Shown here one piece after another: positions 1-64,000 of a DNA stretch of 64,000 nt; positions within the stretch are counted from its first letter, which is position 1; each line of letters starts with the position of its first letter. Under the pieces are notes generated by a model. That model saw only the letters and a program-made list of their open reading frames with translations. It did no database searches and was not told where the DNA came from. Location of the stretch: NCBI RefSeq assembly GCF_026015965.1, contig NZ_CP110383.1, positions 901,808-965,807 of the forward strand. The letters are read 5' to 3'. The position numbers were made by a program, and so were the translations under genes. Source of the stretch: Selenomonas sputigena. GTDB taxonomy: Bacteria; Bacillota; Negativicutes; Selenomonadales; Selenomonadaceae.

Positions 1-753
1 GAGGGCCGTGACGAGGAGGACGGCGATGATGCCGCCGCGCCCCGGTACGAAGGAGAAACCATCTAAGGAAATGGCGGCGAGTCCCGGATGCGAGAGGATG
101 ATGGCGAGCGTGCCGCCAAGCATGGGCGATCCTCCGAATTCCTTCGCGGCGTTGACGCCGACGAGGATGTTCATGCCGAAGAAGACGGCATTTCCCATGA
201 GCCCGAGAAGTGCGGCATAAGGCGTCGCGGCAAGCGCAGGAAAAGTCTTGAGCGCGACGTTCAAAAGCCCCGTGATGATGCCGCAGGCAATGAAGGCAGG
301 AATCAGCGGGATGAAGATGTTGGCGATGCGCTTCAAGAAAAGCTTGGCGGGCGTTGCATTCCTCTTCCGGATGACTTCATGCAGTGCTTTGCCGTCGCCG
401 ACAGCAGAGTTTTGTGCGGCTTGACGTACGGACGGCGCATCTGCAGCATCGCTTCCGGCAGCGGTGTCCGCAGACGGCATTTCTGTCGTCGCGGCTGCAG
501 CTTCTTGTTCAAGCAATTCCTTGAAGCACGCTGTCACGGAGGCGGCGCGGCCGGGACCGAGGATGATCTGCAGCTCTCTCCCGCTCGTATGCGTGCCCAA
601 TACGCCGTCGAGCGCTTGGATCTTTTGCGTGAGATCGGGCATTTGCTCTTTGAGCTCAAGGCGCAGGCGCGTCATGCAGTTTGCCGCCTTGCAGATATTG
701 GCGGCAGGTCCGACGAGTCGGAGGATTTCCTTTGCAAGCGCTTCGGCTTTCAT
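1..753 (-). CDS. murP: PTS EIIBC component, MurP-like (3' end off window)
   Basis: Sugar-specific IIBC subunit of a phosphotransferase system; it should import and phosphorylate N-acetylmuramic acid (substrate inferred from the neighbour murQ). The frame is open from the ATG at 753 down to base 1 with no stop, giving 251 codons. Residues 1-80 form an EIIB domain with the phosphocysteine motif NCMTRLR. A short Ala/Ser-rich linker follows, then hydrophobic EIIC segments such as FIPLIPAFIACGIITGLL and GNAVFFGMNILVG. Its ATG overlaps the murQ stop (ATGA), so the two genes are translationally coupled. The C-terminal part of EIIC lies outside the window. A related PTS specificity such as sucrose or beta-glucoside cannot be excluded from the sequence alone. 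Confidence 0.82.
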   Translation of the reverse strand, partial: MKAEALAKEILRLVGPAANICKAANCMTRLRLELKEQMPDLTQKIQALDGVLGTHTSGRELQIILGPGRAASVTACFKELLEQEAAAATTEMPSADTAAGSDAADAPSVRQAAQNSAVGDGKALHEVIRKRNATPAKLFLKRIANIFIPLIPAFIACGIITGLLNVALKTFPALAATPYAALLGLMGNAVFFGMNILVGVNAAKEFGGSPMLGGTLAIILSHPGLAAISLDGFSFVPGRGGIIAVLLVTAL

Positions 754-1655
754 GAAGATTCCTCCTTCAGAGCGCGTCTGATATAGCCGTCGGAGGCGGC
801 AAGCTGCCGCTGCGCCTCCTCGGCAGGAAGATTAGCGAGGAGCATGAGGATGGCGAGTTTTGCACTGCCCGAAGCCTTCGCCAGCGCTTCTTCCGCCTCA
901 GCGCGGCTTTTTCCCGTCGCTTCGATGACGATGCGCCGCGCCCGTTCATCAAGCTTGGCGTTGGAACTTTTGACATCGACCATGAGGTTGCCGTAGACTT
1001 TGCCAAGACGAATCATCGCGCCCGTGGAGAGCATGTTGAGGATGATTTTCTGCGCCGTACCTGCCTTGAGCCGCGTCGAGCCTGTGATGACCTCGGGGCC
1101 GGTGACCGCCGTGATCGCGACATCAGCGAGTGCGGCGATGGGGGAGTCGGGCGTGCAGGCGACGGCGATGGTCGCCGCACCGAGCGAGCGCGCGTAGTCG
1201 AGGCCGCCGACGACGTAGGGCGTGCGACCCGAAGCTGCGATGCCGCAGAGCACGTCTGAAGAGCTAAGGCCACGTTCTCTGAGATCCTCCTGTGCGAGCG
1301 TGAGGGAATCTTCCGCTCCCTCCTGTGCACGGAAGACGGCATTCATACCGCCCGCGATGACGCCCTGTACGAGTTCGGGATTTGTGCCGAAGGTCGGCGG
1401 GCATTCGACGGCATCGAGAATGCCGAGCCTGCCTGACGTGCCTGCGCCTAGATAAAAAAGGCGGCCGCCTTTCTTTAGACGAACCGCAATGATTTCCACC
1501 GCCCGAGCAATCATGGGCAGGGCGTTTTCCACAGCCTCGAAGACTTTCCTGTCCTCATCATGGATGGTGCGCAGCATGTCGGAAACAGAAAGCTCGTCGA
1601 TGTGAAGCGTCGCCGCATTGCGTTGCTCCGTCGTGAGCCTGTCAAAATCGATCAT
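750..1655 (-). CDS. murQ: N-acetylmuramic acid 6-phosphate etherase MurQ
   Basis: Cytoplasmic SIS-domain etherase that removes the lactyl ether of MurNAc-6-P to give GlcNAc-6-P and D-lactate, part of cell-wall recycling. The 301-residue product matches the usual length of about 300. It carries the family signatures GAGTSGRLGILDAVECPPT and GPEVITGSTRLKAGTAQK, and a C-terminal UBA-like helical region. I chose the ATG at 1655 because GAGGTG lies about 10 nt upstream; a start 10 codons earlier has no such site. The gene is coupled to the PTS gene, so import and cleavage are co-expressed. An intergenic repeat copy sits about 50 nt upstream of the start, in the leader. Confidence 0.93.
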   Translation of the reverse strand: MIDFDRLTTEQRNAATLHIDELSVSDMLRTIHDEDRKVFEAVENALPMIARAVEIIAVRLKKGGRLFYLGAGTSGRLGILDAVECPPTFGTNPELVQGVIAGGMNAVFRAQEGAEDSLTLAQEDLRERGLSSSDVLCGIAASGRTPYVVGGLDYARSLGAATIAVACTPDSPIAALADVAITAVTGPEVITGSTRLKAGTAQKIILNMLSTGAMIRLGKVYGNLMVDVKSSNAKLDERARRIVIEATGKSRAEAEEALAKASGSAKLAILMLLANLPAEEAQRQLAASDGYIRRALKEESS

Positions 1656-1702
1656 GAAGGCAAAGCACCTCGAATTCTTTTTCATCGTTGAGAAGAATTG
1701 TA

Positions 1703-1810
1703 AATTACACACACAAAGATCCACTTCGTGGACATTGTGCGCTACCTTTAATGAAAGTTATCCAATCGGTCTGCGTCGTCGGCTTGACTTCTTGGACTTT
1801 CATAGTAAAA
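1703..1810 (-). repeat. Intergenic hairpin repeat family 1, copy A
   Basis: About 105 bp, similar to copies at 19692-19799 and 25870-25980. Read on the minus strand it begins TTTTACTATGAAAGTCCAAG and ends in an imperfect hairpin, GCACAATGTCCAC-GAA-GTGGATCTTTGTG. It lies between murQ and copA, with the hairpin end nearest murQ, and contains an open 32-codon ATG frame that is not conserved in copy C. I do not recognise it as a named element. Confidence 0.8.
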
Positions 1811-1945
1811 GAAACAACCTTCTTCAAATTCTTTATTTTGACATAAAAGGCGGAAATCCTCTTTTCCTGACAAAGAATTATCAAAAAAGTTCAATAAATT
1901 TTTGATAAGAAGAGGAATGTGTCTGCATACATTTGAAACTTGTTC
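1811..1945. other. AT-rich divergent intergenic segment with inverted repeat
   Basis: This is the rest of the murQ-copA intergenic region. It is much more AT-rich than the genes around it. It holds a perfect 10-bp inverted repeat, TTATCAAAAA at about 1878-1887 and TTTTTGATAA at about 1899-1908, separated by 11 bases. The repeat could be an operator for either divergent gene or just a weak hairpin. No coding frame here looks real. Confidence 0.45.
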
Positions 1946-1974
1946 TTGACAAACACCTCATCGACGTATATTCT
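1946..1974 (+). promoter_or_regulatory. Predicted sigma-A promoter of copA
   Basis: Consensus -35 TTGACA (1946-1951) and -10 TATTCT (1969-1974, four of six matches) with a 17-bp spacer. It lies about 40 bp upstream of the copA start and is followed by a GAGGAGGTG ribosome-binding site. No clear CopY or CsoR operator could be assigned. Confidence 0.6.
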
Positions 1975-2012
1975 GTTCAAATAGTCATAGGAAGCGAGGA
2001 GGTGTTTCTCTT

Positions 2013-4631
2013 ATGACGGAAAATGAAAAGTATCAGATCACAGGCATGTCGTGCGCGGCGTGCAGTGCGCGTGTTGACAAGGCGGTTCGCCATCTGGAAG
2101 GCGTGCGGGAAGTGTCCGTGAACCTTCTGACGAATTCGATGCTCGTAAGCTACGATGCGCCGCTGACGTCGGAGACGATCTGCGCCGCCGTCGAGCATGC
2201 GGGCTATGGCGCGAGCCTTGCCGCCGGCAAGGGGGCAGGGCGGGCGAAGGATATGCGAGAAGAGCGAGAGGCGCTTGAAGATCATGAGACGCCGAAGATC
2301 TTGCGCCGCTTTATCGTGTCGCTCGTGCTCCTTATGCCGCTCCTCTATGTTTCTATGGGACACATGCTTCTTGCGCTTCCCATTCCGCAGGCGATGGAGA
2401 ACAATGCGCTCGTCATCGGTCTTTATGAGCTTCTTCTCGCCGTCGCCGTCATGATCGTTAATCAGAAATTCTTCATCAACGGCTTTCGCAATATCTTTTC
2501 GGGCGGCGTGAATATGGATACGCTCGTAGCTCTTGGCAGTGCGGCGGGTTTCGTTTACAGTACGGGAAATCTTTTCTCCATGCTTCTCGCGGCGCGTGCC
2601 GGCGACTGGCAGAGCGTCGCGGCGGGCGGCATGGATTTCTACTTTGAGACGTCCGCGATGATCTTGACGCTCATCACGGTGGGCAAGTGGCTGGAAAGTC
2701 GCAGCAAGGGCAAGACGACGAATGCCATCAAGGGGCTCATGGATCTTGCACCCAAGACGGCGCGACTCGTGAAGGACGGCGAGGAGGTCGTCGTCGCCGC
2801 GTCGGAGGTCGCCGTTGGCGACATCTTCCTCGTACTGCCGGGCGAGAGCTTTCCCGTCGACGGCAAGGTGCTCGAAGGTGAGAGCGCCGTCAACGAGGCG
2901 GCGCTGACGGGCGAAAGTCTGCCTGTGGACAAGGCGCCGGGCAGTCTCGTGAGCGCCGCCACGATCAATCAGAACGGCGCTTTGACCTGTGAAGCGCGGC
3001 GCGTCGGCGAGGATACGACGCTGCAGCAGATCATCGAGATGGTGCAGAATGCCGCTGCTTCAAAGGCGGAGATCTCGAAGCTCGCTGACAAGGTGTCGGG
3101 CGTATTCGTTCCCGTCGTCATTGTTTTGGCTATTGCTACGGGCGCTCTTTGGCTGCTTCTGGGTGAGACGGCGAGCTTCGCTCTCGCGCGTGCTGTCAGC
3201 GTGCTCGTCATCAGCTGCCCATGCGCCCTGGGGCTTGCAACGCCCGTCGCCATCATGGTCGGCAGCGGCAAGGGAGCGAAGAACGGCATTCTCTTCAAGA
3301 CGGCGGCTGCTTTGGAGGCAACGGGCAAGGCGGACTTTGTCGTGCTCGACAAGACGGGCACGATCACGGAAGGAAAGCCTCGCGTGATGGATCTCGTGCC
3401 TGCTGCGGGTGTAGGGGAAGAAGAGCTTCTTTGCGTGGCGGCCGCCTTGGAGGCGCAGAGTGAACATCCGCTTGCCGTTGCCGTCCGGCGCGAGGCAGAA
3501 GAGCGCGGCATTTCTTTCTCGAAGGTGCAGGATTTCCAGGCACTGCCCGGGCATGGCGTTACGGGCACGGCGGAGCTTTCGGGTGAACGTCGAGAGGTGA
3601 TCGGCGGCAGCATGGCGCTGATGAAGGAGAAAGGGCTTCTGACAGCGGACATGAAGGCGGCGGCGGAAAAGCTCGCGTCGGAGGGAAAGACGCCGCTTTT
3701 CTTCGCCGCTGCGGATCGCTTGCTCGGCATCATCGCCGTCGCTGACGCCTTGAAGCCGGACAGCCGCGAGGCGATCGAGGAACTTCTGCGCATGGGCGTG
3801 CAGCCCGTCATGCTGACGGGAGACAACCGCCGTACGGCGAACGCGGTCGGCGCGAAGCTCGGACTTTCTGCCATCGTCGCCGACGTTCTGCCCGACGGCA
3901 AGGAAGAGGTCGTGCGCCGTCTGCAGGAGGGCGGCAGGACGATCATGGTAGGAGACGGTATCAACGACGCGCCCGCTTTAACGCGTGCCGATGTCGGCAT
4001 CGCCATCGGTGCGGGCGCTGACATTGCCATGGATGCTGCCGACGTCGTCCTTATGAAGTCGTCACTCAGGGATGTCGTCGCGGCCATCCGCCTTTCGCGG
4101 CAGGTCATCCGCAACATCAAGGAAAATCTCTTCTGGGCGTTTTTCTACAATGTCATCGGCATACCGCTCGCGGCAGGCCTTTGGTTGCCCGTGTTCGGCA
4201 TCGTATTGAGTCCGATGTTCGGCGCGGCGGCGATGAGCCTTTCGAGTTTCTGTGTCGTGATGAATGCCTTGCGGCTGAACTTTTTTGATGTTTATGACGA
4301 TAGGAAAGACAAGCGCAAGGTTCTGCGTGAACTGCCCGGCTTCCTTTTACAGAAGGAAGCAGAGGCGGGAGCGGAAGAAGTTGCACAAATGCAGGCAGAT
4401 GAAAAATTGGAGGCAAGTGTAATGAAAAAGACGATTTCTATCGAAGGTATGATGTGCGGCCACTGCGTAGCCCATGTGACGAAGGCTTTGGAAGGCATGA
4501 ACGGCGTAGAAAAGGCGGAAGTCAGCCTGGAAAACAAGAATGCCGTCGTCACCCTGAGTGCTGACGTTTCGGACAAGGCTCTTTCGGCGACGATCGTCGA
4601 TGCAGGCTACGAAGTCGTCGGTATCAGCTGA
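2013..4631 (+). CDS. copA: Copper-translocating P1B-type ATPase CopA
   Basis: Inner-membrane Cu(I) exporter driven by ATP. The 872-residue protein has an N-terminal heavy-metal-binding domain (GMSCAAC, Cys14/Cys17), membrane helices, the actuator TGES loop, the metal-site motif SCPCALGLATP (about residue 400), the phosphorylation motif DKTGT (about 446), SEHPLA, TGDNRRTA and GDGINDAPAL (about 648). Unusually, a second heavy-metal domain (GMMCGHC, about 815-818) is fused at the C terminus, after the last helices and a Glu/Ala-rich linker. It starts at an ATG behind a strong GAGGAGGTG site. No regulator gene is adjacent. The gene ends at a strong terminator, so it is monocistronic. The CPC motif supports Cu/Ag rather than Zn/Cd. 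Confidence 0.95.
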   Translation: MTENEKYQITGMSCAACSARVDKAVRHLEGVREVSVNLLTNSMLVSYDAPLTSETICAAVEHAGYGASLAAGKGAGRAKDMREEREALEDHETPKILRRFIVSLVLLMPLLYVSMGHMLLALPIPQAMENNALVIGLYELLLAVAVMIVNQKFFINGFRNIFSGGVNMDTLVALGSAAGFVYSTGNLFSMLLAARAGDWQSVAAGGMDFYFETSAMILTLITVGKWLESRSKGKTTNAIKGLMDLAPKTARLVKDGEEVVVAASEVAVGDIFLVLPGESFPVDGKVLEGESAVNEAALTGESLPVDKAPGSLVSAATINQNGALTCEARRVGEDTTLQQIIEMVQNAAASKAEISKLADKVSGVFVPVVIVLAIATGALWLLLGETASFALARAVSVLVISCPCALGLATPVAIMVGSGKGAKNGILFKTAAALEATGKADFVVLDKTGTITEGKPRVMDLVPAAGVGEEELLCVAAALEAQSEHPLAVAVRREAEERGISFSKVQDFQALPGHGVTGTAELSGERREVIGGSMALMKEKGLLTADMKAAAEKLASEGKTPLFFAAADRLLGIIAVADALKPDSREAIEELLRMGVQPVMLTGDNRRTANAVGAKLGLSAIVADVLPDGKEEVVRRLQEGGRTIMVGDGINDAPALTRADVGIAIGAGADIAMDAADVVLMKSSLRDVVAAIRLSRQVIRNIKENLFWAFFYNVIGIPLAAGLWLPVFGIVLSPMFGAAAMSLSSFCVVMNALRLNFFDVYDDRKDKRKVLRELPGFLLQKEAEAGAEEVAQMQADEKLEASVMKKTISIEGMMCGHCVAHVTKALEGMNGVEKAEVSLENKNAVVTLSADVSDKALSATIVDAGYEVVGIS
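4422..4631 (+). CDS. Possible internally initiated CopZ-like copper chaperone
   Basis: In-frame ATG at codon 804 of copA. It is preceded by GGAGG (4409-4413) with an 8-nt spacer, an ideal ribosome-binding site inside a coding sequence. Translation from here would release a 69-residue protein, MKKTISIEGMMCGHC onward. That is the size and fold expected of a stand-alone CopZ chaperone with one CxxC copper site. Seen: the site, the spacing and the domain boundary. Inferred: that ribosomes use it. It could equally be a fossil of a former copA-copZ gene pair that fused. Confidence 0.5.
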   Translation: MKKTISIEGMMCGHCVAHVTKALEGMNGVEKAEVSLENKNAVVTLSADVSDKALSATIVDAGYEVVGIS

Positions 4632-4649
4632 TTGATCATTCGTGCGTGT

Positions 4650-4690
4650 GCGCCTCCTCTAGGATATAGGGGAGGCGCGTTTGTTTTTTT
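4650..4690 (+). terminator. Rho-independent terminator after copA
   Basis: GCGCCTCC (4650-4657) pairs with GGAGGCGC (4671-4678) across a 13-nt loop, followed by a T-rich tail with TTTTTTT. It lies 18 nt after the copA stop. Confidence 0.85.
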
Positions 4691-4756
4691 ATAAGGATAT
4701 AATTAAAATATTTTAACCTGTCGCTTGTGACAGTGCGATATGCAGATTGTTCATGA

Positions 4757-4762
4757 TATAAT
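4757..4762 (+). promoter_or_regulatory. Candidate -10 box upstream of the nucleotidase gene
   Basis: A perfect TATAAT lies in an AT-rich stretch about 120 bp before the 5'-nucleotidase start. No good -35 hexamer sits at 16-18 bp. A structured repeat (4767-4837) begins a few bases downstream, so it would form the start of the transcript. Confidence 0.35.
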
Positions 4763-4766
4763 TTTT

Positions 4767-4837
4767 AGAAAGCACCGATAAAATGAAGTCGCCTGGATTT
4801 GTGAAGATGGGTGGCTGGATTTATCAGTGATTCCTTT
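4767..4837 (+). repeat. Structured repeat family 2, short (arms-only) copy
   Basis: About 70 bp with imperfect terminal inverted repeats (AGAAAGCACCGATAAAAT at one end; the reverse complement of the other end reads AGGAATCACTGATAAAT). It matches the two outer arms of the 163-bp element at 36001-36163 but lacks that element's central part. The whole unit is a near-palindrome that would fold into one long hairpin in the leader of the nucleotidase gene. Confidence 0.75.
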
Positions 4838-4879
4838 ACGTATAGAATTTGTATTTGATGGTCAGAACAGGAGGTCTTT

Positions 4880-6481
4880 ATGAGAAACAAGATGCAAAAA
4901 CTCATCGGCGGTCTTTTCGCGGCGGCCTGGATTGCCTCTCTGCCGCTGATCGCACACGCGGATGCTGTCATTCTGCACACGAACGACGTGCATTGCGGTG
5001 TCGCAAAGAACATCCATATCGCTGCTGTCACACAGTACAAGCACGACTTGCAGAAGGAAAATCCGGAGGTCATCCTCGTCGATGCGGGCGATGCGGTGCA
5101 GGGAGAGCCGCTCGGCAGCCTCTCGCGCGGCGCGGCACTCATTCGCATCATGAACCGTGCCGACTACGATTTCGCCATCCCCGGCAACCACGAGTACGAT
5201 TTTGGCATGGATCGCTTCCTGGAGCTTGCATCGCAGCTCAAGTGCGGCTACTATAGCTGCAATTTCATCGACAAGAGGACGAATCAGCCTGTATTCAAGA
5301 CACATAAGATCGTCACGCTCGACGGCAAAAGAATCGCATTGATTGGCGTGACGACACCGGAAACGATTGTCTCGTCGTCGCCGAAGGAGTTTCAGGATGA
5401 GAATGGCAAGTTCGTCTATAGCTTCCTCGAAGATGAGGACGGCTCGAAGCTCTATGAGGGGATTCAGAAGGCGGTCGATGAAGCGCACGCGGAGGGTGCC
5501 CAGTATGTCATGCTCGTCGCCCATCTGGGCACGACGGGCGCCGTTCCCGTTTGGTCGAGCGGCGCCGTGGCTGCGCATACGAGAGGGATCGACGTCATCG
5601 TCGACGGACATTCGCATGAGCAATATACGCGCCTCGACAAGAACAAGGACGGCAAGGACGTCCTCGTCGAGCAGACGGGCACGAAGCTTGCGAGCGTCGG
5701 CAAGATCACCATCCATGATGACGGCACGATCACGGGTGAACTCGTCAAGGGGCTGACGGCGGTCGATGCCGATGTCAAGCGGCTTGTCGATGAGGAACTC
5801 GCGCAGGTGGAGAGGCAGCTTGCCAAGCCTGTCGGTACGACGACCGTTGACCTCGTGACCGATGTCGATGGTGAATACCGCGTGCGCAGCGGCGAGACGA
5901 ATCTCGGCGATTTTGTTGCAGATGCATTTCGCGCCTCGGTTCATGCTGATGTGGCGCTCGTCAATGGCGGTGGTTTTCGTGAGCCGATCTCGACAGGAAA
6001 AGTGACGTATAAGACGCTCGCAGCGCTGTTCCCCTTTACGAACAACCTTGTCGTCAGAAGTGTCACGGGGCAGCAGCTTCTTGATGCGCTCGAAATGGGG
6101 GCAGCAAAGTATCCCGAAGAATCCGGCGGCTTTTTCCATGTTTCAGGACTTACCTATACCATCGACGCGCGTGTGCCGTCTTCGGTGGTTCAAAATGAGC
6201 AGGGAGGCTTTGTTCGTGTCGACGGAGCTTATCGCGTCAAGGATGTCATGGTCGGCGGCGTGCCGCTCGACTTGACAGAGGATTATACGGTCGTCAGCAA
6301 TTCCTACATCATGAGGAACGGCGGCAACGGCATGACGATGTTCGACGGCACGCCGCTGCTGCGCGACACGGCGTTCTCCGACATCGACGCGATTGCCGAC
6401 TACGTCAAAGAACAGGGCGGCGTCGTCGGCGAGGGTTACGAGAATCCCGCCGGCGCGGGGCGCATCACAATCCTTGAGTGA
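4880..6481 (+). CDS. Exported 5'-nucleotidase / metallophosphoesterase (UshA family)
   Basis: Secreted calcineurin-like metallophosphoesterase with a C-terminal 5'-nucleotidase domain, probably dephosphorylating extracytoplasmic nucleotides. The 533-residue protein has an N-terminal signal peptide (about residues 1-27, ending AHA before DAVILHTNDVH). Metal-ligand motifs are HTNDVH, DAGDAVQG, PGNHEYDFG and VDGHSHE. The C-terminal substrate domain has NGGGFREPI and FPFTNNLVV. No LPXTG or membrane anchor is visible, so a soluble periplasmic location fits a diderm. AGGAGGT precedes the ATG. The gene is flanked by terminators and stands alone. UDP-sugar hydrolase or 2',3'-cyclic nucleotide activity cannot be separated by sequence. 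Confidence 0.9.
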   Translation: MRNKMQKLIGGLFAAAWIASLPLIAHADAVILHTNDVHCGVAKNIHIAAVTQYKHDLQKENPEVILVDAGDAVQGEPLGSLSRGAALIRIMNRADYDFAIPGNHEYDFGMDRFLELASQLKCGYYSCNFIDKRTNQPVFKTHKIVTLDGKRIALIGVTTPETIVSSSPKEFQDENGKFVYSFLEDEDGSKLYEGIQKAVDEAHAEGAQYVMLVAHLGTTGAVPVWSSGAVAAHTRGIDVIVDGHSHEQYTRLDKNKDGKDVLVEQTGTKLASVGKITIHDDGTITGELVKGLTAVDADVKRLVDEELAQVERQLAKPVGTTTVDLVTDVDGEYRVRSGETNLGDFVADAFRASVHADVALVNGGGFREPISTGKVTYKTLAALFPFTNNLVVRSVTGQQLLDALEMGAAKYPEESGGFFHVSGLTYTIDARVPSSVVQNEQGGFVRVDGAYRVKDVMVGGVPLDLTEDYTVVSNSYIMRNGGNGMTMFDGTPLLRDTAFSDIDAIADYVKEQGGVVGEGYENPAGAGRITILE

Positions 6482-6525
6482 AGAGGAAAGAATTTGCCGC
6501 TTTAGAAAACGTCGCTTTTCAAGGA

Positions 6526-6557
6526 CTGCCGTACGGAATGTGCGGCAGTTTTCTTTT
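6526..6557 (+). terminator. Rho-independent terminator after the nucleotidase gene
   Basis: CTGCCGTAC (6526-6534) pairs with GTGCGGCAG (6540-6548) over a GGAAT loop, followed by TTTTCTTTT. Confidence 0.8.
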
Positions 6558-6670
6558 GTGCGCTTCCTTACCGGTGGCGCGGTGCGCTTCTCTGTGATAT
6601 ACTATAGGAATCGTTGCATTTATCCGTGCTTCCTATCGTGCAGGGAAGGGAAAGGAAAGGGGCGTTGGTC

Positions 6671-7915
6671 TTGTCAGAAAAGCGAAGCGGCATGTGGTGC
6701 GGCGCAATTCTTTTCTTTCTGTGCGGCTTGTTCTTCTGCTGCTCCCATACGGCGTCGGCGGGTCGCGTGATCGACTTTCAGGGTGCAGGGAAGGCGCAGA
6801 GGGAGGCGGCGGCCAAAGAGGCGAAGCAGGAGAAGGCGCACGCATCTTCGCAGGAGATTCGCGTGGGGCTGTTCCTCGGGCAGAAGAGCGTGCTCATATC
6901 GTCGGACGCTGGATTTTCCATCGTCGAGGACGGAAGCGGCAAGGTGCTGACGACGATCGCGCCGAATGCCGCCATCAAGCTGGAGGGTGGCGGGGCGGGA
7001 ATCTTTCTCGATGGCAAGAGAATGTCGAGCGCATCCCTGCGCCTTGTGCCGCAGCGTGCCGAGGGCATCTTTCAAATCGGCGCTGGGCATTATCGCGGCA
7101 GTTTCTTCGTGCGTGTCGAGAGCAAGGGGCTTGACCTCATTGAGCAGCTTCCTCTTGACGACTATGTGAACGGCGTGCTCGCCGAGGAGATGCCCGCTTC
7201 GTGGCATATAGAAGCCTTGAAGGCGCAGGCGGTGGCGGCGCGAACTTATGCCCTTCGCAGCAAGGGACGCCATCGGTCGGAAGGTTACGACGTCTGCGCG
7301 ACGACACATTGCCAAGTCTACGGCGGCGTCGATGCGGAAACGCCCGCGACGCGTGCGGCGGTCGCGCAGACGGCGAATCAGGTACTCCTCTACGCGGGAA
7401 AGCCGGCGGAAACGCTGTTTCACAGTGATTCGGGCGGCATGACGGAAAGCCGCGAGGCGCTTTGGGGCGCGGGTGTGCCGTATCTCGTGCCCGTCAAGGA
7501 GGATGTGCAAAGGACAAGCCCGTGGCAGGTGATCTTGTCGGAAACGGATTTCCTCAGGAAGCTCGCCGCCGCAGGCAAGGAGGTGGGAAGCCTGAAGAAG
7601 ATCGGGCTTTCCCCGCTCGTCATCGGCAGAGGTGACGCCTACCGCACGCCTTCGGGACGCGTTTCGCACATGACGATCGAAGGCTCGAAGCGAACCGTGA
7701 AGCTGACGGGAAGCGAGATGCGCTCCCTCTTTGGTCTCAAAAGCACGCTCTTCGACGTGAAGCGGGAGAAGGGGCAGATCGTGATCGCCGGCTTCGGCAG
7801 CGGTCATGGCCTGGGACTGTCACAGCATGGCGCCGAGAGGCTTGCGGGCCGCATGAAGTATGACGCCATTCTGGCACATTATTATCCGGGAACGAAGTTG
7901 GAGATTCAGCCGTGA
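6671..7915 (+). CDS. SpoIID/LytB domain protein
   Basis: Probably an extracytoplasmic peptidoglycan-acting protein. SpoIID proteins are glycan-denuding lytic transglycosylases, and LytB proteins modify amidase activity. The 414-residue product has a signal peptide (CGAILFFLCGLFFCC ending near SASA). It carries the family core LPLDDYVNGVLAEEMPASW, LKAQAVAARTYAL, HSDSGGMTES and GFGSGHGLGLSQHGAERLA. I prefer the TTG at 6671 because GGAAAGGGG lies just upstream; an earlier TTG at 6614 would put a charged stretch before the signal peptide. queA follows 15 nt downstream. No sporulation genes are nearby, so a vegetative wall-remodelling role is more likely. Confidence 0.85.
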   Translation: MSEKRSGMWCGAILFFLCGLFFCCSHTASAGRVIDFQGAGKAQREAAAKEAKQEKAHASSQEIRVGLFLGQKSVLISSDAGFSIVEDGSGKVLTTIAPNAAIKLEGGGAGIFLDGKRMSSASLRLVPQRAEGIFQIGAGHYRGSFFVRVESKGLDLIEQLPLDDYVNGVLAEEMPASWHIEALKAQAVAARTYALRSKGRHRSEGYDVCATTHCQVYGGVDAETPATRAAVAQTANQVLLYAGKPAETLFHSDSGGMTESREALWGAGVPYLVPVKEDVQRTSPWQVILSETDFLRKLAAAGKEVGSLKKIGLSPLVIGRGDAYRTPSGRVSHMTIEGSKRTVKLTGSEMRSLFGLKSTLFDVKREKGQIVIAGFGSGHGLGLSQHGAERLAGRMKYDAILAHYYPGTKLEIQP

Positions 7916-7930
7916 GGAGAAGCGGAAAAT

Positions 7931-10089
<2,159 letters not shown>

Positions 10090-10196
10090 GGAAATTTCCT
10101 TTGCAATAAAGGGAAAAGGCGAGAAGTGTCGAAAGAAATGAATGGTATACGGTTAGACGTATGCGCGATTTTTGTTCTATCTTCGGGAGGAATATC

Positions 10197-10493
10197 ATGG
10201 ATGCAAATATGATGAATGCCCTTTATACATACGGCCCTTTGATCTTCATGGTGCTCGTCATCTACTTTTTGATCATCCGGCCGCAGCGCAAGGAGCAGAA
10301 GCGCCGCAAGGAGATGCTCGATGGACTCAGGCGCGGCAATCGCGTCGTGACGATCGGCGGCATTTACGGCACGCTGACCGAGGTGCACGATACGATGGTC
10401 AAGATGAAGATCGCCGAGCATGTGGAGATCGAGGTGTCGCGTGCGTCCATCCATGCGAATGTCACGGATGGCGGGGCGCAGGAGAAATCTTGA
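10197..10493 (+). CDS. yajC: Sec translocon accessory subunit YajC
   Basis: Small inner-membrane partner of SecDF. The 98-residue protein has one N-terminal membrane helix (LIFMVLVIYFLII), then the family motif RPQRKEQKRRKEML and a cytoplasmic beta domain beginning GNRVVTIGGIYGTL. The ATG at 10197 is preceded by GGGAGGAATATC; a possible upstream ATG at 10161 lacks a ribosome-binding site. secD and secF lie 1.7 kb downstream with three genes in between, so the usual yajC-secDF unit is interrupted. Confidence 0.93.
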   Translation: MDANMMNALYTYGPLIFMVLVIYFLIIRPQRKEQKRRKEMLDGLRRGNRVVTIGGIYGTLTEVHDTMVKMKIAEHVEIEVSRASIHANVTDGGAQEKS

Positions 10494-10496
10494 CGC

Positions 10497-11084
10497 ATGA
10501 CATCCGAGGAGATTTTGCAGGCGAAGAAACGCCTGCGGCAAGAGGCCTTGAAGCGGCGCGGCAGCTTTTCAGAGCAGACGAACCGGGTGTTCAGCGAGGC
10601 CATAGAAGCGAGACTGATGTCGCTCGACGTCTGCCGCGAGGCTGGGACAGTCTTCGCCTTCGCCGCGATGTCGGACGAGGTGCAGCTCTACAGCTTCATG
10701 GAAAAGGCGCTGGCCGAGGGAAAGCGCGTTGCCGTGCCGCTTATCGTCGGCAAGGGCGTCATGGAGGCGGTGCGCGTGCGTGCGCTTTCCGACCTCGTGC
10801 CGGGAGCGTTTGACATCCCGACCGTGCGCGAAGAGCGGCGCGAGATCGTCGATCCAAAGAGCCTTGACTGCGTGCTCGTGCCGGGCGCGGCATTTTCGCG
10901 CGACGGTGCGCGGCTCGGTCTTGGTGCGGGCTTCTATGATCGCTTCTTGGGCGAGAAGGCGCCGCAGGCGCAGCGAATCGCCGTGGCATTTTCTTGTCAG
11001 ATCATGGACGAGGTTCCCCGAGAGGCGCATGACGTCATGATGCACGCGATTGTTACGGAGAACGAAACTATACTTTGCAGGTGA
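10497..11084 (+). CDS. 5-formyltetrahydrofolate cyclo-ligase
   Basis: Converts 5-formyl-THF to 5,10-methenyl-THF using ATP, recycling a folate storage form. The 195-residue product is the normal size. It has the N-terminal basic AKKRLRQEALKRR and the signature VPGAAFSRDGARLGLGAGFYDRFL, which carries the ATP and folate loops. Only three bases separate it from yajC and six from the next gene, so it is part of the same operon. Confidence 0.9.
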   Translation: MTSEEILQAKKRLRQEALKRRGSFSEQTNRVFSEAIEARLMSLDVCREAGTVFAFAAMSDEVQLYSFMEKALAEGKRVAVPLIVGKGVMEAVRVRALSDLVPGAFDIPTVREERREIVDPKSLDCVLVPGAAFSRDGARLGLGAGFYDRFLGEKAPQAQRIAVAFSCQIMDEVPREAHDVMMHAIVTENETILCR

Positions 11085-11093
11085 GAAGCATTG

Positions 11094-11804
11094 ATGAAGA
11101 TAAAAGTGGGCATGGCGAAGATCAACAAGTATGCGATGCAGCATTGCGGTGATAGCTTCGACATCATTGAGCGGCCTTACGGCGGACTTTCCGCCGTCAT
11201 CGCCGACGGGCAGGGGAACGGGCTGGCGGCGCATCATACGAGCAGCTGGGTCGTGAACAAGGCGGCTTCACTCATCGCTGACGGCGCCCGCGACGGCGCT
11301 GTCGCACGCGCCGTGCACGACTACCTCTACGCGATGAAGGACAAGAAGGTGTCGTGCACGCTGACGCTCCTGAGCGCCGATTTGGAATCGGAAACGGTCG
11401 TCATCAGCCGCAATTCCAACTGTCCGACGATTGTCAAGACGGACGAGTACCTGACGATCTACGACGACGAGGTCTCGCCGATCGGCGTCAACCGCCACAT
11501 GAAGCCACTTGTTTATGAACTGCCGTTCGCCCCGGGCATGATCGTCGTCTCTTTCACGGACGGCATCGCGCACGCAGGAAAGAAGTACGACGGCGCGTCG
11601 ATGGATATGAAGAAGATCCTCGCCATCATCGAGGACAATGCGCCCGAGGACTGCGACTTCATCGCCAAGAGCATCCTGGAATACGCGCTCTCCTTGGACA
11701 AGGACAAGGCGGGAGACGATATGACGGTCGTCGTCATGGGCATAGCGGAAGCCGCAGCCGATGCGCCGAAGATCGAGCAGCTTTCCGCTTCGTATCCGTT
11801 CTAG
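11094..11804 (+). CDS. SpoIIE-type PP2C serine phosphatase domain protein
   Basis: A 236-residue stand-alone PPM/SpoIIE-like phosphatase domain. Metal-binding motifs are IADGQGNGLAA (N-terminal Asp), SFTDGIAHAG and AGDDMTVVVM. There is no sensory or membrane domain, so it probably acts on a soluble partner such as an anti-sigma antagonist or a phospho-regulator. None is encoded next to it. I preferred ATG 11094 over TTG 11091 because of the spacing from AGGTGAG. Its position in the yajC-secDF cluster gives no direct clue to the substrate. Confidence 0.8.
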   Translation: MKIKVGMAKINKYAMQHCGDSFDIIERPYGGLSAVIADGQGNGLAAHHTSSWVVNKAASLIADGARDGAVARAVHDYLYAMKDKKVSCTLTLLSADLESETVVISRNSNCPTIVKTDEYLTIYDDEVSPIGVNRHMKPLVYELPFAPGMIVVSFTDGIAHAGKKYDGASMDMKKILAIIEDNAPEDCDFIAKSILEYALSLDKDKAGDDMTVVVMGIAEAAADAPKIEQLSASYPF

Positions 11805-11855
11805 TAGCAGCCGGTTCAGTCGAATGAAGCCATTGCGCTTCCAAAGGAGAAAGCT

Positions 11856-12197
11856 ATGCGAATTGCTGTTGTCGGCGTCTGTGCGTCGGGCAAGACGACG
11901 CTCGTGCAGGGCCTGAAGGATGCGGGCTTTGACGCATACAACGTGGCGCAGGAGCATTCGTGCATCCGCGCTTTTTGGAACAAGCACCGCCCCGACATCC
12001 TCGTGATGATCGATGCGACGCTTCCTGCAATCAAGAAGCGCCGCCGCGTCTCGTGGACGGAGGAGCGTCTTGCCGTGCAGCACGAGCGATTGCGCGACGC
12101 GCGGGAACATGCTGACCTCTATCTGCAGACGGACGATCTTTCGGCGGCGGAGGTCTTGGAGACGGTCGTCGCATTCCTGCGTGAAAAAGGGGCTTGA
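11856..12197 (+). CDS. Small P-loop NTPase of unknown function
   Basis: A 113-residue protein with a Walker A loop at the N terminus (VVGVCASGKTTL, residues 5-16). A DxT-like segment, LVMIDATLP, follows. The C terminus is helical, with Arg-rich KKRRRVSWTEERL and HERLRDAREHADL. It resembles a minimal nucleotide or shikimate-type kinase without a recognisable substrate domain. It starts behind GGAGAAAGCT. I do not recognise a specific family. Confidence 0.7.
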   Translation: MRIAVVGVCASGKTTLVQGLKDAGFDAYNVAQEHSCIRAFWNKHRPDILVMIDATLPAIKKRRRVSWTEERLAVQHERLRDAREHADLYLQTDDLSAAEVLETVVAFLREKGA

Positions 12198-12239
12198 ACC
12201 GTGTCTTTTGCGCCTTGCGCTTGAGTGCGGAAGAATAAT

Positions 12240-13508
12240 ATGTATCAGAGGAGATGGGAAGATTTGAGACAGGACGCTTTACTGAAGCTCATCGCGGTCA
12301 TCGCGGTGATCGTCGGCGTTTTTTTCGCCTTCGTCTCGCCGTTGGCAAATTCCATACGCCAAGGCCTTGACCTGCAGGGCGGCACGCATGTCGTGCTCGA
12401 AGCGGTCGATACGCCGGAAGCGCAGGTCAACGACGATGCGATGCAGCGCGTCGTCAAAATCATGGAGAAGCGCGTCAACGAGCTTGGCCTGACCGAGCCG
12501 CTGATTCAGCGCCAAGGCGAGCGCCGCATCATCATTGAATTGCCGGGCATCAAGGATCCCGATTCTGCCATTAAGACGATCGGCAAGACGGCGATGCTCG
12601 AATTCAAGGACGAGGATGGAAATACCGTCATGACGGGCACGGACCTGAAGAACGCGCAGGACGCCCGCAACCAGCAGAATCAATATGTGGTCAACTTGGA
12701 GTTCTCCGACGAGGGCGCGAAGAAGTTCGCCGATCTGACAACGAAGAACGTCGGCCGCCGCATCGCCATCCTGCTCGACGGAGAAGTCTTGACGAACCCG
12801 AATGTGCGCGAGCCGATCACGGGCGGCAGGGCTGAGATCACGGGACAGGAGAGTCAGGAAGAGGCGCATCGCATCGCGATGCTTCTGAGAAGCGGCGCAC
12901 TTCCTGTCAAGGTCAATATCATTGAGACGCGCACGGTCGGGCCGACGCTCGGACAGGACTCGAAGGACAAGAGCGAGTTCGCCTTTGTCATCGGCATTTC
13001 CGCCGTCCTCGTGTTCATGATCCTCTTCTATCGCCTTTCTGGTCTCATCGCCGATCTCAGCCTCATGGCCTACGTCATCCTGCTGCTCTTCCTTTTGAAG
13101 ATGCTCGATGCGACCTTGACGCTGCCAGGCGTCGCGGGCATCATTCTGTCCATCGGCATGGCGGTCGATGCGAACGTGCTGATCTTCGAGCACTTCAAGG
13201 AAGAATTCCGCTTGGGCAAGACGCTGCGCCTTTCGATGGAAGCGGGCTTCAAGCGCGCTTTCACGACGATCTTCGATTCAAACATCACGACGATCATCGC
13301 GGCGCTCGTGCTGTTCTTCTTCGGCACGGGAACGATCAAGGGCTTTGCCATCACGCTCGGACTCGGCGTCGTGCTCAGCATGCTGACGGCGATCACGCTC
13401 ACGCAGTACATGCTGAAGCTCCTCATCGCCTCGAATATTTGCAAGAATCCTGCCGTCTACGGTGCGACGGGATTGACTGGCGGAAGCGGGGTGAAGAAAG
13501 ATGCATAA
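12240..13508 (+). CDS. secD: Protein translocase subunit SecD
   Basis: Proton-motive-force-driven partner of SecYEG, in the inner membrane. The 422-residue form is the short Firmicute type. It has a first helix (LIAVIAVIVGVFFAFV), the signature QGLDLQGGTHVVLEA, a reduced extracytoplasmic domain with IELPGIKDPD, then five helices in the C-terminal RND fold (GMAVDANVLIFEHFKEE). The start is uncertain: ATG 12240 has GGAAG nearby, while an in-frame TTG 24 nt later is also possible. It overlaps secF by 8 nt. Confidence 0.95.
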   Translation: MYQRRWEDLRQDALLKLIAVIAVIVGVFFAFVSPLANSIRQGLDLQGGTHVVLEAVDTPEAQVNDDAMQRVVKIMEKRVNELGLTEPLIQRQGERRIIIELPGIKDPDSAIKTIGKTAMLEFKDEDGNTVMTGTDLKNAQDARNQQNQYVVNLEFSDEGAKKFADLTTKNVGRRIAILLDGEVLTNPNVREPITGGRAEITGQESQEEAHRIAMLLRSGALPVKVNIIETRTVGPTLGQDSKDKSEFAFVIGISAVLVFMILFYRLSGLIADLSLMAYVILLLFLLKMLDATLTLPGVAGIILSIGMAVDANVLIFEHFKEEFRLGKTLRLSMEAGFKRAFTTIFDSNITTIIAALVLFFFGTGTIKGFAITLGLGVVLSMLTAITLTQYMLKLLIASNICKNPAVYGATGLTGGSGVKKDA

Positions 13509-14418
13509 GTTCGACATTGTAAAGCGCACGAAGATCTGGTTCATCCTCTCCCTGTGCGTCATTCTGCCTGGCATTTTCAGCATGTGCACGCAGGGCTTCA
13601 ACCTCGGCATCGACTTCACGGGCGGCACGATCATCGAGCTGCGCTTCCAGAAGGAAGTGACCTTGGCGGATGTGCGCGGCGTCCTGCGCGAATACGGGCT
13701 CGACAACAGCACGATCCAGTTCTCGGGCGATACGGCGAATGCCGAAGCTGCGCCCACGGTCATGGTGCGAAGCGTTGACCTTGAGGAAGAGGAGCGCAAG
13801 GCCGTGATGGCGTCGCTCAAGCAGCAGCTCGGTGACTACGACGTGCTGCGCGAGGAGAAGGTCGGCGCGACGATGGGATCAGAGCTTATCATGAATGCCC
13901 TTTGGGCGCTCGCTCTCTCGTGGGTCATGATCGTGCTCTACGTCTCGTACCGCTTCGAGTTCAAGTTTGGCATTTCCTCCATCTTGGCCTTGGTTCACGA
14001 TATCCTCATCGTCCTGAGCGTATTCTCCTTGACGCAGCGGCCGATTGATTCTTCGTTCGTCGCGGCGCTCCTGACGATTGTCGGCTACTCGATCAACGAT
14101 ACCATCGTCATCTTCGACCGCATCCGCGAGAATCTGAAGCTGCACTTTAGGCGCGGCGGCGACATCAACGAGCTTGTCAATACGAGCATTTATCAGACGC
14201 TGACGCGCTCGATTTACACGGTATGCACCGTGCTCTTCACGACGTTCGCGCTCTACTGGTTCGGCGGCGATACGACGAAGGACTTCTCGTTCGCCCTTCT
14301 CGTCGGTTTCTTTGCCGGATGCTATTCGTCCATCTTCATTGCAAGCCCCATCTGGGTCGTCCTGCGCAATTTCTCGGAGAAGCGCCGCAGGGCGGGCAGT
14401 GCGGCTGCAGCGAAGTGA
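13501..14418 (+). CDS. secF: Protein translocase subunit SecF
   Basis: Second half of the SecDF pump. The 305-residue product has six predicted helices. It carries the signature GFNLGIDFTGGTIIEL and the RND motif TIVGYSINDTIVIFDRIREN. Its ATG lies inside the end of secD, so the two are translated together. A terminator follows the gene. Confidence 0.95.
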   Translation: MHKFDIVKRTKIWFILSLCVILPGIFSMCTQGFNLGIDFTGGTIIELRFQKEVTLADVRGVLREYGLDNSTIQFSGDTANAEAAPTVMVRSVDLEEEERKAVMASLKQQLGDYDVLREEKVGATMGSELIMNALWALALSWVMIVLYVSYRFEFKFGISSILALVHDILIVLSVFSLTQRPIDSSFVAALLTIVGYSINDTIVIFDRIRENLKLHFRRGGDINELVNTSIYQTLTRSIYTVCTVLFTTFALYWFGGDTTKDFSFALLVGFFAGCYSSIFIASPIWVVLRNFSEKRRRAGSAAAAK

Positions 14419-14460
14419 CCGTTGTTCATAATTTGCGCGCGGAACGCCAAGCTGATGAAA

Positions 14461-14502
14461 GGGCTGTGCACAGGTCGAAGGGTCTGTGCAGCAGCCCCTT
14501 TT
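14461..14502 (+). terminator. Rho-independent terminator after secF
   Basis: GGGCTG/TGCACAG (14461-14473) pairs with CTGTGCA/CAGCCC (14484-14497), with one bulged G. A short TTTT tail follows, 42 nt after the secF stop. Confidence 0.75.
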
Positions 14503-14541
14503 ATGTAGGTTGCTCCATCAGCGACAGATGGGAGGAGAACA

Positions 14542-16512
14542 ATGGAGAAAGAATGGTCGCTCTTGCCTGATACATCGGCGAGAGCTGTGGAATTTTCCCA
14601 GCGCATCGGCACGACGCCCTTCACGGCGGCGCTTCTTCTGCATCGCGGCATCACATCGGACGAAGAGGCGCGGGCGTTCCTTCATCCGGAAAAGCAGCCG
14701 TTTCACGATCCGTTCTTGATGAGGGATATGGAAAAGGCTGTCTCGCGCATCGAGCAGGCGATCCAAGCGCAGGAGCGCATCGTCGTCTATGGCGATTACG
14801 ACGTCGACGGCATCACGGCGACCTCGCTTCTCTGCCGCAATCTGCGTCAGCTCGGCGCGAATGCAGGCTACTTCATTCCGCATCGTCAAAAGGACGGCTA
14901 CGGGCTGCACAAGGAAACGCTTGATGAGATCATCGCTGGGGGCGCCGGGCTCATCGTCACGGTGGACTGCGGCATCTCCGCCGTCGAGGAGGCGGCAGCG
15001 GCAAAAGACAAGGTCGATCTCATCATCACCGATCACCATCTGCCGGGCCAGGAATTACCCAAAGCCCTCGCCGTCATCGATCCGCATCGTGCAGACTGCG
15101 CATATCCCGACAAGAACATCGCGGGCGTGGGCGTGGCGTTCAAGCTCTGCCAGGCGCTTTGGCAGAAAATGCGCGGCAAATCCTTCACGGGCGATCTTGA
15201 CATCGTCGCCCTGGGCACGGTCGCCGACGTTGTGCCGCTCCTCGGGGAGAATCGGAAGATCGTGCAGCAAGGTCTGCGCGTCTTGAAGAAATCGAAGCGT
15301 CCGGGTATTCAGGCGCTTCTCGCTGTGACGGAACTCCAAGAGAAGGAGATCACGGCAGGACATATCGGCTTCGTGCTCGCGCCGCGGCTCAATGCGGCGG
15401 GACGCCTGGCGTCCGCGCTGCGCGGCGTCGAATTGCTCCTGACGGAGGACGGGGAGGAAGCGCAGGCGATTGCGGAGGAGCTTGACGCGGCGAATCGCGA
15501 GCGTCAGGCCGTGGAGCAGGAGATCTTGCAGGCGGCAGAAAAACAGATCGAGGAGATTGACGTCAAGCGAGCGCATGTGCTCGTGCTTCATGGAGAAGGC
15601 TGGCATCCCGGCGTCATCGGCATCGTGGCCTCGCGCATCGTCGAGCGCTATTACCGTCCGACGGTCATCATCGCGGAAGAAGACGGCATCGGCAAGGGAT
15701 CGTGCCGCAGCATACGCGGCTTCCACATGTTTGAAGCTCTTTCTGCCTGCGGGGAGCATCTTCTGGGCTTTGGCGGCCACGCGCAGGCGGCGGGGCTTTC
15801 GCTTCGCTCGGCGGACGTCGCTTCCTTCCGTGAGGCTATGGAGGCTTATGCGGCAAAGGTGCTGACGGAAGGGGATTTCGTGCCGATTCTCGACATCGAG
15901 CTGGAGCTTGCACCCGAGAAGATTACGGAGCAGCTGATGACGGAGATCAAGCTTTTGGAGCCGTACGGCATGGGAAATCCCAAGCCGCTCTTTTCGACGC
16001 ACGGCGTTCGCGGCAGTTATGCGCGGCAGATCGGCAAGGAGGGGCAGCACCTGAAGTTTGAGCTTGACGGCTTGGACGCGAGCATTGACGTTCTGGCTTG
16101 GGGCAAGGGAGAGGAGGCGCCGCTCGTCAATCGCGAGCGCATCGACATTGCGTATTTTCCCGAATACCATGTGTGGCGCGAGAAGCGCTCTCTGCAGCTC
16201 ATGCTTGAAGATTTTCGTCCGGCACGCGCCGAGGCGAAGCATCCCGACCGTGACGCGCTGGCCTCGGTCTATCGCTTCCTGCTCGTACGTCAAAGAGCGG
16301 GCGAAGGTCTGCCGGCAGATGCGGAAAAGCTTCTGGCAGAGTATCTGCTTCATTTCCCTGCCATGGGAATCTTCACGTTTCAAAAGGCGCTGCAGATTTT
16401 CGAAGAACTCAGCGTCCTGCTGCCTGACGACGGACGATATGCGTTCTGCCCGCCGCAAGAGAAGCTCGACTTGCAGAAGTCGCGCATCTTCCGTGAAGGG
16501 AATCCGCTGTAA
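14542..16512 (+). CDS. recJ: Single-stranded-DNA-specific exonuclease RecJ
   Basis: 5'-3' single-strand exonuclease used in recombination and mismatch or base-excision repair. The 656 residues are longer than the E. coli enzyme, with an added C-terminal region of the kind common in Firmicutes. DHH-family motifs are seen: YGDYDVDGITAT, VDCGISAVEE, ITDHHLPG, LGTVADVVPL and, in the DHHA1 part, GWHPGVIGIVASRI and GFGGHAQAAGLSL. An OB-like region follows, around YARQIGKEGQHLKFEL. ATG 14542 follows GGGAGGAGAACA. relA lies downstream with its own likely promoter. Confidence 0.95.
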   Translation: MEKEWSLLPDTSARAVEFSQRIGTTPFTAALLLHRGITSDEEARAFLHPEKQPFHDPFLMRDMEKAVSRIEQAIQAQERIVVYGDYDVDGITATSLLCRNLRQLGANAGYFIPHRQKDGYGLHKETLDEIIAGGAGLIVTVDCGISAVEEAAAAKDKVDLIITDHHLPGQELPKALAVIDPHRADCAYPDKNIAGVGVAFKLCQALWQKMRGKSFTGDLDIVALGTVADVVPLLGENRKIVQQGLRVLKKSKRPGIQALLAVTELQEKEITAGHIGFVLAPRLNAAGRLASALRGVELLLTEDGEEAQAIAEELDAANRERQAVEQEILQAAEKQIEEIDVKRAHVLVLHGEGWHPGVIGIVASRIVERYYRPTVIIAEEDGIGKGSCRSIRGFHMFEALSACGEHLLGFGGHAQAAGLSLRSADVASFREAMEAYAAKVLTEGDFVPILDIELELAPEKITEQLMTEIKLLEPYGMGNPKPLFSTHGVRGSYARQIGKEGQHLKFELDGLDASIDVLAWGKGEEAPLVNRERIDIAYFPEYHVWREKRSLQLMLEDFRPARAEAKHPDRDALASVYRFLLVRQRAGEGLPADAEKLLAEYLLHFPAMGIFTFQKALQIFEELSVLLPDDGRYAFCPPQEKLDLQKSRIFREGNPL

Positions 16513-16523
16513 GATATCGCTCT

Positions 16524-16553
16524 TTGTTCAAGCCTTGCGCGATGGTGTATAAT
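16524..16553 (+). promoter_or_regulatory. Candidate promoter of relA
   Basis: TTGTTC (16524-16529) and a perfect TATAAT (16548-16553) are 18 bp apart. A second TATAAT overlaps just downstream (16555-16560). The -35 is poor, so the tandem -10 boxes are the main support. Confidence 0.45.
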
Positions 16554-16627
16554 GTATAATATGAGATTAGAATGGGCGAGCATGGATCGCTGCCCGTAGA
16601 ATGCCGAGGAAAGCCGGGTGGAGTGCA

Positions 16628-18850
16628 ATGAGTGAAATGAATCCCGTGACGATCGATGCGATCTTGGAAGCGGTCAAGCGCTATCAGCCAAATGCGGACA
16701 CCGACCTCATCCGAAGGGCGTACGAACTTGCGGACGCCGCACACAAGGGACAGAAGCGCGTTTCGGGTGAAGACTACATCATCCATCCGCTGGCCGTCGC
16801 GAAGATTTTGACGGATCTGCAGATCGACGACATCACGATCAGTGCGGCCATCCTGCATGATGTCGTGGAAGATACGACGCATACGCTCGATGAAATGCGC
16901 GAGCTCTTCGGCGATGAGGTCGCAATGCTCATCGACGGCGTGACGAAGCTCGGCAGGATCCAATATAAGTCGAAGGAAGAGCAGCAGCTTGAAAGCTATC
17001 GCAAGATGTTTCTCGCGATGGCGAAGGACATCCGCGTCATCATGATCAAGCTCGCCGACCGTCTGCACAACATGCGCACGCTCAAGTACATGCGCGAGGA
17101 CAAGCAGAAGCGCATCGCGCGGGAGACCATCGAGATCTACGCGCCGCTCGCGAACCGCCTCGGCATATCGAATGTCAAGTGGGAGCTTGAGGATCTGTGC
17201 CTGCGCTATCTCGATCCCAAGGCGTACTACGATCTCGTCGAGAGCGTCAAGCAGAAGCGGCAGGAGAGGCAGGCGTTCATCGACGAGGCGCACGAGCAAA
17301 TCGTGGAAAAGCTTGAAGAGGCGCATATAACGGCAGAAATCCGGGGTCGTGCCAAGCATTTCTACAGCATCTACAAGAAGATGAAGCGCGATCAGAAGGA
17401 CATCAGCGAGATCTACGACCTTTCCGCTCTGCGCGTGCTCGTCGACTCCGTCAAGGACTGCTACGGCGTGCTCGGCATCATTCATGCGATGTGGAAGCCG
17501 CTGCCCGGCCGCTTCAAGGACTACATTGCCATGCCGAAGTCGAACGGCTACCAGTCCCTGCACACGACCGTGATCTGCCGCGGCTATCCGCTTGAGATTC
17601 AGATCCGCACGTTTGCCATGCACAAGGTTTCGGAGTACGGTGTTGCCGCGCATTGGAAGTACAAGGAAGCGGGAAAGAGCGTCGGCGCGACGTGCGAGTA
17701 CGATCAGAAAATGTCGTGGCTGCGTCAGATGGTCAGCCTGCAGCATGAACTGGACGATCCGCGCGAATACTTCGAGGCTCTGAAGGTCGACGTTTTTTCC
17801 GACGAGGTCTTCGTCTTCACTCCTAAGGGCGATGTCGTCGATCTGCCCAAAGGATCGATTCCCATAGATTTCGCCTACCGCATCCATACGGAAGTCGGGC
17901 ATCACTGCGTGGGCGCTAAGGTCAACGGCAAGATTGTGCCGTTGGAGTACAAGCTAAAGAACGGCGACATCGTTTCCATCATCACGAACAAGTCGAACAG
18001 TGGGCCGAGCCGTGACTGGCTCAACATCGTCGCGTCCTCGGAGACGCGCACGAAGATACGCTCGTGGTTCAAGAAGCAGCGTAAGGAAGAAAATATCGCG
18101 CGCGGCATGGACTTGATGGAGAAGGAGGCCAAGCATCTTGGCTATGCGCCGAAAGAGGTGCTGAAGCCCAAGCGCCTAGAACTTTTGGCGAAGAAGCTCA
18201 ACATTCCGCAGGTGAACGACCTTCTCGCCGCCATCGGTTACGGCGGCATAACGGTCAACAGCATCCTCTCGAAGCTCATTGAGATGCACAAAAAGGATCT
18301 GCAGAAGGCGACGACGCCCGATATTTCCCAAATGCTCAGCGAACTAAAGCAGCCGCTGAAGAACCGCAAGAAGAAGGCGAGCCACGGCATTCTCGTGGAA
18401 GGGGAGGGCGGATTCCTCGTGCGTCTGGCACGCTGCTGCAATCCGATTCCGGGCGATCCAATCACGGGCTACATCACGCGAGGGCGCGGCGTTTCCGTGC
18501 ATCGTTCGGATTGCCCAAATCTCTTGAACGATATGGATTTCTCGCGCGTCATCGAGGTCAACTGGGATGTCGGTCTTGACAAGGTGTATACGGTGCAGAT
18601 CGAGATCGTCTGCAACGATAAGACAGGAATGCTCGCAGAACTTTTCGCCCTGCCAGCTGAGATGAAGGTCAACATCACTTCGCTCACGGCGAAGGCGAAT
18701 AAGTCGAACAAGACATCGCTCGTCACGATGGGGCTTGATGTGCGAAACTCGCAGCAGGTGGCGCAGATCATGACGAAGATTCGCCGCATGAAGGATGTCT
18801 ATAGCGTATCGCGCTCTCTGGGCACGTCAGCAAGGGATGATGAATTATGA
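16628..18850 (+). CDS. rel: Bifunctional (p)ppGpp synthetase/hydrolase RelA/SpoT (Rel)
   Basis: Makes and degrades the stringent-response alarmone. The 740-residue protein has an N-terminal HD hydrolase domain with ILHDVVEDT (intact HDxxED, about residue 76) and IKLADRLHNMRTL. A synthetase domain follows with RFKDYIAMPKSNGYQSLHT, then a TGS domain (VFVFTPKGDVVDLP), a zinc-finger region (ARCCNPIPGDPITGYITRGRG) and a C-terminal ACT domain. Both catalytic centres look intact. The chosen ATG (16628) has GGTGGAG upstream; an earlier ATG at 16601 does not. It overlaps the next gene by ATGA. Confidence 0.96.
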   Translation: MSEMNPVTIDAILEAVKRYQPNADTDLIRRAYELADAAHKGQKRVSGEDYIIHPLAVAKILTDLQIDDITISAAILHDVVEDTTHTLDEMRELFGDEVAMLIDGVTKLGRIQYKSKEEQQLESYRKMFLAMAKDIRVIMIKLADRLHNMRTLKYMREDKQKRIARETIEIYAPLANRLGISNVKWELEDLCLRYLDPKAYYDLVESVKQKRQERQAFIDEAHEQIVEKLEEAHITAEIRGRAKHFYSIYKKMKRDQKDISEIYDLSALRVLVDSVKDCYGVLGIIHAMWKPLPGRFKDYIAMPKSNGYQSLHTTVICRGYPLEIQIRTFAMHKVSEYGVAAHWKYKEAGKSVGATCEYDQKMSWLRQMVSLQHELDDPREYFEALKVDVFSDEVFVFTPKGDVVDLPKGSIPIDFAYRIHTEVGHHCVGAKVNGKIVPLEYKLKNGDIVSIITNKSNSGPSRDWLNIVASSETRTKIRSWFKKQRKEENIARGMDLMEKEAKHLGYAPKEVLKPKRLELLAKKLNIPQVNDLLAAIGYGGITVNSILSKLIEMHKKDLQKATTPDISQMLSELKQPLKNRKKKASHGILVEGEGGFLVRLARCCNPIPGDPITGYITRGRGVSVHRSDCPNLLNDMDFSRVIEVNWDVGLDKVYTVQIEIVCNDKTGMLAELFALPAEMKVNITSLTAKANKSNKTSLVTMGLDVRNSQQVAQIMTKIRRMKDVYSVSRSLGTSARDDEL

Positions 18851-19488
18851 GTTTGAACATGAAGGCGCTCGTGGTAGGGGCGCTCGGCGTCAACTGCTAT
18901 ATTTTGCATGAAGAAGGAAGTAAAGAGGCGATAGCGATCGACCCGGGTGGCAGCAAAGAAACTATATGGCAGTATATCCAAGAAGATGGGCTGAACCTCA
19001 AGGCGATTCTCAACACGCATGCTCATGCCGACCATATTGGCGCCATCGACTTTCTGCGCGAGAAAACGGGCGCTAAGCTTTATATCCATGAAGCTGATGC
19101 GCCGATGCTCCTCGATGCGCGGAAGAACTTGTCCGCCTTTATGGGCGTGCCGATCATGACGCGCCCCGCCGATACTCTTTTGAAAGGCGGCGAGGTCTTG
19201 GAGATCGGCGGCATGAAGTTCACCGTGCTTCATACGCCCGGACATTCCCCGGGCGGCGTCTGCTACCTCATGGAGGATCGCGTTTTCAGCGGCGACACGT
19301 TGTTTGCTGAATCCGTCGGCAGGACGGATTTTCCCGGTGCTTCCTCCCAAGATCTCCTAACTTCCATTAAAGAAAAGCTCATGACTCTGCCCGACGAGCT
19401 TGTTGTATACTGTGGGCACGGTCCTGCGACGACGATCGGGCATGAGAGAAAGTGCAATCCCTATATCAATGGCTTTGGTTTCATGTAG
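18847..19488 (+). CDS. Metallo-beta-lactamase-fold hydrolase (glyoxalase II-like)
   Basis: A 213-residue cytoplasmic zinc hydrolase of the YcbL/GloB-like group. The metal motif THAHADHIGA, then HTPGHSPGGVCY, FSGDTLF and YCGHGPATTIGHE give the full set of ligands. It lacks the C-terminal glutathione-binding domain of true glyoxalase II, so the substrate is unknown. Coupling to relA by an ATGA overlap is the usual Firmicute order. The D-aminoacyl-tRNA deacylase gene that often lies between them is absent. Confidence 0.88.
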   Translation: MSLNMKALVVGALGVNCYILHEEGSKEAIAIDPGGSKETIWQYIQEDGLNLKAILNTHAHADHIGAIDFLREKTGAKLYIHEADAPMLLDARKNLSAFMGVPIMTRPADTLLKGGEVLEIGGMKFTVLHTPGHSPGGVCYLMEDRVFSGDTLFAESVGRTDFPGASSQDLLTSIKEKLMTLPDELVVYCGHGPATTIGHERKCNPYINGFGFM

Positions 19489-19631
19489 AATCAAGGGGCG
19501 TGAGGCGTCTTGCTGCCGAATTTTGCTTCTCATTAATTCCTGTTCTTTTAGGGTCTGATTTTATTTTACAACGAATCTTTCCTGCGAAGTTTGAACTGCT
19601 TGAATAAATGTTTGTATTCTTTGATACTTTT

Positions 19632-19640
19632 TGCTACAAT
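19632..19640 (+). promoter_or_regulatory. Candidate extended -10 promoter upstream of fur
   Basis: TGCTACAAT (TG, one base, then TACAAT) lies in the AT-rich gap of 336 bp between the hydrolase and fur. There is only a weak -35, TTTGTA, 18 bp before. A transcript from here would contain the repeat at 19692-19799 in its leader. Apart from this and the repeat I see nothing else in the gap. Confidence 0.4.
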
Positions 19641-19691
19641 AGCTTATAAAGACTTTGAATTGACAGATACTTTCAATGTCTGCTCATTTTG

Positions 19692-19799
19692 TTTACTATG
19701 AAAATCCAAGAGGTCAAGCCCAAAGGGCGCAGAGCAATTGGATTTTTCATTAAGGACGACGCACAATGTCCACTTTGTGGACATTGTGCGTGTAGTTTG
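19692..19799 (+). repeat. Intergenic hairpin repeat family 1, copy B
   Basis: About 105 bp, starting TTTACTATGAAAATCCAAG. It includes a perfect 14-bp stem with a 3-base loop (CGCACAATGTCCAC-TTT-GTGGACATTGTGCG, 19760-19790), only 35 nt before the fur start. It is in the same orientation as fur. An ATG at 19698 opens a 44-codon frame through the hairpin that ends at 19832, just inside fur; it has no ribosome-binding site. Confidence 0.85.
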
Positions 19800-19824
19800 C
19801 AACAAATCGTAAAGGAGTATGGTC

Positions 19825-20271
19825 ATGGCTAAAATAACAATGGAGGATCTGAGGAAGAGGCTGCAGGAACGTCAGCATAAAATGACGCCGCAGCGGCAGA
19901 TTGTTCTGCAGGTTTTCATGGATCGTCCTGGTCAGCATATCAGCGCGGAGGACGTACACATGATCTTGCGCGCCAATCATTCGGAAATTGGCTTGGCTAC
20001 TGTCTATCGTAGTTTGGAGCTTCTCGTCGAGCTGGGGCTTCTGCAGAAGATGGAATTCGGCGACGGCTGCAGCCGCTACGAGATCTCGGATCTCAATCCC
20101 GGCGAGCATCAGCATCATCACTTGATTTGCCTGAGCTGCGGTAAGGTCACGGAGTTTTCTGAGGATCTTCTGGAGAATCTTGAGAAGAAGGTTGCCGATG
20201 AATGCGACTTCCAGATCGAGGATCATCAAGTCAAGCTGTTCGGTTACTGCAAGGAGTGCCGCAAGCATTGA
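19825..20271 (+). CDS. fur: Fur-family metalloregulator
   Basis: Metal-responsive repressor of about normal length (148 residues). The N-terminal winged-helix domain is KMTPQRQIVLQVF with recognition region IGLATVYRSLELL. The dimer and metal part has GEHQHHHLICLSCGKVTEF and a second CxxC at YCKEC, the structural zinc site. The residue after SRY is Glu, as in Fur, not the Asp that PerR uses for peroxide sensing. I therefore prefer Fur (Zur is possible) over PerR. AAAGGAG at 19811-19817 fits the second ATG at 19825. Its stop overlaps the hemZ TTG start (TTGA), which links metal regulation to a heme-pathway gene. Confidence 0.88.
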   Translation: MAKITMEDLRKRLQERQHKMTPQRQIVLQVFMDRPGQHISAEDVHMILRANHSEIGLATVYRSLELLVELGLLQKMEFGDGCSRYEISDLNPGEHQHHHLICLSCGKVTEFSEDLLENLEKKVADECDFQIEDHQVKLFGYCKECRKH

Positions 20272-21794
20272 TTGTTCGACGTTTCTTGCTCGACCGAAAA
20301 GAGGAGGTCATCGTCAAGCTCGTGCGCGAGCTTTTGGAACTCTTCAAGATCCGAGTGTTGGAGCTTGAAGAGGAGTGCGGCGAGGAACAGGCGGATTTTG
20401 CCGTATTGTCCGTGCGGCATGAAATTGCCATGGATCCTGTGCCTGCAGTTCATACAGAACTTCTTGCTGTAGAGGAGACGGGGGAGGAACGGCGCTTTTC
20501 TATAGAGGGCGCCGCAAGGCAGGGCGAAAAGGCGATGGCGGCTGTCCATCGCCTCGTCAAGCTCAACCTCTACCGTCTCTTTCGTACGCATTTCGATATG
20601 CCTGCGGCGGCATGGGGTATTCTGCACGGCGTCCGCCCGACGAAGATCGTGCATCGCTTCATCGAAGCGGGACTTTCGCGCGAGGAGATCGTCGCGCGCC
20701 TTTTGGAGGACTACGAGGTTTCTTTGGAGAAGGCTTCGTACATGACGGCGATGGCGTTTCGCCAGAAACCGTTCCTGCAGACGTCGGACGAGCGGACGAT
20801 CAGCGTCTACGTCGGCATACCGTTCTGTCGCTCGCGCTGCCTTTACTGCTCGTTTCCCGCCTACATCCTGCCCAAAGAAGAGCAGCTCAGCACTTTTTTT
20901 ACCGCATGGGACAAGGATCTCGCAGCGGCAAAGTGTGAGATCGAGCGTCATCGCCTGAAGGTGCAGAGTATCTATATCGGCGGCGGTACGCCGACGAGTC
21001 TCAGCAATGCCGATTTCGAACGTATGCTTTCCCTCGTCGAGGGAGCTTTCTATGGCGAGCATACGGGCGAATTTACGGTGGAGGCGGGGCGTCCCGATAC
21101 GATGACGCCAGAAAAGGCGCTCTCAATGAAGAAGCATCGCGTGAGCCGCGTCAGCGTGAATCCGCAGACGATGCAGCAGCGCACATTGGAGCGCATCGGC
21201 AGGGCGCATACGCCCGAAGACATCGTCCGCATGTTCCGCCTGCTGCGCGAGACGGGCGATTTTTCCATCAACATGGACGTCATCCTCGGCTTGCCGGGGG
21301 AGACGTGCTCGGACGTTGCCGATACGATGGCGAAGGTTCTCGCGCTCGCTCCCGACGACGTGACACTTCACTCGCTCGCCTTGAAGCGCGGCTCGAAGCT
21401 CAAGATGCACTTGGAAGAATATGAGCTTCCAAATGATGCCGAGGTGCAGGCGATGTTTCGGACGGCGATGGATCAGGTGCAGGACGAGGGCTTTTTGCCG
21501 TACTATCTCTATCGGCAGGGCTATATGAGCGGGCAGATGGAAAATGTCGGCTGTGCGCGTCCGGGCGCTGAGAGCATGTACAATATGCAGATCATGGACG
21601 AGCATCAGACGATCCTAGGCATCGGCTGCGCCGCGACGAGCAAGATTATGAATTTCCGCACGAAGAGGCTCAAGGCGTCGTTCAACGCCAAGGATTTTCA
21701 TACTTATGTGCGCGATATCGACGATTATATCGCGAAGCGAGCCGCTCTTTTAGCGGAGGCTTACGGAGACGAGGGGGAGGAAGAAACGTGTTGA
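20268..21794 (+). CDS. hemZ: HemZ-type coproporphyrinogen dehydrogenase-like radical SAM protein
   Basis: Radical-SAM enzyme related to HemN and annotated in Bacillus as oxygen-independent coproporphyrinogen oxidase; the exact activity of HemZ proteins is not settled. The 508-residue protein has an N-terminal extension of about 160 residues, then the cluster motif FCRSRCLYCSF (CxxxCxxC), the GGGTPT glycine loop and the EAGRPDTM, VNPQTM and VILGLPGET segments. I chose the TTG at 20268, which overlaps the fur stop. An upstream frame extension to 20202 would run inside fur. Its position before hisS-aspS is conserved in Firmicutes. Confidence 0.87.
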   Translation: MIVRRFLLDRKEEVIVKLVRELLELFKIRVLELEEECGEEQADFAVLSVRHEIAMDPVPAVHTELLAVEETGEERRFSIEGAARQGEKAMAAVHRLVKLNLYRLFRTHFDMPAAAWGILHGVRPTKIVHRFIEAGLSREEIVARLLEDYEVSLEKASYMTAMAFRQKPFLQTSDERTISVYVGIPFCRSRCLYCSFPAYILPKEEQLSTFFTAWDKDLAAAKCEIERHRLKVQSIYIGGGTPTSLSNADFERMLSLVEGAFYGEHTGEFTVEAGRPDTMTPEKALSMKKHRVSRVSVNPQTMQQRTLERIGRAHTPEDIVRMFRLLRETGDFSINMDVILGLPGETCSDVADTMAKVLALAPDDVTLHSLALKRGSKLKMHLEEYELPNDAEVQAMFRTAMDQVQDEGFLPYYLYRQGYMSGQMENVGCARPGAESMYNMQIMDEHQTILGIGCAATSKIMNFRTKRLKASFNAKDFHTYVRDIDDYIAKRAALLAEAYGDEGEEETC

Positions 21795-23053
21795 TCAACG
21801 GACCGCGCGGCACGAAGGATATTTTGCCTGATACGGTCGCACAATGGACGCATGTCGAGAAGGTGATCCGCGAGCTATGTGCGCGATACGGTTACCATGA
21901 AATCCGCACGCCGATTTTCGAGCATACGGAGCTTTTCCTGCGCGGCATCGGCGAGACGACCGACGTCGTGGAAAAGGAGATGTACACGTTCACCGATCGA
22001 GGCGAGCGCAGCCTTACGTTGCGGCCCGAAAATACGGCTTCTGTCGTGCGCTCGTACCTGCAGAACAAGCTCTATGCGGCGGACGCTCTCGTGAAGCTCT
22101 TCTACATCGGCTCGATGTTCCGCTATGACCGTCCGCAGGCGGGACGCTACCGCGAGTTCCACCAGTTCGGCGTGGAGGCTTTGGGCGAGGCAAGTCCTGC
22201 AGTCGATGCGGAAATCATCGTGCTTGCCGTCGAGTTCCTGCGCGCTCTCGGCTTGCAGGAGCTAAAACTGCATCTTAATTCCGTCGGCTGTCCCAAGTGT
22301 CGTCCCGTCTATCGCGAGAAACTGCAGGAGTTCTTCCGCCCGCATCTCGAAGAGCTTTGCACGGACTGCCGCTCGCGTTTCGAGCGCAATCCGCTGCGCC
22401 TCCTCGACTGCAAGAACGAGCATTGCCATGCACTCGCTGAGGATGCGCCGCGCATCACGGACTGCCTTTGTGACGAGTGCCGCACACATTTCGCTGAGGT
22501 GCAGTCGTATCTTACGGCGGCGGATGTTCCCTTCGAGCTTGATGCGAATCTTGTGCGTGGCCTCGACTACTATACGAAGACGGCTTTCGAGGTCAAGTAC
22601 ACGCCGCTCGGTGCGCAGAGCGCCGTGGCGGGCGGCGGGCGCTACGACGGACTCGTCGAGGAGGTCGGCGGTCCGCCGACGCCTGGGATCGGCTTTGCCG
22701 TGGGGCTTGAGCGCGTGCTGCTCGCGCTCGAAAAACAGGGGCTTTTGCCTGAGGAGCGAGAAGCGGTCGATGTCTTCGTCGTCGCCTTGGGCGAGGAGGC
22801 GAGAATTCCTGCCTTCAGGCTCTTGCACGAGCTTCGCGCGGCTAAATTCTCCGCTGCCATGGACTTCGCAGGGCGCAGCATGAAGGCACAGATGAAGCAG
22901 GCTAACAAGAAGAATGCCCGCTTTGTGGCGATCTTGGGTGAAGATGAGGTCAAGGAGGCTTCTGCCCTCTTGAAGGATATGAAGACGAGCGAGCAGAAGA
23001 AGCTCGCTTTGAAGGATTTTGTTCCTGCATTATGTGTTGAGGTGAAGAATTGA
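21788..23053 (+). CDS. hisS: Histidyl-tRNA synthetase
   Basis: Class II synthetase of 421 residues, typical length. Motif 1 lies around HEIRTPIFEHTELF, motif 2 is MFRYDRPQAGRYREFHQFG, and the histidine-specific blocks are LVRGLDYYTKTAFE and GGGRYDGLVEEVGG. Motif 3 is GIGFAVGLERVLL. The anticodon-binding domain follows. It starts with GTG at 21788 and overlaps the end of hemZ by seven bases; GAGGGGGAGGAAG precedes it. Confidence 0.97.
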   Translation: MLINGPRGTKDILPDTVAQWTHVEKVIRELCARYGYHEIRTPIFEHTELFLRGIGETTDVVEKEMYTFTDRGERSLTLRPENTASVVRSYLQNKLYAADALVKLFYIGSMFRYDRPQAGRYREFHQFGVEALGEASPAVDAEIIVLAVEFLRALGLQELKLHLNSVGCPKCRPVYREKLQEFFRPHLEELCTDCRSRFERNPLRLLDCKNEHCHALAEDAPRITDCLCDECRTHFAEVQSYLTAADVPFELDANLVRGLDYYTKTAFEVKYTPLGAQSAVAGGGRYDGLVEEVGGPPTPGIGFAVGLERVLLALEKQGLLPEEREAVDVFVVALGEEARIPAFRLLHELRAAKFSAAMDFAGRSMKAQMKQANKKNARFVAILGEDEVKEASALLKDMKTSEQKKLALKDFVPALCVEVKN

Positions 23054-24852
23054 TGGAAACATTGGAAGGCATGAAGAGGACGCGCCATTGCGGCGAGCTG
23101 CGTGAGGGTGATGTTGGCGCCGAGGTCGTGCTCTCGGGCTGGGTATCGAGGAGAAGGGATCACGGCGGTCTGATCTTCGTCGATATGCGCGACCGCTCGG
23201 GGTTTGTGCAGGTCGTCTACGATGAGGCGGCGATGGGCAAGGACGCGTTCCACAAGGCGGAAACCCTGCGCAACGAGTTCGTCATCGGCGTGCGCGGCAA
23301 GGTGCGCGCGCGCTCGGAGGATACGGTCAATCCGCATATCGAGACGGGCAAGATCGAGGTCGTCTGTGAGGAGCTGCGCATCCTGAATACGGCGAAGACG
23401 CCGCCCTTCTACATCCAGGACAACATCGACGTCGACGAGACGCTGCGCCTCAAGTATCGCTATCTTGACCTGCGCCGCCCCGAGATGCAGGCGAATCTCA
23501 TGCTGCGTCACCGCGTGACGAAGATCATGCGCGATTTCCTCGACCGTCATGAATTCATCGAGATTGAGACGCCGATGCTCTGCAAGAGCACGCCCGAGGG
23601 CGCACGCGACTTCCTTGTGCCGAGCCGACTGAATCCCGGCAAGTTCTACGCACTGCCGCAGTCGCCGCAGATCTTCAAGCAGATTCTCATGGTCGCAGGC
23701 TTCGAGAAGTATTTCCAGATCGTGCGCTGTTTCCGCGATGAGGATCTGCGTGCTGACCGTCAGCCCGAGTTCACGCAGCTCGATATCGAGACGTCCTTCC
23801 TTGACGAGAACGACATCTTGGAGCTGATGGAAGGCCTTGTCGCGGAGCTTTTCGACAAGACGCTCGGCATCAAGCTCGAAACCCCGTTTTTGCGCATGAA
23901 GTGGGATGAGGCGATGGAGCGATTCGGCTCGGACAAGCCCGATCTTCGCTTTGGCATGGAGCTCATGGACATCTCGGAGTACGTCAAGGGTTCGGACTTC
24001 AAAGTCTTCTCCTCTGTCCTCGAAAACGGCGGACAGGTCAAGGTCATCAATGTCGAGGACTATGCGAATATCCCGCGCCGCGAGCTGGACGGTCTCGTGC
24101 AGTATGTGCAGGGCTACGGCGCGAAGGGTCTCGCGTGGATTCAGTACACGGAAGAGGGCGTGAAGTCGCCGTTCAAGAAGTTCTACGCCGATGAAGTCTT
24201 CGAGAAGATCAAGGAGGCCTGCCATGCTAAGACGGGCGATCTCCTGCTCGTCATCGCGGACAAGCCGCTCGTCGTCGCACAGGCGCTCGGCGAACTGCGC
24301 CTTGAGATGGCGCGCCGTCGCGGCCTCATCGATGCCGATGCGCTGAAATTCCTCTGGGTCACGGACTTCCCGATGTTTGAATACAACGAGGAAGAGAAGC
24401 GCTGGAAGGCCATGCACCATCCGTTCACAGCACCGCGCCGCGAGGATGTCGAGTACTTGATGTCCGATCCTGGAAGGGTCAAGGCGAACGCTTACGACAT
24501 GGTTCTGAACGGCGTCGAAATCGGCGGCGGTAGCCTGCGTATCTATCAGGGCGATTTGCAGGAGAAGGTCTTCGAGGCCATCGGACTCACGCAGGAAGAG
24601 GCGCGTCAAAAGTTCGGCTTCATGATGGACGCCTTCGAGTACGGCACGCCGCCGCACGGCGGCATCGCTTTCGGTCTCGACCGCCTCGTCATGCTCATGG
24701 CGAAGCGTCGCTCGATCCGCGACGTCATCGCGTTCCCCAAGACGCAGAGCGCTTCGGACGTGATGTCGCACGCGCCGTCCGAGGTCGACGCCAAGCAGCT
24801 GCGCGAGCTTTATGTGCGCTCTACGGCGGTCAAGAAGGAAGAGAAGAAGTAG
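23053..24852 (+). CDS. aspS: Aspartyl-tRNA synthetase
   Basis: Class II synthetase of the long bacterial type (599 residues). An N-terminal OB anticodon domain (LSGWVSRRRDHGGLIFVDMRDRSG) is followed by motif 1/2 (ETPMLCKSTPEGARDFLVPSR; FRDEDLRADRQPEFTQLDIE). The inserted GAD domain comes next, and motif 3 is GIAFGLDRLVMLM. The ATG overlaps the hisS stop (TGATG); a TTG one codon earlier is also possible. Whether it is discriminating or also charges tRNA-Asn cannot be read from the sequence. A strong terminator follows. Confidence 0.97.
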   Translation: METLEGMKRTRHCGELREGDVGAEVVLSGWVSRRRDHGGLIFVDMRDRSGFVQVVYDEAAMGKDAFHKAETLRNEFVIGVRGKVRARSEDTVNPHIETGKIEVVCEELRILNTAKTPPFYIQDNIDVDETLRLKYRYLDLRRPEMQANLMLRHRVTKIMRDFLDRHEFIEIETPMLCKSTPEGARDFLVPSRLNPGKFYALPQSPQIFKQILMVAGFEKYFQIVRCFRDEDLRADRQPEFTQLDIETSFLDENDILELMEGLVAELFDKTLGIKLETPFLRMKWDEAMERFGSDKPDLRFGMELMDISEYVKGSDFKVFSSVLENGGQVKVINVEDYANIPRRELDGLVQYVQGYGAKGLAWIQYTEEGVKSPFKKFYADEVFEKIKEACHAKTGDLLLVIADKPLVVAQALGELRLEMARRRGLIDADALKFLWVTDFPMFEYNEEEKRWKAMHHPFTAPRREDVEYLMSDPGRVKANAYDMVLNGVEIGGGSLRIYQGDLQEKVFEAIGLTQEEARQKFGFMMDAFEYGTPPHGGIAFGLDRLVMLMAKRRSIRDVIAFPKTQSASDVMSHAPSEVDAKQLRELYVRSTAVKKEEKK

Positions 24853-24871
24853 GCAGTCAGCCGCAAGATAT

Positions 24872-24905
24872 AAAAAATCCCCATGCAGGAGCATGGGGAT
24901 TTTTT
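24872..24905. terminator. Bidirectional rho-independent terminator
   Basis: Perfect 15-bp inverted repeat, AAAAAATCCCCATGC / GCATGGGGATTTTTT with an AGGA loop. It serves aspS on the plus strand and the convergent small gene on the minus strand. Confidence 0.93.
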
Positions 24906-24914
24906 ATGTTCGGC

Positions 24915-25124
24915 TTATTTTTTGAGCGCTTCCTTCAAGATCGCCGTGCAAGCCTGTTGCGCGACGCGCAACACGTCGGTGTAGACCTTGTTGTAGAGCT
25001 CGCCGCCGTCGACGACACCGCGGCCGTTCTGCGTGATGAAGAACTTCTTCGGACGATCCTCGAAGGCCTTGTCCGCTTCAGCAAATTTCGCCTCGACCAG
25101 CTTCTCCAGTTCCTGCTCTGTCAA
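24915..25124 (-). CDS. Small conserved-looking protein of unknown function
   Basis: A 69-residue soluble protein, mostly charged and helical (MTEQELEKLVEAKFAEADKAF), with a middle FFITQNGRGVVDGG and a C-terminal helix. It has no membrane segment and no metal motif. The start is TTG at 25124 behind GAGGTGAC, with its own promoter (25158-25185) and a shared terminator, which together argue that it is a real gene. I do not recognise a family. Confidence 0.7.
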   Translation of the reverse strand: MTEQELEKLVEAKFAEADKAFEDRPKKFFITQNGRGVVDGGELYNKVYTDVLRVAQQACTAILKEALKK

Positions 25125-25157
25125 AATAAGTCACCTCTTTCTATAATTATACCTTAT

Positions 25158-25185
25158 ATTATACATCATTTTGATTGATTGTAAA
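25158..25185 (-). promoter_or_regulatory. Promoter of the 69-residue protein gene
   Basis: On the minus strand: TTTACA (25185-25180), a 16-bp spacer, then TATAAT (25163-25158). GAGGTGAC and the TTG start follow within about 35 nt. Confidence 0.6.
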
Positions 25186-25191
25186 GCTGAC

Positions 25192-25788
25192 TTATTTGGC
25201 GGCGAAACGATAGTTGTGCCCGTCTTCTGTTACGATGCACTTGTCTGATTTTGAAAGGAAGCCCGCAACGACTTCATTGCGCAGTGCGAAGTAATTGGCC
25301 GGGTCGCCGCCGGCTTCCCGCCAAAAAGCGCGGTGCACGTCGAGGCGCAGTTCCCATGCGAAGCTTTCGTCGGACGAATCTGTGACCATGCAGGCGCCGT
25401 CGCACGGCATGCCGTCGAGCATGAGGCTGTCCATGGCATTGAACAAGGCGCTCGGCCGCGACTCTTCCGCAGCGGTTTCAGCCCCGAAGGCGAAGGCGGC
25501 TCGCTTCATGTCCTCCAAGCGTTCTGCATCCTGCTTCAGAAGCTTCGTCACAAGAGCGGCATAGCGGGATTCGGCATCCTCGATTTTGCCCAACAGCCAG
25601 CCATGGATGTTCGCCAGATCGATGATCGTTTCGAGCGGCCGCGACTCTTCCTTTACATAAGCGGCCGCCTCTTCTGCACTCATCCAACCTTTTTCAATGG
25701 CAAGATTGGCAATCGTCTTCGTCAGCTTTTCCTGTGACTGGATTTTCTCATACATGCGAAAATGAATCGGCCCTAAAAATGCACTCAT
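25192..25788 (-). CDS. Conserved-looking hypothetical protein
   Basis: A 198-residue soluble protein opening MSAFLGPIHFRMYEKIQSQE. The N-terminal half is helical (residues 1-115); the C-terminal half is compact, with DGMPCDGACMVTD and VHRAFWREAGGDPANYF. Two cysteines are close together (PCDGAC). No enzyme motif is recognised. The ATG has an ideal GGAGGT site 7 nt upstream, and a TATAAT lies in the AT-rich region before it. The neighbour on the same strand has its own promoter, so the two are probably separate units. Confidence 0.72.
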   Translation of the reverse strand: MSAFLGPIHFRMYEKIQSQEKLTKTIANLAIEKGWMSAEEAAAYVKEESRPLETIIDLANIHGWLLGKIEDAESRYAALVTKLLKQDAERLEDMKRAAFAFGAETAAEESRPSALFNAMDSLMLDGMPCDGACMVTDSSDESFAWELRLDVHRAFWREAGGDPANYFALRNEVVAGFLSKSDKCIVTEDGHNYRFAAK

Positions 25789-25869
25789 TGCTCATACCTC
25801 CGTAAAAACTGATAAACTAATCAATAAATTATATAATACACCATTTACGGAAGAAATGTCGTATCATTT

Positions 25870-25980
25870 CTTACCATGAAAGTCCAAGAAGTCAAGCCCA
25901 AAGGGCGCAGACTGATTGGGTAACTTTCTGTAAGGGCGGCGCACAATGTCCACAAAGTGGACGTTTGTGCGTGTAGCTTA
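25870..25980 (+). repeat. Intergenic hairpin repeat family 1, copy C
   Basis: About 105 bp in the divergent gap (25789-26101) between the 198-residue protein and the L,D-transpeptidase. It starts TTACCATGAAAGTCCAAG and ends with an imperfect stem, GCACAATGTCCAC-AAA-GTGGACGTTTGTGC. Its ATG frame stops after 15 codons, unlike copies A and B, which argues against a coding role. The rest of the gap is AT-rich and holds the promoter at 26048-26056. Confidence 0.85.
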
Positions 25981-26047
25981 CCGAGGATAAATTTATTGGC
26001 TATTGTGCAAAGCTTTTTCCAGTGGCAGTGAAAATAGGGCGCGGTTG

Positions 26048-26056
26048 TGCTATAAT
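26048..26056 (+). promoter_or_regulatory. Extended -10 promoter of the L,D-transpeptidase gene
   Basis: TGCTATAAT (TG, one base, perfect TATAAT) about 45 bp before the start. No good -35 is visible, which is normal for an extended -10 promoter. Confidence 0.55.
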
Positions 26057-26101
26057 GAAAGCATCTTTTATGAAAGCAATTTTGAAGAAAAGGACGATGC
26101 A

Positions 26102-27361
26102 ATGATGTTTAAGCAAATCGCGGCTTTTTTTGTCTGTCTTTCGATGTTTGCCGGCGTGTCCGGATGGGCAGGGGCTACGGAAAAGGAGCAAGGTTCCTCC
26201 TACGGCGCATGGGTCAAGGATATTTCGGCGGAGAGTCCCGAGCCTGAGAAAGTGCATGCATCGGAAGTCAAATCTGCCGTTGCCGAAAAGACGGAAGATC
26301 CCTACAAGATCATCATCAATGTGGCCGCACGCTCCCTGGGTGTTTACAAGAACAACGAAAAGATCCGCCTCTATCCTGTGGGATTGGGAAAGCTTTCTAC
26401 GCCGACGCCCGTCGGTTATTTTTCCGTCTTGACAAAGGAGGAAAATCCTACATGGGTCGATCCCGGCGATTCAGGGAACACGATCCCTTCGGGGGAGAGC
26501 AATCCTCTCGGCTATCGTTGGATGCAGGTCTGGGGAAACTACGGCATCCACGGCACGAATCATCCCGAATCCATCGGTAGCTACGTCTCCAATGGCTGCA
26601 TCCGCATGAAGGAGGCCGACGTCGAGGAGGTCTATGATTATGCGAGCGTCGGTACGCCCGTGGAAATCATGTATCAGCGCATCGTCATCGATAAGATCAA
26701 GGACAACATGATCGTTTACTATATCTATCCCGATGGTTATGGATATCAGCCGCTTGATGTCGAGACAGTAGCGAAGTGGCTTGCAGGCTACGGCGTGGAT
26801 AAATTTGAATCCGACGAGGAAATCGAGCGGAAGATCGAACTGTCTGATGGTCAGCCCACATACGTCGCCAGGGTATACAATCTGTCCGTCAACGGAAAGC
26901 CGATGAGCGACAAAGCTCTGATCAAGGACGACATCGTATATCTTCCGGCCGATAAGATTGCCGAACAGCTCAAGGTGCTTGTGACATGGGATTCTAAGTC
27001 CGCCACGTTGGGGACGAAGTACGGCAAGGCGATCGGCTACGAAAAGAAAGGGTCGCTCTTCTTCAACGCGGAAGATGCAGGCGTATTGTTTCATTTGCAG
27101 GGCGGTTTGAGCAAACGCGGCGTCTACGAGCTGACATCTATAAAGGAGACGCCCGCCGCTTCGACGAAGGAGGAAGCCGTCGAGACGAAGGACAGCGTTG
27201 AGAGCGAGCCGATGAAGAGCGGTGCAGAAAAGAGCACGGCAAAGAGCGGCGAGGAGACGGTGGAAAGCGCTAAGACGCAGGATCGCCGTCCTGTCGCGGC
27301 GAGAACGACGCGAATCTATCGCGAAGGACAGGCGGATGCGATGGATTCTGCAAAAAAATGA
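26102..27361 (+). CDS. Exported L,D-transpeptidase (YkuD domain) with copper-amine-oxidase-like domain
   Basis: Likely forms 3-3 cross-links in peptidoglycan or attaches proteins to it. The 419-residue product has a signal peptide (residues 1-24, ending GWAGA) and a YkuD domain at about 70-200. The catalytic motif HGTNHPESIGSYVSNGCIRM holds the His, Ser and Cys. A second domain at about 255-330 resembles the N-terminal domain of copper amine oxidases (VNGKPMSDKALIKDDIVYLP), often a wall-binding module. The C terminus (about 345-419) is a low-complexity Lys/Glu/Ser/Thr tail. I chose the ATG at 26102; upstream codons to 26003 lie in the promoter region. It runs alone into polA. Confidence 0.87.
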   Translation: MMFKQIAAFFVCLSMFAGVSGWAGATEKEQGSSYGAWVKDISAESPEPEKVHASEVKSAVAEKTEDPYKIIINVAARSLGVYKNNEKIRLYPVGLGKLSTPTPVGYFSVLTKEENPTWVDPGDSGNTIPSGESNPLGYRWMQVWGNYGIHGTNHPESIGSYVSNGCIRMKEADVEEVYDYASVGTPVEIMYQRIVIDKIKDNMIVYYIYPDGYGYQPLDVETVAKWLAGYGVDKFESDEEIERKIELSDGQPTYVARVYNLSVNGKPMSDKALIKDDIVYLPADKIAEQLKVLVTWDSKSATLGTKYGKAIGYEKKGSLFFNAEDAGVLFHLQGGLSKRGVYELTSIKETPAASTKEEAVETKDSVESEPMKSGAEKSTAKSGEETVESAKTQDRRPVAARTTRIYREGQADAMDSAKK

Positions 27362-27420
27362 CTCCCTATTCGAGAAGCCATCGAAAAAATCCGCCGCGAT
27401 TTGCAATGAGGTGAGCATTG

Positions 27421-30021
27421 TTGAGCAAACGATTTATCCTTGTCGACGGCAGCAGCCTTCTTTACCGTGCATTTTATGCGCTGCCGCTTTTGCAGACGGC
27501 GGAGGGCGCATACACGAATGCGGTATATGGCTTTGCGAATATGCTGCAGAAGCTGCTGAACGAATATGCGCCTGACTATCTTGCCGTCGCTTTTGACAAG
27601 GGGAAGAAGACCTTTCGCAATGAGATGTTTGCAGCGTACAAAGGGACGCGCAAGCCTACGCCGCCCGAGCTTTCGAGTCAGATTCCCATGCTGCACGAGT
27701 TTCTTGCCGCGTTGGGCGTGCCATTAATTGAAGAGGCGGGATATGAAGCTGACGACATCTTGGGGACGCTCGCCGTGAAAGCAGCGCGGGAGGACGTGGA
27801 CGTCCTCGTCGTGACGGGCGACCGCGATGCCTTGCAGCTCGTGCGGGAAAATATCCGTGTGCTATTTACGCGCAAGGGTATGACGGATCTTTTGCTTTAC
27901 GATGAGAAGCTGTTCTTGGAAGAGTACGGCTTCCCTCCAAGGGGACTCATTGATATGAAGGGCTTGATGGGGGACGCTTCTGACAACATCCCGGGCGTTC
28001 CGGGCATCGGCCCGAAGACGGCGAAGAAGCTCCTCATCGACTGCGGCTCCTTGGAAGGCGTTTACGAACGCTTGGCGGAAATCTCGGGCAAGAAGCTCAA
28101 AGAAAATCTCGCATCAAATAAGGAAAAGGCATTTCTGTCCAAAGACTTGGCGACGATTCGCTGCGACATGCCATTGGAATTTGCCCCCGATTCGTATGTG
28201 ATGAAACCCAAGGGCGATGAATTGCAGGTTTTTTTCCAACGGTACGAGATGAAATCTTTGGCGACCGCGTTCGCCTCTTTTGCAGCGGCAGACGGAGTGC
28301 GGGAAGAAACTGCGCCGGAGCTTTCCCTGCATACGATGGATGATGAAGCGGCCAAAAAAGCCTTTGCAGAAAAAGCGGAAGAACAAGGCTTCTTTTCGAT
28401 TGCCGCCTGCTTCGAGGGAAAGGTTCCTGACATGGAGGCGCGGCATCTCGTCTTATGCGCGGGGGGCGAGGTTCTGCTCGCTGAAGCGGCGGAATTGGCC
28501 TGTTTCTCTTCGTTATTTGAAAAAGAGGACATTCAGAAGATTGTCCATGAATACAAGCCGTTCCTTCATTGCGGCATGGGCTTCACTCCTTGCTTCGATG
28601 TTTCTCTTGCTGCATATTTGCTGGCTCCTGCCGCCTCGCAATACGATATGGCAAGCCTCGCAGCTACATACCTTCCTTCTGTGAACGCTGAGGAAGCTGC
28701 ACGGGAAGGAGCTTTGGGAGCAGCATGGTGTGCGGTGCTGCTAGAAAAGATTTATCCTGTGCTGAAGGCGCGTTTGGAAGAGCAGCAGCTTCTTTCTCTC
28801 TATGAGACGATGGAGTTTCCGCTCGTGGAGGTGCTCGCTGCGATGGAGCAGGCAGGCATCTATGTCGATCGGGTGGCCTTGCATGAAAAATCCCGAGAGA
28901 TTTCCGCCCACATTGCCCACTTGACAGCGGAGATTTATGATTTGGCGAAGGGCGAGTTCAACATCAATTCGCCCAAGCAGCTGTCTGCCGTGCTGTTTGA
29001 GCGTCTTGACCTGCAGCCGCCCATGGGAACGAAGAAGACGAAGACCGGGTACTCGACGAATGCCGAGGTGCTTGAAGCCATGCGCTTCGACCATCCGATT
29101 CTGGAAAAGATTCTTTCGTACCGCTTCTGGACGAAGCTGCAGTCGACGTATCTTGACAGCATGGAAGGCTTGATTTCTCCGCGCACGAAGCGCATCCATA
29201 CGAGTTTCAATCAGACGGTCACGGCGACGGGACGCTTGAGCAGCTCAGAGCCGAATCTGCAGAACATTCCCGTGCGTACGGAAGAGGGACGGCAGATCCG
29301 TGCGCTCTTTGAACCGAGCGACGGCTATGACGCCCTTATGTCCGCCGACTACTCGCAGATCGAGCTGCGCATCCTCGCGCATCTTTCTGAGGACAAGAAT
29401 TTCTTGGAAGCGTTCCTGCACGGGCAGGATATTCACGCGCGAACGGCGTCCGAGGTCTTCGGCGTGCCGATGGAAGCGGTCACGCCGGATTTGCGCCGCA
29501 AGGCGAAGGCCGTGAACTTCGGCATCGTCTACGGCATCAGCGACTATGGACTTTCCAAAGATCTCCATATCTCGCGACAGGAGGCAGCCGACTATATTGC
29601 GAGTTATTTTGAAAAGTGCAGCGGCGTCAAGCGTTTTATCGACGGGGTTGTGGAAAAGGCGCATAGCGACGGCTTCGTCACGACGATTTTCGGCAGGAGG
29701 CGCGACCTGCCCGCCATCAAAAGCTCCAATTACAATCAGCGGACACTGGCGGAGCGCATGGCGATGAACACGCCGATTCAAGGCTCGGCTGCCGACATCA
29801 TCAAGCTCGCGATGATCAAGACGCATCGCGCGCTCCAAGAAGGCGGATTCAAGAGCCGCATCCTGCTGCAGGTGCACGATGAGCTTGTGCTCGAAATCAT
29901 GCAGAACGAAAAAGAGCAGGTTGCGGAACTTGTGCACGACGCTATGGAAAATGTCGTGCAGCTTTCCGTGCCGCTTTCGGTCGATATTCATACGGGTGAG
30001 AACTGGGCGGCAGCGAAATAA
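27421..30021 (+). CDS. polA: DNA polymerase I
   Basis: Gap-filling and primer-removing polymerase, 866 residues. The N-terminal 5'-3' exonuclease (about 1-290) is intact (VDGSSLLYRAFYALP, YEADDILGTLA, TGDRDALQL, GDASDNIPGVPGIGPKTA). The middle 3'-5' exonuclease fold (about 300-480) has lost the catalytic DxE motif: the matching strand reads GFFSIAACFEG, so proofreading is probably dead, as in Bacillus and Taq enzymes. The polymerase domain keeps motif A (SADYSQIELRIL), motif B (RRKAKAVNFGIVYG) and motif C (QVHDELVLE). The TTG at 27421 is 7 nt from GAGGTG. mutM-coaE follows after 13 nt. Confidence 0.97.
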   Translation: MSKRFILVDGSSLLYRAFYALPLLQTAEGAYTNAVYGFANMLQKLLNEYAPDYLAVAFDKGKKTFRNEMFAAYKGTRKPTPPELSSQIPMLHEFLAALGVPLIEEAGYEADDILGTLAVKAAREDVDVLVVTGDRDALQLVRENIRVLFTRKGMTDLLLYDEKLFLEEYGFPPRGLIDMKGLMGDASDNIPGVPGIGPKTAKKLLIDCGSLEGVYERLAEISGKKLKENLASNKEKAFLSKDLATIRCDMPLEFAPDSYVMKPKGDELQVFFQRYEMKSLATAFASFAAADGVREETAPELSLHTMDDEAAKKAFAEKAEEQGFFSIAACFEGKVPDMEARHLVLCAGGEVLLAEAAELACFSSLFEKEDIQKIVHEYKPFLHCGMGFTPCFDVSLAAYLLAPAASQYDMASLAATYLPSVNAEEAAREGALGAAWCAVLLEKIYPVLKARLEEQQLLSLYETMEFPLVEVLAAMEQAGIYVDRVALHEKSREISAHIAHLTAEIYDLAKGEFNINSPKQLSAVLFERLDLQPPMGTKKTKTGYSTNAEVLEAMRFDHPILEKILSYRFWTKLQSTYLDSMEGLISPRTKRIHTSFNQTVTATGRLSSSEPNLQNIPVRTEEGRQIRALFEPSDGYDALMSADYSQIELRILAHLSEDKNFLEAFLHGQDIHARTASEVFGVPMEAVTPDLRRKAKAVNFGIVYGISDYGLSKDLHISRQEAADYIASYFEKCSGVKRFIDGVVEKAHSDGFVTTIFGRRRDLPAIKSSNYNQRTLAERMAMNTPIQGSAADIIKLAMIKTHRALQEGGFKSRILLQVHDELVLEIMQNEKEQVAELVHDAMENVVQLSVPLSVDIHTGENWAAAK

Positions 30022-30034
30022 GGGGATGAGATGA

Positions 30035-31468
30035 ATGCCGGAACTTCCCGAAGTTGAAACCATACGGCGTTCTTTGAAAAAGACTGCGGCAGGACGGCGC
30101 ATCGAGGAAGTCGATGTGCTTCTGCCGCGAACGATAAGATTCCCAGAGGTTGAGGAGTTCCGCTCGCGCGTGCGCGGGCAGCGCATCCTTCGCTTGGAGC
30201 GGCGCGGCAAGTATCTGCTGCTGCTTCTGGAGAGCGGGGAAACCTTGCTGCTCCATCTGCGCATGACGGGACGCTTTTATCGGCGCGATGCCGACACGCC
30301 GACTGGCAGACATGTGCGTGCCGTCTTTCATCTTGATGATGGAAGCTGTCTCTTTTTTGAAGATGTTCGGACATTCGGCGAGATCCATCTGCTGCAGCCG
30401 CAGGAACGGCAGGCGTTTCCTGCATTTGCCTGCATGGGCCCCGAGCCTTTGACCGAGGAATTTGATGCATCGTATTTATATGACGCCATGCAAAAGAGCG
30501 GTCAGCGCATCAAGAGCTTTTTGCTCGATCAGGGCAAGGTGGCGGGACTTGGCAATATCTATGTCGATGAAGCCTTGTTCTTTGCAGGCGTCCATCCTCT
30601 GCGAAGAGCGCATACGCTGAATCACGACGAGGCGTTCCGTCTTTGGCAGGCGATCAACAAGGTCATCGCCGAAGGCATCGAAGACGGCGGCACGACGTTT
30701 CGCGACTATGTGGACGGCGAGGGCAAGTCTGGCTTTCATCAGCAAAAGCTGCGCGTCTATCATCGGGAAGGAGAGCCGTGCCTCGTCTGCGGCACAAAGA
30801 TCGAGAAGATTCGTGTGGGCGGGCGCGGCACGCGATTCTGCCCGCATTGTCAGCCGCTGCGCGACGGCAAGTTGAGATTGATCGGCTTGACCGGCGTCAT
30901 CGCGAGCGGCAAGAGCACGGTCAGCCGCCAGCTTATGAAGCTTGGCGCACACGTCATTGATACCGATAAGATCGCGCACGATCTGGCGAAGCCGCACAAA
31001 CCTCTTTGGGACGCCTATCGCGAGCATTTCGGCGAAGAGATCTTGGCCGAGGACGGCAGTCTTTGCCGCGAAAAGATTGCGGCGCGAGTGTTTTCTGATC
31101 CCGAGGAACGCCGCTGGATCGATGGGGCGGCGCATCCGTTGATTGCTGCAAGCGTGAGGAAAAAGATTACCGCTCTTGAGAAAAAGGGCGCGAAATTCAT
31201 CTTCCTCGATGTGCCGCTGCTCTTTGAGGCGGGTTGGAATCGCATGGCAGATTTCATCTGGCTCGTCTCTGTGTCGAAGGAGACGCAGCTGGCGCGTCTG
31301 ATGAAGCGCAACGGCTATACTGAGGAGGAAGCGGCGGCAAGGATTCGCTCGCAATTTCCGTTGGAGGAGAAAAGGCAGCGTGCCGACTGCATCATCGAGA
31401 ACGATGGCACGCTGCAAGAGACGGCTGCGCAGGCAGCGGCGGCATGGGAAAGGCTGTCGGCGCTTTGA
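30035..31468 (+). CDS. mutM-coaE: MutM-CoaE fusion: formamidopyrimidine-DNA glycosylase + dephospho-CoA kinase
   Basis: One uninterrupted 477-codon frame with two complete enzymes. Residues 1-275 are Fpg/MutM, which excises oxidised purines such as 8-oxoG. It has the N-terminal PELPEVETIRR catalytic proline/glutamate, DQGKVAGLGNIYVDEALF (helix-two-turn-helix) and a full zinc finger, CLVCGTKIEKI to RGTRFCPHCQ. Residues 281-477 are dephospho-CoA kinase: P-loop GLTGVIASGKST, DTDKIAHDL, the lid region and FLDVPLLFEAG. The linker is only about eight residues (PLRDGKLR). A TTG at the junction has no ribosome-binding site. In many Firmicutes these are separate adjacent genes, so the join is an unusual stop loss with no obvious functional link. 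Confidence 0.92.
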   Translation: MPELPEVETIRRSLKKTAAGRRIEEVDVLLPRTIRFPEVEEFRSRVRGQRILRLERRGKYLLLLLESGETLLLHLRMTGRFYRRDADTPTGRHVRAVFHLDDGSCLFFEDVRTFGEIHLLQPQERQAFPAFACMGPEPLTEEFDASYLYDAMQKSGQRIKSFLLDQGKVAGLGNIYVDEALFFAGVHPLRRAHTLNHDEAFRLWQAINKVIAEGIEDGGTTFRDYVDGEGKSGFHQQKLRVYHREGEPCLVCGTKIEKIRVGGRGTRFCPHCQPLRDGKLRLIGLTGVIASGKSTVSRQLMKLGAHVIDTDKIAHDLAKPHKPLWDAYREHFGEEILAEDGSLCREKIAARVFSDPEERRWIDGAAHPLIAASVRKKITALEKKGAKFIFLDVPLLFEAGWNRMADFIWLVSVSKETQLARLMKRNGYTEEEAAARIRSQFPLEEKRQRADCIIENDGTLQETAAQAAAAWERLSAL

Positions 31469-31500
31469 TATGCGCCGCACGGAGGGAAGAGGGAGCTTGC

Positions 31501-32130
31501 ATGGCGGAGGACAACGATTTTTACAGGCGCGTCAGGCAGAGACGGCAGGAGACGAATCGCCGTTTTGCCGCCTTCTTCCTTGGCGTCGTCATCCTGTGCA
31601 TGGCGTTTTCCTTTTTTTTCGCCATGCAGTCGGAATCCATGCAGCGTCAGTACATCTACCCCTACCCATATCGCTCGGTTGTCGAGCATTACGCCGCAAA
31701 GTACAAGGTGGACAGTTCTCTCGTGGCGGGCATGATCTTGTCGGAGAGCAAGTTTCAAAGCGGAGCGAAATCTCATCGCGGCGCCGTCGGCCTGATGCAG
31801 CTGATGCCGGAAACGGCGCTGTGGATTTCCGAGCAAATCGACGATCAAGAGTATGATCCGGGCGAACTGCATGAACCGCAGAAGAATATCGAGTACGGCA
31901 CATGGTACATCGCTTCGCTGGAAAAGGAGTTCGAGGGCAACGACGTGCTGGCTTTGGCAGCGTACAACGCCGGACGCGGCAATGTGCACGATTGGATGGA
32001 AGAAAATCATTGGGGCATGGATTTTCGTGAGGTTTCCGCCATACCTTATGAGGAAACGCGCGCCTATGTGATGAGTGTTCTGAAGAACAGGCAGAAGTAT
32101 TTGGAGCTTTACGGCGACAAGGAAGATTGA
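31501..32130 (+). CDS. Membrane-anchored lytic transglycosylase (Slt family)
   Basis: Cleaves glycan strands to 1,6-anhydro-MurNAc products. It has 209 residues: a short basic N terminus, one membrane anchor (FFLGVVILCMAFSFFFAM, about 22-40) and a Slt70-type catalytic domain. The catalytic Glu is in ILSESKFQSGAKSHRGAVGL. The other motifs are MQLMPETA and LAAYNAGRGNVHDW. The ATG at 31501 follows GAGGGAGC; a longer frame from 31444 would lie inside coaE. Its stop overlaps a possible TTG start of polC. Anhydro-MurNAc released here could feed the MurP/MurQ recycling route. Confidence 0.9.
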   Translation: MAEDNDFYRRVRQRRQETNRRFAAFFLGVVILCMAFSFFFAMQSESMQRQYIYPYPYRSVVEHYAAKYKVDSSLVAGMILSESKFQSGAKSHRGAVGLMQLMPETALWISEQIDDQEYDPGELHEPQKNIEYGTWYIASLEKEFEGNDVLALAAYNAGRGNVHDWMEENHWGMDFREVSAIPYEETRAYVMSVLKNRQKYLELYGDKED

Positions 32131-32141
32131 GCGAGGCGCGT

Positions 32142-35100
32142 ATGATGCAGAAGAAGCTATGTATTGTTCCGGAAAAAAGAAATATCCTGCGCGAACTCAC
32201 GCAGGGCATCGAGCTTACGCAAGCAGAGCAGAAGATTCTCTTTGCCGCCGTCGTCAAGCATGTGGAGATTTCTCTGAAAGGGAACTCTTGGGAGATTCTG
32301 CTGCAGACGCAGGAATTCATCCGCACGAGCCTCCTCGACTATGTGGGCGCATACATCAAGAAGCGGGTGCAGATCGAGAATCTTGTGTTTTATCAGGACG
32401 TTCTCGATATTGAGGCTTCCATTGAGCGCGCATGGAAGGAACTCTGCCTCGTTGCCGCCAACGGCAATCCGACGGTGCTCCATCTGCTCAAGAATGCAAA
32501 GCGCATCTTCGACGGGAGTAGTCTGCTCCTTGAGGTCAAGGGTGAGCTTTCGGGCGAGATTCTGCGCGCGCACGATGTACCGAATCTCCTGCAGAAGGCC
32601 ATCGAGAAGATGCTCACGATTCGCTGCACCGTTTCGTACAAGGCGCTTGACGAGGAATACGACATCCTGGAAGAGGATGGCGACCTCATGATGGATCGCG
32701 TCTATGAGGAAAATCTGCGGCAGAAGAAAGAAGCGTCTGCCGCGGCTCCTTCTGCGGCGCAGCCGACAAAAGCGGCTGCGGCTTCTGCGCATCGGTCAGC
32801 GTCCATGACGCGGACGGCGGGGCATGGCGCAGACTTGATTTTTGGCAAGAGGTTTACGGGCGAAGCGATTTCCATCGACGACACTGACGGCGAGATGAAG
32901 AACGTCATCCTGACAGGTACGATCGGGCGCGTCAGCTCACGGGAGTTCAAGACGAACACGAAGCTTCTGCTCTTCGATCTCGCCGACGCGACGAATGGTA
33001 TCAGCTGCAAGAAGTTCTTCAAGGAAAAGGAGCAGGAAGCATACGACAAGGCACTGGCTTCCGTGAAAGAAGGGATGCTCGTACGAGTCAAGGGCGCGAT
33101 TCGCTTTGACACGTTCCAGAACGAGTTCATGCTCTTCGTCGATTCGATGCAGAAAGTGGAAAAGCCGAAGCGCGAGGACAAGTCCGAGGTCAAGCGCGTC
33201 GAGCTTCATGCGCATACGCGCATGAGCAATATGGACGCCGTAGTTTCGGCGGAAACGCTGATCAAGACGGCGGCTTCCTGGGGCTGGCCTGCCATCGCCA
33301 TCACCGATCACGGCGTCGTACAGGCGTTTCCCGATGCAGCCAAGGCGGCGTCCAAGCTCGACATCAAGGTCATCTACGGCATGGAAGGCTATCTTGTCCA
33401 GGAGGATTTTGAGCAGAAGCACGCGAATCATATCATTTTTCTGGCAAAGAACTTGAACGGTCTGCGCAATCTCTATCAGATGGTGTCGCTGTCGCATCTG
33501 AAATATCTGCATCGTCAGCCGCGCCTTCCCAAGCACATCATTGAGGAATACCGCGAGGATGTCATCATCGGCTCTGCCTGCGAAGCGGGCGAGCTGATCC
33601 GCGCCATCGTCGCGCAGAAGCCTGAAGAGGAGCTTCTGGAAATCGCGAGTTTTTACGATTACCTTGAGATCCAGCCCATCGGCAACAATGAATTCCTCGT
33701 GCGAAGCGACAAATTCCCGCATATCAAGGATGACGAGGACTTGCGGCGCATCAATCTCAAGGTGGCGGAGCTGGCGAAAAAACTCGGGAAAATGCTCATC
33801 GCTACATGCGACGTCCATTTTCTCAATCCCGAGGATGCGATCTACCGCGCGATTCTCATGAAGGGCAAGGGATTCGAGGATGCGGAACTGCAGCCGCCGC
33901 TTTTCTTGCGCACGACGGAGGAGATGCTCGCCGAGTTTGATTATCTGGGCGAAGAGGCCGCATACGAGGCGGTCGTGACGAATCCGCGCAAGGTCAGCGA
34001 CATGATCGAGAAGTTCAAGCCCATTCCCGATGAGCTTTATTCGCCGATGATCCCGGGCGCTGCGGAGGAAATCCGCGATATGTCGTACCGCAAGGCACGT
34101 TCCCTCTACGGCGAGAACCTGCCCGAGGTCGTCGAAGCCCGCTTGAAGCAGGAGCTTACGCCGATCATCGGGCATGGTTTCTCGGTGCTCTACCTCATTG
34201 CCCAACGTCTCGTCAAGAAGTCGAACGATGACGGCTACCTCGTCGGCTCGCGCGGCTCGGTCGGCTCGTCCTTCGTGGCGACGATGACCGACATCACGGA
34301 GGTCAACCCTCTGCCGCCGCATTGGCGCTGCCCGCACTGCAAATTCAGCGAGTTTGTCGAGGACGGCTCCGTCGGCTGCGGCTACGATCTGCCCAGCCGA
34401 AAATGCCCGGTATGCGGCACGGAACTTCTCAAGGATGGACACGATATACCGTTTGCCGTATTTCTCGGCTTTGATGGCGACAAGGTTCCTGATATTGATT
34501 TGAATTTTTCGGGTGAATATCAGCCTGTGGCACACAAGTATACGGAAGAGCTTTTCGGCAAGGACAATGTCTACCGCGCGGGCACGATCGCCACGGTCGC
34601 CGACAAGACGGCGTTCGGCTATGTGAAGAAGTTCTTTGAGGAGAAGGGCGTCAAGAAGCACAATGCCTACATCGCGAGTCTCGCCGCCGGCTGCATGGGC
34701 GTCAAGCGCACGACGGGACAGCATCCTGCGGGCATCATGGTCGTGCCGCGCAATATGGACGTGCACTTTTTCACGCCGATCCAGCGTCCCGCCGACGACA
34801 AGAACACGACGACGATCACGACGCATTTCGACTATCATTCAATCAGCAGCCGTCTCGTCAAGCTCGACATCCTCGGACACGATGACCCGACGGTCATCAA
34901 GATGCTCGAAGACCTCACGCATCGCGATCCCAAGACGATACCGTTCGACGATCCGGCGACCCTGAGCATCTTTTCTTCGACGAAGGCGCTGGGGCTCGAT
35001 CCCAAGGAGCTTGGAGCGAATTCGGGCACGTTCGGCATCCCCGAATTTCGCACGGGCTTCACGCGCCAGATGATCGACGATACGCATCCGTCGTGCTTCA

Positions 35101-35909
35101 GCGACCTCGTGCGCATCTCGGGCTTCTCGCACGGCACGGACGTTTGGCTCGGCAACGCGCAGGATCTCATCCGCAGCGGTCAATGCACCCTGCGCGAAGC
35201 CATATCGGCGCGTGATGACATCATGATGTACTTGATTCACAGCGGCATCGATCCGCTCCTTTCCTTTCAGACGATGGAATCGGTCAGAAAGGGCAAGGGC
35301 ATCAAGGAAGCAACGGTGAAGATCCTGCGCGAGGGGGGCATCCCCGAATGGTACATCGAGGCGTGTCAGAAGATCAAGTACATGTTCCCGCGCGCCCACG
35401 CGACCGCCTACGTCATGATGGCTTGGCGCATCGCTTACTGCAAGGTGCATTATCCGCTTGCCTTCTATGCGGCCTATTTCTCGATTCGTGCGGCGGAATT
35501 TGATGCCGATGTCGTGGCGCGCGGCAAGGACTATGTGAAGAAGCAGCTCGACGCATTGGAGGCGAAGGAAGCGCCCGACATCAAGGAAAAAGCGACGATC
35601 ATCGTCCTGCAGCTTGCTTGGGAGATGTATCTTCGAGGCTTTTTTATGGAACGCGTCGATATCTACGCTTCCGAAGCGGAACGTTTCGTGCTCCACGAGA
35701 AATCCCTCCTGCCGCCGCTCGCCTCCTTGGGCGGCGTTGGAGCTTCCGCCGCGCGCAGCATCGTCGAGGCGCGAAAGGACGGACTCTTCACGTCCATCGA
35801 GGACATCAAGAAGCGCACGGGCGTATCGAAGACATGCATCGAGGCGCTGCAGGCGCACGGCTGCCTTGCCGATATGGATGCGAGCGATCAGATGGAACTT
35901 TTCATGTAG
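32142..35909 (+). CDS. polC: DNA polymerase III alpha subunit PolC lacking the 3'-5' exonuclease domain
   Basis: Replicative polymerase of Firmicutes. It has 1255 residues where typical PolC has about 1430. Order seen: an N-terminal domain (about 1-225), an OB domain (GTIGRVSSREFKTNTKLLLF), a PHP domain first half (VELHAHTRMSNMDAVVS, ITDHGVVQAFPDA, KVIYGMEGYL), a direct join to the PHP second half (NHIIFLAKNLNGLRNLYQMV), then the polymerase palm (GSRGSVGSSFVAT, zinc Cys pairs HWRCPHC and RKCPVCG, catalytic PDIDLNFSGEYQP) and fingers. The roughly 180-residue DEDD exonuclease (FDVETTG in Bacillus) that normally interrupts PHP is cleanly absent. The ATG pair at 32142/32145 is preferred; a TTG at 32127 overlaps the previous stop. 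Confidence 0.96.
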   Translation: MMQKKLCIVPEKRNILRELTQGIELTQAEQKILFAAVVKHVEISLKGNSWEILLQTQEFIRTSLLDYVGAYIKKRVQIENLVFYQDVLDIEASIERAWKELCLVAANGNPTVLHLLKNAKRIFDGSSLLLEVKGELSGEILRAHDVPNLLQKAIEKMLTIRCTVSYKALDEEYDILEEDGDLMMDRVYEENLRQKKEASAAAPSAAQPTKAAAASAHRSASMTRTAGHGADLIFGKRFTGEAISIDDTDGEMKNVILTGTIGRVSSREFKTNTKLLLFDLADATNGISCKKFFKEKEQEAYDKALASVKEGMLVRVKGAIRFDTFQNEFMLFVDSMQKVEKPKREDKSEVKRVELHAHTRMSNMDAVVSAETLIKTAASWGWPAIAITDHGVVQAFPDAAKAASKLDIKVIYGMEGYLVQEDFEQKHANHIIFLAKNLNGLRNLYQMVSLSHLKYLHRQPRLPKHIIEEYREDVIIGSACEAGELIRAIVAQKPEEELLEIASFYDYLEIQPIGNNEFLVRSDKFPHIKDDEDLRRINLKVAELAKKLGKMLIATCDVHFLNPEDAIYRAILMKGKGFEDAELQPPLFLRTTEEMLAEFDYLGEEAAYEAVVTNPRKVSDMIEKFKPIPDELYSPMIPGAAEEIRDMSYRKARSLYGENLPEVVEARLKQELTPIIGHGFSVLYLIAQRLVKKSNDDGYLVGSRGSVGSSFVATMTDITEVNPLPPHWRCPHCKFSEFVEDGSVGCGYDLPSRKCPVCGTELLKDGHDIPFAVFLGFDGDKVPDIDLNFSGEYQPVAHKYTEELFGKDNVYRAGTIATVADKTAFGYVKKFFEEKGVKKHNAYIASLAAGCMGVKRTTGQHPAGIMVVPRNMDVHFFTPIQRPADDKNTTTITTHFDYHSISSRLVKLDILGHDDPTVIKMLEDLTHRDPKTIPFDDPATLSIFSSTKALGLDPKELGANSGTFGIPEFRTGFTRQMIDDTHPSCFSDLVRISGFSHGTDVWLGNAQDLIRSGQCTLREAISARDDIMMYLIHSGIDPLLSFQTMESVRKGKGIKEATVKILREGGIPEWYIEACQKIKYMFPRAHATAYVMMAWRIAYCKVHYPLAFYAAYFSIRAAEFDADVVARGKDYVKKQLDALEAKEAPDIKEKATIIVLQLAWEMYLRGFFMERVDIYASEAERFVLHEKSLLPPLASLGGVGASAARSIVEARKDGLFTSIEDIKKRTGVSKTCIEALQAHGCLADMDASDQMELFM

Positions 35910-35957
35910 TTGGGGGCGGCTTCGTCTTCCCCTCTTGGAACGTCATGAGAAAATAAT

Positions 35958-35986
35958 ATGACATTTCAAGAAAAATACTATATAAT
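35958..35986 (+). promoter_or_regulatory. Promoter of the miaB-mutSL operon
   Basis: ATGACA (35958-35963), a 17-bp spacer and a perfect TATAAT (35981-35986). The 163-bp structured repeat starts 14 bp after the -10, so the transcript leader would be almost entirely that repeat. Confidence 0.7.
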
Positions 35987-36000
35987 GATACGCAGATTTC

Positions 36001-36163
36001 AGGAATCACTGATAAATTCAGCCACCCATCTTCGCACATCTGCGCTGTCCTCTCGTCGTCGACAAATCCTCGACGTAGCACCGCTACGCCTGTGGTTTGT
36101 CTCCTCGATAGATACAGTGCATCTGTGCAAATCTGGGCGACCTCATTTTATCAGCGCTTCCTT
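36001..36163 (+). repeat. Structured repeat family 2, long copy (MITE-like)
   Basis: 163 bp with terminal inverted repeats of about 16 bp at 14 matches (AGGAATCACTGATAAA; the other end reads AAGGAAGCGCTGATAAAA on the reverse strand). The similarity of the arms continues inward for about 40 bp. Inside are nested palindromes: GACAAATCC with GGTTTGTC, enclosing GTAGC-ACC-GCTAC. It would fold as one long branched hairpin. There is no coding capacity. I could not identify a target-site duplication. Confidence 0.8.
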
Positions 36164-36192
36164 CAGTTTTGTAAGGAGTACGTCAATTTTTC

Positions 36193-37527
36193 ATGGGAAA
36201 TGGTATCTTGCAGAAGAAGAGGGCATTTATCGGCGTCTATGGCTGCCAGATGAATTTTTCCGATGCGGAGCGGATGGAAGGCCAGTTGGCGACGCTCGGC
36301 TACGAGCGCACGGAGGATATGGCGCGCGCCGATCTCATTCTTCTGAATACATGCTGTGTGCGGGAGACGGCGGAGGACAAGGTCTACGGGAAGATCGGCG
36401 AGATCAAGCATATCAAGCGCGCGAATCCCGCGCTCATCTTTGGTATCACGGGCTGCATGGCGCAGAAGGAAGGCGAAGCCTTGATTCGCCGTGCACCGCA
36501 CATCGACTTCGTGCTTGGAACGAACAAGGTGCATGAGCTGAAGGCGACGGTTCGCCGGCTTGAATCCGCAAGGCGCGGTCCTGTCGTCGATGTGCTGTTG
36601 GGCGATGCGCCGCTGCCCGAGAACGTGCCGATCGAGCGCACGGGACGGCTTTCCGCCTGGGTGCCCATCATGTACGGCTGCAACAATTTCTGCACCTATT
36701 GCATCGTTCCCTATGTGCGCGGCCGCGAGCACAGCCGCCGTCCGGAAGACGTCGTGCGCGAGGTGGAAGAGGCGGCAGCGCAGGGCTTCAAGGAAATCAC
36801 GCTCCTGGGACAGAATGTCAACTCCTACGGCAAGGATCACAAGATTGCGAGCTTTGCGGAACTTCTGCTCATGGTCGATGCGGTCAAGGGCGTCGAGCGC
36901 GTGCGCTACATGACCTCGCATCCCAAGGATCTCAGCGATGCTGTCATAGACGCAGTACGTCAGGGCAGGCACATCTGTCCGCATTTCCATCTGCCCGTGC
37001 AGCATGGTTCTGACCGAATCTTGCGGGCGATGAACCGCGTCTATCGAAAGGACGCCTATCGTTCCCTCGTCGAGCGGATTCGTGCGGCTGTTCCGGACGC
37101 AAGTCTCACGACGGATCTCATCGTCGGCTTTCCGGGAGAGACAGAGGAGGATTTTGGGGAACTGCTCGACTTCCTGCGGGAAATCCGCTACGACGCTGCC
37201 TACACGTTCCTTTACTCGAAGCGCTCGGGCACCCCGGCTGCGACGATGGAGGCGCAGGTGGAAGATTCCGTCAAGAAGGAACGTCTGCACCGCCTCATGG
37301 AGGTGCAGAATGAAATCAGTTTGGAAAAGAATGCGGCGCTCAAAGGAACGGTGCAGGAGGTTCTGGCGGAAGGTCCGAGCCGTACCGATGAGGATGTGTG
37401 GACGGGCAGGACGGGGACGAACAAGATCGTCCTGTGGCGAAAAAAGGGTCAGGAAACCGAGGGCGACATCGTGCGCGTGCGCATCACGCAGCCGCAGACA
37501 TGGGTGCTCAAGGGTGAATTGCAGTAG
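36193..37527 (+). CDS. miaB: tRNA-2-methylthio-N6-dimethylallyladenosine synthase MiaB
   Basis: Radical-SAM methylthiotransferase that converts i6A37 to ms2i6A37 in tRNAs reading U-starting codons. The 444-residue product has the N-terminal auxiliary-cluster cysteines (VYGCQMNFSDAERM, LNTCCVRETAE, ITGCMAQKEG), the radical-SAM motif YGCNNFCTYCIVPYVRGRE and a C-terminal TRAM domain. The ribosome-binding site is poor: AAGGAG lies about 14 nt away. A weak terminator separates it from mutS, a common Firmicute neighbour. Confidence 0.96.
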   Translation: MGNGILQKKRAFIGVYGCQMNFSDAERMEGQLATLGYERTEDMARADLILLNTCCVRETAEDKVYGKIGEIKHIKRANPALIFGITGCMAQKEGEALIRRAPHIDFVLGTNKVHELKATVRRLESARRGPVVDVLLGDAPLPENVPIERTGRLSAWVPIMYGCNNFCTYCIVPYVRGREHSRRPEDVVREVEEAAAQGFKEITLLGQNVNSYGKDHKIASFAELLLMVDAVKGVERVRYMTSHPKDLSDAVIDAVRQGRHICPHFHLPVQHGSDRILRAMNRVYRKDAYRSLVERIRAAVPDASLTTDLIVGFPGETEEDFGELLDFLREIRYDAAYTFLYSKRSGTPAATMEAQVEDSVKKERLHRLMEVQNEISLEKNAALKGTVQEVLAEGPSRTDEDVWTGRTGTNKIVLWRKKGQETEGDIVRVRITQPQTWVLKGELQ

Positions 37528-37532
37528 GGCGG

Positions 37533-37560
37533 GGGCGGCATAGGCTGCCCTTTTCTTGTT
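37533..37560 (+). terminator. Possible terminator or attenuator between miaB and mutS
   Basis: GGGCGGC (37533-37539) pairs with GCTGCCC (37544-37550) through one G-T pair, followed by TTTTCTTGTT. It starts 5 nt after the miaB stop. The short stem may give only partial termination. Confidence 0.55.
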
Positions 37561-37582
37561 CGAGAGCGCTTTAGGAGGCTTT

Positions 37583-40168
37583 ATGGAACTCACACCGATG
37601 ATGCAGCAGTATCTGGAAACGAAGAACCGGCATCCCGACGAGATACTGTTCTTTCGCCTCGGCGATTTTTATGAGATGTTCTTCGATGACGCCAAGCTCG
37701 TTTCTCGGGAACTTGGACTGACTTTGACGAGCCGCAGCGGCAACAAGGAGAAGACGCCGATGTGCGGCGTTCCGTACCATGCCGCCGAGAGCTACATTGC
37801 GAAGCTCATCAACAAGGGCTACAAGGTCGCCATCGCCGAGCAGATCGGAGACCCGAAGGCGAAGGGGCTTACGAAGCGCGAGGTCATAAAGATTGTCACG
37901 CCCGGCACAGTGCTCGCGGAATCCTCGCTGCACGATGCGCAGAACAACTATATAGCTCTGATTTTTGAGGAAGAGGAAGCGCTCGCACTCGCCGCCGCCG
38001 ATGTTTCGACGGGCGAGTGCTTCTACGGCGTTTATGAGGGAAAGGCTGCGCGGCAGATGCTCTTCGATGAGCTTTATCGCCTGATGATGCCGGAACTCAT
38101 CCTGATGGGCGAGGTTGCTTTTCGCGATGAACTCGACGAATTCCTCGCGCTTCGGATGCCGAAGTGCGCCCTGACGCATCGAAAGGCTGTATTTCCCGAT
38201 TGGAAGCTGCGTCTGACACAGCACTTTGACAAGGATTCCCTGCCGCGGCGTGAATTTGCACAAAAGGCGGTCGCTGTCCTGCTTGACTATCTGCATGAGA
38301 CGGTCAAGACAGATCTTTCGCATATCAACCGCCTGATCTACCTCGATGCGAGCGCAAACCTCGTCCTCGACACATATACTTTGCGCAACTTGGAGATCAT
38401 CCGCAATCTGCGTGACGGCGGCAAGAAGGATACCTTGCTCGACGTCCTCGACTTCACGAAAACGGCGATGGGAAGCCGCCTTCTGCGCAAGTGGCTCGAA
38501 TATCCGCTGCTTTCCCGCGAAAAGATCGAGCGGCGCTTGGACGGCGTGGCGGAGTTTGCCGCAGACTTTTCCCTGCGCGAGGATGTGCAGGCGCATTGTC
38601 GGGAAATTTTTGACTTCGAGCGCCTTTTGACGCGCATCGAAGTGGGCACGGCGAATGCGCGAGATCTCGTCGCGCTGAAGCTGTCGCTCGGGGCATTGCC
38701 TCCTTTGAAGGCGCGGCTTGCCGCAGTCTCTGCGCCGCTCTTGCGCGAAGCAGAGGGCGGCGTCGCGCTCTTTGAAGAAATCGTATCGCTCTTGGAGCGT
38801 GCGATCGTGGAAGAGCCGGGCATTTCCCTCAGAGAAGGCGGCATCATCAAAGAAAACTATGATGCGGAACTCGACGAGTATCGCCATATCTCGCATGACA
38901 GCAAGAAGATGCTGCAGCAGATGGAGGAGCGTGAAAAAGAACTCACAGGAATCAAAACCCTGAAGATCGGTTACAACAAGGTCTTCGGCTACTATATCGA
39001 GGTGCGCCGCAGCGGCGCCGATCTCGTGCCCGAGCGCTATATAAGAAAGCAGACATTGGCGAATGCCGAACGCTACATCACGGAGGAACTCAAGGAGTTT
39101 GAAACGAAGATTCTCGGCGCACAGGAAAAGATCGTCCAGATCGAATACCGCCTTTTCACGGAGATCCGCGAGACGATCAAGGCGGATCTGAGCCGCATCC
39201 AGCAGACGGCGCAGCACATCGCCGTCCTCGATGTGCTCGCAAGTCTCGCCGAAGCTGCGAACAACTATAACTATGTGCGTCCCAAACTCGCAGCAAATGG
39301 GGAAATCTCCATCCGCGACGGCAGGCATCCGCTCGTGGAGCGCATTCTCACGAATGACCTCTTCGTGCCGAATGATACCGAGCTAAACCATCAAGAATGC
39401 GAGATCATGCTCATCACAGGGCCGAATATGGCGGGAAAGTCGACCTACATGCGCCAGGTCGCCCTTTTGACGCTCATGGCGCAGAGCGGCAGCTTCGTGC
39501 CGGCGAAGGAGATGACATTTTCTCCCGTCGACCGCATCTTCACGCGCATCGGGGCGAGCGATGACCTTGTCAGCGGGCAGAGCACCTTTATGGTCGAGAT
39601 GAACGAGGTCGCGCAGATCTTGAAGTACGCGACGAAGGACAGCCTCGTCATTCTGGATGAGATCGGCAGGGGGACGAGCACCTTTGACGGCATGAGCATC
39701 GCGCGCGCTGTCGTCGAATACATGCGCAGCAAGATTCATGCCAAGACGCTGTTTGCCACGCATTACCATGAACTGACGGATATGGAAGACGAACGCATAA
39801 AGAACTATTGCATCGCGGTCAAGGAGCGCGGCGCGAAGGTCGCTTTCCTGCGCCGCATCATCCGTGGCAGCGCGGACAAGTCGTACGGCATCCATGTGGC
39901 GCGTCTGGCGGGTCTGCCGAAGAGCGTCACGCAGAGGGCGCAGGAAATCCTCGATGAAATCGAGCAATGCGCGGGCATCGCCGTTTCCTCGAAAGCGCCT
40001 GAGCAAACGGCGCCGCAGGAAGAAGCCGCCTTGATGGGTTCGCTCTTCGCTCCGTCCCTGCGTGATACCATTCTGTCGCTCGATGTCATGGCCATGACGC
40101 CGTTGGAAGCTTTGAATGAACTGTACCGTCTGCAGCAGCAGGTGAAGGGAGAGGAGGGAAAGCGATGA
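37583..40168 (+). CDS. mutS: DNA mismatch repair protein MutS
   Basis: Mismatch-recognition ATPase, 861 residues. The N-terminal mismatch-binding motif GDFYEMFFDDA holds the stacking Phe. The C-terminal ATPase has TGPNMAGKSTYMRQVALL (Walker A), DEIGRGTSTFDG (Walker B) and FATHYHELTDM. The tail after the ATPase is short and Ala/Glu-rich. The ATG 37583 follows AGGAGGCTTT, and the upstream frame is not needed. It overlaps mutL by ATGA. Confidence 0.97.
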   Translation: MELTPMMQQYLETKNRHPDEILFFRLGDFYEMFFDDAKLVSRELGLTLTSRSGNKEKTPMCGVPYHAAESYIAKLINKGYKVAIAEQIGDPKAKGLTKREVIKIVTPGTVLAESSLHDAQNNYIALIFEEEEALALAAADVSTGECFYGVYEGKAARQMLFDELYRLMMPELILMGEVAFRDELDEFLALRMPKCALTHRKAVFPDWKLRLTQHFDKDSLPRREFAQKAVAVLLDYLHETVKTDLSHINRLIYLDASANLVLDTYTLRNLEIIRNLRDGGKKDTLLDVLDFTKTAMGSRLLRKWLEYPLLSREKIERRLDGVAEFAADFSLREDVQAHCREIFDFERLLTRIEVGTANARDLVALKLSLGALPPLKARLAAVSAPLLREAEGGVALFEEIVSLLERAIVEEPGISLREGGIIKENYDAELDEYRHISHDSKKMLQQMEEREKELTGIKTLKIGYNKVFGYYIEVRRSGADLVPERYIRKQTLANAERYITEELKEFETKILGAQEKIVQIEYRLFTEIRETIKADLSRIQQTAQHIAVLDVLASLAEAANNYNYVRPKLAANGEISIRDGRHPLVERILTNDLFVPNDTELNHQECEIMLITGPNMAGKSTYMRQVALLTLMAQSGSFVPAKEMTFSPVDRIFTRIGASDDLVSGQSTFMVEMNEVAQILKYATKDSLVILDEIGRGTSTFDGMSIARAVVEYMRSKIHAKTLFATHYHELTDMEDERIKNYCIAVKERGAKVAFLRRIIRGSADKSYGIHVARLAGLPKSVTQRAQEILDEIEQCAGIAVSSKAPEQTAPQEEAALMGSLFAPSLRDTILSLDVMAMTPLEALNELYRLQQQVKGEEGKR

Positions 40169-42087
40169 GCCGGATTCATGTGCTCGACGACAATACGATC
40201 AACAAGATTGCGGCGGGTGAGGTCGTGGAGCGCCCTGCCTCCGTCGTCAAAGAACTTGTAGAAAATTCGATCGATGCGGGAGCGACGAAGATCGAAGTGG
40301 AAATCATGGCGGGCGGCACGAGCCTCATGCGCGTGACGGACAACGGCTGCGGTATGAGCCTAGAAGATGCAAAACTTGCCATCGAGCGTCATGCGACAAG
40401 CAAGATTCAGGAGGTCGGCGATCTCTATTCCTTGAGGACGCTCGGCTTTCGCGGCGAGGCTTTGCCGACGATAGCCGCCGTCTCCCGCTTCCGTATGCGC
40501 ACGCGAAAAGAGGGCGAAGAACTCGGTACCCAAGTGAGCATCATCGGCGGCGTCACGCACGACATCGGCGAGACGGGCTGCAGTCTGGGCACGACGATCC
40601 AGGTCGAAGACTTATTCTTCAATACGCCCGCTCGCAAGAAGTTCCTCAAGACGACGCATACGGAAGGCGGGCGCATCAGCGACTTTATGACGAAGCTCGC
40701 GCTTTCTCGCCCCGATATAGCATTTCGTCTCATCAGCAACAATAAGACGACAGCGATGACGCCGGGAAACGGTTCGCTCTTTGATGCCATTCGCAGCATT
40801 TACGGCTCACAGGCCGCCGACGCACTTCTGGCGCTTTCCTTCGAGGATGAGGACGTCAAGATCACGGGCTACATCACGAAGCCTTCGATGCTCAAGAGCA
40901 GCCGCGCTTGGCAGACCTTCATCGTGAACGGCCGCATCATATCGAACAAGGCGATTGCCAAGGCGATCGACAACGCCTATCACTCGCTCCTGCCGAAATC
41001 GGGCTTTCCCATGGTCGTCCTGAACCTCGCTGTGCCGCAGCGCTCCGTCGATGTCAATGTCCATCCGCAGAAGAGCGAGATGAAGTTCGAGGACGAGGGG
41101 CGCATCTTCAAGGCGGTCTACAAGGCGGTGGTCGACGCCATACGTCCCGTCGGGCAGACGCTTGAGGACGTGGCGGCTTCCGTGCAGAATGTCGAGCGCC
41201 GCTATGCCATGGAGCCGATGCAGTTTGTCGCAGCCGCTCAGGCATCGGAGGAGGAACATTTCGCTGGGAATGGTTCGGCCAAGACCTCTTTTGGTATCAG
41301 ATATACGGAGAATCCTTACCAAGCAGCACCCGCGCAGGCGGCGATGAGTTTCGCTGAAGCGCAGAGTGTCCTCAAGGGCGAAGGTGCGGCATACAGTGCA
41401 CACGACGGTGTCCCCGCTGACGGAGGACTCGTACACGAGGCGCGGGATGCGGCATATAAGCCGCAGGGAAGAGCCGCAGAGATGCCGTTTGCCGATGTGT
41501 CGGAAACCGGTCTTTACCATGCGGGCATCACGCCGATCGGGCAGGTCGATCTCTGCTACATCATCGCGAAGGACAAGGACGGCCTCTACATCGTCGATCA
41601 ACATGCGGCGCACGAACGCATCCTTTATGACAAGTTTTCCGCCATGGCGGAGCGCATCCCGTCACAGCAGCTTCTCGTGCATCCGATCTTGTCGTTCGAT
41701 GCGAGGGAAGCCGCGCTCGTATCGGAGAATCAGGAGCTGTTCCGCCGTCTGGGCTTTGACATGGAGGCCTGCGGCGAGCGCGATTTCCGCTTGAAGGAAG
41801 TCCCTGCGGACGTTCCCGTATCCGAAGCGGAGGATATGGTTCGCGAAATCCTCGCGAGACTCTATGACATGCACGAGACGACGGCGCAGGAAATCCGCCA
41901 TGCGTGTCTCGCCACAATGGCGTGCCGCGCAGCCATCAAATCGGGCGACGAGCTGAATTTTCGCCAGATGCAGATCGTCTTGGAGGAGCTTTCGCAGACG
42001 GCGCGTCCCTATACATGCCCGCATGGGCGCCCGACCATCTTGAAGTTCAGCAGTGAAGAATTGGCGAAGATGTTCAAACGGACGTGA
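40165..42087 (+). CDS. mutL: DNA mismatch repair protein MutL
   Basis: GHKL ATPase that couples MutS to strand incision, 640 residues. N-terminal motifs are VVERPASVVKELVENSIDAG, VTDNGCGM and TLGFRGEALPTIAAVS, plus FFNTPARKKFLK. A variable linker covers about residues 340-440. The C-terminal domain has the endonuclease motif region DQHAAHERILYD and CPHGRPT, so it resembles the nicking MutL of organisms without MutH. The last acidic residue of the DQHA(x)2E(x)4E motif is Asp instead of Glu, a conservative change. No mutH is visible. Confidence 0.96.
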   Translation: MSRIHVLDDNTINKIAAGEVVERPASVVKELVENSIDAGATKIEVEIMAGGTSLMRVTDNGCGMSLEDAKLAIERHATSKIQEVGDLYSLRTLGFRGEALPTIAAVSRFRMRTRKEGEELGTQVSIIGGVTHDIGETGCSLGTTIQVEDLFFNTPARKKFLKTTHTEGGRISDFMTKLALSRPDIAFRLISNNKTTAMTPGNGSLFDAIRSIYGSQAADALLALSFEDEDVKITGYITKPSMLKSSRAWQTFIVNGRIISNKAIAKAIDNAYHSLLPKSGFPMVVLNLAVPQRSVDVNVHPQKSEMKFEDEGRIFKAVYKAVVDAIRPVGQTLEDVAASVQNVERRYAMEPMQFVAAAQASEEEHFAGNGSAKTSFGIRYTENPYQAAPAQAAMSFAEAQSVLKGEGAAYSAHDGVPADGGLVHEARDAAYKPQGRAAEMPFADVSETGLYHAGITPIGQVDLCYIIAKDKDGLYIVDQHAAHERILYDKFSAMAERIPSQQLLVHPILSFDAREAALVSENQELFRRLGFDMEACGERDFRLKEVPADVPVSEAEDMVREILARLYDMHETTAQEIRHACLATMACRAAIKSGDELNFRQMQIVLEELSQTARPYTCPHGRPTILKFSSEELAKMFKRT

Positions 42088-42095
42088 GGTGCAGG

Positions 42096-42887
42096 ATGGA
42101 AGAAAAGAACTTGGCGATTGTCACGACGGGCTACAAAAGCCGCCCGGCGGACTGCCTGCTCGCCCAAGAGACTGCAGAGCGGCTGGGAATCCCCTTCGTC
42201 AAGCGCAGGCATATATCGTATGAGGACTTGCGAGTGCAGTACGGAGCGCTCTTCGTGCTCGTGGTGAAGAAGGGCGGTCTGCGTCTGGAAACGTCCGACG
42301 GCGAATTGTTTTTTCATCCCAATATGGCGCATGTGCGTGTCAGGGAACTGGGGCGCGGGCAAAAGGATCATATGGTGGAAGCGATGGGAATCGGCGAGGG
42401 GGATACGGTGCTTGACTGCACGCTCGGTCTCGGAGCCGATTCCATCACGGCGAGCTTCATCGCAGGGGAGCGCGGCAAGGTGACGGCGCTTGAGAAAAGC
42501 CCGTTGATTTATGAGATTGTGCGCCATGGACTCGCGCACTTCTCGGCAGGAAATTACGATCTGCACGCCGCCATGCGTCGAGTTGAGGTACGGCGGGCAG
42601 ATTATGAGGATTTTCTGCGAACGCTTCCCGATGATTCCTATGATGTCGTCTACTTCGACCCGATGTTCCGGCATCCTCTGAAGGACAGCGTGCAGCTCGC
42701 GCCGCTGCGCCTTCTGGCGGAATCCGCGCCCGTCTCCCTTTCCGCCGTAGCCGAAGCGTGCCGCGTGGCGAGACGGCGCGTCGTGCTGAAGGAAAACAGC
42801 CGCAGTCTGGAATTCGCACGCCTGGGCTTTTCCCATATTGCAGGGGGAAAATACAGTCCCGTTCACTACGGCGTGCTCGATGTGTAG
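42096..42887 (+). CDS. SAM-dependent methyltransferase (RsmJ-like), function unassigned
   Basis: A 263-residue class I methyltransferase. The SAM-binding loop is DTVLDCTLGLGADSI (about residues 108-122), followed by the acidic KVTALEKSPLIY and the catalytic-type motif VVYFDPMFRHPL. This DPMF-type motif and the layout resemble RsmJ, the 16S rRNA G1516 N2-methyltransferase, but overall similarity is partial. An N-terminal domain of about 95 residues precedes the fold. The ATG follows GAGGTG closely. It sits directly behind mutL, a position without a known functional link. Confidence 0.78.
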   Translation: MEEKNLAIVTTGYKSRPADCLLAQETAERLGIPFVKRRHISYEDLRVQYGALFVLVVKKGGLRLETSDGELFFHPNMAHVRVRELGRGQKDHMVEAMGIGEGDTVLDCTLGLGADSITASFIAGERGKVTALEKSPLIYEIVRHGLAHFSAGNYDLHAAMRRVEVRRADYEDFLRTLPDDSYDVVYFDPMFRHPLKDSVQLAPLRLLAESAPVSLSAVAEACRVARRRVVLKENSRSLEFARLGFSHIAGGKYSPVHYGVLDV

Positions 42888-43007
42888 CGAAGAGTTTATC
42901 CATGCTGTCGTAACTTCCGTTTCTTTTCTTCTCACGCGTCTTGTGCTATGATAGGAAGGAGCTTTCGGCAGAATGAAAGGCTCTCGCTATGCGAAAGGAT
43001 ATACTTT

Positions 43008-43820
43008 ATGAAAATCATAGATGCGCACCTGCACTTTTGCAAGGAAGATTACTTTGATGAGATCGCCCTTGCTGCAGGGCATGAAAATACAGCAGAGCAT
43101 CTGGAGGACGCCTATCAGCGTCTCGGCGTCGTGCATGGCGTCGTCATGGGGAACAAGAGCCTTGAGCCAAAGGAGCATGACTACCCGGCTTTTCTCAGCT
43201 ATTGCATCGGTCTTGACACCTTGGGAGAGGAGCGCTCGCCAGAGAAGCAGATTGCGCTCGTCGAGGAAAACCTCAAGCGCAGGCAATGCGTCGGCATCAA
43301 GCTCTATCCGGGCTATCGCCATTTCTACGTTTACGAAGAAGCTCTCGCACCGTTTTATGCGCTGGCAGAAAAGTACGACAAACCCGTCGCCATCCATACG
43401 GGTCTGACAGCTTCCACGGACTGCCTTTTAAAATACAGTCATCCGCTCGTGCTCGATGAGGCTGCCGTGCGCTGGCCGCGCGTGCAGTTCATCATGTGCC
43501 ACTTTGGCAACCCGTGGCTCTTGGACGCCGTGGGCGTCGTGGAGAAGAACCCCAACGTCGCGGTGGACTTTTCGGGACTTTTGGAGGGAAAGATCGTTGA
43601 CGCCGAGCGATTTTATCGAAAGAAGCAAGGGTATATGCGCATGCTGACGGATTGGTTGGAATACCTCGACTGCTATGACCGCATCATGTTCGGTACGGAC
43701 TGGCCCTTGGCGAATTTGGAGGATTACATACGATTCATGAAAGAGATCGTTCCCGAGGAAGAGTGGGAAAAGGTATTCTTTTCCGCTGCAAATCGCATCT
43801 ATGGGCTGGGTCTGTCGTGA
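43008..43820 (+). CDS. Amidohydrolase_2-family metal hydrolase
   Basis: A 270-residue TIM-barrel hydrolase or decarboxylase-like protein. The N-terminal metal motif is IIDAHLHF; further ligands lie in VAIHTGL, FIMCHFGNPW and the terminal MFGTDWPLAN. The compact size fits the ACMSD-related amidohydrolase_2 group. The substrate is unknown. AAAGGA precedes the ATG, and an extended -10 (TGCTATGAT at about 42944-42952) lies upstream, so it may be transcribed on its own. An in-frame upstream extension to 42948 lacks support. Confidence 0.8.
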   Translation: MKIIDAHLHFCKEDYFDEIALAAGHENTAEHLEDAYQRLGVVHGVVMGNKSLEPKEHDYPAFLSYCIGLDTLGEERSPEKQIALVEENLKRRQCVGIKLYPGYRHFYVYEEALAPFYALAEKYDKPVAIHTGLTASTDCLLKYSHPLVLDEAAVRWPRVQFIMCHFGNPWLLDAVGVVEKNPNVAVDFSGLLEGKIVDAERFYRKKQGYMRMLTDWLEYLDCYDRIMFGTDWPLANLEDYIRFMKEIVPEEEWEKVFFSAANRIYGLGLS

Positions 43821-43870
43821 GGTGCGAGGGTCGGTATTTTCAGAATCATAGCTTTTGGAGGAAATGAGGC

Positions 43871-44338
43871 ATGTCGTTGTTGGAAATAAAGAAGGCGGGA
43901 GCGCCTGTCTTGAAGGAAATCTGCGCTCCCGTGGAACGTGTCGATGCAAGGCTCAGGAAACTGCTCGATGACATGGCGGAAACGATGTATGAGGCAAACG
44001 GCATCGGCATCGCCGCGCCGCAGGTGGGTGAGGCTCTGCGCATGGTTGTCATCGATATAGGCGATGGAATCATCGAGCTCGTCAATCCGAAGATCACGTT
44101 TCGTGAGGGAAGCGAAACGGATTCGGAAGGCTGCCTGAGCGTGCCCGGAATTTTCGGCGAGGTCGAGCGCGCGGCGAAGGTCAAGGTCGAGTTTCTTGAC
44201 CGGCGCGGCAAGCGCAAGCATATTACGGCGAAGGGGCTTTTGGCGCGCTGCATCCAGCATGAACTTGACCATCTGGAAGGCGTGCTCTTCATCGACGTGG
44301 CGCAGAGCCTGCGCAAGGAAGAGGAGCAAAAGTCATGA
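43871..44338 (+). CDS. def: Peptide deformylase
   Basis: Removes the formyl group from new N-terminal methionines. The 155-residue enzyme has all three motifs: GIGIAAPQVG, EGCLSVPG with the metal Cys, and QHELDHLEG with both metal His and the catalytic Glu. GGAGGAAATGAGGC precedes the ATG. It overlaps fmt by ATGA, pairing the formylation and deformylation enzymes. Confidence 0.97.
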   Translation: MSLLEIKKAGAPVLKEICAPVERVDARLRKLLDDMAETMYEANGIGIAAPQVGEALRMVVIDIGDGIIELVNPKITFREGSETDSEGCLSVPGIFGEVERAAKVKVEFLDRRGKRKHITAKGLLARCIQHELDHLEGVLFIDVAQSLRKEEEQKS

Positions 44339-45276
44339 AGCGCTTTCGTGTGATTTTCATGGGAACTCCCGATTTCGCCGTGCCGTGTCTCGCGCGTCTC
44401 GTGGAGATTTCCGATGTCGTTGCCGTCGTGACGCAGCCGGACAGACCCAAGGGGCGCGGGCAGAAGCTTCTGCCGACGCCCGTCAAGGTGTTCGCTCAGG
44501 AACATGGTATCGCGGTCTATCAGCCGGTGCGCGTCAAAGCGCCGGATTTCGTCGACGTCCTGCGCGGACTCGCGCCTGATCTCATCGTCGTCGTCGCCTT
44601 CGGGCAGATCTTGTCAAAGGAGATTCTTTCGCTGCCTCCCTTGGGCTGCATCAACGTCCACGCTTCGCTCCTGCCGCGCTATCGCGGTGCGGCGCCGATG
44701 CAGTGGGCGATCGTGCGCGGAGAGAAGGAGACGGGCGTCACGACGATGTTCATGGACGAAGGTCTTGATACGGGCGATATGCTCTTGCGGGAAACGCTGC
44801 CGATCACGCAGGCGATGACGGCTGCCGAACTGCACGATGCGATGATGAAGCTCGGTGCGGATGTCTTGGAAAAGACACTTTTTTCCTTGTCGGAGGGAAC
44901 ACTCAAGCGCACGCCGCAGGATGATGCGCTTTCCACTTATGCGCCGCTTCTCGACAAGGAGGTGGGGCGCATCGACTGGAAGAAATCGGCGCAGGAGATT
45001 CATGATCTCGTGCGTGGCCTGAACTCGTGGCCGGGCGCCTACACGATGCTGGCGGGGCAGAAGTTCAAAATCTGGCGCACGCGCCTTGCCGAAGGCACGG
45101 CAGAACCCGGCGAAATCGTTTCCGTGACGAAGCAGGGACTTCTCGTCGGCACGGGCGAGGGGATGCTGGAAATACTGGAAGTGCAGGCGCCGAGCAAGAA
45201 GAAGATGACGGCGGGCGACTATGTGCGCGGCCACGGGCTTCAGCTGCCCGCACGCTTCGATTTCGATGCAGAATGA
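44335..45276 (+). CDS. fmt: Methionyl-tRNA formyltransferase
   Basis: Formylates initiator Met-tRNA using 10-formyl-THF. The 313-residue product has FMGTPDFAVPCL at the N terminus, VTQPDRPKGRGQKLLPTPVK, the catalytic INVHASLLPRYRGAAPMQWA region and a C-terminal tRNA-binding domain. It is coupled to def. Confidence 0.97.
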   Translation: MKRFRVIFMGTPDFAVPCLARLVEISDVVAVVTQPDRPKGRGQKLLPTPVKVFAQEHGIAVYQPVRVKAPDFVDVLRGLAPDLIVVVAFGQILSKEILSLPPLGCINVHASLLPRYRGAAPMQWAIVRGEKETGVTTMFMDEGLDTGDMLLRETLPITQAMTAAELHDAMMKLGADVLEKTLFSLSEGTLKRTPQDDALSTYAPLLDKEVGRIDWKKSAQEIHDLVRGLNSWPGAYTMLAGQKFKIWRTRLAEGTAEPGEIVSVTKQGLLVGTGEGMLEILEVQAPSKKKMTAGDYVRGHGLQLPARFDFDAE

Positions 45277-45309
45277 CGCATTTTGCGTTGAGGAAAGGAG
45301 GGAATCGTT

Positions 45310-46140
45310 TTGACATCTGTGATACCGGGGCTTGAGCGCCCGCACAAGAGACTCTTCATGGCGCTTCTGTCACTGAGCTTCCTCTGCATGACGTTTCTCG
45401 CCTATGCCGTCTGGCGTGTGAGCTACCTCGGTCTGCTCGAAATCAATGCCTATCTGCCGCTCGTGCTCGGCATCTTCTTCGCGAGCGTCGTATTTCTCAC
45501 GGGTTTCGGCATCTTGAGCATGGTCGGAGCGATTCTCGGACTGCCGTTTCTGCATATTTTTCAGAAGCAGTCGTACACGCTGATCAATCTGCTCTTTCCC
45601 GTAGCTATCATGATCGGCAAGGTGTTCGGCTTCAACCGGCGACGCATCGAACGCTCCTTCATCGAGGTCAGCAACCAGATCATCCACCATCGCGGCATCA
45701 AGGTGCATGCGAACGAGCTTCTCGTTGTCACGCCGCATTGTCTGCAGCTTGCGACGTGCCCGCACAAGATTACGCGCGACCCGCACAACTGCAAGCGCTG
45801 CGGCGGCTGCGACGTCGGTGCTCTCGTGAATCTTGCCGATGAGATGGGCTTCCATTTCTTCATCGTGACGGGAGGCACGCTCGCGCGCCAGACGGTCAAG
45901 AAGATTCGCCCGAAGGCGGTCATGGCGATTGCCTGCGAACGCGATTTGACGAGCGGCATACAGGACGTTTACCCTCTTCCGGCCGTCGGCGTTCTGAACA
46001 TACGGCCGAACGGCCCGTGCTTCAATACGCACGTCGATATTGAGAAGGTGCGTGAGGAAATCAAGAAATTCTTGATTGACGACGATGCGGCGAAGAAGGA
46101 GAAGAATGTGCCCGAAGACGAAGGTGACGGGCAAAAATGA
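45310..46140 (+). CDS. DUF116 family membrane protein
   Basis: A 276-residue protein. Two or three membrane helices occupy about residues 15-95 (LFMALLSLSFLCMTFLAYAV; LVLGIFFASVVFLTGFGIL). A cytoplasmic domain follows with a cysteine cluster, TCPHKITRDPHNCKRCGGCD, and IACERDLTSGIQD. This matches the DUF116 family, which often lies between fmt and rsmB in Firmicutes. The cysteines suggest metal or Fe-S binding; the function is unknown. The start is TTG at 45310 with AGGAGGG upstream. Confidence 0.83.
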   Translation: MTSVIPGLERPHKRLFMALLSLSFLCMTFLAYAVWRVSYLGLLEINAYLPLVLGIFFASVVFLTGFGILSMVGAILGLPFLHIFQKQSYTLINLLFPVAIMIGKVFGFNRRRIERSFIEVSNQIIHHRGIKVHANELLVVTPHCLQLATCPHKITRDPHNCKRCGGCDVGALVNLADEMGFHFFIVTGGTLARQTVKKIRPKAVMAIACERDLTSGIQDVYPLPAVGVLNIRPNGPCFNTHVDIEKVREEIKKFLIDDDAAKKEKNVPEDEGDGQK

Positions 46141-46149
46141 GGAGGATCT

Positions 46150-47481
46150 ATGGACAAGGCGCGGGAGACGGCGCTCAAGGCGCTTCATGAAGTGAATGAA
46201 AAGGGCGCTTATGCCAATGTGGCATTGGCGCGGTCTTTGCGTGCCGCGAAACTCTCCGAAGTGGATCGCCGATTTGCAACGGAACTGGTCTACGGCGCGG
46301 CGAAGGCGGGCGGCACGCTCGATTGGATTCTGCGGCGCTACTTGAACCGTCCGCTTTCCAAGATCCCGCCCATGGTGCGGGATATTTTGCGTTTGGGCGT
46401 ATACCAGCTTTTCTTCCTTGCGCGCGTGCCTGCCTCCGCCGCCTGCAATACGGCGGTGGAGATGACGAAGCGCTGCAGCCATGCGGGCACGGTGAAGTTT
46501 GTCAACGCCGTTCTGCGCACGGCGGCTCGTGAACCGGAAAAAGCCACATTCCCGACGGGCAAGGCGCATGAAGCGGAAAATCTTGCCCTGTCCCTGCAGC
46601 ATCCCGAGTGGCTCGTGCGGCGTTGGATCGGGCAGTTCGGCTATGAAGAGGCAAGGGCGCTCTGCGAATTTGACAATGCGCAGGCGACGCTTTCCCTGCG
46701 TACGAACACCTTGAAGATTACGCGGGACAAGCTCCTCGAACGCCTCTCGCAAGAGGGCGTGGAGGCGGAGCCTTCCGCTTGGACGCCCGAAGGAATCCTC
46801 TGCCTTCGCCACGGCTCTCTCGACGCTCTGGAATCCTTGCAGCAGGGGCTTTTTCAGGTGCAGGACGAAAGTTCGATGCTCGTGGCGCATGTCCTCGCGC
46901 CCGAGCTAGGTGAATTCGTGCTCGACGTCTGCAGTGCGCCGGGCGGCAAGACGACGCATATCGCCGCCTCTATGGGCGACCGTGGACGCATCGTCGCACT
47001 CGACGTGCATGAGCACAAGATGCGCCGCGTTGCGGAAAACTGCGAGCGGCTCGGCATTAAGTCGGTGGAGACTCTGCTCCTCGATGCGCGCGAGGCGGGG
47101 AGGCGCTTTCCGCGCCAGGCCGACCGCGTGCTCGTCGATGCGCCTTGCTCGGGACTCGGCGTCCTGCGGCGAAAGCCCGATGCGCGTTGGCGAAAGCGGC
47201 CGGACGACCTCGCCGCTCTCGCACGATTGCAGCGGGAAATTCTCAGCTCTGCTGCGGAAGCCGTGAAAAGCGGCGGCGTGCTCGTCTACAGCACATGCAC
47301 GATCGAGCGCGAGGAAAATGAAGCCGTCGTGGAGGACTTCCTCGCGCGGCACGAAGAGTTCAGCTTGGAGAATGCAGGAGAACTCCTGCCGCTGAAAAAG
47401 CGCCCCGAGCGGATGCTGCAGCTTTATCCGCAGCGAGACGGCACGGACGGCTTCTTCATCGCCCGCATGAGAAGAAGGTGA
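46150..47481 (+). CDS. rsmB: 16S rRNA (cytosine-967-C5)-methyltransferase RsmB
   Basis: 443 residues with an N-terminal NusB-like RNA-binding domain (about 1-140; DRRFATELVYGAAK) and a C-terminal m5C methyltransferase. The SAM loop is VCSAPGGKTTHIAA. The catalytic cysteines are in DAPCSGLGVLRRKPD and VYSTCTIEREENE. GGAGGATCT precedes the ATG. The gene is tightly packed between the DUF116 gene and rlmN. Confidence 0.95.
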   Translation: MDKARETALKALHEVNEKGAYANVALARSLRAAKLSEVDRRFATELVYGAAKAGGTLDWILRRYLNRPLSKIPPMVRDILRLGVYQLFFLARVPASAACNTAVEMTKRCSHAGTVKFVNAVLRTAAREPEKATFPTGKAHEAENLALSLQHPEWLVRRWIGQFGYEEARALCEFDNAQATLSLRTNTLKITRDKLLERLSQEGVEAEPSAWTPEGILCLRHGSLDALESLQQGLFQVQDESSMLVAHVLAPELGEFVLDVCSAPGGKTTHIAASMGDRGRIVALDVHEHKMRRVAENCERLGIKSVETLLLDAREAGRRFPRQADRVLVDAPCSGLGVLRRKPDARWRKRPDDLAALARLQREILSSAAEAVKSGGVLVYSTCTIEREENEAVVEDFLARHEEFSLENAGELLPLKKRPERMLQLYPQRDGTDGFFIARMRRR

Positions 47482-47485
47482 ATGC

Positions 47486-48538
47486 ATGAAGAACATTTTC
47501 GGCATGACGCTCGAAGCGATGCAGGAGGATTTCGCTGCCCTGCGCTTGGAAAAATACCGCGCGAGGCAGGTGGCGGAATGGCTCTACAAGAAATGTGCGA
47601 AGCGTTTTTCCGACATGACGAATCTGCCGAAGTCCCTGCGCACGGAACTTGAGACGAGGTACACGATCGACACGCCTCTTTTGCGCGCGAGGCTCGATGC
47701 CGCCGACGGCAGGACGAGCAAGTTCCTGCTCGCCTTTTCCGACGGCGCGGCTGTGGAAGCCGTGCTCATGCGTCAACCTTACGGCAACAGTATATGCATA
47801 TCGACGCAGGCGGGCTGCAATATGGGCTGCTCCTTCTGCGCATCGACCTTGCACGGATTGGCGCGTGATCTGACGGCGGGGGAAATGCTCGCCGAGGTTC
47901 TCTTCATCGAGGAAATGCTGAGATCGCAGGGCGGGAAGGTCGACACCATGGTCTTGATGGGATCGGGAGAGCCTTTGATGAACTATGAAAATGTCGTGGA
48001 TTTCCTGCGCCTGCTGCATGAAGAATACGTGCTGAACATCAGCTATCGCAGCATCACGCTGTCCACTTCTGGCATCGTTCCCGCTATAGACCGTCTTGCC
48101 GAAGAGGGTATGCCTCTGACGCTTTCCATCTCGCTCCATGCGCCGCGTGAGGAACTTCGTTCCGAACTCATGCCGATCAATCGCAAGTATCCATTGTCGG
48201 ACGTCGTCGCGGCAGGAAAACGCTATGCGGAAAAGACGGGGCGGCGCGTCACATACGAGTACATCCTCATCCGCGACGTGAACGACGGCGAGCGGGAGGC
48301 TCGGGAATTGGCCGAACTTCTCGAAGGACAGCTTGCAAGCGTCAACCTCATTCCCATCAATCCCGTGAAGGAGCGGGGCTTCGAGCGGCCATCCGAGGAG
48401 CGCACTGCAGCCTTCTGTCGTGCGCTCACGCGCCGTCACATCACGGCCACGGTACGTCGGGAGATGGGAGCTGACATACAGGCGGCCTGCGGACAACTGC
48501 GCAACCGACACATGTCCGAGAGTGAAGAGAAGCAATAG
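47486..48538 (+). CDS. rlmN: Dual-specificity 23S rRNA/tRNA m2A methyltransferase RlmN
   Basis: Radical-SAM enzyme methylating A2503 of 23S rRNA and A37 of some tRNAs. In 350 residues it has the cluster motif GCNMGCSFCAS, LMGSGEPLMNYE, STSGIVPAIDRL and the C-terminal methyl-carrier Cys in AACGQL. It follows rsmB by 4 nt. This is the usual order before the phosphatase/kinase genes. Confidence 0.96.
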   Translation: MKNIFGMTLEAMQEDFAALRLEKYRARQVAEWLYKKCAKRFSDMTNLPKSLRTELETRYTIDTPLLRARLDAADGRTSKFLLAFSDGAAVEAVLMRQPYGNSICISTQAGCNMGCSFCASTLHGLARDLTAGEMLAEVLFIEEMLRSQGGKVDTMVLMGSGEPLMNYENVVDFLRLLHEEYVLNISYRSITLSTSGIVPAIDRLAEEGMPLTLSISLHAPREELRSELMPINRKYPLSDVVAAGKRYAEKTGRRVTYEYILIRDVNDGEREARELAELLEGQLASVNLIPINPVKERGFERPSEERTAAFCRALTRRHITATVRREMGADIQAACGQLRNRHMSESEEKQ

Positions 48539-48553
48539 ATTGTGAGGGATTCC

Positions 48554-49306
48554 ATGGCTTTTACCAAATGGGAAACGTTTTTGGAAAATCATATCGAAGG
48601 ATTTTTCAATAAGAAGTTTGGCAGCGCCCTTGAACCGATCGAGGTGGAGAAGAAACTCGAAAAAGAAATCGCGAACGCGAAGCGGCGGGCGAAAAAAGGG
48701 AAGAAAGAATGGATCTTGCCCAATGCCTATACGATCCTTATGAACGAGGAAGATTGCCACCACCTTTCGTCACAGCGCTTCCTCGATGATCTTCACATCT
48801 TAGCGGAGAAAAAAGTCATCTTGCTCGATGCCTTCATGGACGGGAAACTTGCCATCAACATTCAGAAGGATGCGGAACTTTCTCTCGGCCTGTGCCGTGT
48901 GAAGGCGTCATATTCTGACATGGTGCAGCGCGTGGCGCAGGCGGTGAAGGAGCAGCACACGATCGTCCTGCAGAGACCGTCTTTCCAGGTGCCGCTCGAT
49001 TTGCCGACGGAGTACAAGATCGCTTCGCTCACGGTTGTGGAAGGGGCGGATCTCGATTCTTACCTCGCGTTCGGCGAGAAAAAGATCTTTCTCGGCAGAC
49101 GTGAACGAAGCGATTTCATCTTGACCGATCCCAACGCTTCGCGCGTCCATGCCTCCATCCGCTATGAAAGGCATCGCCATTTCCTGCAGGATGAGGACAG
49201 CACGAACGGCACGCTTCTCAACGGACGTCCCGTGCTCGAATCATGGCTGCGGCATGGCGATGAGATTCAGATTGGAAATTCCGTCCTGCGCTATGAGGTG
49301 ATATGA
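48554..49306 (+). CDS. FhaA-like protein (DUF3662 + FHA domain)
   Basis: A 250-residue cytoplasmic phosphothreonine-reading adaptor. Residues 1-120 are a DUF3662-type domain (FLENHIEGFFNKKFGSALEP). A linker follows, then an FHA domain at about 175-250 with GRRERSDFILTDPNASRVHA and DEDSTNGTLLNG. In actinobacteria, FhaA binds phosphorylated MviN/MurJ and links the Ser/Thr kinase to wall synthesis. The same partners follow here (PrpC, FtsW-like, PBP, PknB), so a similar role is inferred. The start at ATG 48554 follows GAGGG. Confidence 0.88.
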   Translation: MAFTKWETFLENHIEGFFNKKFGSALEPIEVEKKLEKEIANAKRRAKKGKKEWILPNAYTILMNEEDCHHLSSQRFLDDLHILAEKKVILLDAFMDGKLAINIQKDAELSLGLCRVKASYSDMVQRVAQAVKEQHTIVLQRPSFQVPLDLPTEYKIASLTVVEGADLDSYLAFGEKKIFLGRRERSDFILTDPNASRVHASIRYERHRHFLQDEDSTNGTLLNGRPVLESWLRHGDEIQIGNSVLRYEVI

Positions 49307-49759
49307 TTGCCGGGTTCAGATCTTTTGCTGCGCGTTCTGAGCGTAGCTTTTCAATACGGCGTCCTGCTGCTGCTCTTTCGTTTTATCGCGCGCTTGGCAC
49401 AGGCGATGTTTGAAGACGCCAAGGCTTTGCAGCAGGAAATAAAGCCGCGTGAGATATTGCCTGACGAAGCCGTGCTCAGCGTCGTGGAGGCAGGCGATGA
49501 AGCGCTTTTGGGCAAGCGCTTCGCCTTCACGCAGGGACTGACGATCGGGCGCAGTGCCGACAACGACATCCGCATTCCCGATTCCTTCGTATCGCACCGT
49601 CATGCTGTCGTACGTCTTGTAAACAATCAGTATGTCATCGAGGACATGGGCAGCATGAACCACACGTATCTGAACGATGCGATCCTGCAGGGAAAGGCCT
49701 ATCTGAAGCCGGGGGATCTCATACGCATCGGCTTTGTGACACTGAGGTTTGAGAGGTGA
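49307..49759 (+). CDS. FhaB-like membrane FHA-domain protein
   Basis: 150 residues with one N-terminal membrane helix (VAFQYGVLLLLFRFIARL) and a C-terminal FHA domain at about 70-150 (IGRSADNDIRIPDSFVSHRHA; DMGSMNHTYLND). This is the layout of actinobacterial FhaB/FipA. The start is TTG immediately after the fhaA stop. It probably tethers phospho-partners to the divisome or elongasome at the membrane. Confidence 0.85.
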   Translation: MPGSDLLLRVLSVAFQYGVLLLLFRFIARLAQAMFEDAKALQQEIKPREILPDEAVLSVVEAGDEALLGKRFAFTQGLTIGRSADNDIRIPDSFVSHRHAVVRLVNNQYVIEDMGSMNHTYLNDAILQGKAYLKPGDLIRIGFVTLRFER

Positions 49760-49764
49760 TTTTT

Positions 49765-50475
49765 TTGAAAGTCTCGAAAGCGACGGACAGGGGAAAGGTG
49801 CGCGAGAGCAACGAGGATGCATGCGCCTTCATACCGCCTGATACGTATGTCGTGGCGGACGGCATGGGGGGATATGCCGCAGGAGAAGTGGCGAGCGCGA
49901 TGCTCGTCGATGTATTCACTGAGATGTTTTCCGATGCTGTGCATGAATACGGCGAGAAAGCTTTGCTTCATGCCGTACAGGCAGCGAACAGCAAGATTCT
50001 CTGTGCAGCGGCGGCGAGTGAAGCCCGAAAGGGCATGGGGACGACAGTCGTCGCCTTGCAGTATAGGGAAAATGCGGCGTATTGGGCGCATGTAGGCGAC
50101 AGCCGCCTGTATCTTCTGCGAAAGGGTGCGCTCAGGCGGCTCACGCGCGACCATTCTTTCGTACAGGATCTCGTCGAGCGAGGCTCCATCACGGAAGAGG
50201 AGGCGAGGAATCATCCGAAAAAGAATCTTCTGACGCGTGCGGTCGGCGTGGAAGAAAAACTCGTCGTCGATACGGGAAGCTTCACGATCGAGGAGGGCGA
50301 CATCTTTCTCCTGTGCTCGGACGGATTGACGAATATGGTTGGAGAAGCCGCCATTCGCGAGACTCTGCAGGGAGAGTCTGCGGACAAGGCACGGACTCTC
50401 GTCGAGCTGGCGCTTCTGGCAGGAGGACTCGACAATATCACAGCCATCGTGGTGGAATGCGATGAAAGAGGCTAA
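49765..50475 (+). CDS. prpC: PP2C-family Ser/Thr protein phosphatase (PrpC/Stp/PstP)
   Basis: 236-residue soluble PPM phosphatase that reverses PknB phosphorylation. Metal motifs are RESNEDACAF, VADGMGGYAAGE, VGDSRLYLLRKG, LCSDGLTNMV and LDNITAIVVEC. TTG 49765 lies 6 nt after AGAGGTG; a GTG three codons earlier overlaps fhaB. There is no membrane segment, unlike mycobacterial PstP. It overlaps the next gene by 14 nt. Confidence 0.93.
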   Translation: MKVSKATDRGKVRESNEDACAFIPPDTYVVADGMGGYAAGEVASAMLVDVFTEMFSDAVHEYGEKALLHAVQAANSKILCAAAASEARKGMGTTVVALQYRENAAYWAHVGDSRLYLLRKGALRRLTRDHSFVQDLVERGSITEEEARNHPKKNLLTRAVGVEEKLVVDTGSFTIEEGDIFLLCSDGLTNMVGEAAIRETLQGESADKARTLVELALLAGGLDNITAIVVECDERG

Positions 50476-51715
50476 GCTGCACCTGCTGCTGCCTCCGCTC
50501 GGCATCCTGCTGCTGGGCACGGGCGTACTGCTTCTTGCACATCGTCTGACGGCGGATCTTTTGCTGCTGCCCTGGCTTGCGGCAGTCATCGTCGGTGCAT
50601 TCTTCACGCAGTTCATTTTGGGCAGACGAGATGGAACGGACTTGACGCTTTTCCCTGCAGCCATGCTGCTCGCAAGTCTCGGCCTCATCATGATCGGACG
50701 CTTGAAGCCCGCGCTCTTTTTGACACAGATGCGTTGGCTGCTGCTCGGTCTGATCGTTTATCTTTTCCTCGTCTTTCTTGGAGAGAGGGTTCTTCGCCTC
50801 CTTTCCTATCCATATCTTCTGGGCGTGTTCTGTCTTCTGCTCCTGTGCTCGGCGCTCTTTTTCGGCACGGAGATCGGCGGCAGCCGCAACTGGATCGTCT
50901 TCGGCCCTTTCGCCGTGCAGCCCTCGGAATTTGGCAAGATCGTCATCATCATGTTTCTTGCTGCCTATCTGACGGAGCATCGGGAGGTATTGACGCTGCC
51001 CAGGCACAGGCTTCTTTGGCTGAAGCTGCCCGTGCTTCGCTTCATTGCGCCGCTCCTTTTAATCTGGGGCATCGCCATCTTGATGTTCGTCGTGCAGCGC
51101 GATCTCGGCTCGGCTCTGCTCTTTTTTGGCATAGCTGTTTCCATGACGTATATGGCTACGGGTCGAAAATCTTATGTGGCGCTTGCCTTCGCGTTCTTTC
51201 TGGGCGCAGCCGTGCTCAGTTACTCGTTCTTTTCCCATGTGCGCGTGCGCTTCAACATCTGGCTCGACCCTTGGAGCGATCCTTCGGGCAGCGCTTATCA
51301 AGTCGTGCAGTCCCTCTTTGCGCTCGGCTCGGGCGGCGTTTGGGGCGCGGGTTTTGCGCACGGCCATCCCAATTTGATTCCCGAGGTGCATACGGATTTT
51401 ATTTTTGCGGCGATTGCGGAAGAACTGGGGCTGCTCGGCTCCCTAGGCGTCATGCTCGTCTTTGCCCTGTTTTTTTATCGTGCCATACGCATCGCGCTCG
51501 CCTGCCGGGAAGAGACGCGCATGCTGCTTGCCGCCGGTATCGCAGTCGTGTTTCTCCTGCAGGCTTTCATCATCATCGCAGGCGTGACGAAATTCTTACC
51601 GCTGACGGGCATCACGCTTCCCTTTGTAAGCTACGGGGGCAGTTCCATGATCGCCAGCTTCATGCTGCTCGGCATTTTGACCGTGCTTTCCAAAAAGGAG
51701 AATCGACATGGTTGA
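50462..51715 (+). CDS. FtsW/RodA/SpoVE-family peptidoglycan glycosyltransferase
   Basis: SEDS-family integral membrane protein of 417 residues with about ten helices. Family motifs are GSRNWIVFGPFAVQPSEFGK, RDLGSALLFFGIAVSMTY, the large extracytoplasmic loop FNIWLDPWSDPSGSAYQVVQ, and LPLTGITLPFVSYGGSSMIA. It polymerises lipid II with the class B PBP encoded next door. RodA-like versus FtsW-like is not decided by sequence; the cassette order matches actinobacterial rodA. The ATG lies within the end of prpC. Confidence 0.92.
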   Translation: MKEAKLHLLLPPLGILLLGTGVLLLAHRLTADLLLLPWLAAVIVGAFFTQFILGRRDGTDLTLFPAAMLLASLGLIMIGRLKPALFLTQMRWLLLGLIVYLFLVFLGERVLRLLSYPYLLGVFCLLLLCSALFFGTEIGGSRNWIVFGPFAVQPSEFGKIVIIMFLAAYLTEHREVLTLPRHRLLWLKLPVLRFIAPLLLIWGIAILMFVVQRDLGSALLFFGIAVSMTYMATGRKSYVALAFAFFLGAAVLSYSFFSHVRVRFNIWLDPWSDPSGSAYQVVQSLFALGSGGVWGAGFAHGHPNLIPEVHTDFIFAAIAEELGLLGSLGVMLVFALFFYRAIRIALACREETRMLLAAGIAVVFLLQAFIIIAGVTKFLPLTGITLPFVSYGGSSMIASFMLLGILTVLSKKENRHG

Positions 51716-53102
51716 GCGAAATAATACAAGGTATATCCTGCGCACAGCCATCATCCTGCTCTTGTCATTTTCCTGCTTGGCGCTTTATGTCGTCTATCTG
51801 CAGGTCTGGGAAGCGGATCGGCTCGCAGAGCATCCTCTGAATCGCCGCGCGGCTCTCGCCGAGGACAGCGTGCTGCGCGGCAGCATCCTTGATCGAAAGG
51901 GTGAAGTTCTCGCGCTCAGCCCGAATGTGGGCGAAAGGCGCTACCCTTACGGGCGGATCATGGAGCCGGTCACGGGCTATCTCGATGATACGATCGGCAG
52001 CACGGGCATCGAGGCTTATAAGGGGGCAGAGCTTTCGGGACACAGCCGCCTTCTCGGGCGATTAGGGCCGCTCGCGCAGATTTTCTCTTCCTCACGCGGC
52101 GACGACGTCTATCTGACGCTCGACGCTGCACTGCAGGAAACGGCATACGAGGCGCTGGGAGAACGGCGCGGGGCTGTCGTCATGCTCGATGCGGAAAGCG
52201 GGGCGGTTCTCGTGCTCGCATCGCGTCCCTCGTTCGATCCGTCCGATATTCAAGCGCAGTGGGACAGCCTGAGGCAGGACAAGGAAAGTCCGCTCGTAAA
52301 CCGTGCGCTGCAAGGTCTTTATCCGCCTGGATCGACCATCAAGCCATTGATTCTCGATGCGGCGTTGGAAAACGGCGTTACGAACAGCAAGGAAGTATTC
52401 GACTGCACGGGAGCGCTCAAAGTGGGGGATTCGGTCATCCACGAGAGCCACGGCGCTGTGCACGGCAGGATCGATGTGGAGCACGCCTTGATTGAGTCCT
52501 GCAACACGACGTTCGGCTCGCTTGCGCTGCGCCTGGGTGGCAAGAAACTGGCGGATGCCTTCCGACGTTTCGGCTTTGAGGAGACGGCGCAGGGCGAATT
52601 GGCGGAGGCGGCAGCGCATCTGCCCGACTTCGCTTCCCTCGGGCAAGGAGATACGGCTCAGATCGGCATTGGGCAGAGCACGCTTCTCGTCACGCCGCTG
52701 CACATGGCGCTGCTCGCCGCGGCGTTTGCAAATGACGGCATCATAATGAAGCCCTACATGGTTGAACGTGTCGTGACACCCAACGGCATCACACTCGAAC
52801 AGCATCGAAGCGAGAAGTGGTTCGAGGCTACGACGGCGGCGCGCGCCTCCTTGATTCATGGATTCATGGAGGAGGTCGTGCAGGAAGGCACGGGCACGGC
52901 GGCGGCGCTCCGTGGCGTGCGCGTAGCGGGCAAGACGGGCACGGCGGAAAATTCGGGCGAGGATCATGCGTGGTTCATCGGCTCGGCGGAAATAAAAGGT
53001 CGAAAGGTGGCTTTTGCCATCCTTGTGGAAAACAGCGGCGGAGGCGGCACAGAAGCTGCACCAATCGCACGGAAGCTGTTGGAAAAGTTGCAAGATGATT
53101 AG
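51708..53102 (+). CDS. Class B penicillin-binding protein (PbpA-like)
   Basis: D,D-transpeptidase partner of the adjacent SEDS protein, 464 residues. One membrane anchor covers about 10-30. A short pedestal follows with LRGSILDRKGEVLA, then the transpeptidase domain with active-site GSTIKP (Ser near residue 209), SCN (about 263) and KTGTAE (about 408), all intact. It is smaller than PBP2/PBP3 and fits the PbpA group. It overlaps the SEDS gene by 8 nt. Confidence 0.93.
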   Translation: MVERNNTRYILRTAIILLLSFSCLALYVVYLQVWEADRLAEHPLNRRAALAEDSVLRGSILDRKGEVLALSPNVGERRYPYGRIMEPVTGYLDDTIGSTGIEAYKGAELSGHSRLLGRLGPLAQIFSSSRGDDVYLTLDAALQETAYEALGERRGAVVMLDAESGAVLVLASRPSFDPSDIQAQWDSLRQDKESPLVNRALQGLYPPGSTIKPLILDAALENGVTNSKEVFDCTGALKVGDSVIHESHGAVHGRIDVEHALIESCNTTFGSLALRLGGKKLADAFRRFGFEETAQGELAEAAAHLPDFASLGQGDTAQIGIGQSTLLVTPLHMALLAAAFANDGIIMKPYMVERVVTPNGITLEQHRSEKWFEATTAARASLIHGFMEEVVQEGTGTAAALRGVRVAGKTGTAENSGEDHAWFIGSAEIKGRKVAFAILVENSGGGGTEAAPIARKLLEKLQDD

Positions 53103-53113
53103 GAGGCAGTGCC

Positions 53114-54895
53114 ATGGAACAACGCATTTTAGGCAATCGCTATGAGCTTGTGGAGCTTGTTGGAAGCGGCGGCATGGCTGATGTATATAAGGCGCACGAC
53201 AAACTGCTCGATCGAACGGTCGCGGTCAAGGTGCTGCACGCCCAATTCGCGAGTGACGCCGAGTTTGTAGCACGCTTTCAAGCTGAAGCACAGGGAGCCG
53301 CGAAGATGTCGCATCCCAACATCGTCAATATCTACGATGTCGGGCAGGAGGGAAACGCCCACTACATCGTTATGGAATACGTTTCGGGGCAGACCCTGCG
53401 CGAAGAGCTTGATGCGGGCGGACGCCTGCCCGTTGCCACGGCGCTCGCCATTGCGCGTCAGATTGCCGAGGCTCTGCATCATGCGCACAAGAACGGTCTT
53501 GTCCACTGTGACATCAAGCCGCACAACATCCTCGTGATGGAGGACGGGCGCATCAAGGTCGCCGATTTCGGCATCGCTCGCGCCGTGAGTTCGGTCACGT
53601 CGACGTATACAGGCAACATCGTTGGCTCCGTGCATTATTTTTCGCCTGAGCAGGCGAAGGGCGCTTCGATCACGCCGAAGTCAGATGTCTACTCCCTCGG
53701 CGTCGTTCTCTATGAAATGCTCACGGGCGAGTTGCCCTTCACTGGTGAAACCCCCGTTGGCATCGCCTTGAAGCACTTGCAGGAAGAGCCTCTTTCCGTC
53801 TGCGCCATCGACCCGTCGATTCCGCCATTCGTCGAGGCTCTCGTTGCGGAATTGATGGCAAAGGATCCGAATCGGCGGCCCGACAGTGAGACCGTCGTGC
53901 GGCAGATCGCGCAGGATGAGGCGATGCTTGGCGGCTCGGCATCGTCGCTGCTCGATCCCTATGCGACGCAGGTATTGCCGCGCGTGCGTGAGGCCGAGGT
54001 CGATTCATCTCTTTTGTCAAGACACGGGCAGGAAGAGCAGCCTTCCGTACATGTTCCGGATGCCGGGCATGGCGGTGCAGCGAAGAAGGCATACCGCTCC
54101 AAGGCCTTCCTTTTCATTCTGTTCCTCGTATTGTTTTTTGGCTTCTTTGCAGGCGCATTCCTTTCCTATGGAAAGTTTTGGAGCGGTGCGGAAGTCGTCG
54201 TTCCCGATGTGACGGGACAGACGCTGGCCGTCGCCAAGCAGAAGTTGGAGGACAAGAAACTGCGCGTGGACATCGCGGAGATGTACGATTCCAATATACC
54301 GGCAGGGCAGGTCGTCAAGCAAGATCCCGAGGGAGGTTCGAAGGTCAAGGAAGAGCGCCTCGTGACCATCTACGTGAGCAAGGGCGGCGAGGAAGTCAGT
54401 ATGCCGGAACTCAAGGGGATGCAGAAGTCAGCGGCAGAGAGCAAGCTGACCGGAGCGGGCTTGAAACTCGGCGTCGTGACGGAAGAGTTCTCCTCGCAGC
54501 CTGCGGGGAGCGTCATCGGACAGGACCCGCGTGCGGGATCGAAGATCAGCAAGGGGCAGGTCGTCGACCTCGTGATCAGCAAGGGCGAGCGGCCGCGCAA
54601 GGTCTCCGTGCCGAGCGTTGTCGGCGGCGCGGAATCAAGCGCCAAGGAAGCGATCAAGAACCGCGGACTTCATGTAGGCTCCGTCACGAAGGAAGCGAGT
54701 TCGCAGGCGGCAGGCACGGTCGTGCGGCAGAGCCCGGCGGCAGGCAGCGAGGTGGAAGAAGGTACGGCGGTCGACCTTGTACTTGCCGCCGAAACGGAAA
54801 AGAAGTCTTCGAAGACGAAGGAGCGCGCGTCGGACGACAATGCAGGCGACAAGACGCCGAGCAAGGACGCAAGCGGCGGCAAGTCGAACCGCTAG
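53114..54895 (+). CDS. pknB: PASTA-domain Ser/Thr protein kinase (PknB/PrkC)
   Basis: Membrane Hanks-type kinase sensing muropeptides or lipid II, 593 residues. The kinase domain (1-275) has the glycine loop VGSGGMADVYKAHD, VAVKVL, the catalytic loop HCDIKPHNIL, DFGIARAV and SPEQAKG. The usual HRD Arg is Cys (a non-RD kinase). A juxtamembrane linker, one helix at about 331-355 (FLFILFLVLFFGFFAGAFLS), then three PASTA repeats (about 360-570) and a Lys/Ser-rich tail complete it. It sits between pbp and rsgA and is the likely kinase for both FHA proteins. Confidence 0.95.
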   Translation: MEQRILGNRYELVELVGSGGMADVYKAHDKLLDRTVAVKVLHAQFASDAEFVARFQAEAQGAAKMSHPNIVNIYDVGQEGNAHYIVMEYVSGQTLREELDAGGRLPVATALAIARQIAEALHHAHKNGLVHCDIKPHNILVMEDGRIKVADFGIARAVSSVTSTYTGNIVGSVHYFSPEQAKGASITPKSDVYSLGVVLYEMLTGELPFTGETPVGIALKHLQEEPLSVCAIDPSIPPFVEALVAELMAKDPNRRPDSETVVRQIAQDEAMLGGSASSLLDPYATQVLPRVREAEVDSSLLSRHGQEEQPSVHVPDAGHGGAAKKAYRSKAFLFILFLVLFFGFFAGAFLSYGKFWSGAEVVVPDVTGQTLAVAKQKLEDKKLRVDIAEMYDSNIPAGQVVKQDPEGGSKVKEERLVTIYVSKGGEEVSMPELKGMQKSAAESKLTGAGLKLGVVTEEFSSQPAGSVIGQDPRAGSKISKGQVVDLVISKGERPRKVSVPSVVGGAESSAKEAIKNRGLHVGSVTKEASSQAAGTVVRQSPAAGSEVEEGTAVDLVLAAETEKKSSKTKERASDDNAGDKTPSKDASGGKSNR

Positions 54896-54916
54896 CAAGT
54901 GGGAGAGGAGGCCGGT

Positions 54917-55801
54917 TTGTTGCAGGGAAAAGTGCTCAGAGCGCAAAACAGTTTCTTCTACGTGGCGACACGAGAAGGACTTGTGGAGGCGAAGCTGCGA
55001 GGCCGCCTGAAAAAGGAGCGCATTGCCGTCGTGCCGGGCGATGACGTGGAGCTTGAGCTTACAGAAGGCGGCGCGGGCGTCATCGAGCGGCGCTGTGAGC
55101 GAAAGAGTCTTTTGCGCCGCCCGTTGGTCGCCAATATCGATCAGGTCGTCCTCGTCTTCGCCGCACGCGAGCCGGATATCAATCCCGTGCTCATCGACCG
55201 TTTTCTCGTGCTCGCCGAGTGGTCGAAGATCGAACGCATCGTCCTCTGCATCAACAAGATGGATTTGTTAGAGGGCGATGCGGCGGAGATTCCTGCCCTC
55301 GCCGCGCTCTATCGCGAAATCGGCTATCCCGTATGCCTGCTGTCCACTGTTACAGGGGAAGGCGTGGCAGACATGCAGTCTCTTGTCGAGGGAAAGACGA
55401 GCGTGTTTGCCGGCTCATCGGGTGTGGGAAAATCCTCTCTCTTGAACTGTCTCGCGCCGGGCATCGCCCTTTCTACGGGCGCTGTCAGCGAGAAGATCAA
55501 GCGCGGCAGGCATACGACGCGAACGGCGCAGCTTCTGCCGTTCGCCGGAGGATTCCTCGTCGATACGCCGGGTTTCAGCGCTACGGAGCTTGCCGAGATC
55601 GATCCTTGTGCGCTCCCGGGGCTTTTCCCTGAATTTCGCTCCTTTTTCGGCGCTTGCCGATTTCAGCCCTGCACGCACAGCCACGAGCCGGACTGCGCTG
55701 TCAAGGAAGCCGTGCAGGCGGGAAAGATTGCAGACTCGCGCTACGCCTCCTATTTGGAAATGCTGCAGCAGAGTGTACAGAGAAAGAAGGTATATCGATG
55801 A
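54917..55801 (+). CDS. rsgA: Ribosome small-subunit GTPase RsgA
   Basis: Circularly permuted GTPase for 30S maturation, 294 residues. An N-terminal OB fold comes first. The G motifs follow in permuted order: NKMD (about 112), GSSGVGKSSLLN (about 165) and DTPGF (about 215). A C-terminal zinc site includes CRFQPCTHSHEPDC. The TTG at 54917 is supported by GAGAGGAGG. It overlaps rpe by 4 nt. Confidence 0.95.
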   Translation: MLQGKVLRAQNSFFYVATREGLVEAKLRGRLKKERIAVVPGDDVELELTEGGAGVIERRCERKSLLRRPLVANIDQVVLVFAAREPDINPVLIDRFLVLAEWSKIERIVLCINKMDLLEGDAAEIPALAALYREIGYPVCLLSTVTGEGVADMQSLVEGKTSVFAGSSGVGKSSLLNCLAPGIALSTGAVSEKIKRGRHTTRTAQLLPFAGGFLVDTPGFSATELAEIDPCALPGLFPEFRSFFGACRFQPCTHSHEPDCAVKEAVQAGKIADSRYASYLEMLQQSVQRKKVYR

Positions 55802-56442
55802 TTCAAGTGGCGCCGTCGATTCTCTCGGCGGATTTCGCGCATCTTGCCGATGAGGTGCAGCGCATTGAAACTGCCGGGGCGGAGTACGTCCATATCGATG
55901 TCATGGACGGCGCTTTTGTGCCGAACATCACGTTGGGCGCTCCCGTCGTGAAGTCGCTTCGCAAATGCTCTGCGGCGGTTTTTGATGTGCATCTGATGGT
56001 CGAGCGTCCGGAAGCGCAGATCGCTTCCTTCGCCGAGGCTGGTGCGGACGTCATCACCTTTCATATCGAGGCGGTGCGTCATGCCCATCGCCTCGTACAG
56101 GAGATCAAATCTCTCGGCTGCCGGGCGGGCGTCGCGCTCAATCCTGCGACACCGCTCGTCATGCTCGAAGAACTTATGGCAGATATCGACATGGCGCTCA
56201 TCATGACGGTCAATCCGGGTTTCGGCGGACAGAAGTTCATTCCGTCGATGCTCGAAAAAATCGCGCTTCTGCGTCATACGGCAGAAGAAAATGATTTCGC
56301 TCTCGACATCGAGGTCGATGGTGGCATCAATGCCGAGACAGCGCCGCTCGTGAGAGAGGCGGGGGCGAACATCCTCGTCGCAGGCTCTGCCGTCTATGGG
56401 GCGAGCGATATAGAAAAAGCGATTCAGGCGATTCGTGGCTAA
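55798..56442 (+). CDS. rpe: Ribulose-phosphate 3-epimerase
   Basis: Interconverts ribulose-5-P and xylulose-5-P in the pentose phosphate pathway. The 214-residue TIM barrel has APSILSADF, HIDVMDGAFVPN, DVHLMVERPE, MTVNPGFGGQ and the phosphate site DGGINAETAP. It is the standard end gene of the rsgA cluster. Confidence 0.96.
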   Translation: MIQVAPSILSADFAHLADEVQRIETAGAEYVHIDVMDGAFVPNITLGAPVVKSLRKCSAAVFDVHLMVERPEAQIASFAEAGADVITFHIEAVRHAHRLVQEIKSLGCRAGVALNPATPLVMLEELMADIDMALIMTVNPGFGGQKFIPSMLEKIALLRHTAEENDFALDIEVDGGINAETAPLVREAGANILVAGSAVYGASDIEKAIQAIRG

Positions 56443-56459
56443 AGGAGGAGGAAACGCGA

Positions 56460-57134
56460 ATGGAAAAGGCGGTAGTGCTGCTTTCGGGCGGACTTGATTC
56501 GACGACCTGCATGGCCGTCGCAAAGGAGCAGGGGAAAGAACTTTATCCCATCAGCTTTGACTATCATCAGCGTCACAGCATCGAGCTGGAAGGCGCGAAG
56601 AAGATTGCAGCTTTTTACAAAGTGAAGCGTCATCTGATCATCGAGACGAACATGGAAGCGATCGGCGGCTCGGCGCTGACGGACGACAGCATCGCCGTGC
56701 CCGAGGGCGACGTTTCGCGCACGTCTGTTCCCGTGACCTACGTGCCTGCAAGAAATCTGATCTTCTTGAGCTATGCGCTCGGCTATGCCGAAACCATCGG
56801 CGCGCGCTCTGTCTACATCGGCGTCAACAGCGTCGACTATTCGGGCTATCCCGACTGCCGTCCCGAATTTATCCGGCATTTTCAGGCCGTCGCGGACTAC
56901 TCGACGGAAGCGGCCTCCGAAGGAAAGCGCATCGAGATCGTCACGCCCCTGCAGAATTTGTCCAAAGCCGATATCGTGCGCTTGGCGACGCGTCTTGCCG
57001 TGCCGTTGGAGCTTACGCACAGCTGTTACAGCGGCGGTGAAAAGGCGTGCGGCGTCTGCGACAGCTGCAAACTGCGCCTGCAGGGCTTCGCGGCTGCCGG
57101 CATAAAAGACCCGATCGAGTATGAAAAACGCTGA
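56460..57134 (+). CDS. queC: 7-cyano-7-deazaguanine synthase QueC
   Basis: ATP-dependent conversion of 7-carboxy-7-deazaguanine to preQ0 in queuosine synthesis. The 224-residue product has the PP-loop LLSGGLDSTTC at the N terminus and the zinc site HSCYSGGEKACGVCDSC. A strong AGGAGGAGG precedes the ATG. The next gene, folE2, overlaps it by 14 nt; it makes the pathway's first intermediate. tgt and queA are 47 kb away in this window; queD, queE and queF are not seen. Confidence 0.96.
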   Translation: MEKAVVLLSGGLDSTTCMAVAKEQGKELYPISFDYHQRHSIELEGAKKIAAFYKVKRHLIIETNMEAIGGSALTDDSIAVPEGDVSRTSVPVTYVPARNLIFLSYALGYAETIGARSVYIGVNSVDYSGYPDCRPEFIRHFQAVADYSTEAASEGKRIEIVTPLQNLSKADIVRLATRLAVPLELTHSCYSGGEKACGVCDSCKLRLQGFAAAGIKDPIEYEKR

Positions 57135-57963
57135 AGAAACGATGATGAAAGACATACAGAAAAGCGCGGATATGCGCGGCATCGACATACAGCATGTCGG
57201 CATCAAGGACGCCCATCTGCCGTTTCGCATCAAGACGAAGGCGGGTGATTTCCAGCAAGTCACAGCGCGCATCCTCTTTACGGTTTCCCTGCCCAAGGAG
57301 TACAAGGGCACGCACATGAGCCGCTTCCTGGAAATCTTGCAGCAGTGGTGCGACAAGCCCGTAGCGGAAGAAGAGATGGAAGCCATGCTGCAGGAGGCGC
57401 TTCATCGTCTTGAAGCGGAGACGGCGAAGCTGCGCCTTTCCTTCAAGTATTTCATTGAGAAGGAAGCGCCGGCGAGCGGCAAGAAATCCGTGCTCGACCT
57501 CGATTGCTTCTTCGAGGGCGAAAAGCGTGCGGGCGAGGCGATGTCGTTCCGTCTCGGCGTCACCGTGCCTGCGACATCCCTCTGCCCGTGCAGCAAGGCG
57601 ATTTCGCGCTACGGTGCGCACAATCAGAGAAGTCTGCTGCAGGCCGTCGTCGAGTTCAAGCCGCCCGCGCCGTGCATCTTCATCGAGGATCTCGCCGCGC
57701 TCATGGAAGAGCAGGCGTCGTGCCCGATCTATCCGCTGCTGAAGCGTGAAGATGAGAAGTATGTGACGGAAAAAGCATACGAGCAGCCAAAGTTTGTCGA
57801 GGACATCCTGCGCGACCTCGTGCTCGCCCTACGTCCCTTGCCCGGACTCTTTTGGTTCTCGCTTTCCTGCGAGAATTTTGAGTCGATTCACAATCACAGC
57901 GCCTATGCGAGCCACGAAGAATATGTGAATTGCGAGGCGAGGACAGCCGGCAAAGAGCAATGA
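57121..57963 (+). CDS. folE2: GTP cyclohydrolase FolE2 (type IB)
   Basis: Opens the queuosine and folate pathways by converting GTP to dihydroneopterin triphosphate. The 280-residue product belongs to the FolE2 family, unrelated in length to FolE. Seen: the active-site segment SLCPCSKAISRYGAHNQRS and the C-terminal ENFESIHNHSAYA. The true start may be ATG 57142 or 57145 (MKDIQKSADMRGI), since the first seven codons overlap queC and have no ribosome-binding site. Being next to queC suggests service to queuosine. FolE2 enzymes can use metals other than zinc. Confidence 0.94.
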   Translation: MKNAEETMMKDIQKSADMRGIDIQHVGIKDAHLPFRIKTKAGDFQQVTARILFTVSLPKEYKGTHMSRFLEILQQWCDKPVAEEEMEAMLQEALHRLEAETAKLRLSFKYFIEKEAPASGKKSVLDLDCFFEGEKRAGEAMSFRLGVTVPATSLCPCSKAISRYGAHNQRSLLQAVVEFKPPAPCIFIEDLAALMEEQASCPIYPLLKREDEKYVTEKAYEQPKFVEDILRDLVLALRPLPGLFWFSLSCENFESIHNHSAYASHEEYVNCEARTAGKEQ

Positions 57964-58002
57964 TCTGAGAAACTGCGCCAGGCCGCTCTGAGGAGGTGTC
58001 AA

Positions 58003-59004
58003 ATGAAGGTGTTCTGCAAGCGTTTCATCGTACCGCTGCTGCTCGTTTTCTTCATCTCGGGCGCCGTCATCTATTCGACGGTCGACATTCATACGTTGAA
58101 AAATCTCACAGCGTTCCAGCCGTGGTCCATCGCCCTTGCGCTCCTCTGCGTGAGCCTCGGTCTGACGCTTGATGGCACGCGCCTCATGCACCTCGTGAAG
58201 ATCTCGGGCGAGCACATCACGCTGGGACAGGCGGTGCAGGTGGTCTTCGGCAACTACTTTCTCGCGCTCCTGACGCCGGGGGCAACGGGCGGTGCTGTGG
58301 CGCAGCTCATGTTCCTGCGTCATGCAGGCGTACCGGCGGGCAAGGCGACGGTGCTCGTCATCGTGCGAACCCTCGTGTCCATTCTCTTCCTTATATGTTG
58401 CATGCCGTTCATCTTCCTGCACGACGCAGGCATCCTGCCCGGCGTGGACAATCATACGCTGATGCTCATCTCTGTTATCGCCTTCGTCGTCATCGCACTC
58501 ATCGCGCTTGCTTTTCGCGCGAATGCGTTCGACTACATCATCCTGCGCCTGACGAAGCGATTGAGCGTGAAACGCAGCAAAAAGCTGCTCTCTTTCTATC
58601 GTGATCTCAAGATGGGCGTGCATCTCCTCGCGTCCTCGCCCAAGAGCATGCTTCGTATCTTTTTTGAATCAGGCTTAAGTCTCATGTTCATCTATGCCAT
58701 CGTGCCATGTCTTCTTTTAGGACTCGGCGTGACAGATGCCGATTGGTACACGGTCATGGGGCGCATGATTTTCCTTAACATGTTGCTCTATTTCACGCCG
58801 ACGCCCGGCGGCTCCGGCATCGCGGAGGGCGGCTTCGTCCTGCTCTTTGCCGATTCTGTACCGGCAGGTACCGTCGGCATCCTCGCCGTTTGCTGGCGGC
58901 TCATCGCCGAGTACATCCCGTTCTTCATCGGCCTTTACTACACGCTCAAGGTCTTTGGCAGAGATTTTATGCATCGCCAGATGGAGCAGCAGGAGGATGG
59001 CTGA
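58003..59004 (+). CDS. Lysylphosphatidylglycerol synthase/UPF0104-type membrane protein
   Basis: 333-residue integral membrane protein with about eight helices, matching the flippase-like transmembrane region (AglD/MprF N-terminal family). Family-type segments are NYFLALLTPGATGGAVAQLMFLR and TPTPGGSGIAEGGF. It has no aminoacyl-transferase domain, so it is not a full MprF. A lipid-export or glycosyl-carrier role is possible but unproven. AGGAGGTG precedes the ATG. Confidence 0.85.
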   Translation: MKVFCKRFIVPLLLVFFISGAVIYSTVDIHTLKNLTAFQPWSIALALLCVSLGLTLDGTRLMHLVKISGEHITLGQAVQVVFGNYFLALLTPGATGGAVAQLMFLRHAGVPAGKATVLVIVRTLVSILFLICCMPFIFLHDAGILPGVDNHTLMLISVIAFVVIALIALAFRANAFDYIILRLTKRLSVKRSKKLLSFYRDLKMGVHLLASSPKSMLRIFFESGLSLMFIYAIVPCLLLGLGVTDADWYTVMGRMIFLNMLLYFTPTPGGSGIAEGGFVLLFADSVPAGTVGILAVCWRLIAEYIPFFIGLYYTLKVFGRDFMHRQMEQQEDG

Positions 59005-59059
59005 GTATGCAGGCATACTGCTGAAAATAATGTTTCTTAAAGAAAATTTTTTCGTGCGC

Positions 59060-59088
59060 TTGCCATGATAGGAACTTTGCTATATAAT
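59060..59088 (+). promoter_or_regulatory. Promoter of the riboswitch-transporter operon
   Basis: TTGCCA (59060-59065), a 17-bp spacer and TATAAT (59083-59088). It lies about 40 bp before the riboswitch. The 589-bp gap 59005-59593 is fully explained by this promoter, the aptamer, three hairpins and the leader. Confidence 0.75.
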
Positions 59089-59126
59089 TACCGATAGTAA
59101 TTGTTTTCTCAAAAATTCATACAGAC

Positions 59127-59353
59127 GTCATAAGTGTCGCCGATGTATATCGGCGAGCGATGAGAGGAAAATGGGTGAAAGACCCATGCTGTCCCGCAGC
59201 TGTAATCGGGGAATTTGTTTCCATGGGAAACGCTGGAATCGCTGTTTCTGATGAAAGTGCTGAACGCATCGGCACTTCCTGACATGTCACTGGGAAAAAC
59301 CCGGGAAGACGGAAACAAACGATGATCCGAGAGCCAGAAAGCCTGCTTATGAT
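59127..59353 (+). promoter_or_regulatory. Cobalamin riboswitch (aptamer)
   Basis: The closing stem pairs TCATAAG (about 59128-59134) with CTTATGA (59346-59352). The P2-like hairpin TCGCCGAT/ATCGGCGA follows. Conserved core elements seen are GGAAAATGGGTGAAAGACCC, GCTGTCCCGCAGCTGTAATC, a CACTGGG...CCCGGGAAG arm, and the end block CGATGATCCGAGAGCCAGAA with AGCCTGC. Length (about 225 nt) and the large peripheral arm suggest the adenosylcobalamin class. It precedes a terminator and an ABC transporter operon, so corrinoid should switch the transporter off. Confidence 0.92.
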
Positions 59354-59397
59354 AAGATTCATTGCTTGACTTACGAGAGATGAGGAGATGGATGCCA

Positions 59398-59424
59398 GGG
59401 TATATTCGTTGGCGGAATATACCC
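59398..59424 (+). other. Hairpin between aptamer and terminator
   Basis: A perfect 10-bp stem, GGGTATATTC / GAATATACCC with a 7-nt loop, 45 nt after the aptamer. It may be the regulatory helix that responds to the aptamer, perhaps through a loop contact. It has no T tract, so it is not itself a terminator. A further hairpin, GGAAATGCC / GGCGTTTCC, lies at about 59493-59519. Confidence 0.6.
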
Positions 59425-59452
59425 GTGGTATTTTGCGCTTGCAGGAAAAATC

Positions 59453-59490
59453 CGCATGTCTTGTCTTGGTTGACGGACATGCGTTTTTTT
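59453..59490 (+). terminator. Riboswitch-controlled intrinsic terminator
   Basis: CGCATGTC (59453-59460) pairs with GACATGCG (59476-59483), followed by seven T. It lies 100 nt after the aptamer and before the first transporter gene, so control is most simply by transcription attenuation. Confidence 0.85.
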
Positions 59491-59593
59491 ATGGAAATGC
59501 CGGATAGCTGGGCGTTTCCTTATAGAGACCGATTCTGAGGATTCGGTCGCAAATGTCTTTTTTATATGATTTTTAAGGAGATGAGGTATTGCA

Positions 59594-60534
59594 TTGAAAG
59601 GAAAAGATTTGATACGTCGCCTGTGTCAGATGCTCATCACGCTTTTGGGCGTTACATTCTTGACATTCGGTCTGACGTATCTCGCTCCCGGTGATCCTGT
59701 AGAGATGATCCTGGAGACTGGCGATACGATGGTGTCGCAGGAAACTATCGAAAAGACACGTCACGAATTGGGGCTTGACCGTCCCTTCCATGAGCAGTAT
59801 CTGCACTGGCTTTCCGGCTTGCTGCATGGCGATATGGGCATGAGCTATTCCGCCAAGATGCCGGTTGCCGAAAAGCTTGAGCAGAATCTTCTCGGCACGC
59901 TGCTTCTGGCAGGAACAGCAACCTTGATGATGCTCGTCGTTTCTGTGCCTTGCGGAGTCATCGCAGCTTTATATCGCAACCGTTGGCCGGATTATTTGAT
60001 TCGCGGCGTGTCCTTTCTCGGCGTTTCGATGCCAAGCTTCTGGGTCGGCTTGCTGCTTCTCTTCGTCTTCGGTTTGAAATTGGGACTGTTCCCGATTTCG
60101 GGCGGCGAGGTCACTCTGGAAGGGTTGATTCTTCCGTCTGCAACCCTGGCGATCCTCCTGTCTTCCAAGTATACGAGGCAGGTGCGTATCGCCGTGCTCG
60201 AAGAGTTCAGTCAGGATTACGTCATCGGCGCCAAGGCTCGCGGTCTGTCCATGCAGCGCATTCTGTGGCGCCATGTGCTGCCCAATGCGTTTTTGCCGCT
60301 CATCACGCTCTTCGGTTTGGCTCTAGGCTGGCTCTTGGGCGGTGTGGCGATCGTCGAGATCGTCTTCGGCTGGCCCGGCATAGGCCGCCTGGCGGTGCGG
60401 GCGATCGAGATGCGAGACTATCCGTTGTTGGAGGGATTCGTTCTCTGGACAGCCATCTTCTACATGGTAGTCAACTTCCTTGTGGATCTGTCCTATGTGT
60501 ATCTTGATCCGCGCCTGAAGAAGGGGGAGAGGCC

Positions 60535-60538
<4 letters not shown>
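59594..60538 (+). CDS. Opp/Dpp/Nik-type ABC transporter permease (B component)
   Basis: 314-residue inner-membrane permease. The first helix is typical (LITLLGVTFLTFGLTYLAPGDP). The EAA-type coupling loop is VIGAKARGLSMQRILWRHVLPNA. The start is TTG at 59594 after AAGGAGATGAGG. It is the first gene behind the cobalamin riboswitch. Family members carry peptides, nickel or other metal chelates; the riboswitch points to a cobalt or corrinoid-linked substrate. It overlaps the next permease gene by ATGA. Confidence 0.92.
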
Positions 60539-61347
<809 letters not shown>

Positions 61348-61388
61348 TGGTTTTACGATGTCTTATGATTTTAGGAGGCTGAAATTTA

Positions 61389-62948
61389 ATGAAAAAGTGG
61401 AAGAAGTTGCTTTCTGTTGCCATGGCGGCGTGTTTGTCCGTGGCGGTATTCGCAGGCTGCGGCGGCAAAGAGGCTTCGAAGGATACCTTGCGCGTCGGCG
61501 TGACGAACTTCGCGGACTCTCTTGAGCCGACGGAAAATGCTTTCGGCTGGGTCGTCATGCGCTACGGTATGGGCGAGACGCTGACGAAGTTTGATGAGAA
61601 GATGAACATCCAGCCGTGGCTCGCAGAGAAATGGACGATCAGCGACGACAAGCTCACGTGGACGTTCAAGATCCGCGACGGCGTGAAGTTCTCGAACGGG
61701 AACCCGCTGACGGCAGAGGCTGTCAAGGCCTCCATCGAGCGCGCCTTTGCCAAGAACACGCGCGCCGCGACGTTCTTCAAGTACACGGAGATGAAGGCGG
61801 AAGGACAGAATCTCATCATCACGACGGACAAGCCGGCGCCGAGTATGCCCGGCTACCTCGCCGACCCGCTCTTCCTCATCGTCGATGTGTCGGCGGAAAA
61901 GGATCGCGACTTTGCAAAGCAGGGACCGATCTGCACGGGGCCTTACGTCTGCGAATCCTTCGTCAAGGAAAAGGCAGTCATGAAGAAGAATCCCAATTAC
62001 TGGGACGGCGAGGTGCCGTTCGAAACGGTGGAGATTCCTTCGATCGACGATCCGAATACGCGCGCCATGGCGCTCCAGTCCGGTGAAGTGGACATGGCTG
62101 TGAACATCGCCCCGGGCGACGTCGGCTTGTTCAACGATACGGGCAAGTATCATGTCGACAAGATTGCCTCGCTGCGCACGGTGCTCGCGCGCATCAATGA
62201 AAAGGGCATCCTCGGCGATCCCAAGGTTCGCGCTGCGTTCATCAGCATGTGTGACCGCAAATCGTACAACGAAGTGATCTTGAAGGGCACCTTCATCGAA
62301 GGCAAGGCTCCTGTTCCTCCTTCCCTTGATTATGGTTTTGATCAGCTTTCCGACCCTAACCACTACGATATCGAGCGTGCCAAGAAACTGCTTGATGAGG
62401 CAGGCTGGAAGGATACGGACGGCGACGGCATCCGCGACAAGGACGGCAAGCCTCTGAGCGTCGACTTCATCATCTACAACAGCCGCGCCGAACTGCCGAT
62501 CTATGCGGAAGCCGTGCAGGCGGACGGCAAGAAGATCGGTTTCGACGTTAAGGTGAAGACGGTCGACTACAATCTGCTCGACAAGATCGGTATCAACGGA
62601 GAGTATGACCTGCTGATTTCCAATATCATCACGGCAAATACGGGCGATCCCGAGATTTATCTCAACTGGTACTGGCGCACGAACAAGGACGGCGACAACC
62701 AGCAGAACGGTTCGGGCTACAGCAACCCCGAGTACGATGCAAAGTGCGCGGCTCTTGCTGTCGAGTTTGATCCGGCGAAGCGCCGTCAGCTCATGATCGA
62801 GATGCAGCAGATTCTCTTGAACGATGCAGCTGCGCTCTTCCTCGGCTACCCCGAGACGAACATCATCAGCTCGACGAAGATCACGGGTGCGACGATGTAT
62901 CCGTCCGACTACTATTGGATCACGAACAAGATCCGCCCGGCAAAGTAA
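61389..62948 (+). CDS. Substrate-binding lipoprotein of the riboswitch-controlled ABC transporter (SBP_bac_5)
   Basis: 519-residue family 5 solute-binding protein. The lipoprotein signal peptide has the lipobox VFAGC (Cys near residue 22). Typical segments follow: TLRVGVTNFADSLEPTENAF, TWTFKIRDGVKFSNGNPLTAE, GPYVCESFVKEKAVMKKNPNYW and AKKLLDEAGWKDTDGDGIRD. This fold binds peptides, nickel chelates or heme; ligand residues cannot be assigned. It lies in the middle of the operon, after both permeases, behind AGGAGGCTG. Confidence 0.92.
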   Translation: MKKWKKLLSVAMAACLSVAVFAGCGGKEASKDTLRVGVTNFADSLEPTENAFGWVVMRYGMGETLTKFDEKMNIQPWLAEKWTISDDKLTWTFKIRDGVKFSNGNPLTAEAVKASIERAFAKNTRAATFFKYTEMKAEGQNLIITTDKPAPSMPGYLADPLFLIVDVSAEKDRDFAKQGPICTGPYVCESFVKEKAVMKKNPNYWDGEVPFETVEIPSIDDPNTRAMALQSGEVDMAVNIAPGDVGLFNDTGKYHVDKIASLRTVLARINEKGILGDPKVRAAFISMCDRKSYNEVILKGTFIEGKAPVPPSLDYGFDQLSDPNHYDIERAKKLLDEAGWKDTDGDGIRDKDGKPLSVDFIIYNSRAELPIYAEAVQADGKKIGFDVKVKTVDYNLLDKIGINGEYDLLISNIITANTGDPEIYLNWYWRTNKDGDNQQNGSGYSNPEYDAKCAALAVEFDPAKRRQLMIEMQQILLNDAAALFLGYPETNIISSTKITGATMYPSDYYWITNKIRPAK

Positions 62949-62966
62949 GGAGAAAGGAAGAACGAT

Positions 62967-63755
62967 ATGCTTCTTGAGGTCAAAAACCTCCATATCCAAT
63001 ATGCCGGCACCGAGATGGTGCATGGCATAAGTTTTTCCCTCGATTCCGGCGAAGTATTGTCACTTGTGGGAGAGAGCGGCAGCGGCAAGACCAGCGTCAT
63101 ACGCGCAGTCTTGGGCTGCCTCCCCCACGAGGGGCACGTGAATGAAGGCGAGATCATTTTTTCCGGCGTGAACATGCTGAAAAATACGCCGAAGATGTGG
63201 CGTGACATCAGTGGGCGCAACATCTCGATGATTTTCCAGGACAGCGGCAGCATGATGAATCCCATCCGCACGATCGGCAGCCAGTTTGTCGAGTACATCC
63301 TTGAGCACAGCTCGATGGATCCACAGAAGGCGGAAAAAGAGGCGAAGGAAATGCTGGACAAGATGCAGCTTCCGAACCCCGATACCATCATGGACAGCTT
63401 TCCCTTTGAGCTTTCAGGCGGCATGCGTCAGCGCGTCGGCGTCGCCATGGCGATGTTCTTTCGTCCGCAGCTCCTCTTGGCAGATGAGCCGACTTCGGCG
63501 CTTGATGTTACGACGCAGGCGCAGGTGGTCAAGGAACTGATGAAAATCTGCCGCGAGGACGGCACGGCCATCATCCTCGTCACGCACAATCTCGGCGTTG
63601 CCACCTATATGTCGGACAAAATCATGGTCATGCAGAACGGGCACGTCGTGGAAGAAGGAACGTCTGAGGCGATCATCGAAAACCCGCAGGCGAACTACAC
63701 GAAGGAACTCCTGCATTCCGTGCCGCAGATCGGGGGTATGTCGTATGCCAGTTAA
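62967..63755 (+). CDS. ABC transporter ATPase (D component, Dpp/NikD-like)
   Basis: 262-residue cytoplasmic ATPase. Walker A is GESGSGKTSV, the signature is LSGGMRQRVGVAM, Walker B is LLLADEPTSALD, and the H-loop is VTHNLG. The signature is that of Opp/Dpp/Nik importers. It overlaps the next ATPase gene by 11 nt. Confidence 0.94.
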   Translation: MLLEVKNLHIQYAGTEMVHGISFSLDSGEVLSLVGESGSGKTSVIRAVLGCLPHEGHVNEGEIIFSGVNMLKNTPKMWRDISGRNISMIFQDSGSMMNPIRTIGSQFVEYILEHSSMDPQKAEKEAKEMLDKMQLPNPDTIMDSFPFELSGGMRQRVGVAMAMFFRPQLLLADEPTSALDVTTQAQVVKELMKICREDGTAIILVTHNLGVATYMSDKIMVMQNGHVVEEGTSEAIIENPQANYTKELLHSVPQIGGMSYAS

Positions 63756-64000
63756 AAACGAAGAAGTCCTGCGCATCGAGCATATCACGAAGCGTTTCCC
63801 TACAGCTGACGGCCGTGCGCTCACGGCCTGCGATGATGTGAGTTTCTCCCTGTGCAAGGGGGAAACTCTCGGCATCGTGGGCGAGAGCGGCTGCGGCAAG
63901 AGTACGCTGGTCAAGACGCTCATGCAGCTTCATAAGCCGACGGAGGGCAAGATTTTCTTTCAGAACAAGGAAATCACATCTCTTACGGGAGAAGAAGCGC
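63745..64000 (+). CDS. ABC transporter ATPase (F/E component, truncated by window end)
   Basis: Second ATPase of the importer; only the first 85 codons lie in the window. It reads MPVKNEEVLRIEHITKRF and then Walker A, GESGCGKSTLVKTLMQLHKP, which matches the DppF/NikE/OppF group. It overlaps the previous gene, which completes the usual five-part system. Confidence 0.9.
   Translation, partial: MPVKNEEVLRIEHITKRFPTADGRALTACDDVSFSLCKGETLGIVGESGCGKSTLVKTLMQLHKPTEGKIFFQNKEITSLTGEEA

Follow-up and report, generated by a model that had tools for sequence, protein, structure and literature searches.

The ~105-bp repeat upstream of fur in Selenomonas sputigena is a member of a family of non-autonomous mobile repeats of distinctive structure, spread among Selenomonadaceae, for which no description was found in Rfam or in the papers searched. 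We consider it probable that these are DNA repeats moved in trans through folded single strands, in the manner of IS200/IS605 or REP elements. A unit of about 105 bp has entered intergenic DNA behind a T-rich triplet, always cleanly and in a defined polarity, both of its hairpins have been maintained by compensatory change between subfamilies and genera, and the family has recently been active in at least one genome, as seen from the identical copies in G041.

The window is the whole stretch of 64,000 nucleotides that was analysed, and its own genome (G000) is a single contig of 2,613,980 bp. The sister genome (G001, 2,568,361 bp) is 95-97% identical to G000 over the 20 kb compared, and the average nucleotide identity among S. 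sputigena strains is reported to be about 95% (PMC13339959). Synteny with G001 breaks at window positions 25189-25203, with 10000-25189 corresponding to G001 855-871 kb and the rest to 1223-1228 kb.

Three copies of the element in the window

An unfiltered covariance-model (CM) search recovered exactly three full copies in the window, in agreement with the original prediction, whose coordinates were right to 1-2 bases. The other matches in the window were weak, lay on the minus strand and fell inside two of the three copies. The features are as follows.

1702..1809, minus strand: element copy upstream of a murQ-like gene; CM E 7.3e-22; diverged, common to G001 (alignment)
19692..19798, plus strand: element copy upstream of fur; CM E 3.6e-22; 19692-19694 is the YTT triplet and 19695-19798 the carried unit, with ends assigned by analogy to the empty sites
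19699..19749, plus strand: hairpin 1 of the fur copy; outer helix TGAAAATCC...GGATTTTTCA, apical stem GCCC/GGGC; from sequence and family covariation
19760..19790, plus strand: hairpin 2 of the fur copy; perfect palindrome CGCACAATGTCCAC-TTT-GTGGACATTGTGCG; from sequence and covariation
25870..25979, plus strand: element copy upstream of an L,D-transpeptidase (ldt) gene; CM E 6.5e-28; target-derived CTT 25870-25872, inserted 107-bp unit 25873-25979

The shared motifs that had been named were present in the copies, and the domains of the neighbouring genes (SIS/GKRP-like for the murQ-like gene, FUR and YkuD) were consistent with the neighbours proposed. The placement in gaps between genes with the hairpin towards the downstream gene was also borne out: all three copies are intergenic and present their hairpin-2 end to the next gene, the murQ copy doing so on the minus strand. 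The fur copy stops some 15 bases short of the likely ribosome-binding site, no terminator-like T-run follows its hairpin 2, and G000 and G001 carry different element sequences in this same gap. Since a TATAAT-like box (26051-26056, by reading) is located about 70 bases downstream of the ldt element, the ldt copy is probably outside the transcript.

Elsewhere in the window, a cobalamin riboswitch (Rfam RF00174) is found at 59115-59364. A pair of 40-nt inverted repeats (4796-4835 and 36001-36040, 93% complementary) presumably corresponds to the first repeat family of the original prediction.

Unit structure and conservation of the fold

With the joint marked by ^, the unit is composed of YTT^ACTATGAAAG..., hairpin 1 (~50 nt), a TAAGG linker, hairpin 2 (GCGCACAATGTCCAC/GTGGACGTTTGTGCG) and TGTAGYTT^. 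Between its ends, ACTATGAAAG and GTGTAGYTT, there is no inverted-repeat relation, and the unit of about 105 bp (105-110 bp) holds no open frame of note, indicating that there is no mobility gene inside. The internal loops of hairpin 1 are kept as CCAA-GA-N4-AA-GYC...GRC-GCA-N4-GA-TTGG in most copies, and the stems vary around these fixed loops, for example from GTC/GAC to GCGC/GCGC. The motif at the 3' end is TGTAG in most copies and TTGAG or GAAAG in others. Type B units are longer (~170 bp), carry GGACATATGT...ACATATGTCC in the 3' part and end in TGAAAG, and in a G167 copy an unrelated hairpin precedes TGTAG. The 3' hairpin is exchangeable, and hairpin 1 is constant in its internal loops.

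When one copy of the commonest form (L005) was folded, the z score was -6.3 as RNA and -6.4 as DNA. Both sides had changed at 7 of 30 pairs among 42 G000 copies. Among 87 copies from several genera the figure rose to 20 of 30, as high as in none of 500 shuffles; fitting this alignment to the model biases it towards the structure, and the counts are raised by related copies. The compensating differences, described beforehand as partial, are thus real and had been understated.

Copy number and spread

About 54 loci were found to be occupied in G000 by BLASTN and the covariance model, and the count in G001 was similar. Some G000 loci are head-to-tail arrays with a period of 105-108, and the number of units in arrays varies between strains. 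Some match at E <= 0.001 was present in 61 of 189 genomes of the family, and matches at E <= 1e-9 in this set place the element in at least nine genera of Selenomonadaceae. At least 14 identical units, each at a different site, were observed in G041. No copies were found in phage and plasmid collections, nor in viral contigs by exact-pattern search, and the fur neighbourhood in other genera held no element copy. Rfam gave no match over the element copies, and the element family was not found described in searches of the open-access literature.

At locus L046 (1607-2158; G000 ~2,057,447-2,057,998), a 550-bp composite is bounded by element ends and includes a second hairpin-1-like stem. On its minus strand there is a small hydrophobic peptide frame (MSLTAFLLSIMAGVIANCISKWLDERDD...) that is type I toxin-like by reading.

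Empty sites and the position of the joint

The ldt copy (L016) is absent from G001, where the site is intact with a single CTTACC and the empty site reads CATTTCTTACCGAGG. Empty sites comparable to this one were obtained for L009, L025, L029 and L049 between G000 and G001, and polymorphism was seen as well at L033 and L051, where the joint differs slightly. The best pair came from G042, whose empty site is CTGGCTTTGTGCACG, and G041, whose occupied site is CTGGCTTT-ACTATG...GTGTAGTTT-GTGCACG. The clean empty sites give the insertion model YTT^ACTATG...GTGTAGYTT^R, with no repeat or duplication beyond the triplet and no terminal inverted repeats. As L025 has TCT on the left, TTT on the right and TCT at the empty site, the comparison indicates that the left triplet is derived from the target and the right one carried by the element, placing the joint after the target triplet. 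The targets are mostly YTT^RY, the favoured fourth base being A for G000/G001 and G for both G041 and G191. In strain pairs compared without an outgroup, the identical G041 copies and the intact sites favour gain, rather than loss, as the probable direction of change. Precise joints, polarity, a conserved fold and ends free of terminal inverted repeats together point to transfer of a single strand, as in IS200/IS605 and REP systems.

Two further ideas on target choice found no consistent support. YTT could be read by base pairing with the AAG next to hairpin 1, and GTAAG or GCAAG at this position matched the fourth target base in G000/G001 vs G041 (48 A : 13 G vs 0 A : 15 G, p 1e-8). The association was gone in genomes outside these three (7 A : 12 G vs 6 A : 4 G, p 0.27 for the fourth position where both guides occur). 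A preference for sites beside terminators, which stood out by eye in G041, gave p 0.08 there, p 0.73 in G000/G001 and a weak p 0.01 in G191 and G042 combined.

Gene context and orientation

Genes were called with a codon-usage gene finder made for this analysis, according to which 94% of the window is coding. The original prediction had named three observations that would speak against it, of which random orientation of many copies was found; copies inside genes and a lack of stem covariation were not. Element clusters overlapped genes in 0 of 56 cases in G000 and 0 of 50 in G001. The downstream gene was co-directional with the element in 27 of 56 cases in G000 and 20 of 48 in G001, and some copies were located in convergent gaps, so the conserved orientation to the downstream gene that had been noted in the window did not hold across either genome. 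On these genome-wide counts, the shared orientation of the three window copies is chance. No replication-strand bias was detected (28/54), with origin and terminus inferred from the GC skew of the fetched loci. A bias relative to the upstream gene in G000 (39/55, p 0.003) was discarded, as it was not repeated in G001 (25/46).

Departures from pairing in hairpin 1 comprised 30 G.T and 29 A.C; because the two are equal, the copies, as far as their sequences tell, show no sign of strand-specific RNA pairing. For the 14 copies common to both strains, substitution was 5.5% vs 5.4% in the flanks, an equality that rests on the fur and murQ copies; when these two strongly diverged copies were left out, substitution was ~2.8%. 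Eleven shared copies were somewhat more conserved than their flanks, and some copies may be under weak selection.

Alternative explanations

The original prediction had offered a regulatory RNA or a targeted mobile repeat. The second of these is supported by the dispersed copies, clean empty sites, recent identical copies, tandem arrays and T-rich target, and the regulatory RNA reading is not supported genome-wide. In its specific form, a cis-regulatory leader RNA for the downstream gene, with the terminal hairpin as an attenuator or as control of the ribosome-binding site, it is very unlikely. In its favour, the window copies all point their hairpin-2 end at a gene, the fold covaries, the fur copy ends close to the likely ribosome-binding site and eleven shared copies differ less than their flanks. 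However, orientation is random across both genomes and convergent gaps are occupied too, G.T and A.C departures balance in hairpin 1, G001 lacks the ldt copy, the fur copies differ between strains, and hairpin 2 of the fur copy lacks a terminator-like T-run. Single copies may nevertheless affect neighbouring genes.

Two other routes of movement were weighed against transfer of a folded single strand. Site-specific recombination by a tyrosine or IS110-type recombinase, with a double-stranded circle as intermediate and attachment at the junction GTGTAG^TTTACTATG, seems unlikely. The head-to-tail arrays would fit, their junction being equal to the one a circle would carry, as would an intact IS110 transposase beside the G191 array with TTTACTAT motifs in the same non-coding stretch. 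Yet IS110 was absent from 5 of 10 hosts (G042, G192, G020, G202 and G204), only a fragment was present in G041 and a broken copy in G001; the joint falls at one position with no exchanged overlap, and such enzymes in general need no conserved hairpins. That a reverse transcriptase retrotransposes the element as a structured RNA, as with group IIC introns, is highly improbable. Group IIC introns land behind terminators, and the element is folded, with several insertions in G041 and G191/G042 behind terminator-like hairpins. Against this, no association with terminators was seen in G000/G001 and the one in G041 fell short of significance, Rfam recognises no intron domain V, and no reverse transcriptase domain (RVT_1) was detected in G000, G041, G042, G191 or G020, G001 being the only positive among 11 genomes.

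Comparison with known mobile repeats

IS200/IS605-derived miniature elements of the PATE type have hairpins near their ends, no terminal inverted repeats and no target duplication, and enter one strand just 3' of a short motif rich in T. Similarly, the element has subterminal hairpins, lacks terminal inverted repeats and is inserted 3' of a fixed short motif, but neither a Y1 transposase nor TnpB was found in G000, G041, G042 or G191. IS200/IS605 elements may also show replication-strand bias, of which the element shows none. REP sequences are folded single-stranded substrates of TnpA-REP (PMC8266576). With the REP/REPIN sequences moved by TnpA-REP (RAYT), the element shares many intergenic copies, non-autonomy, imperfect hairpins with conserved irregularities and, in most copies, a GTAG motif beside the hairpin. 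It differs in its unit of 105-170 bp with two unlike hairpins, in having GTAG on the other (3') side of the hairpin, with TTGAG or GAAAG instead in some copies, and in that no Y1 transposase is present in G000 or several other many-copy genomes.

The enterobacterial intergenic repeat units RU-1, RU-2 and RU-3 (PMC2759123) and prokaryotic MITEs (PMC10969869) are likewise short mobile repeats of intergenic DNA, close to the element in size and presumably mobilised in trans. Unlike them, the element lacks terminal inverted repeats, has precise polarity and duplicates no target sequence outside the triplet; a classic MITE, which requires such repeats and a target-site duplication, was rejected for this reason. 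Integron attC sites and cassettes resemble the element in having a folded recombination site and head-to-tail arrays, but the core boxes misfit (by reading), the copies are scattered genome-wide and there are no cassette genes.

Proposed mobilisation and the missing enzyme

For the mobile DNA repeat that we favour, the fold would be needed for mobilisation: an HUH-like strand-transfer enzyme acting in trans would recognise the folded single strand and cut it behind the YTT of each end. A new copy inserting at the TTT^AC junction of an old copy would produce the head-to-tail arrays, and individual copies would mostly be passengers. The enzyme may be supplied intermittently or come from a family outside those searched, such as the Y2 or Rep types of HUH enzyme or the tyrosine recombinases. 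In profile searches, Y1 transposase (PF01797) was absent from G000, G041, G042, G191, G202 and G204, and from G018, a near relative that has no strong copies. Hence the expected HUH enzyme does not reside in these genomes, including the one whose copies are identical. On such profile absences Y1, TnpB and reverse transcriptase were rejected as resident mobilisers, as was IS110, which does not track the repeats. Absence of the mobiliser from the searched hosts may reflect its loss from them or gaps in draft assemblies. We suggest only tentatively that these folded mobile repeats form a class of their own, with recent activity in some Selenomonadaceae, in which a conserved hairpin serves for recognition, the 3' hairpin is exchangeable and the enzyme lies outside the Y1, TnpB, reverse transcriptase and IS110 families.

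A family-wide mobile repeat with clean empty sites and a covariation-backed fold makes the substrate rules testable, and finding the enzyme would either widen the range of HUH/REP systems in Negativicutes or reveal a new mechanism by which small folded DNA is mobilised. The element also alters gene leaders, in that two S. sputigena-type strains differ in their copy sets before fur, and its polymorphic sites would serve as strain markers.

Insertion sequences were observed next to several copies. In G001, two element copies (L200 and L271, ~1,181,000 and 2,040,600) have an IS200-type insertion, a Y1 element, at their 3' junction GTGTAGTTAT. This IS200 inserts after TTAT, seemingly here that of the repeat's 3' junction, and was rejected as mobiliser, having its own ends, unrelated to those of the element. 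At L336 (G191 contig 1, ~35.7-36.5 kb), the intact IS110-type transposase gene adjoins the element array with more TTTACTAT motifs between them, and IS110 may target the junction of the repeat at this locus.
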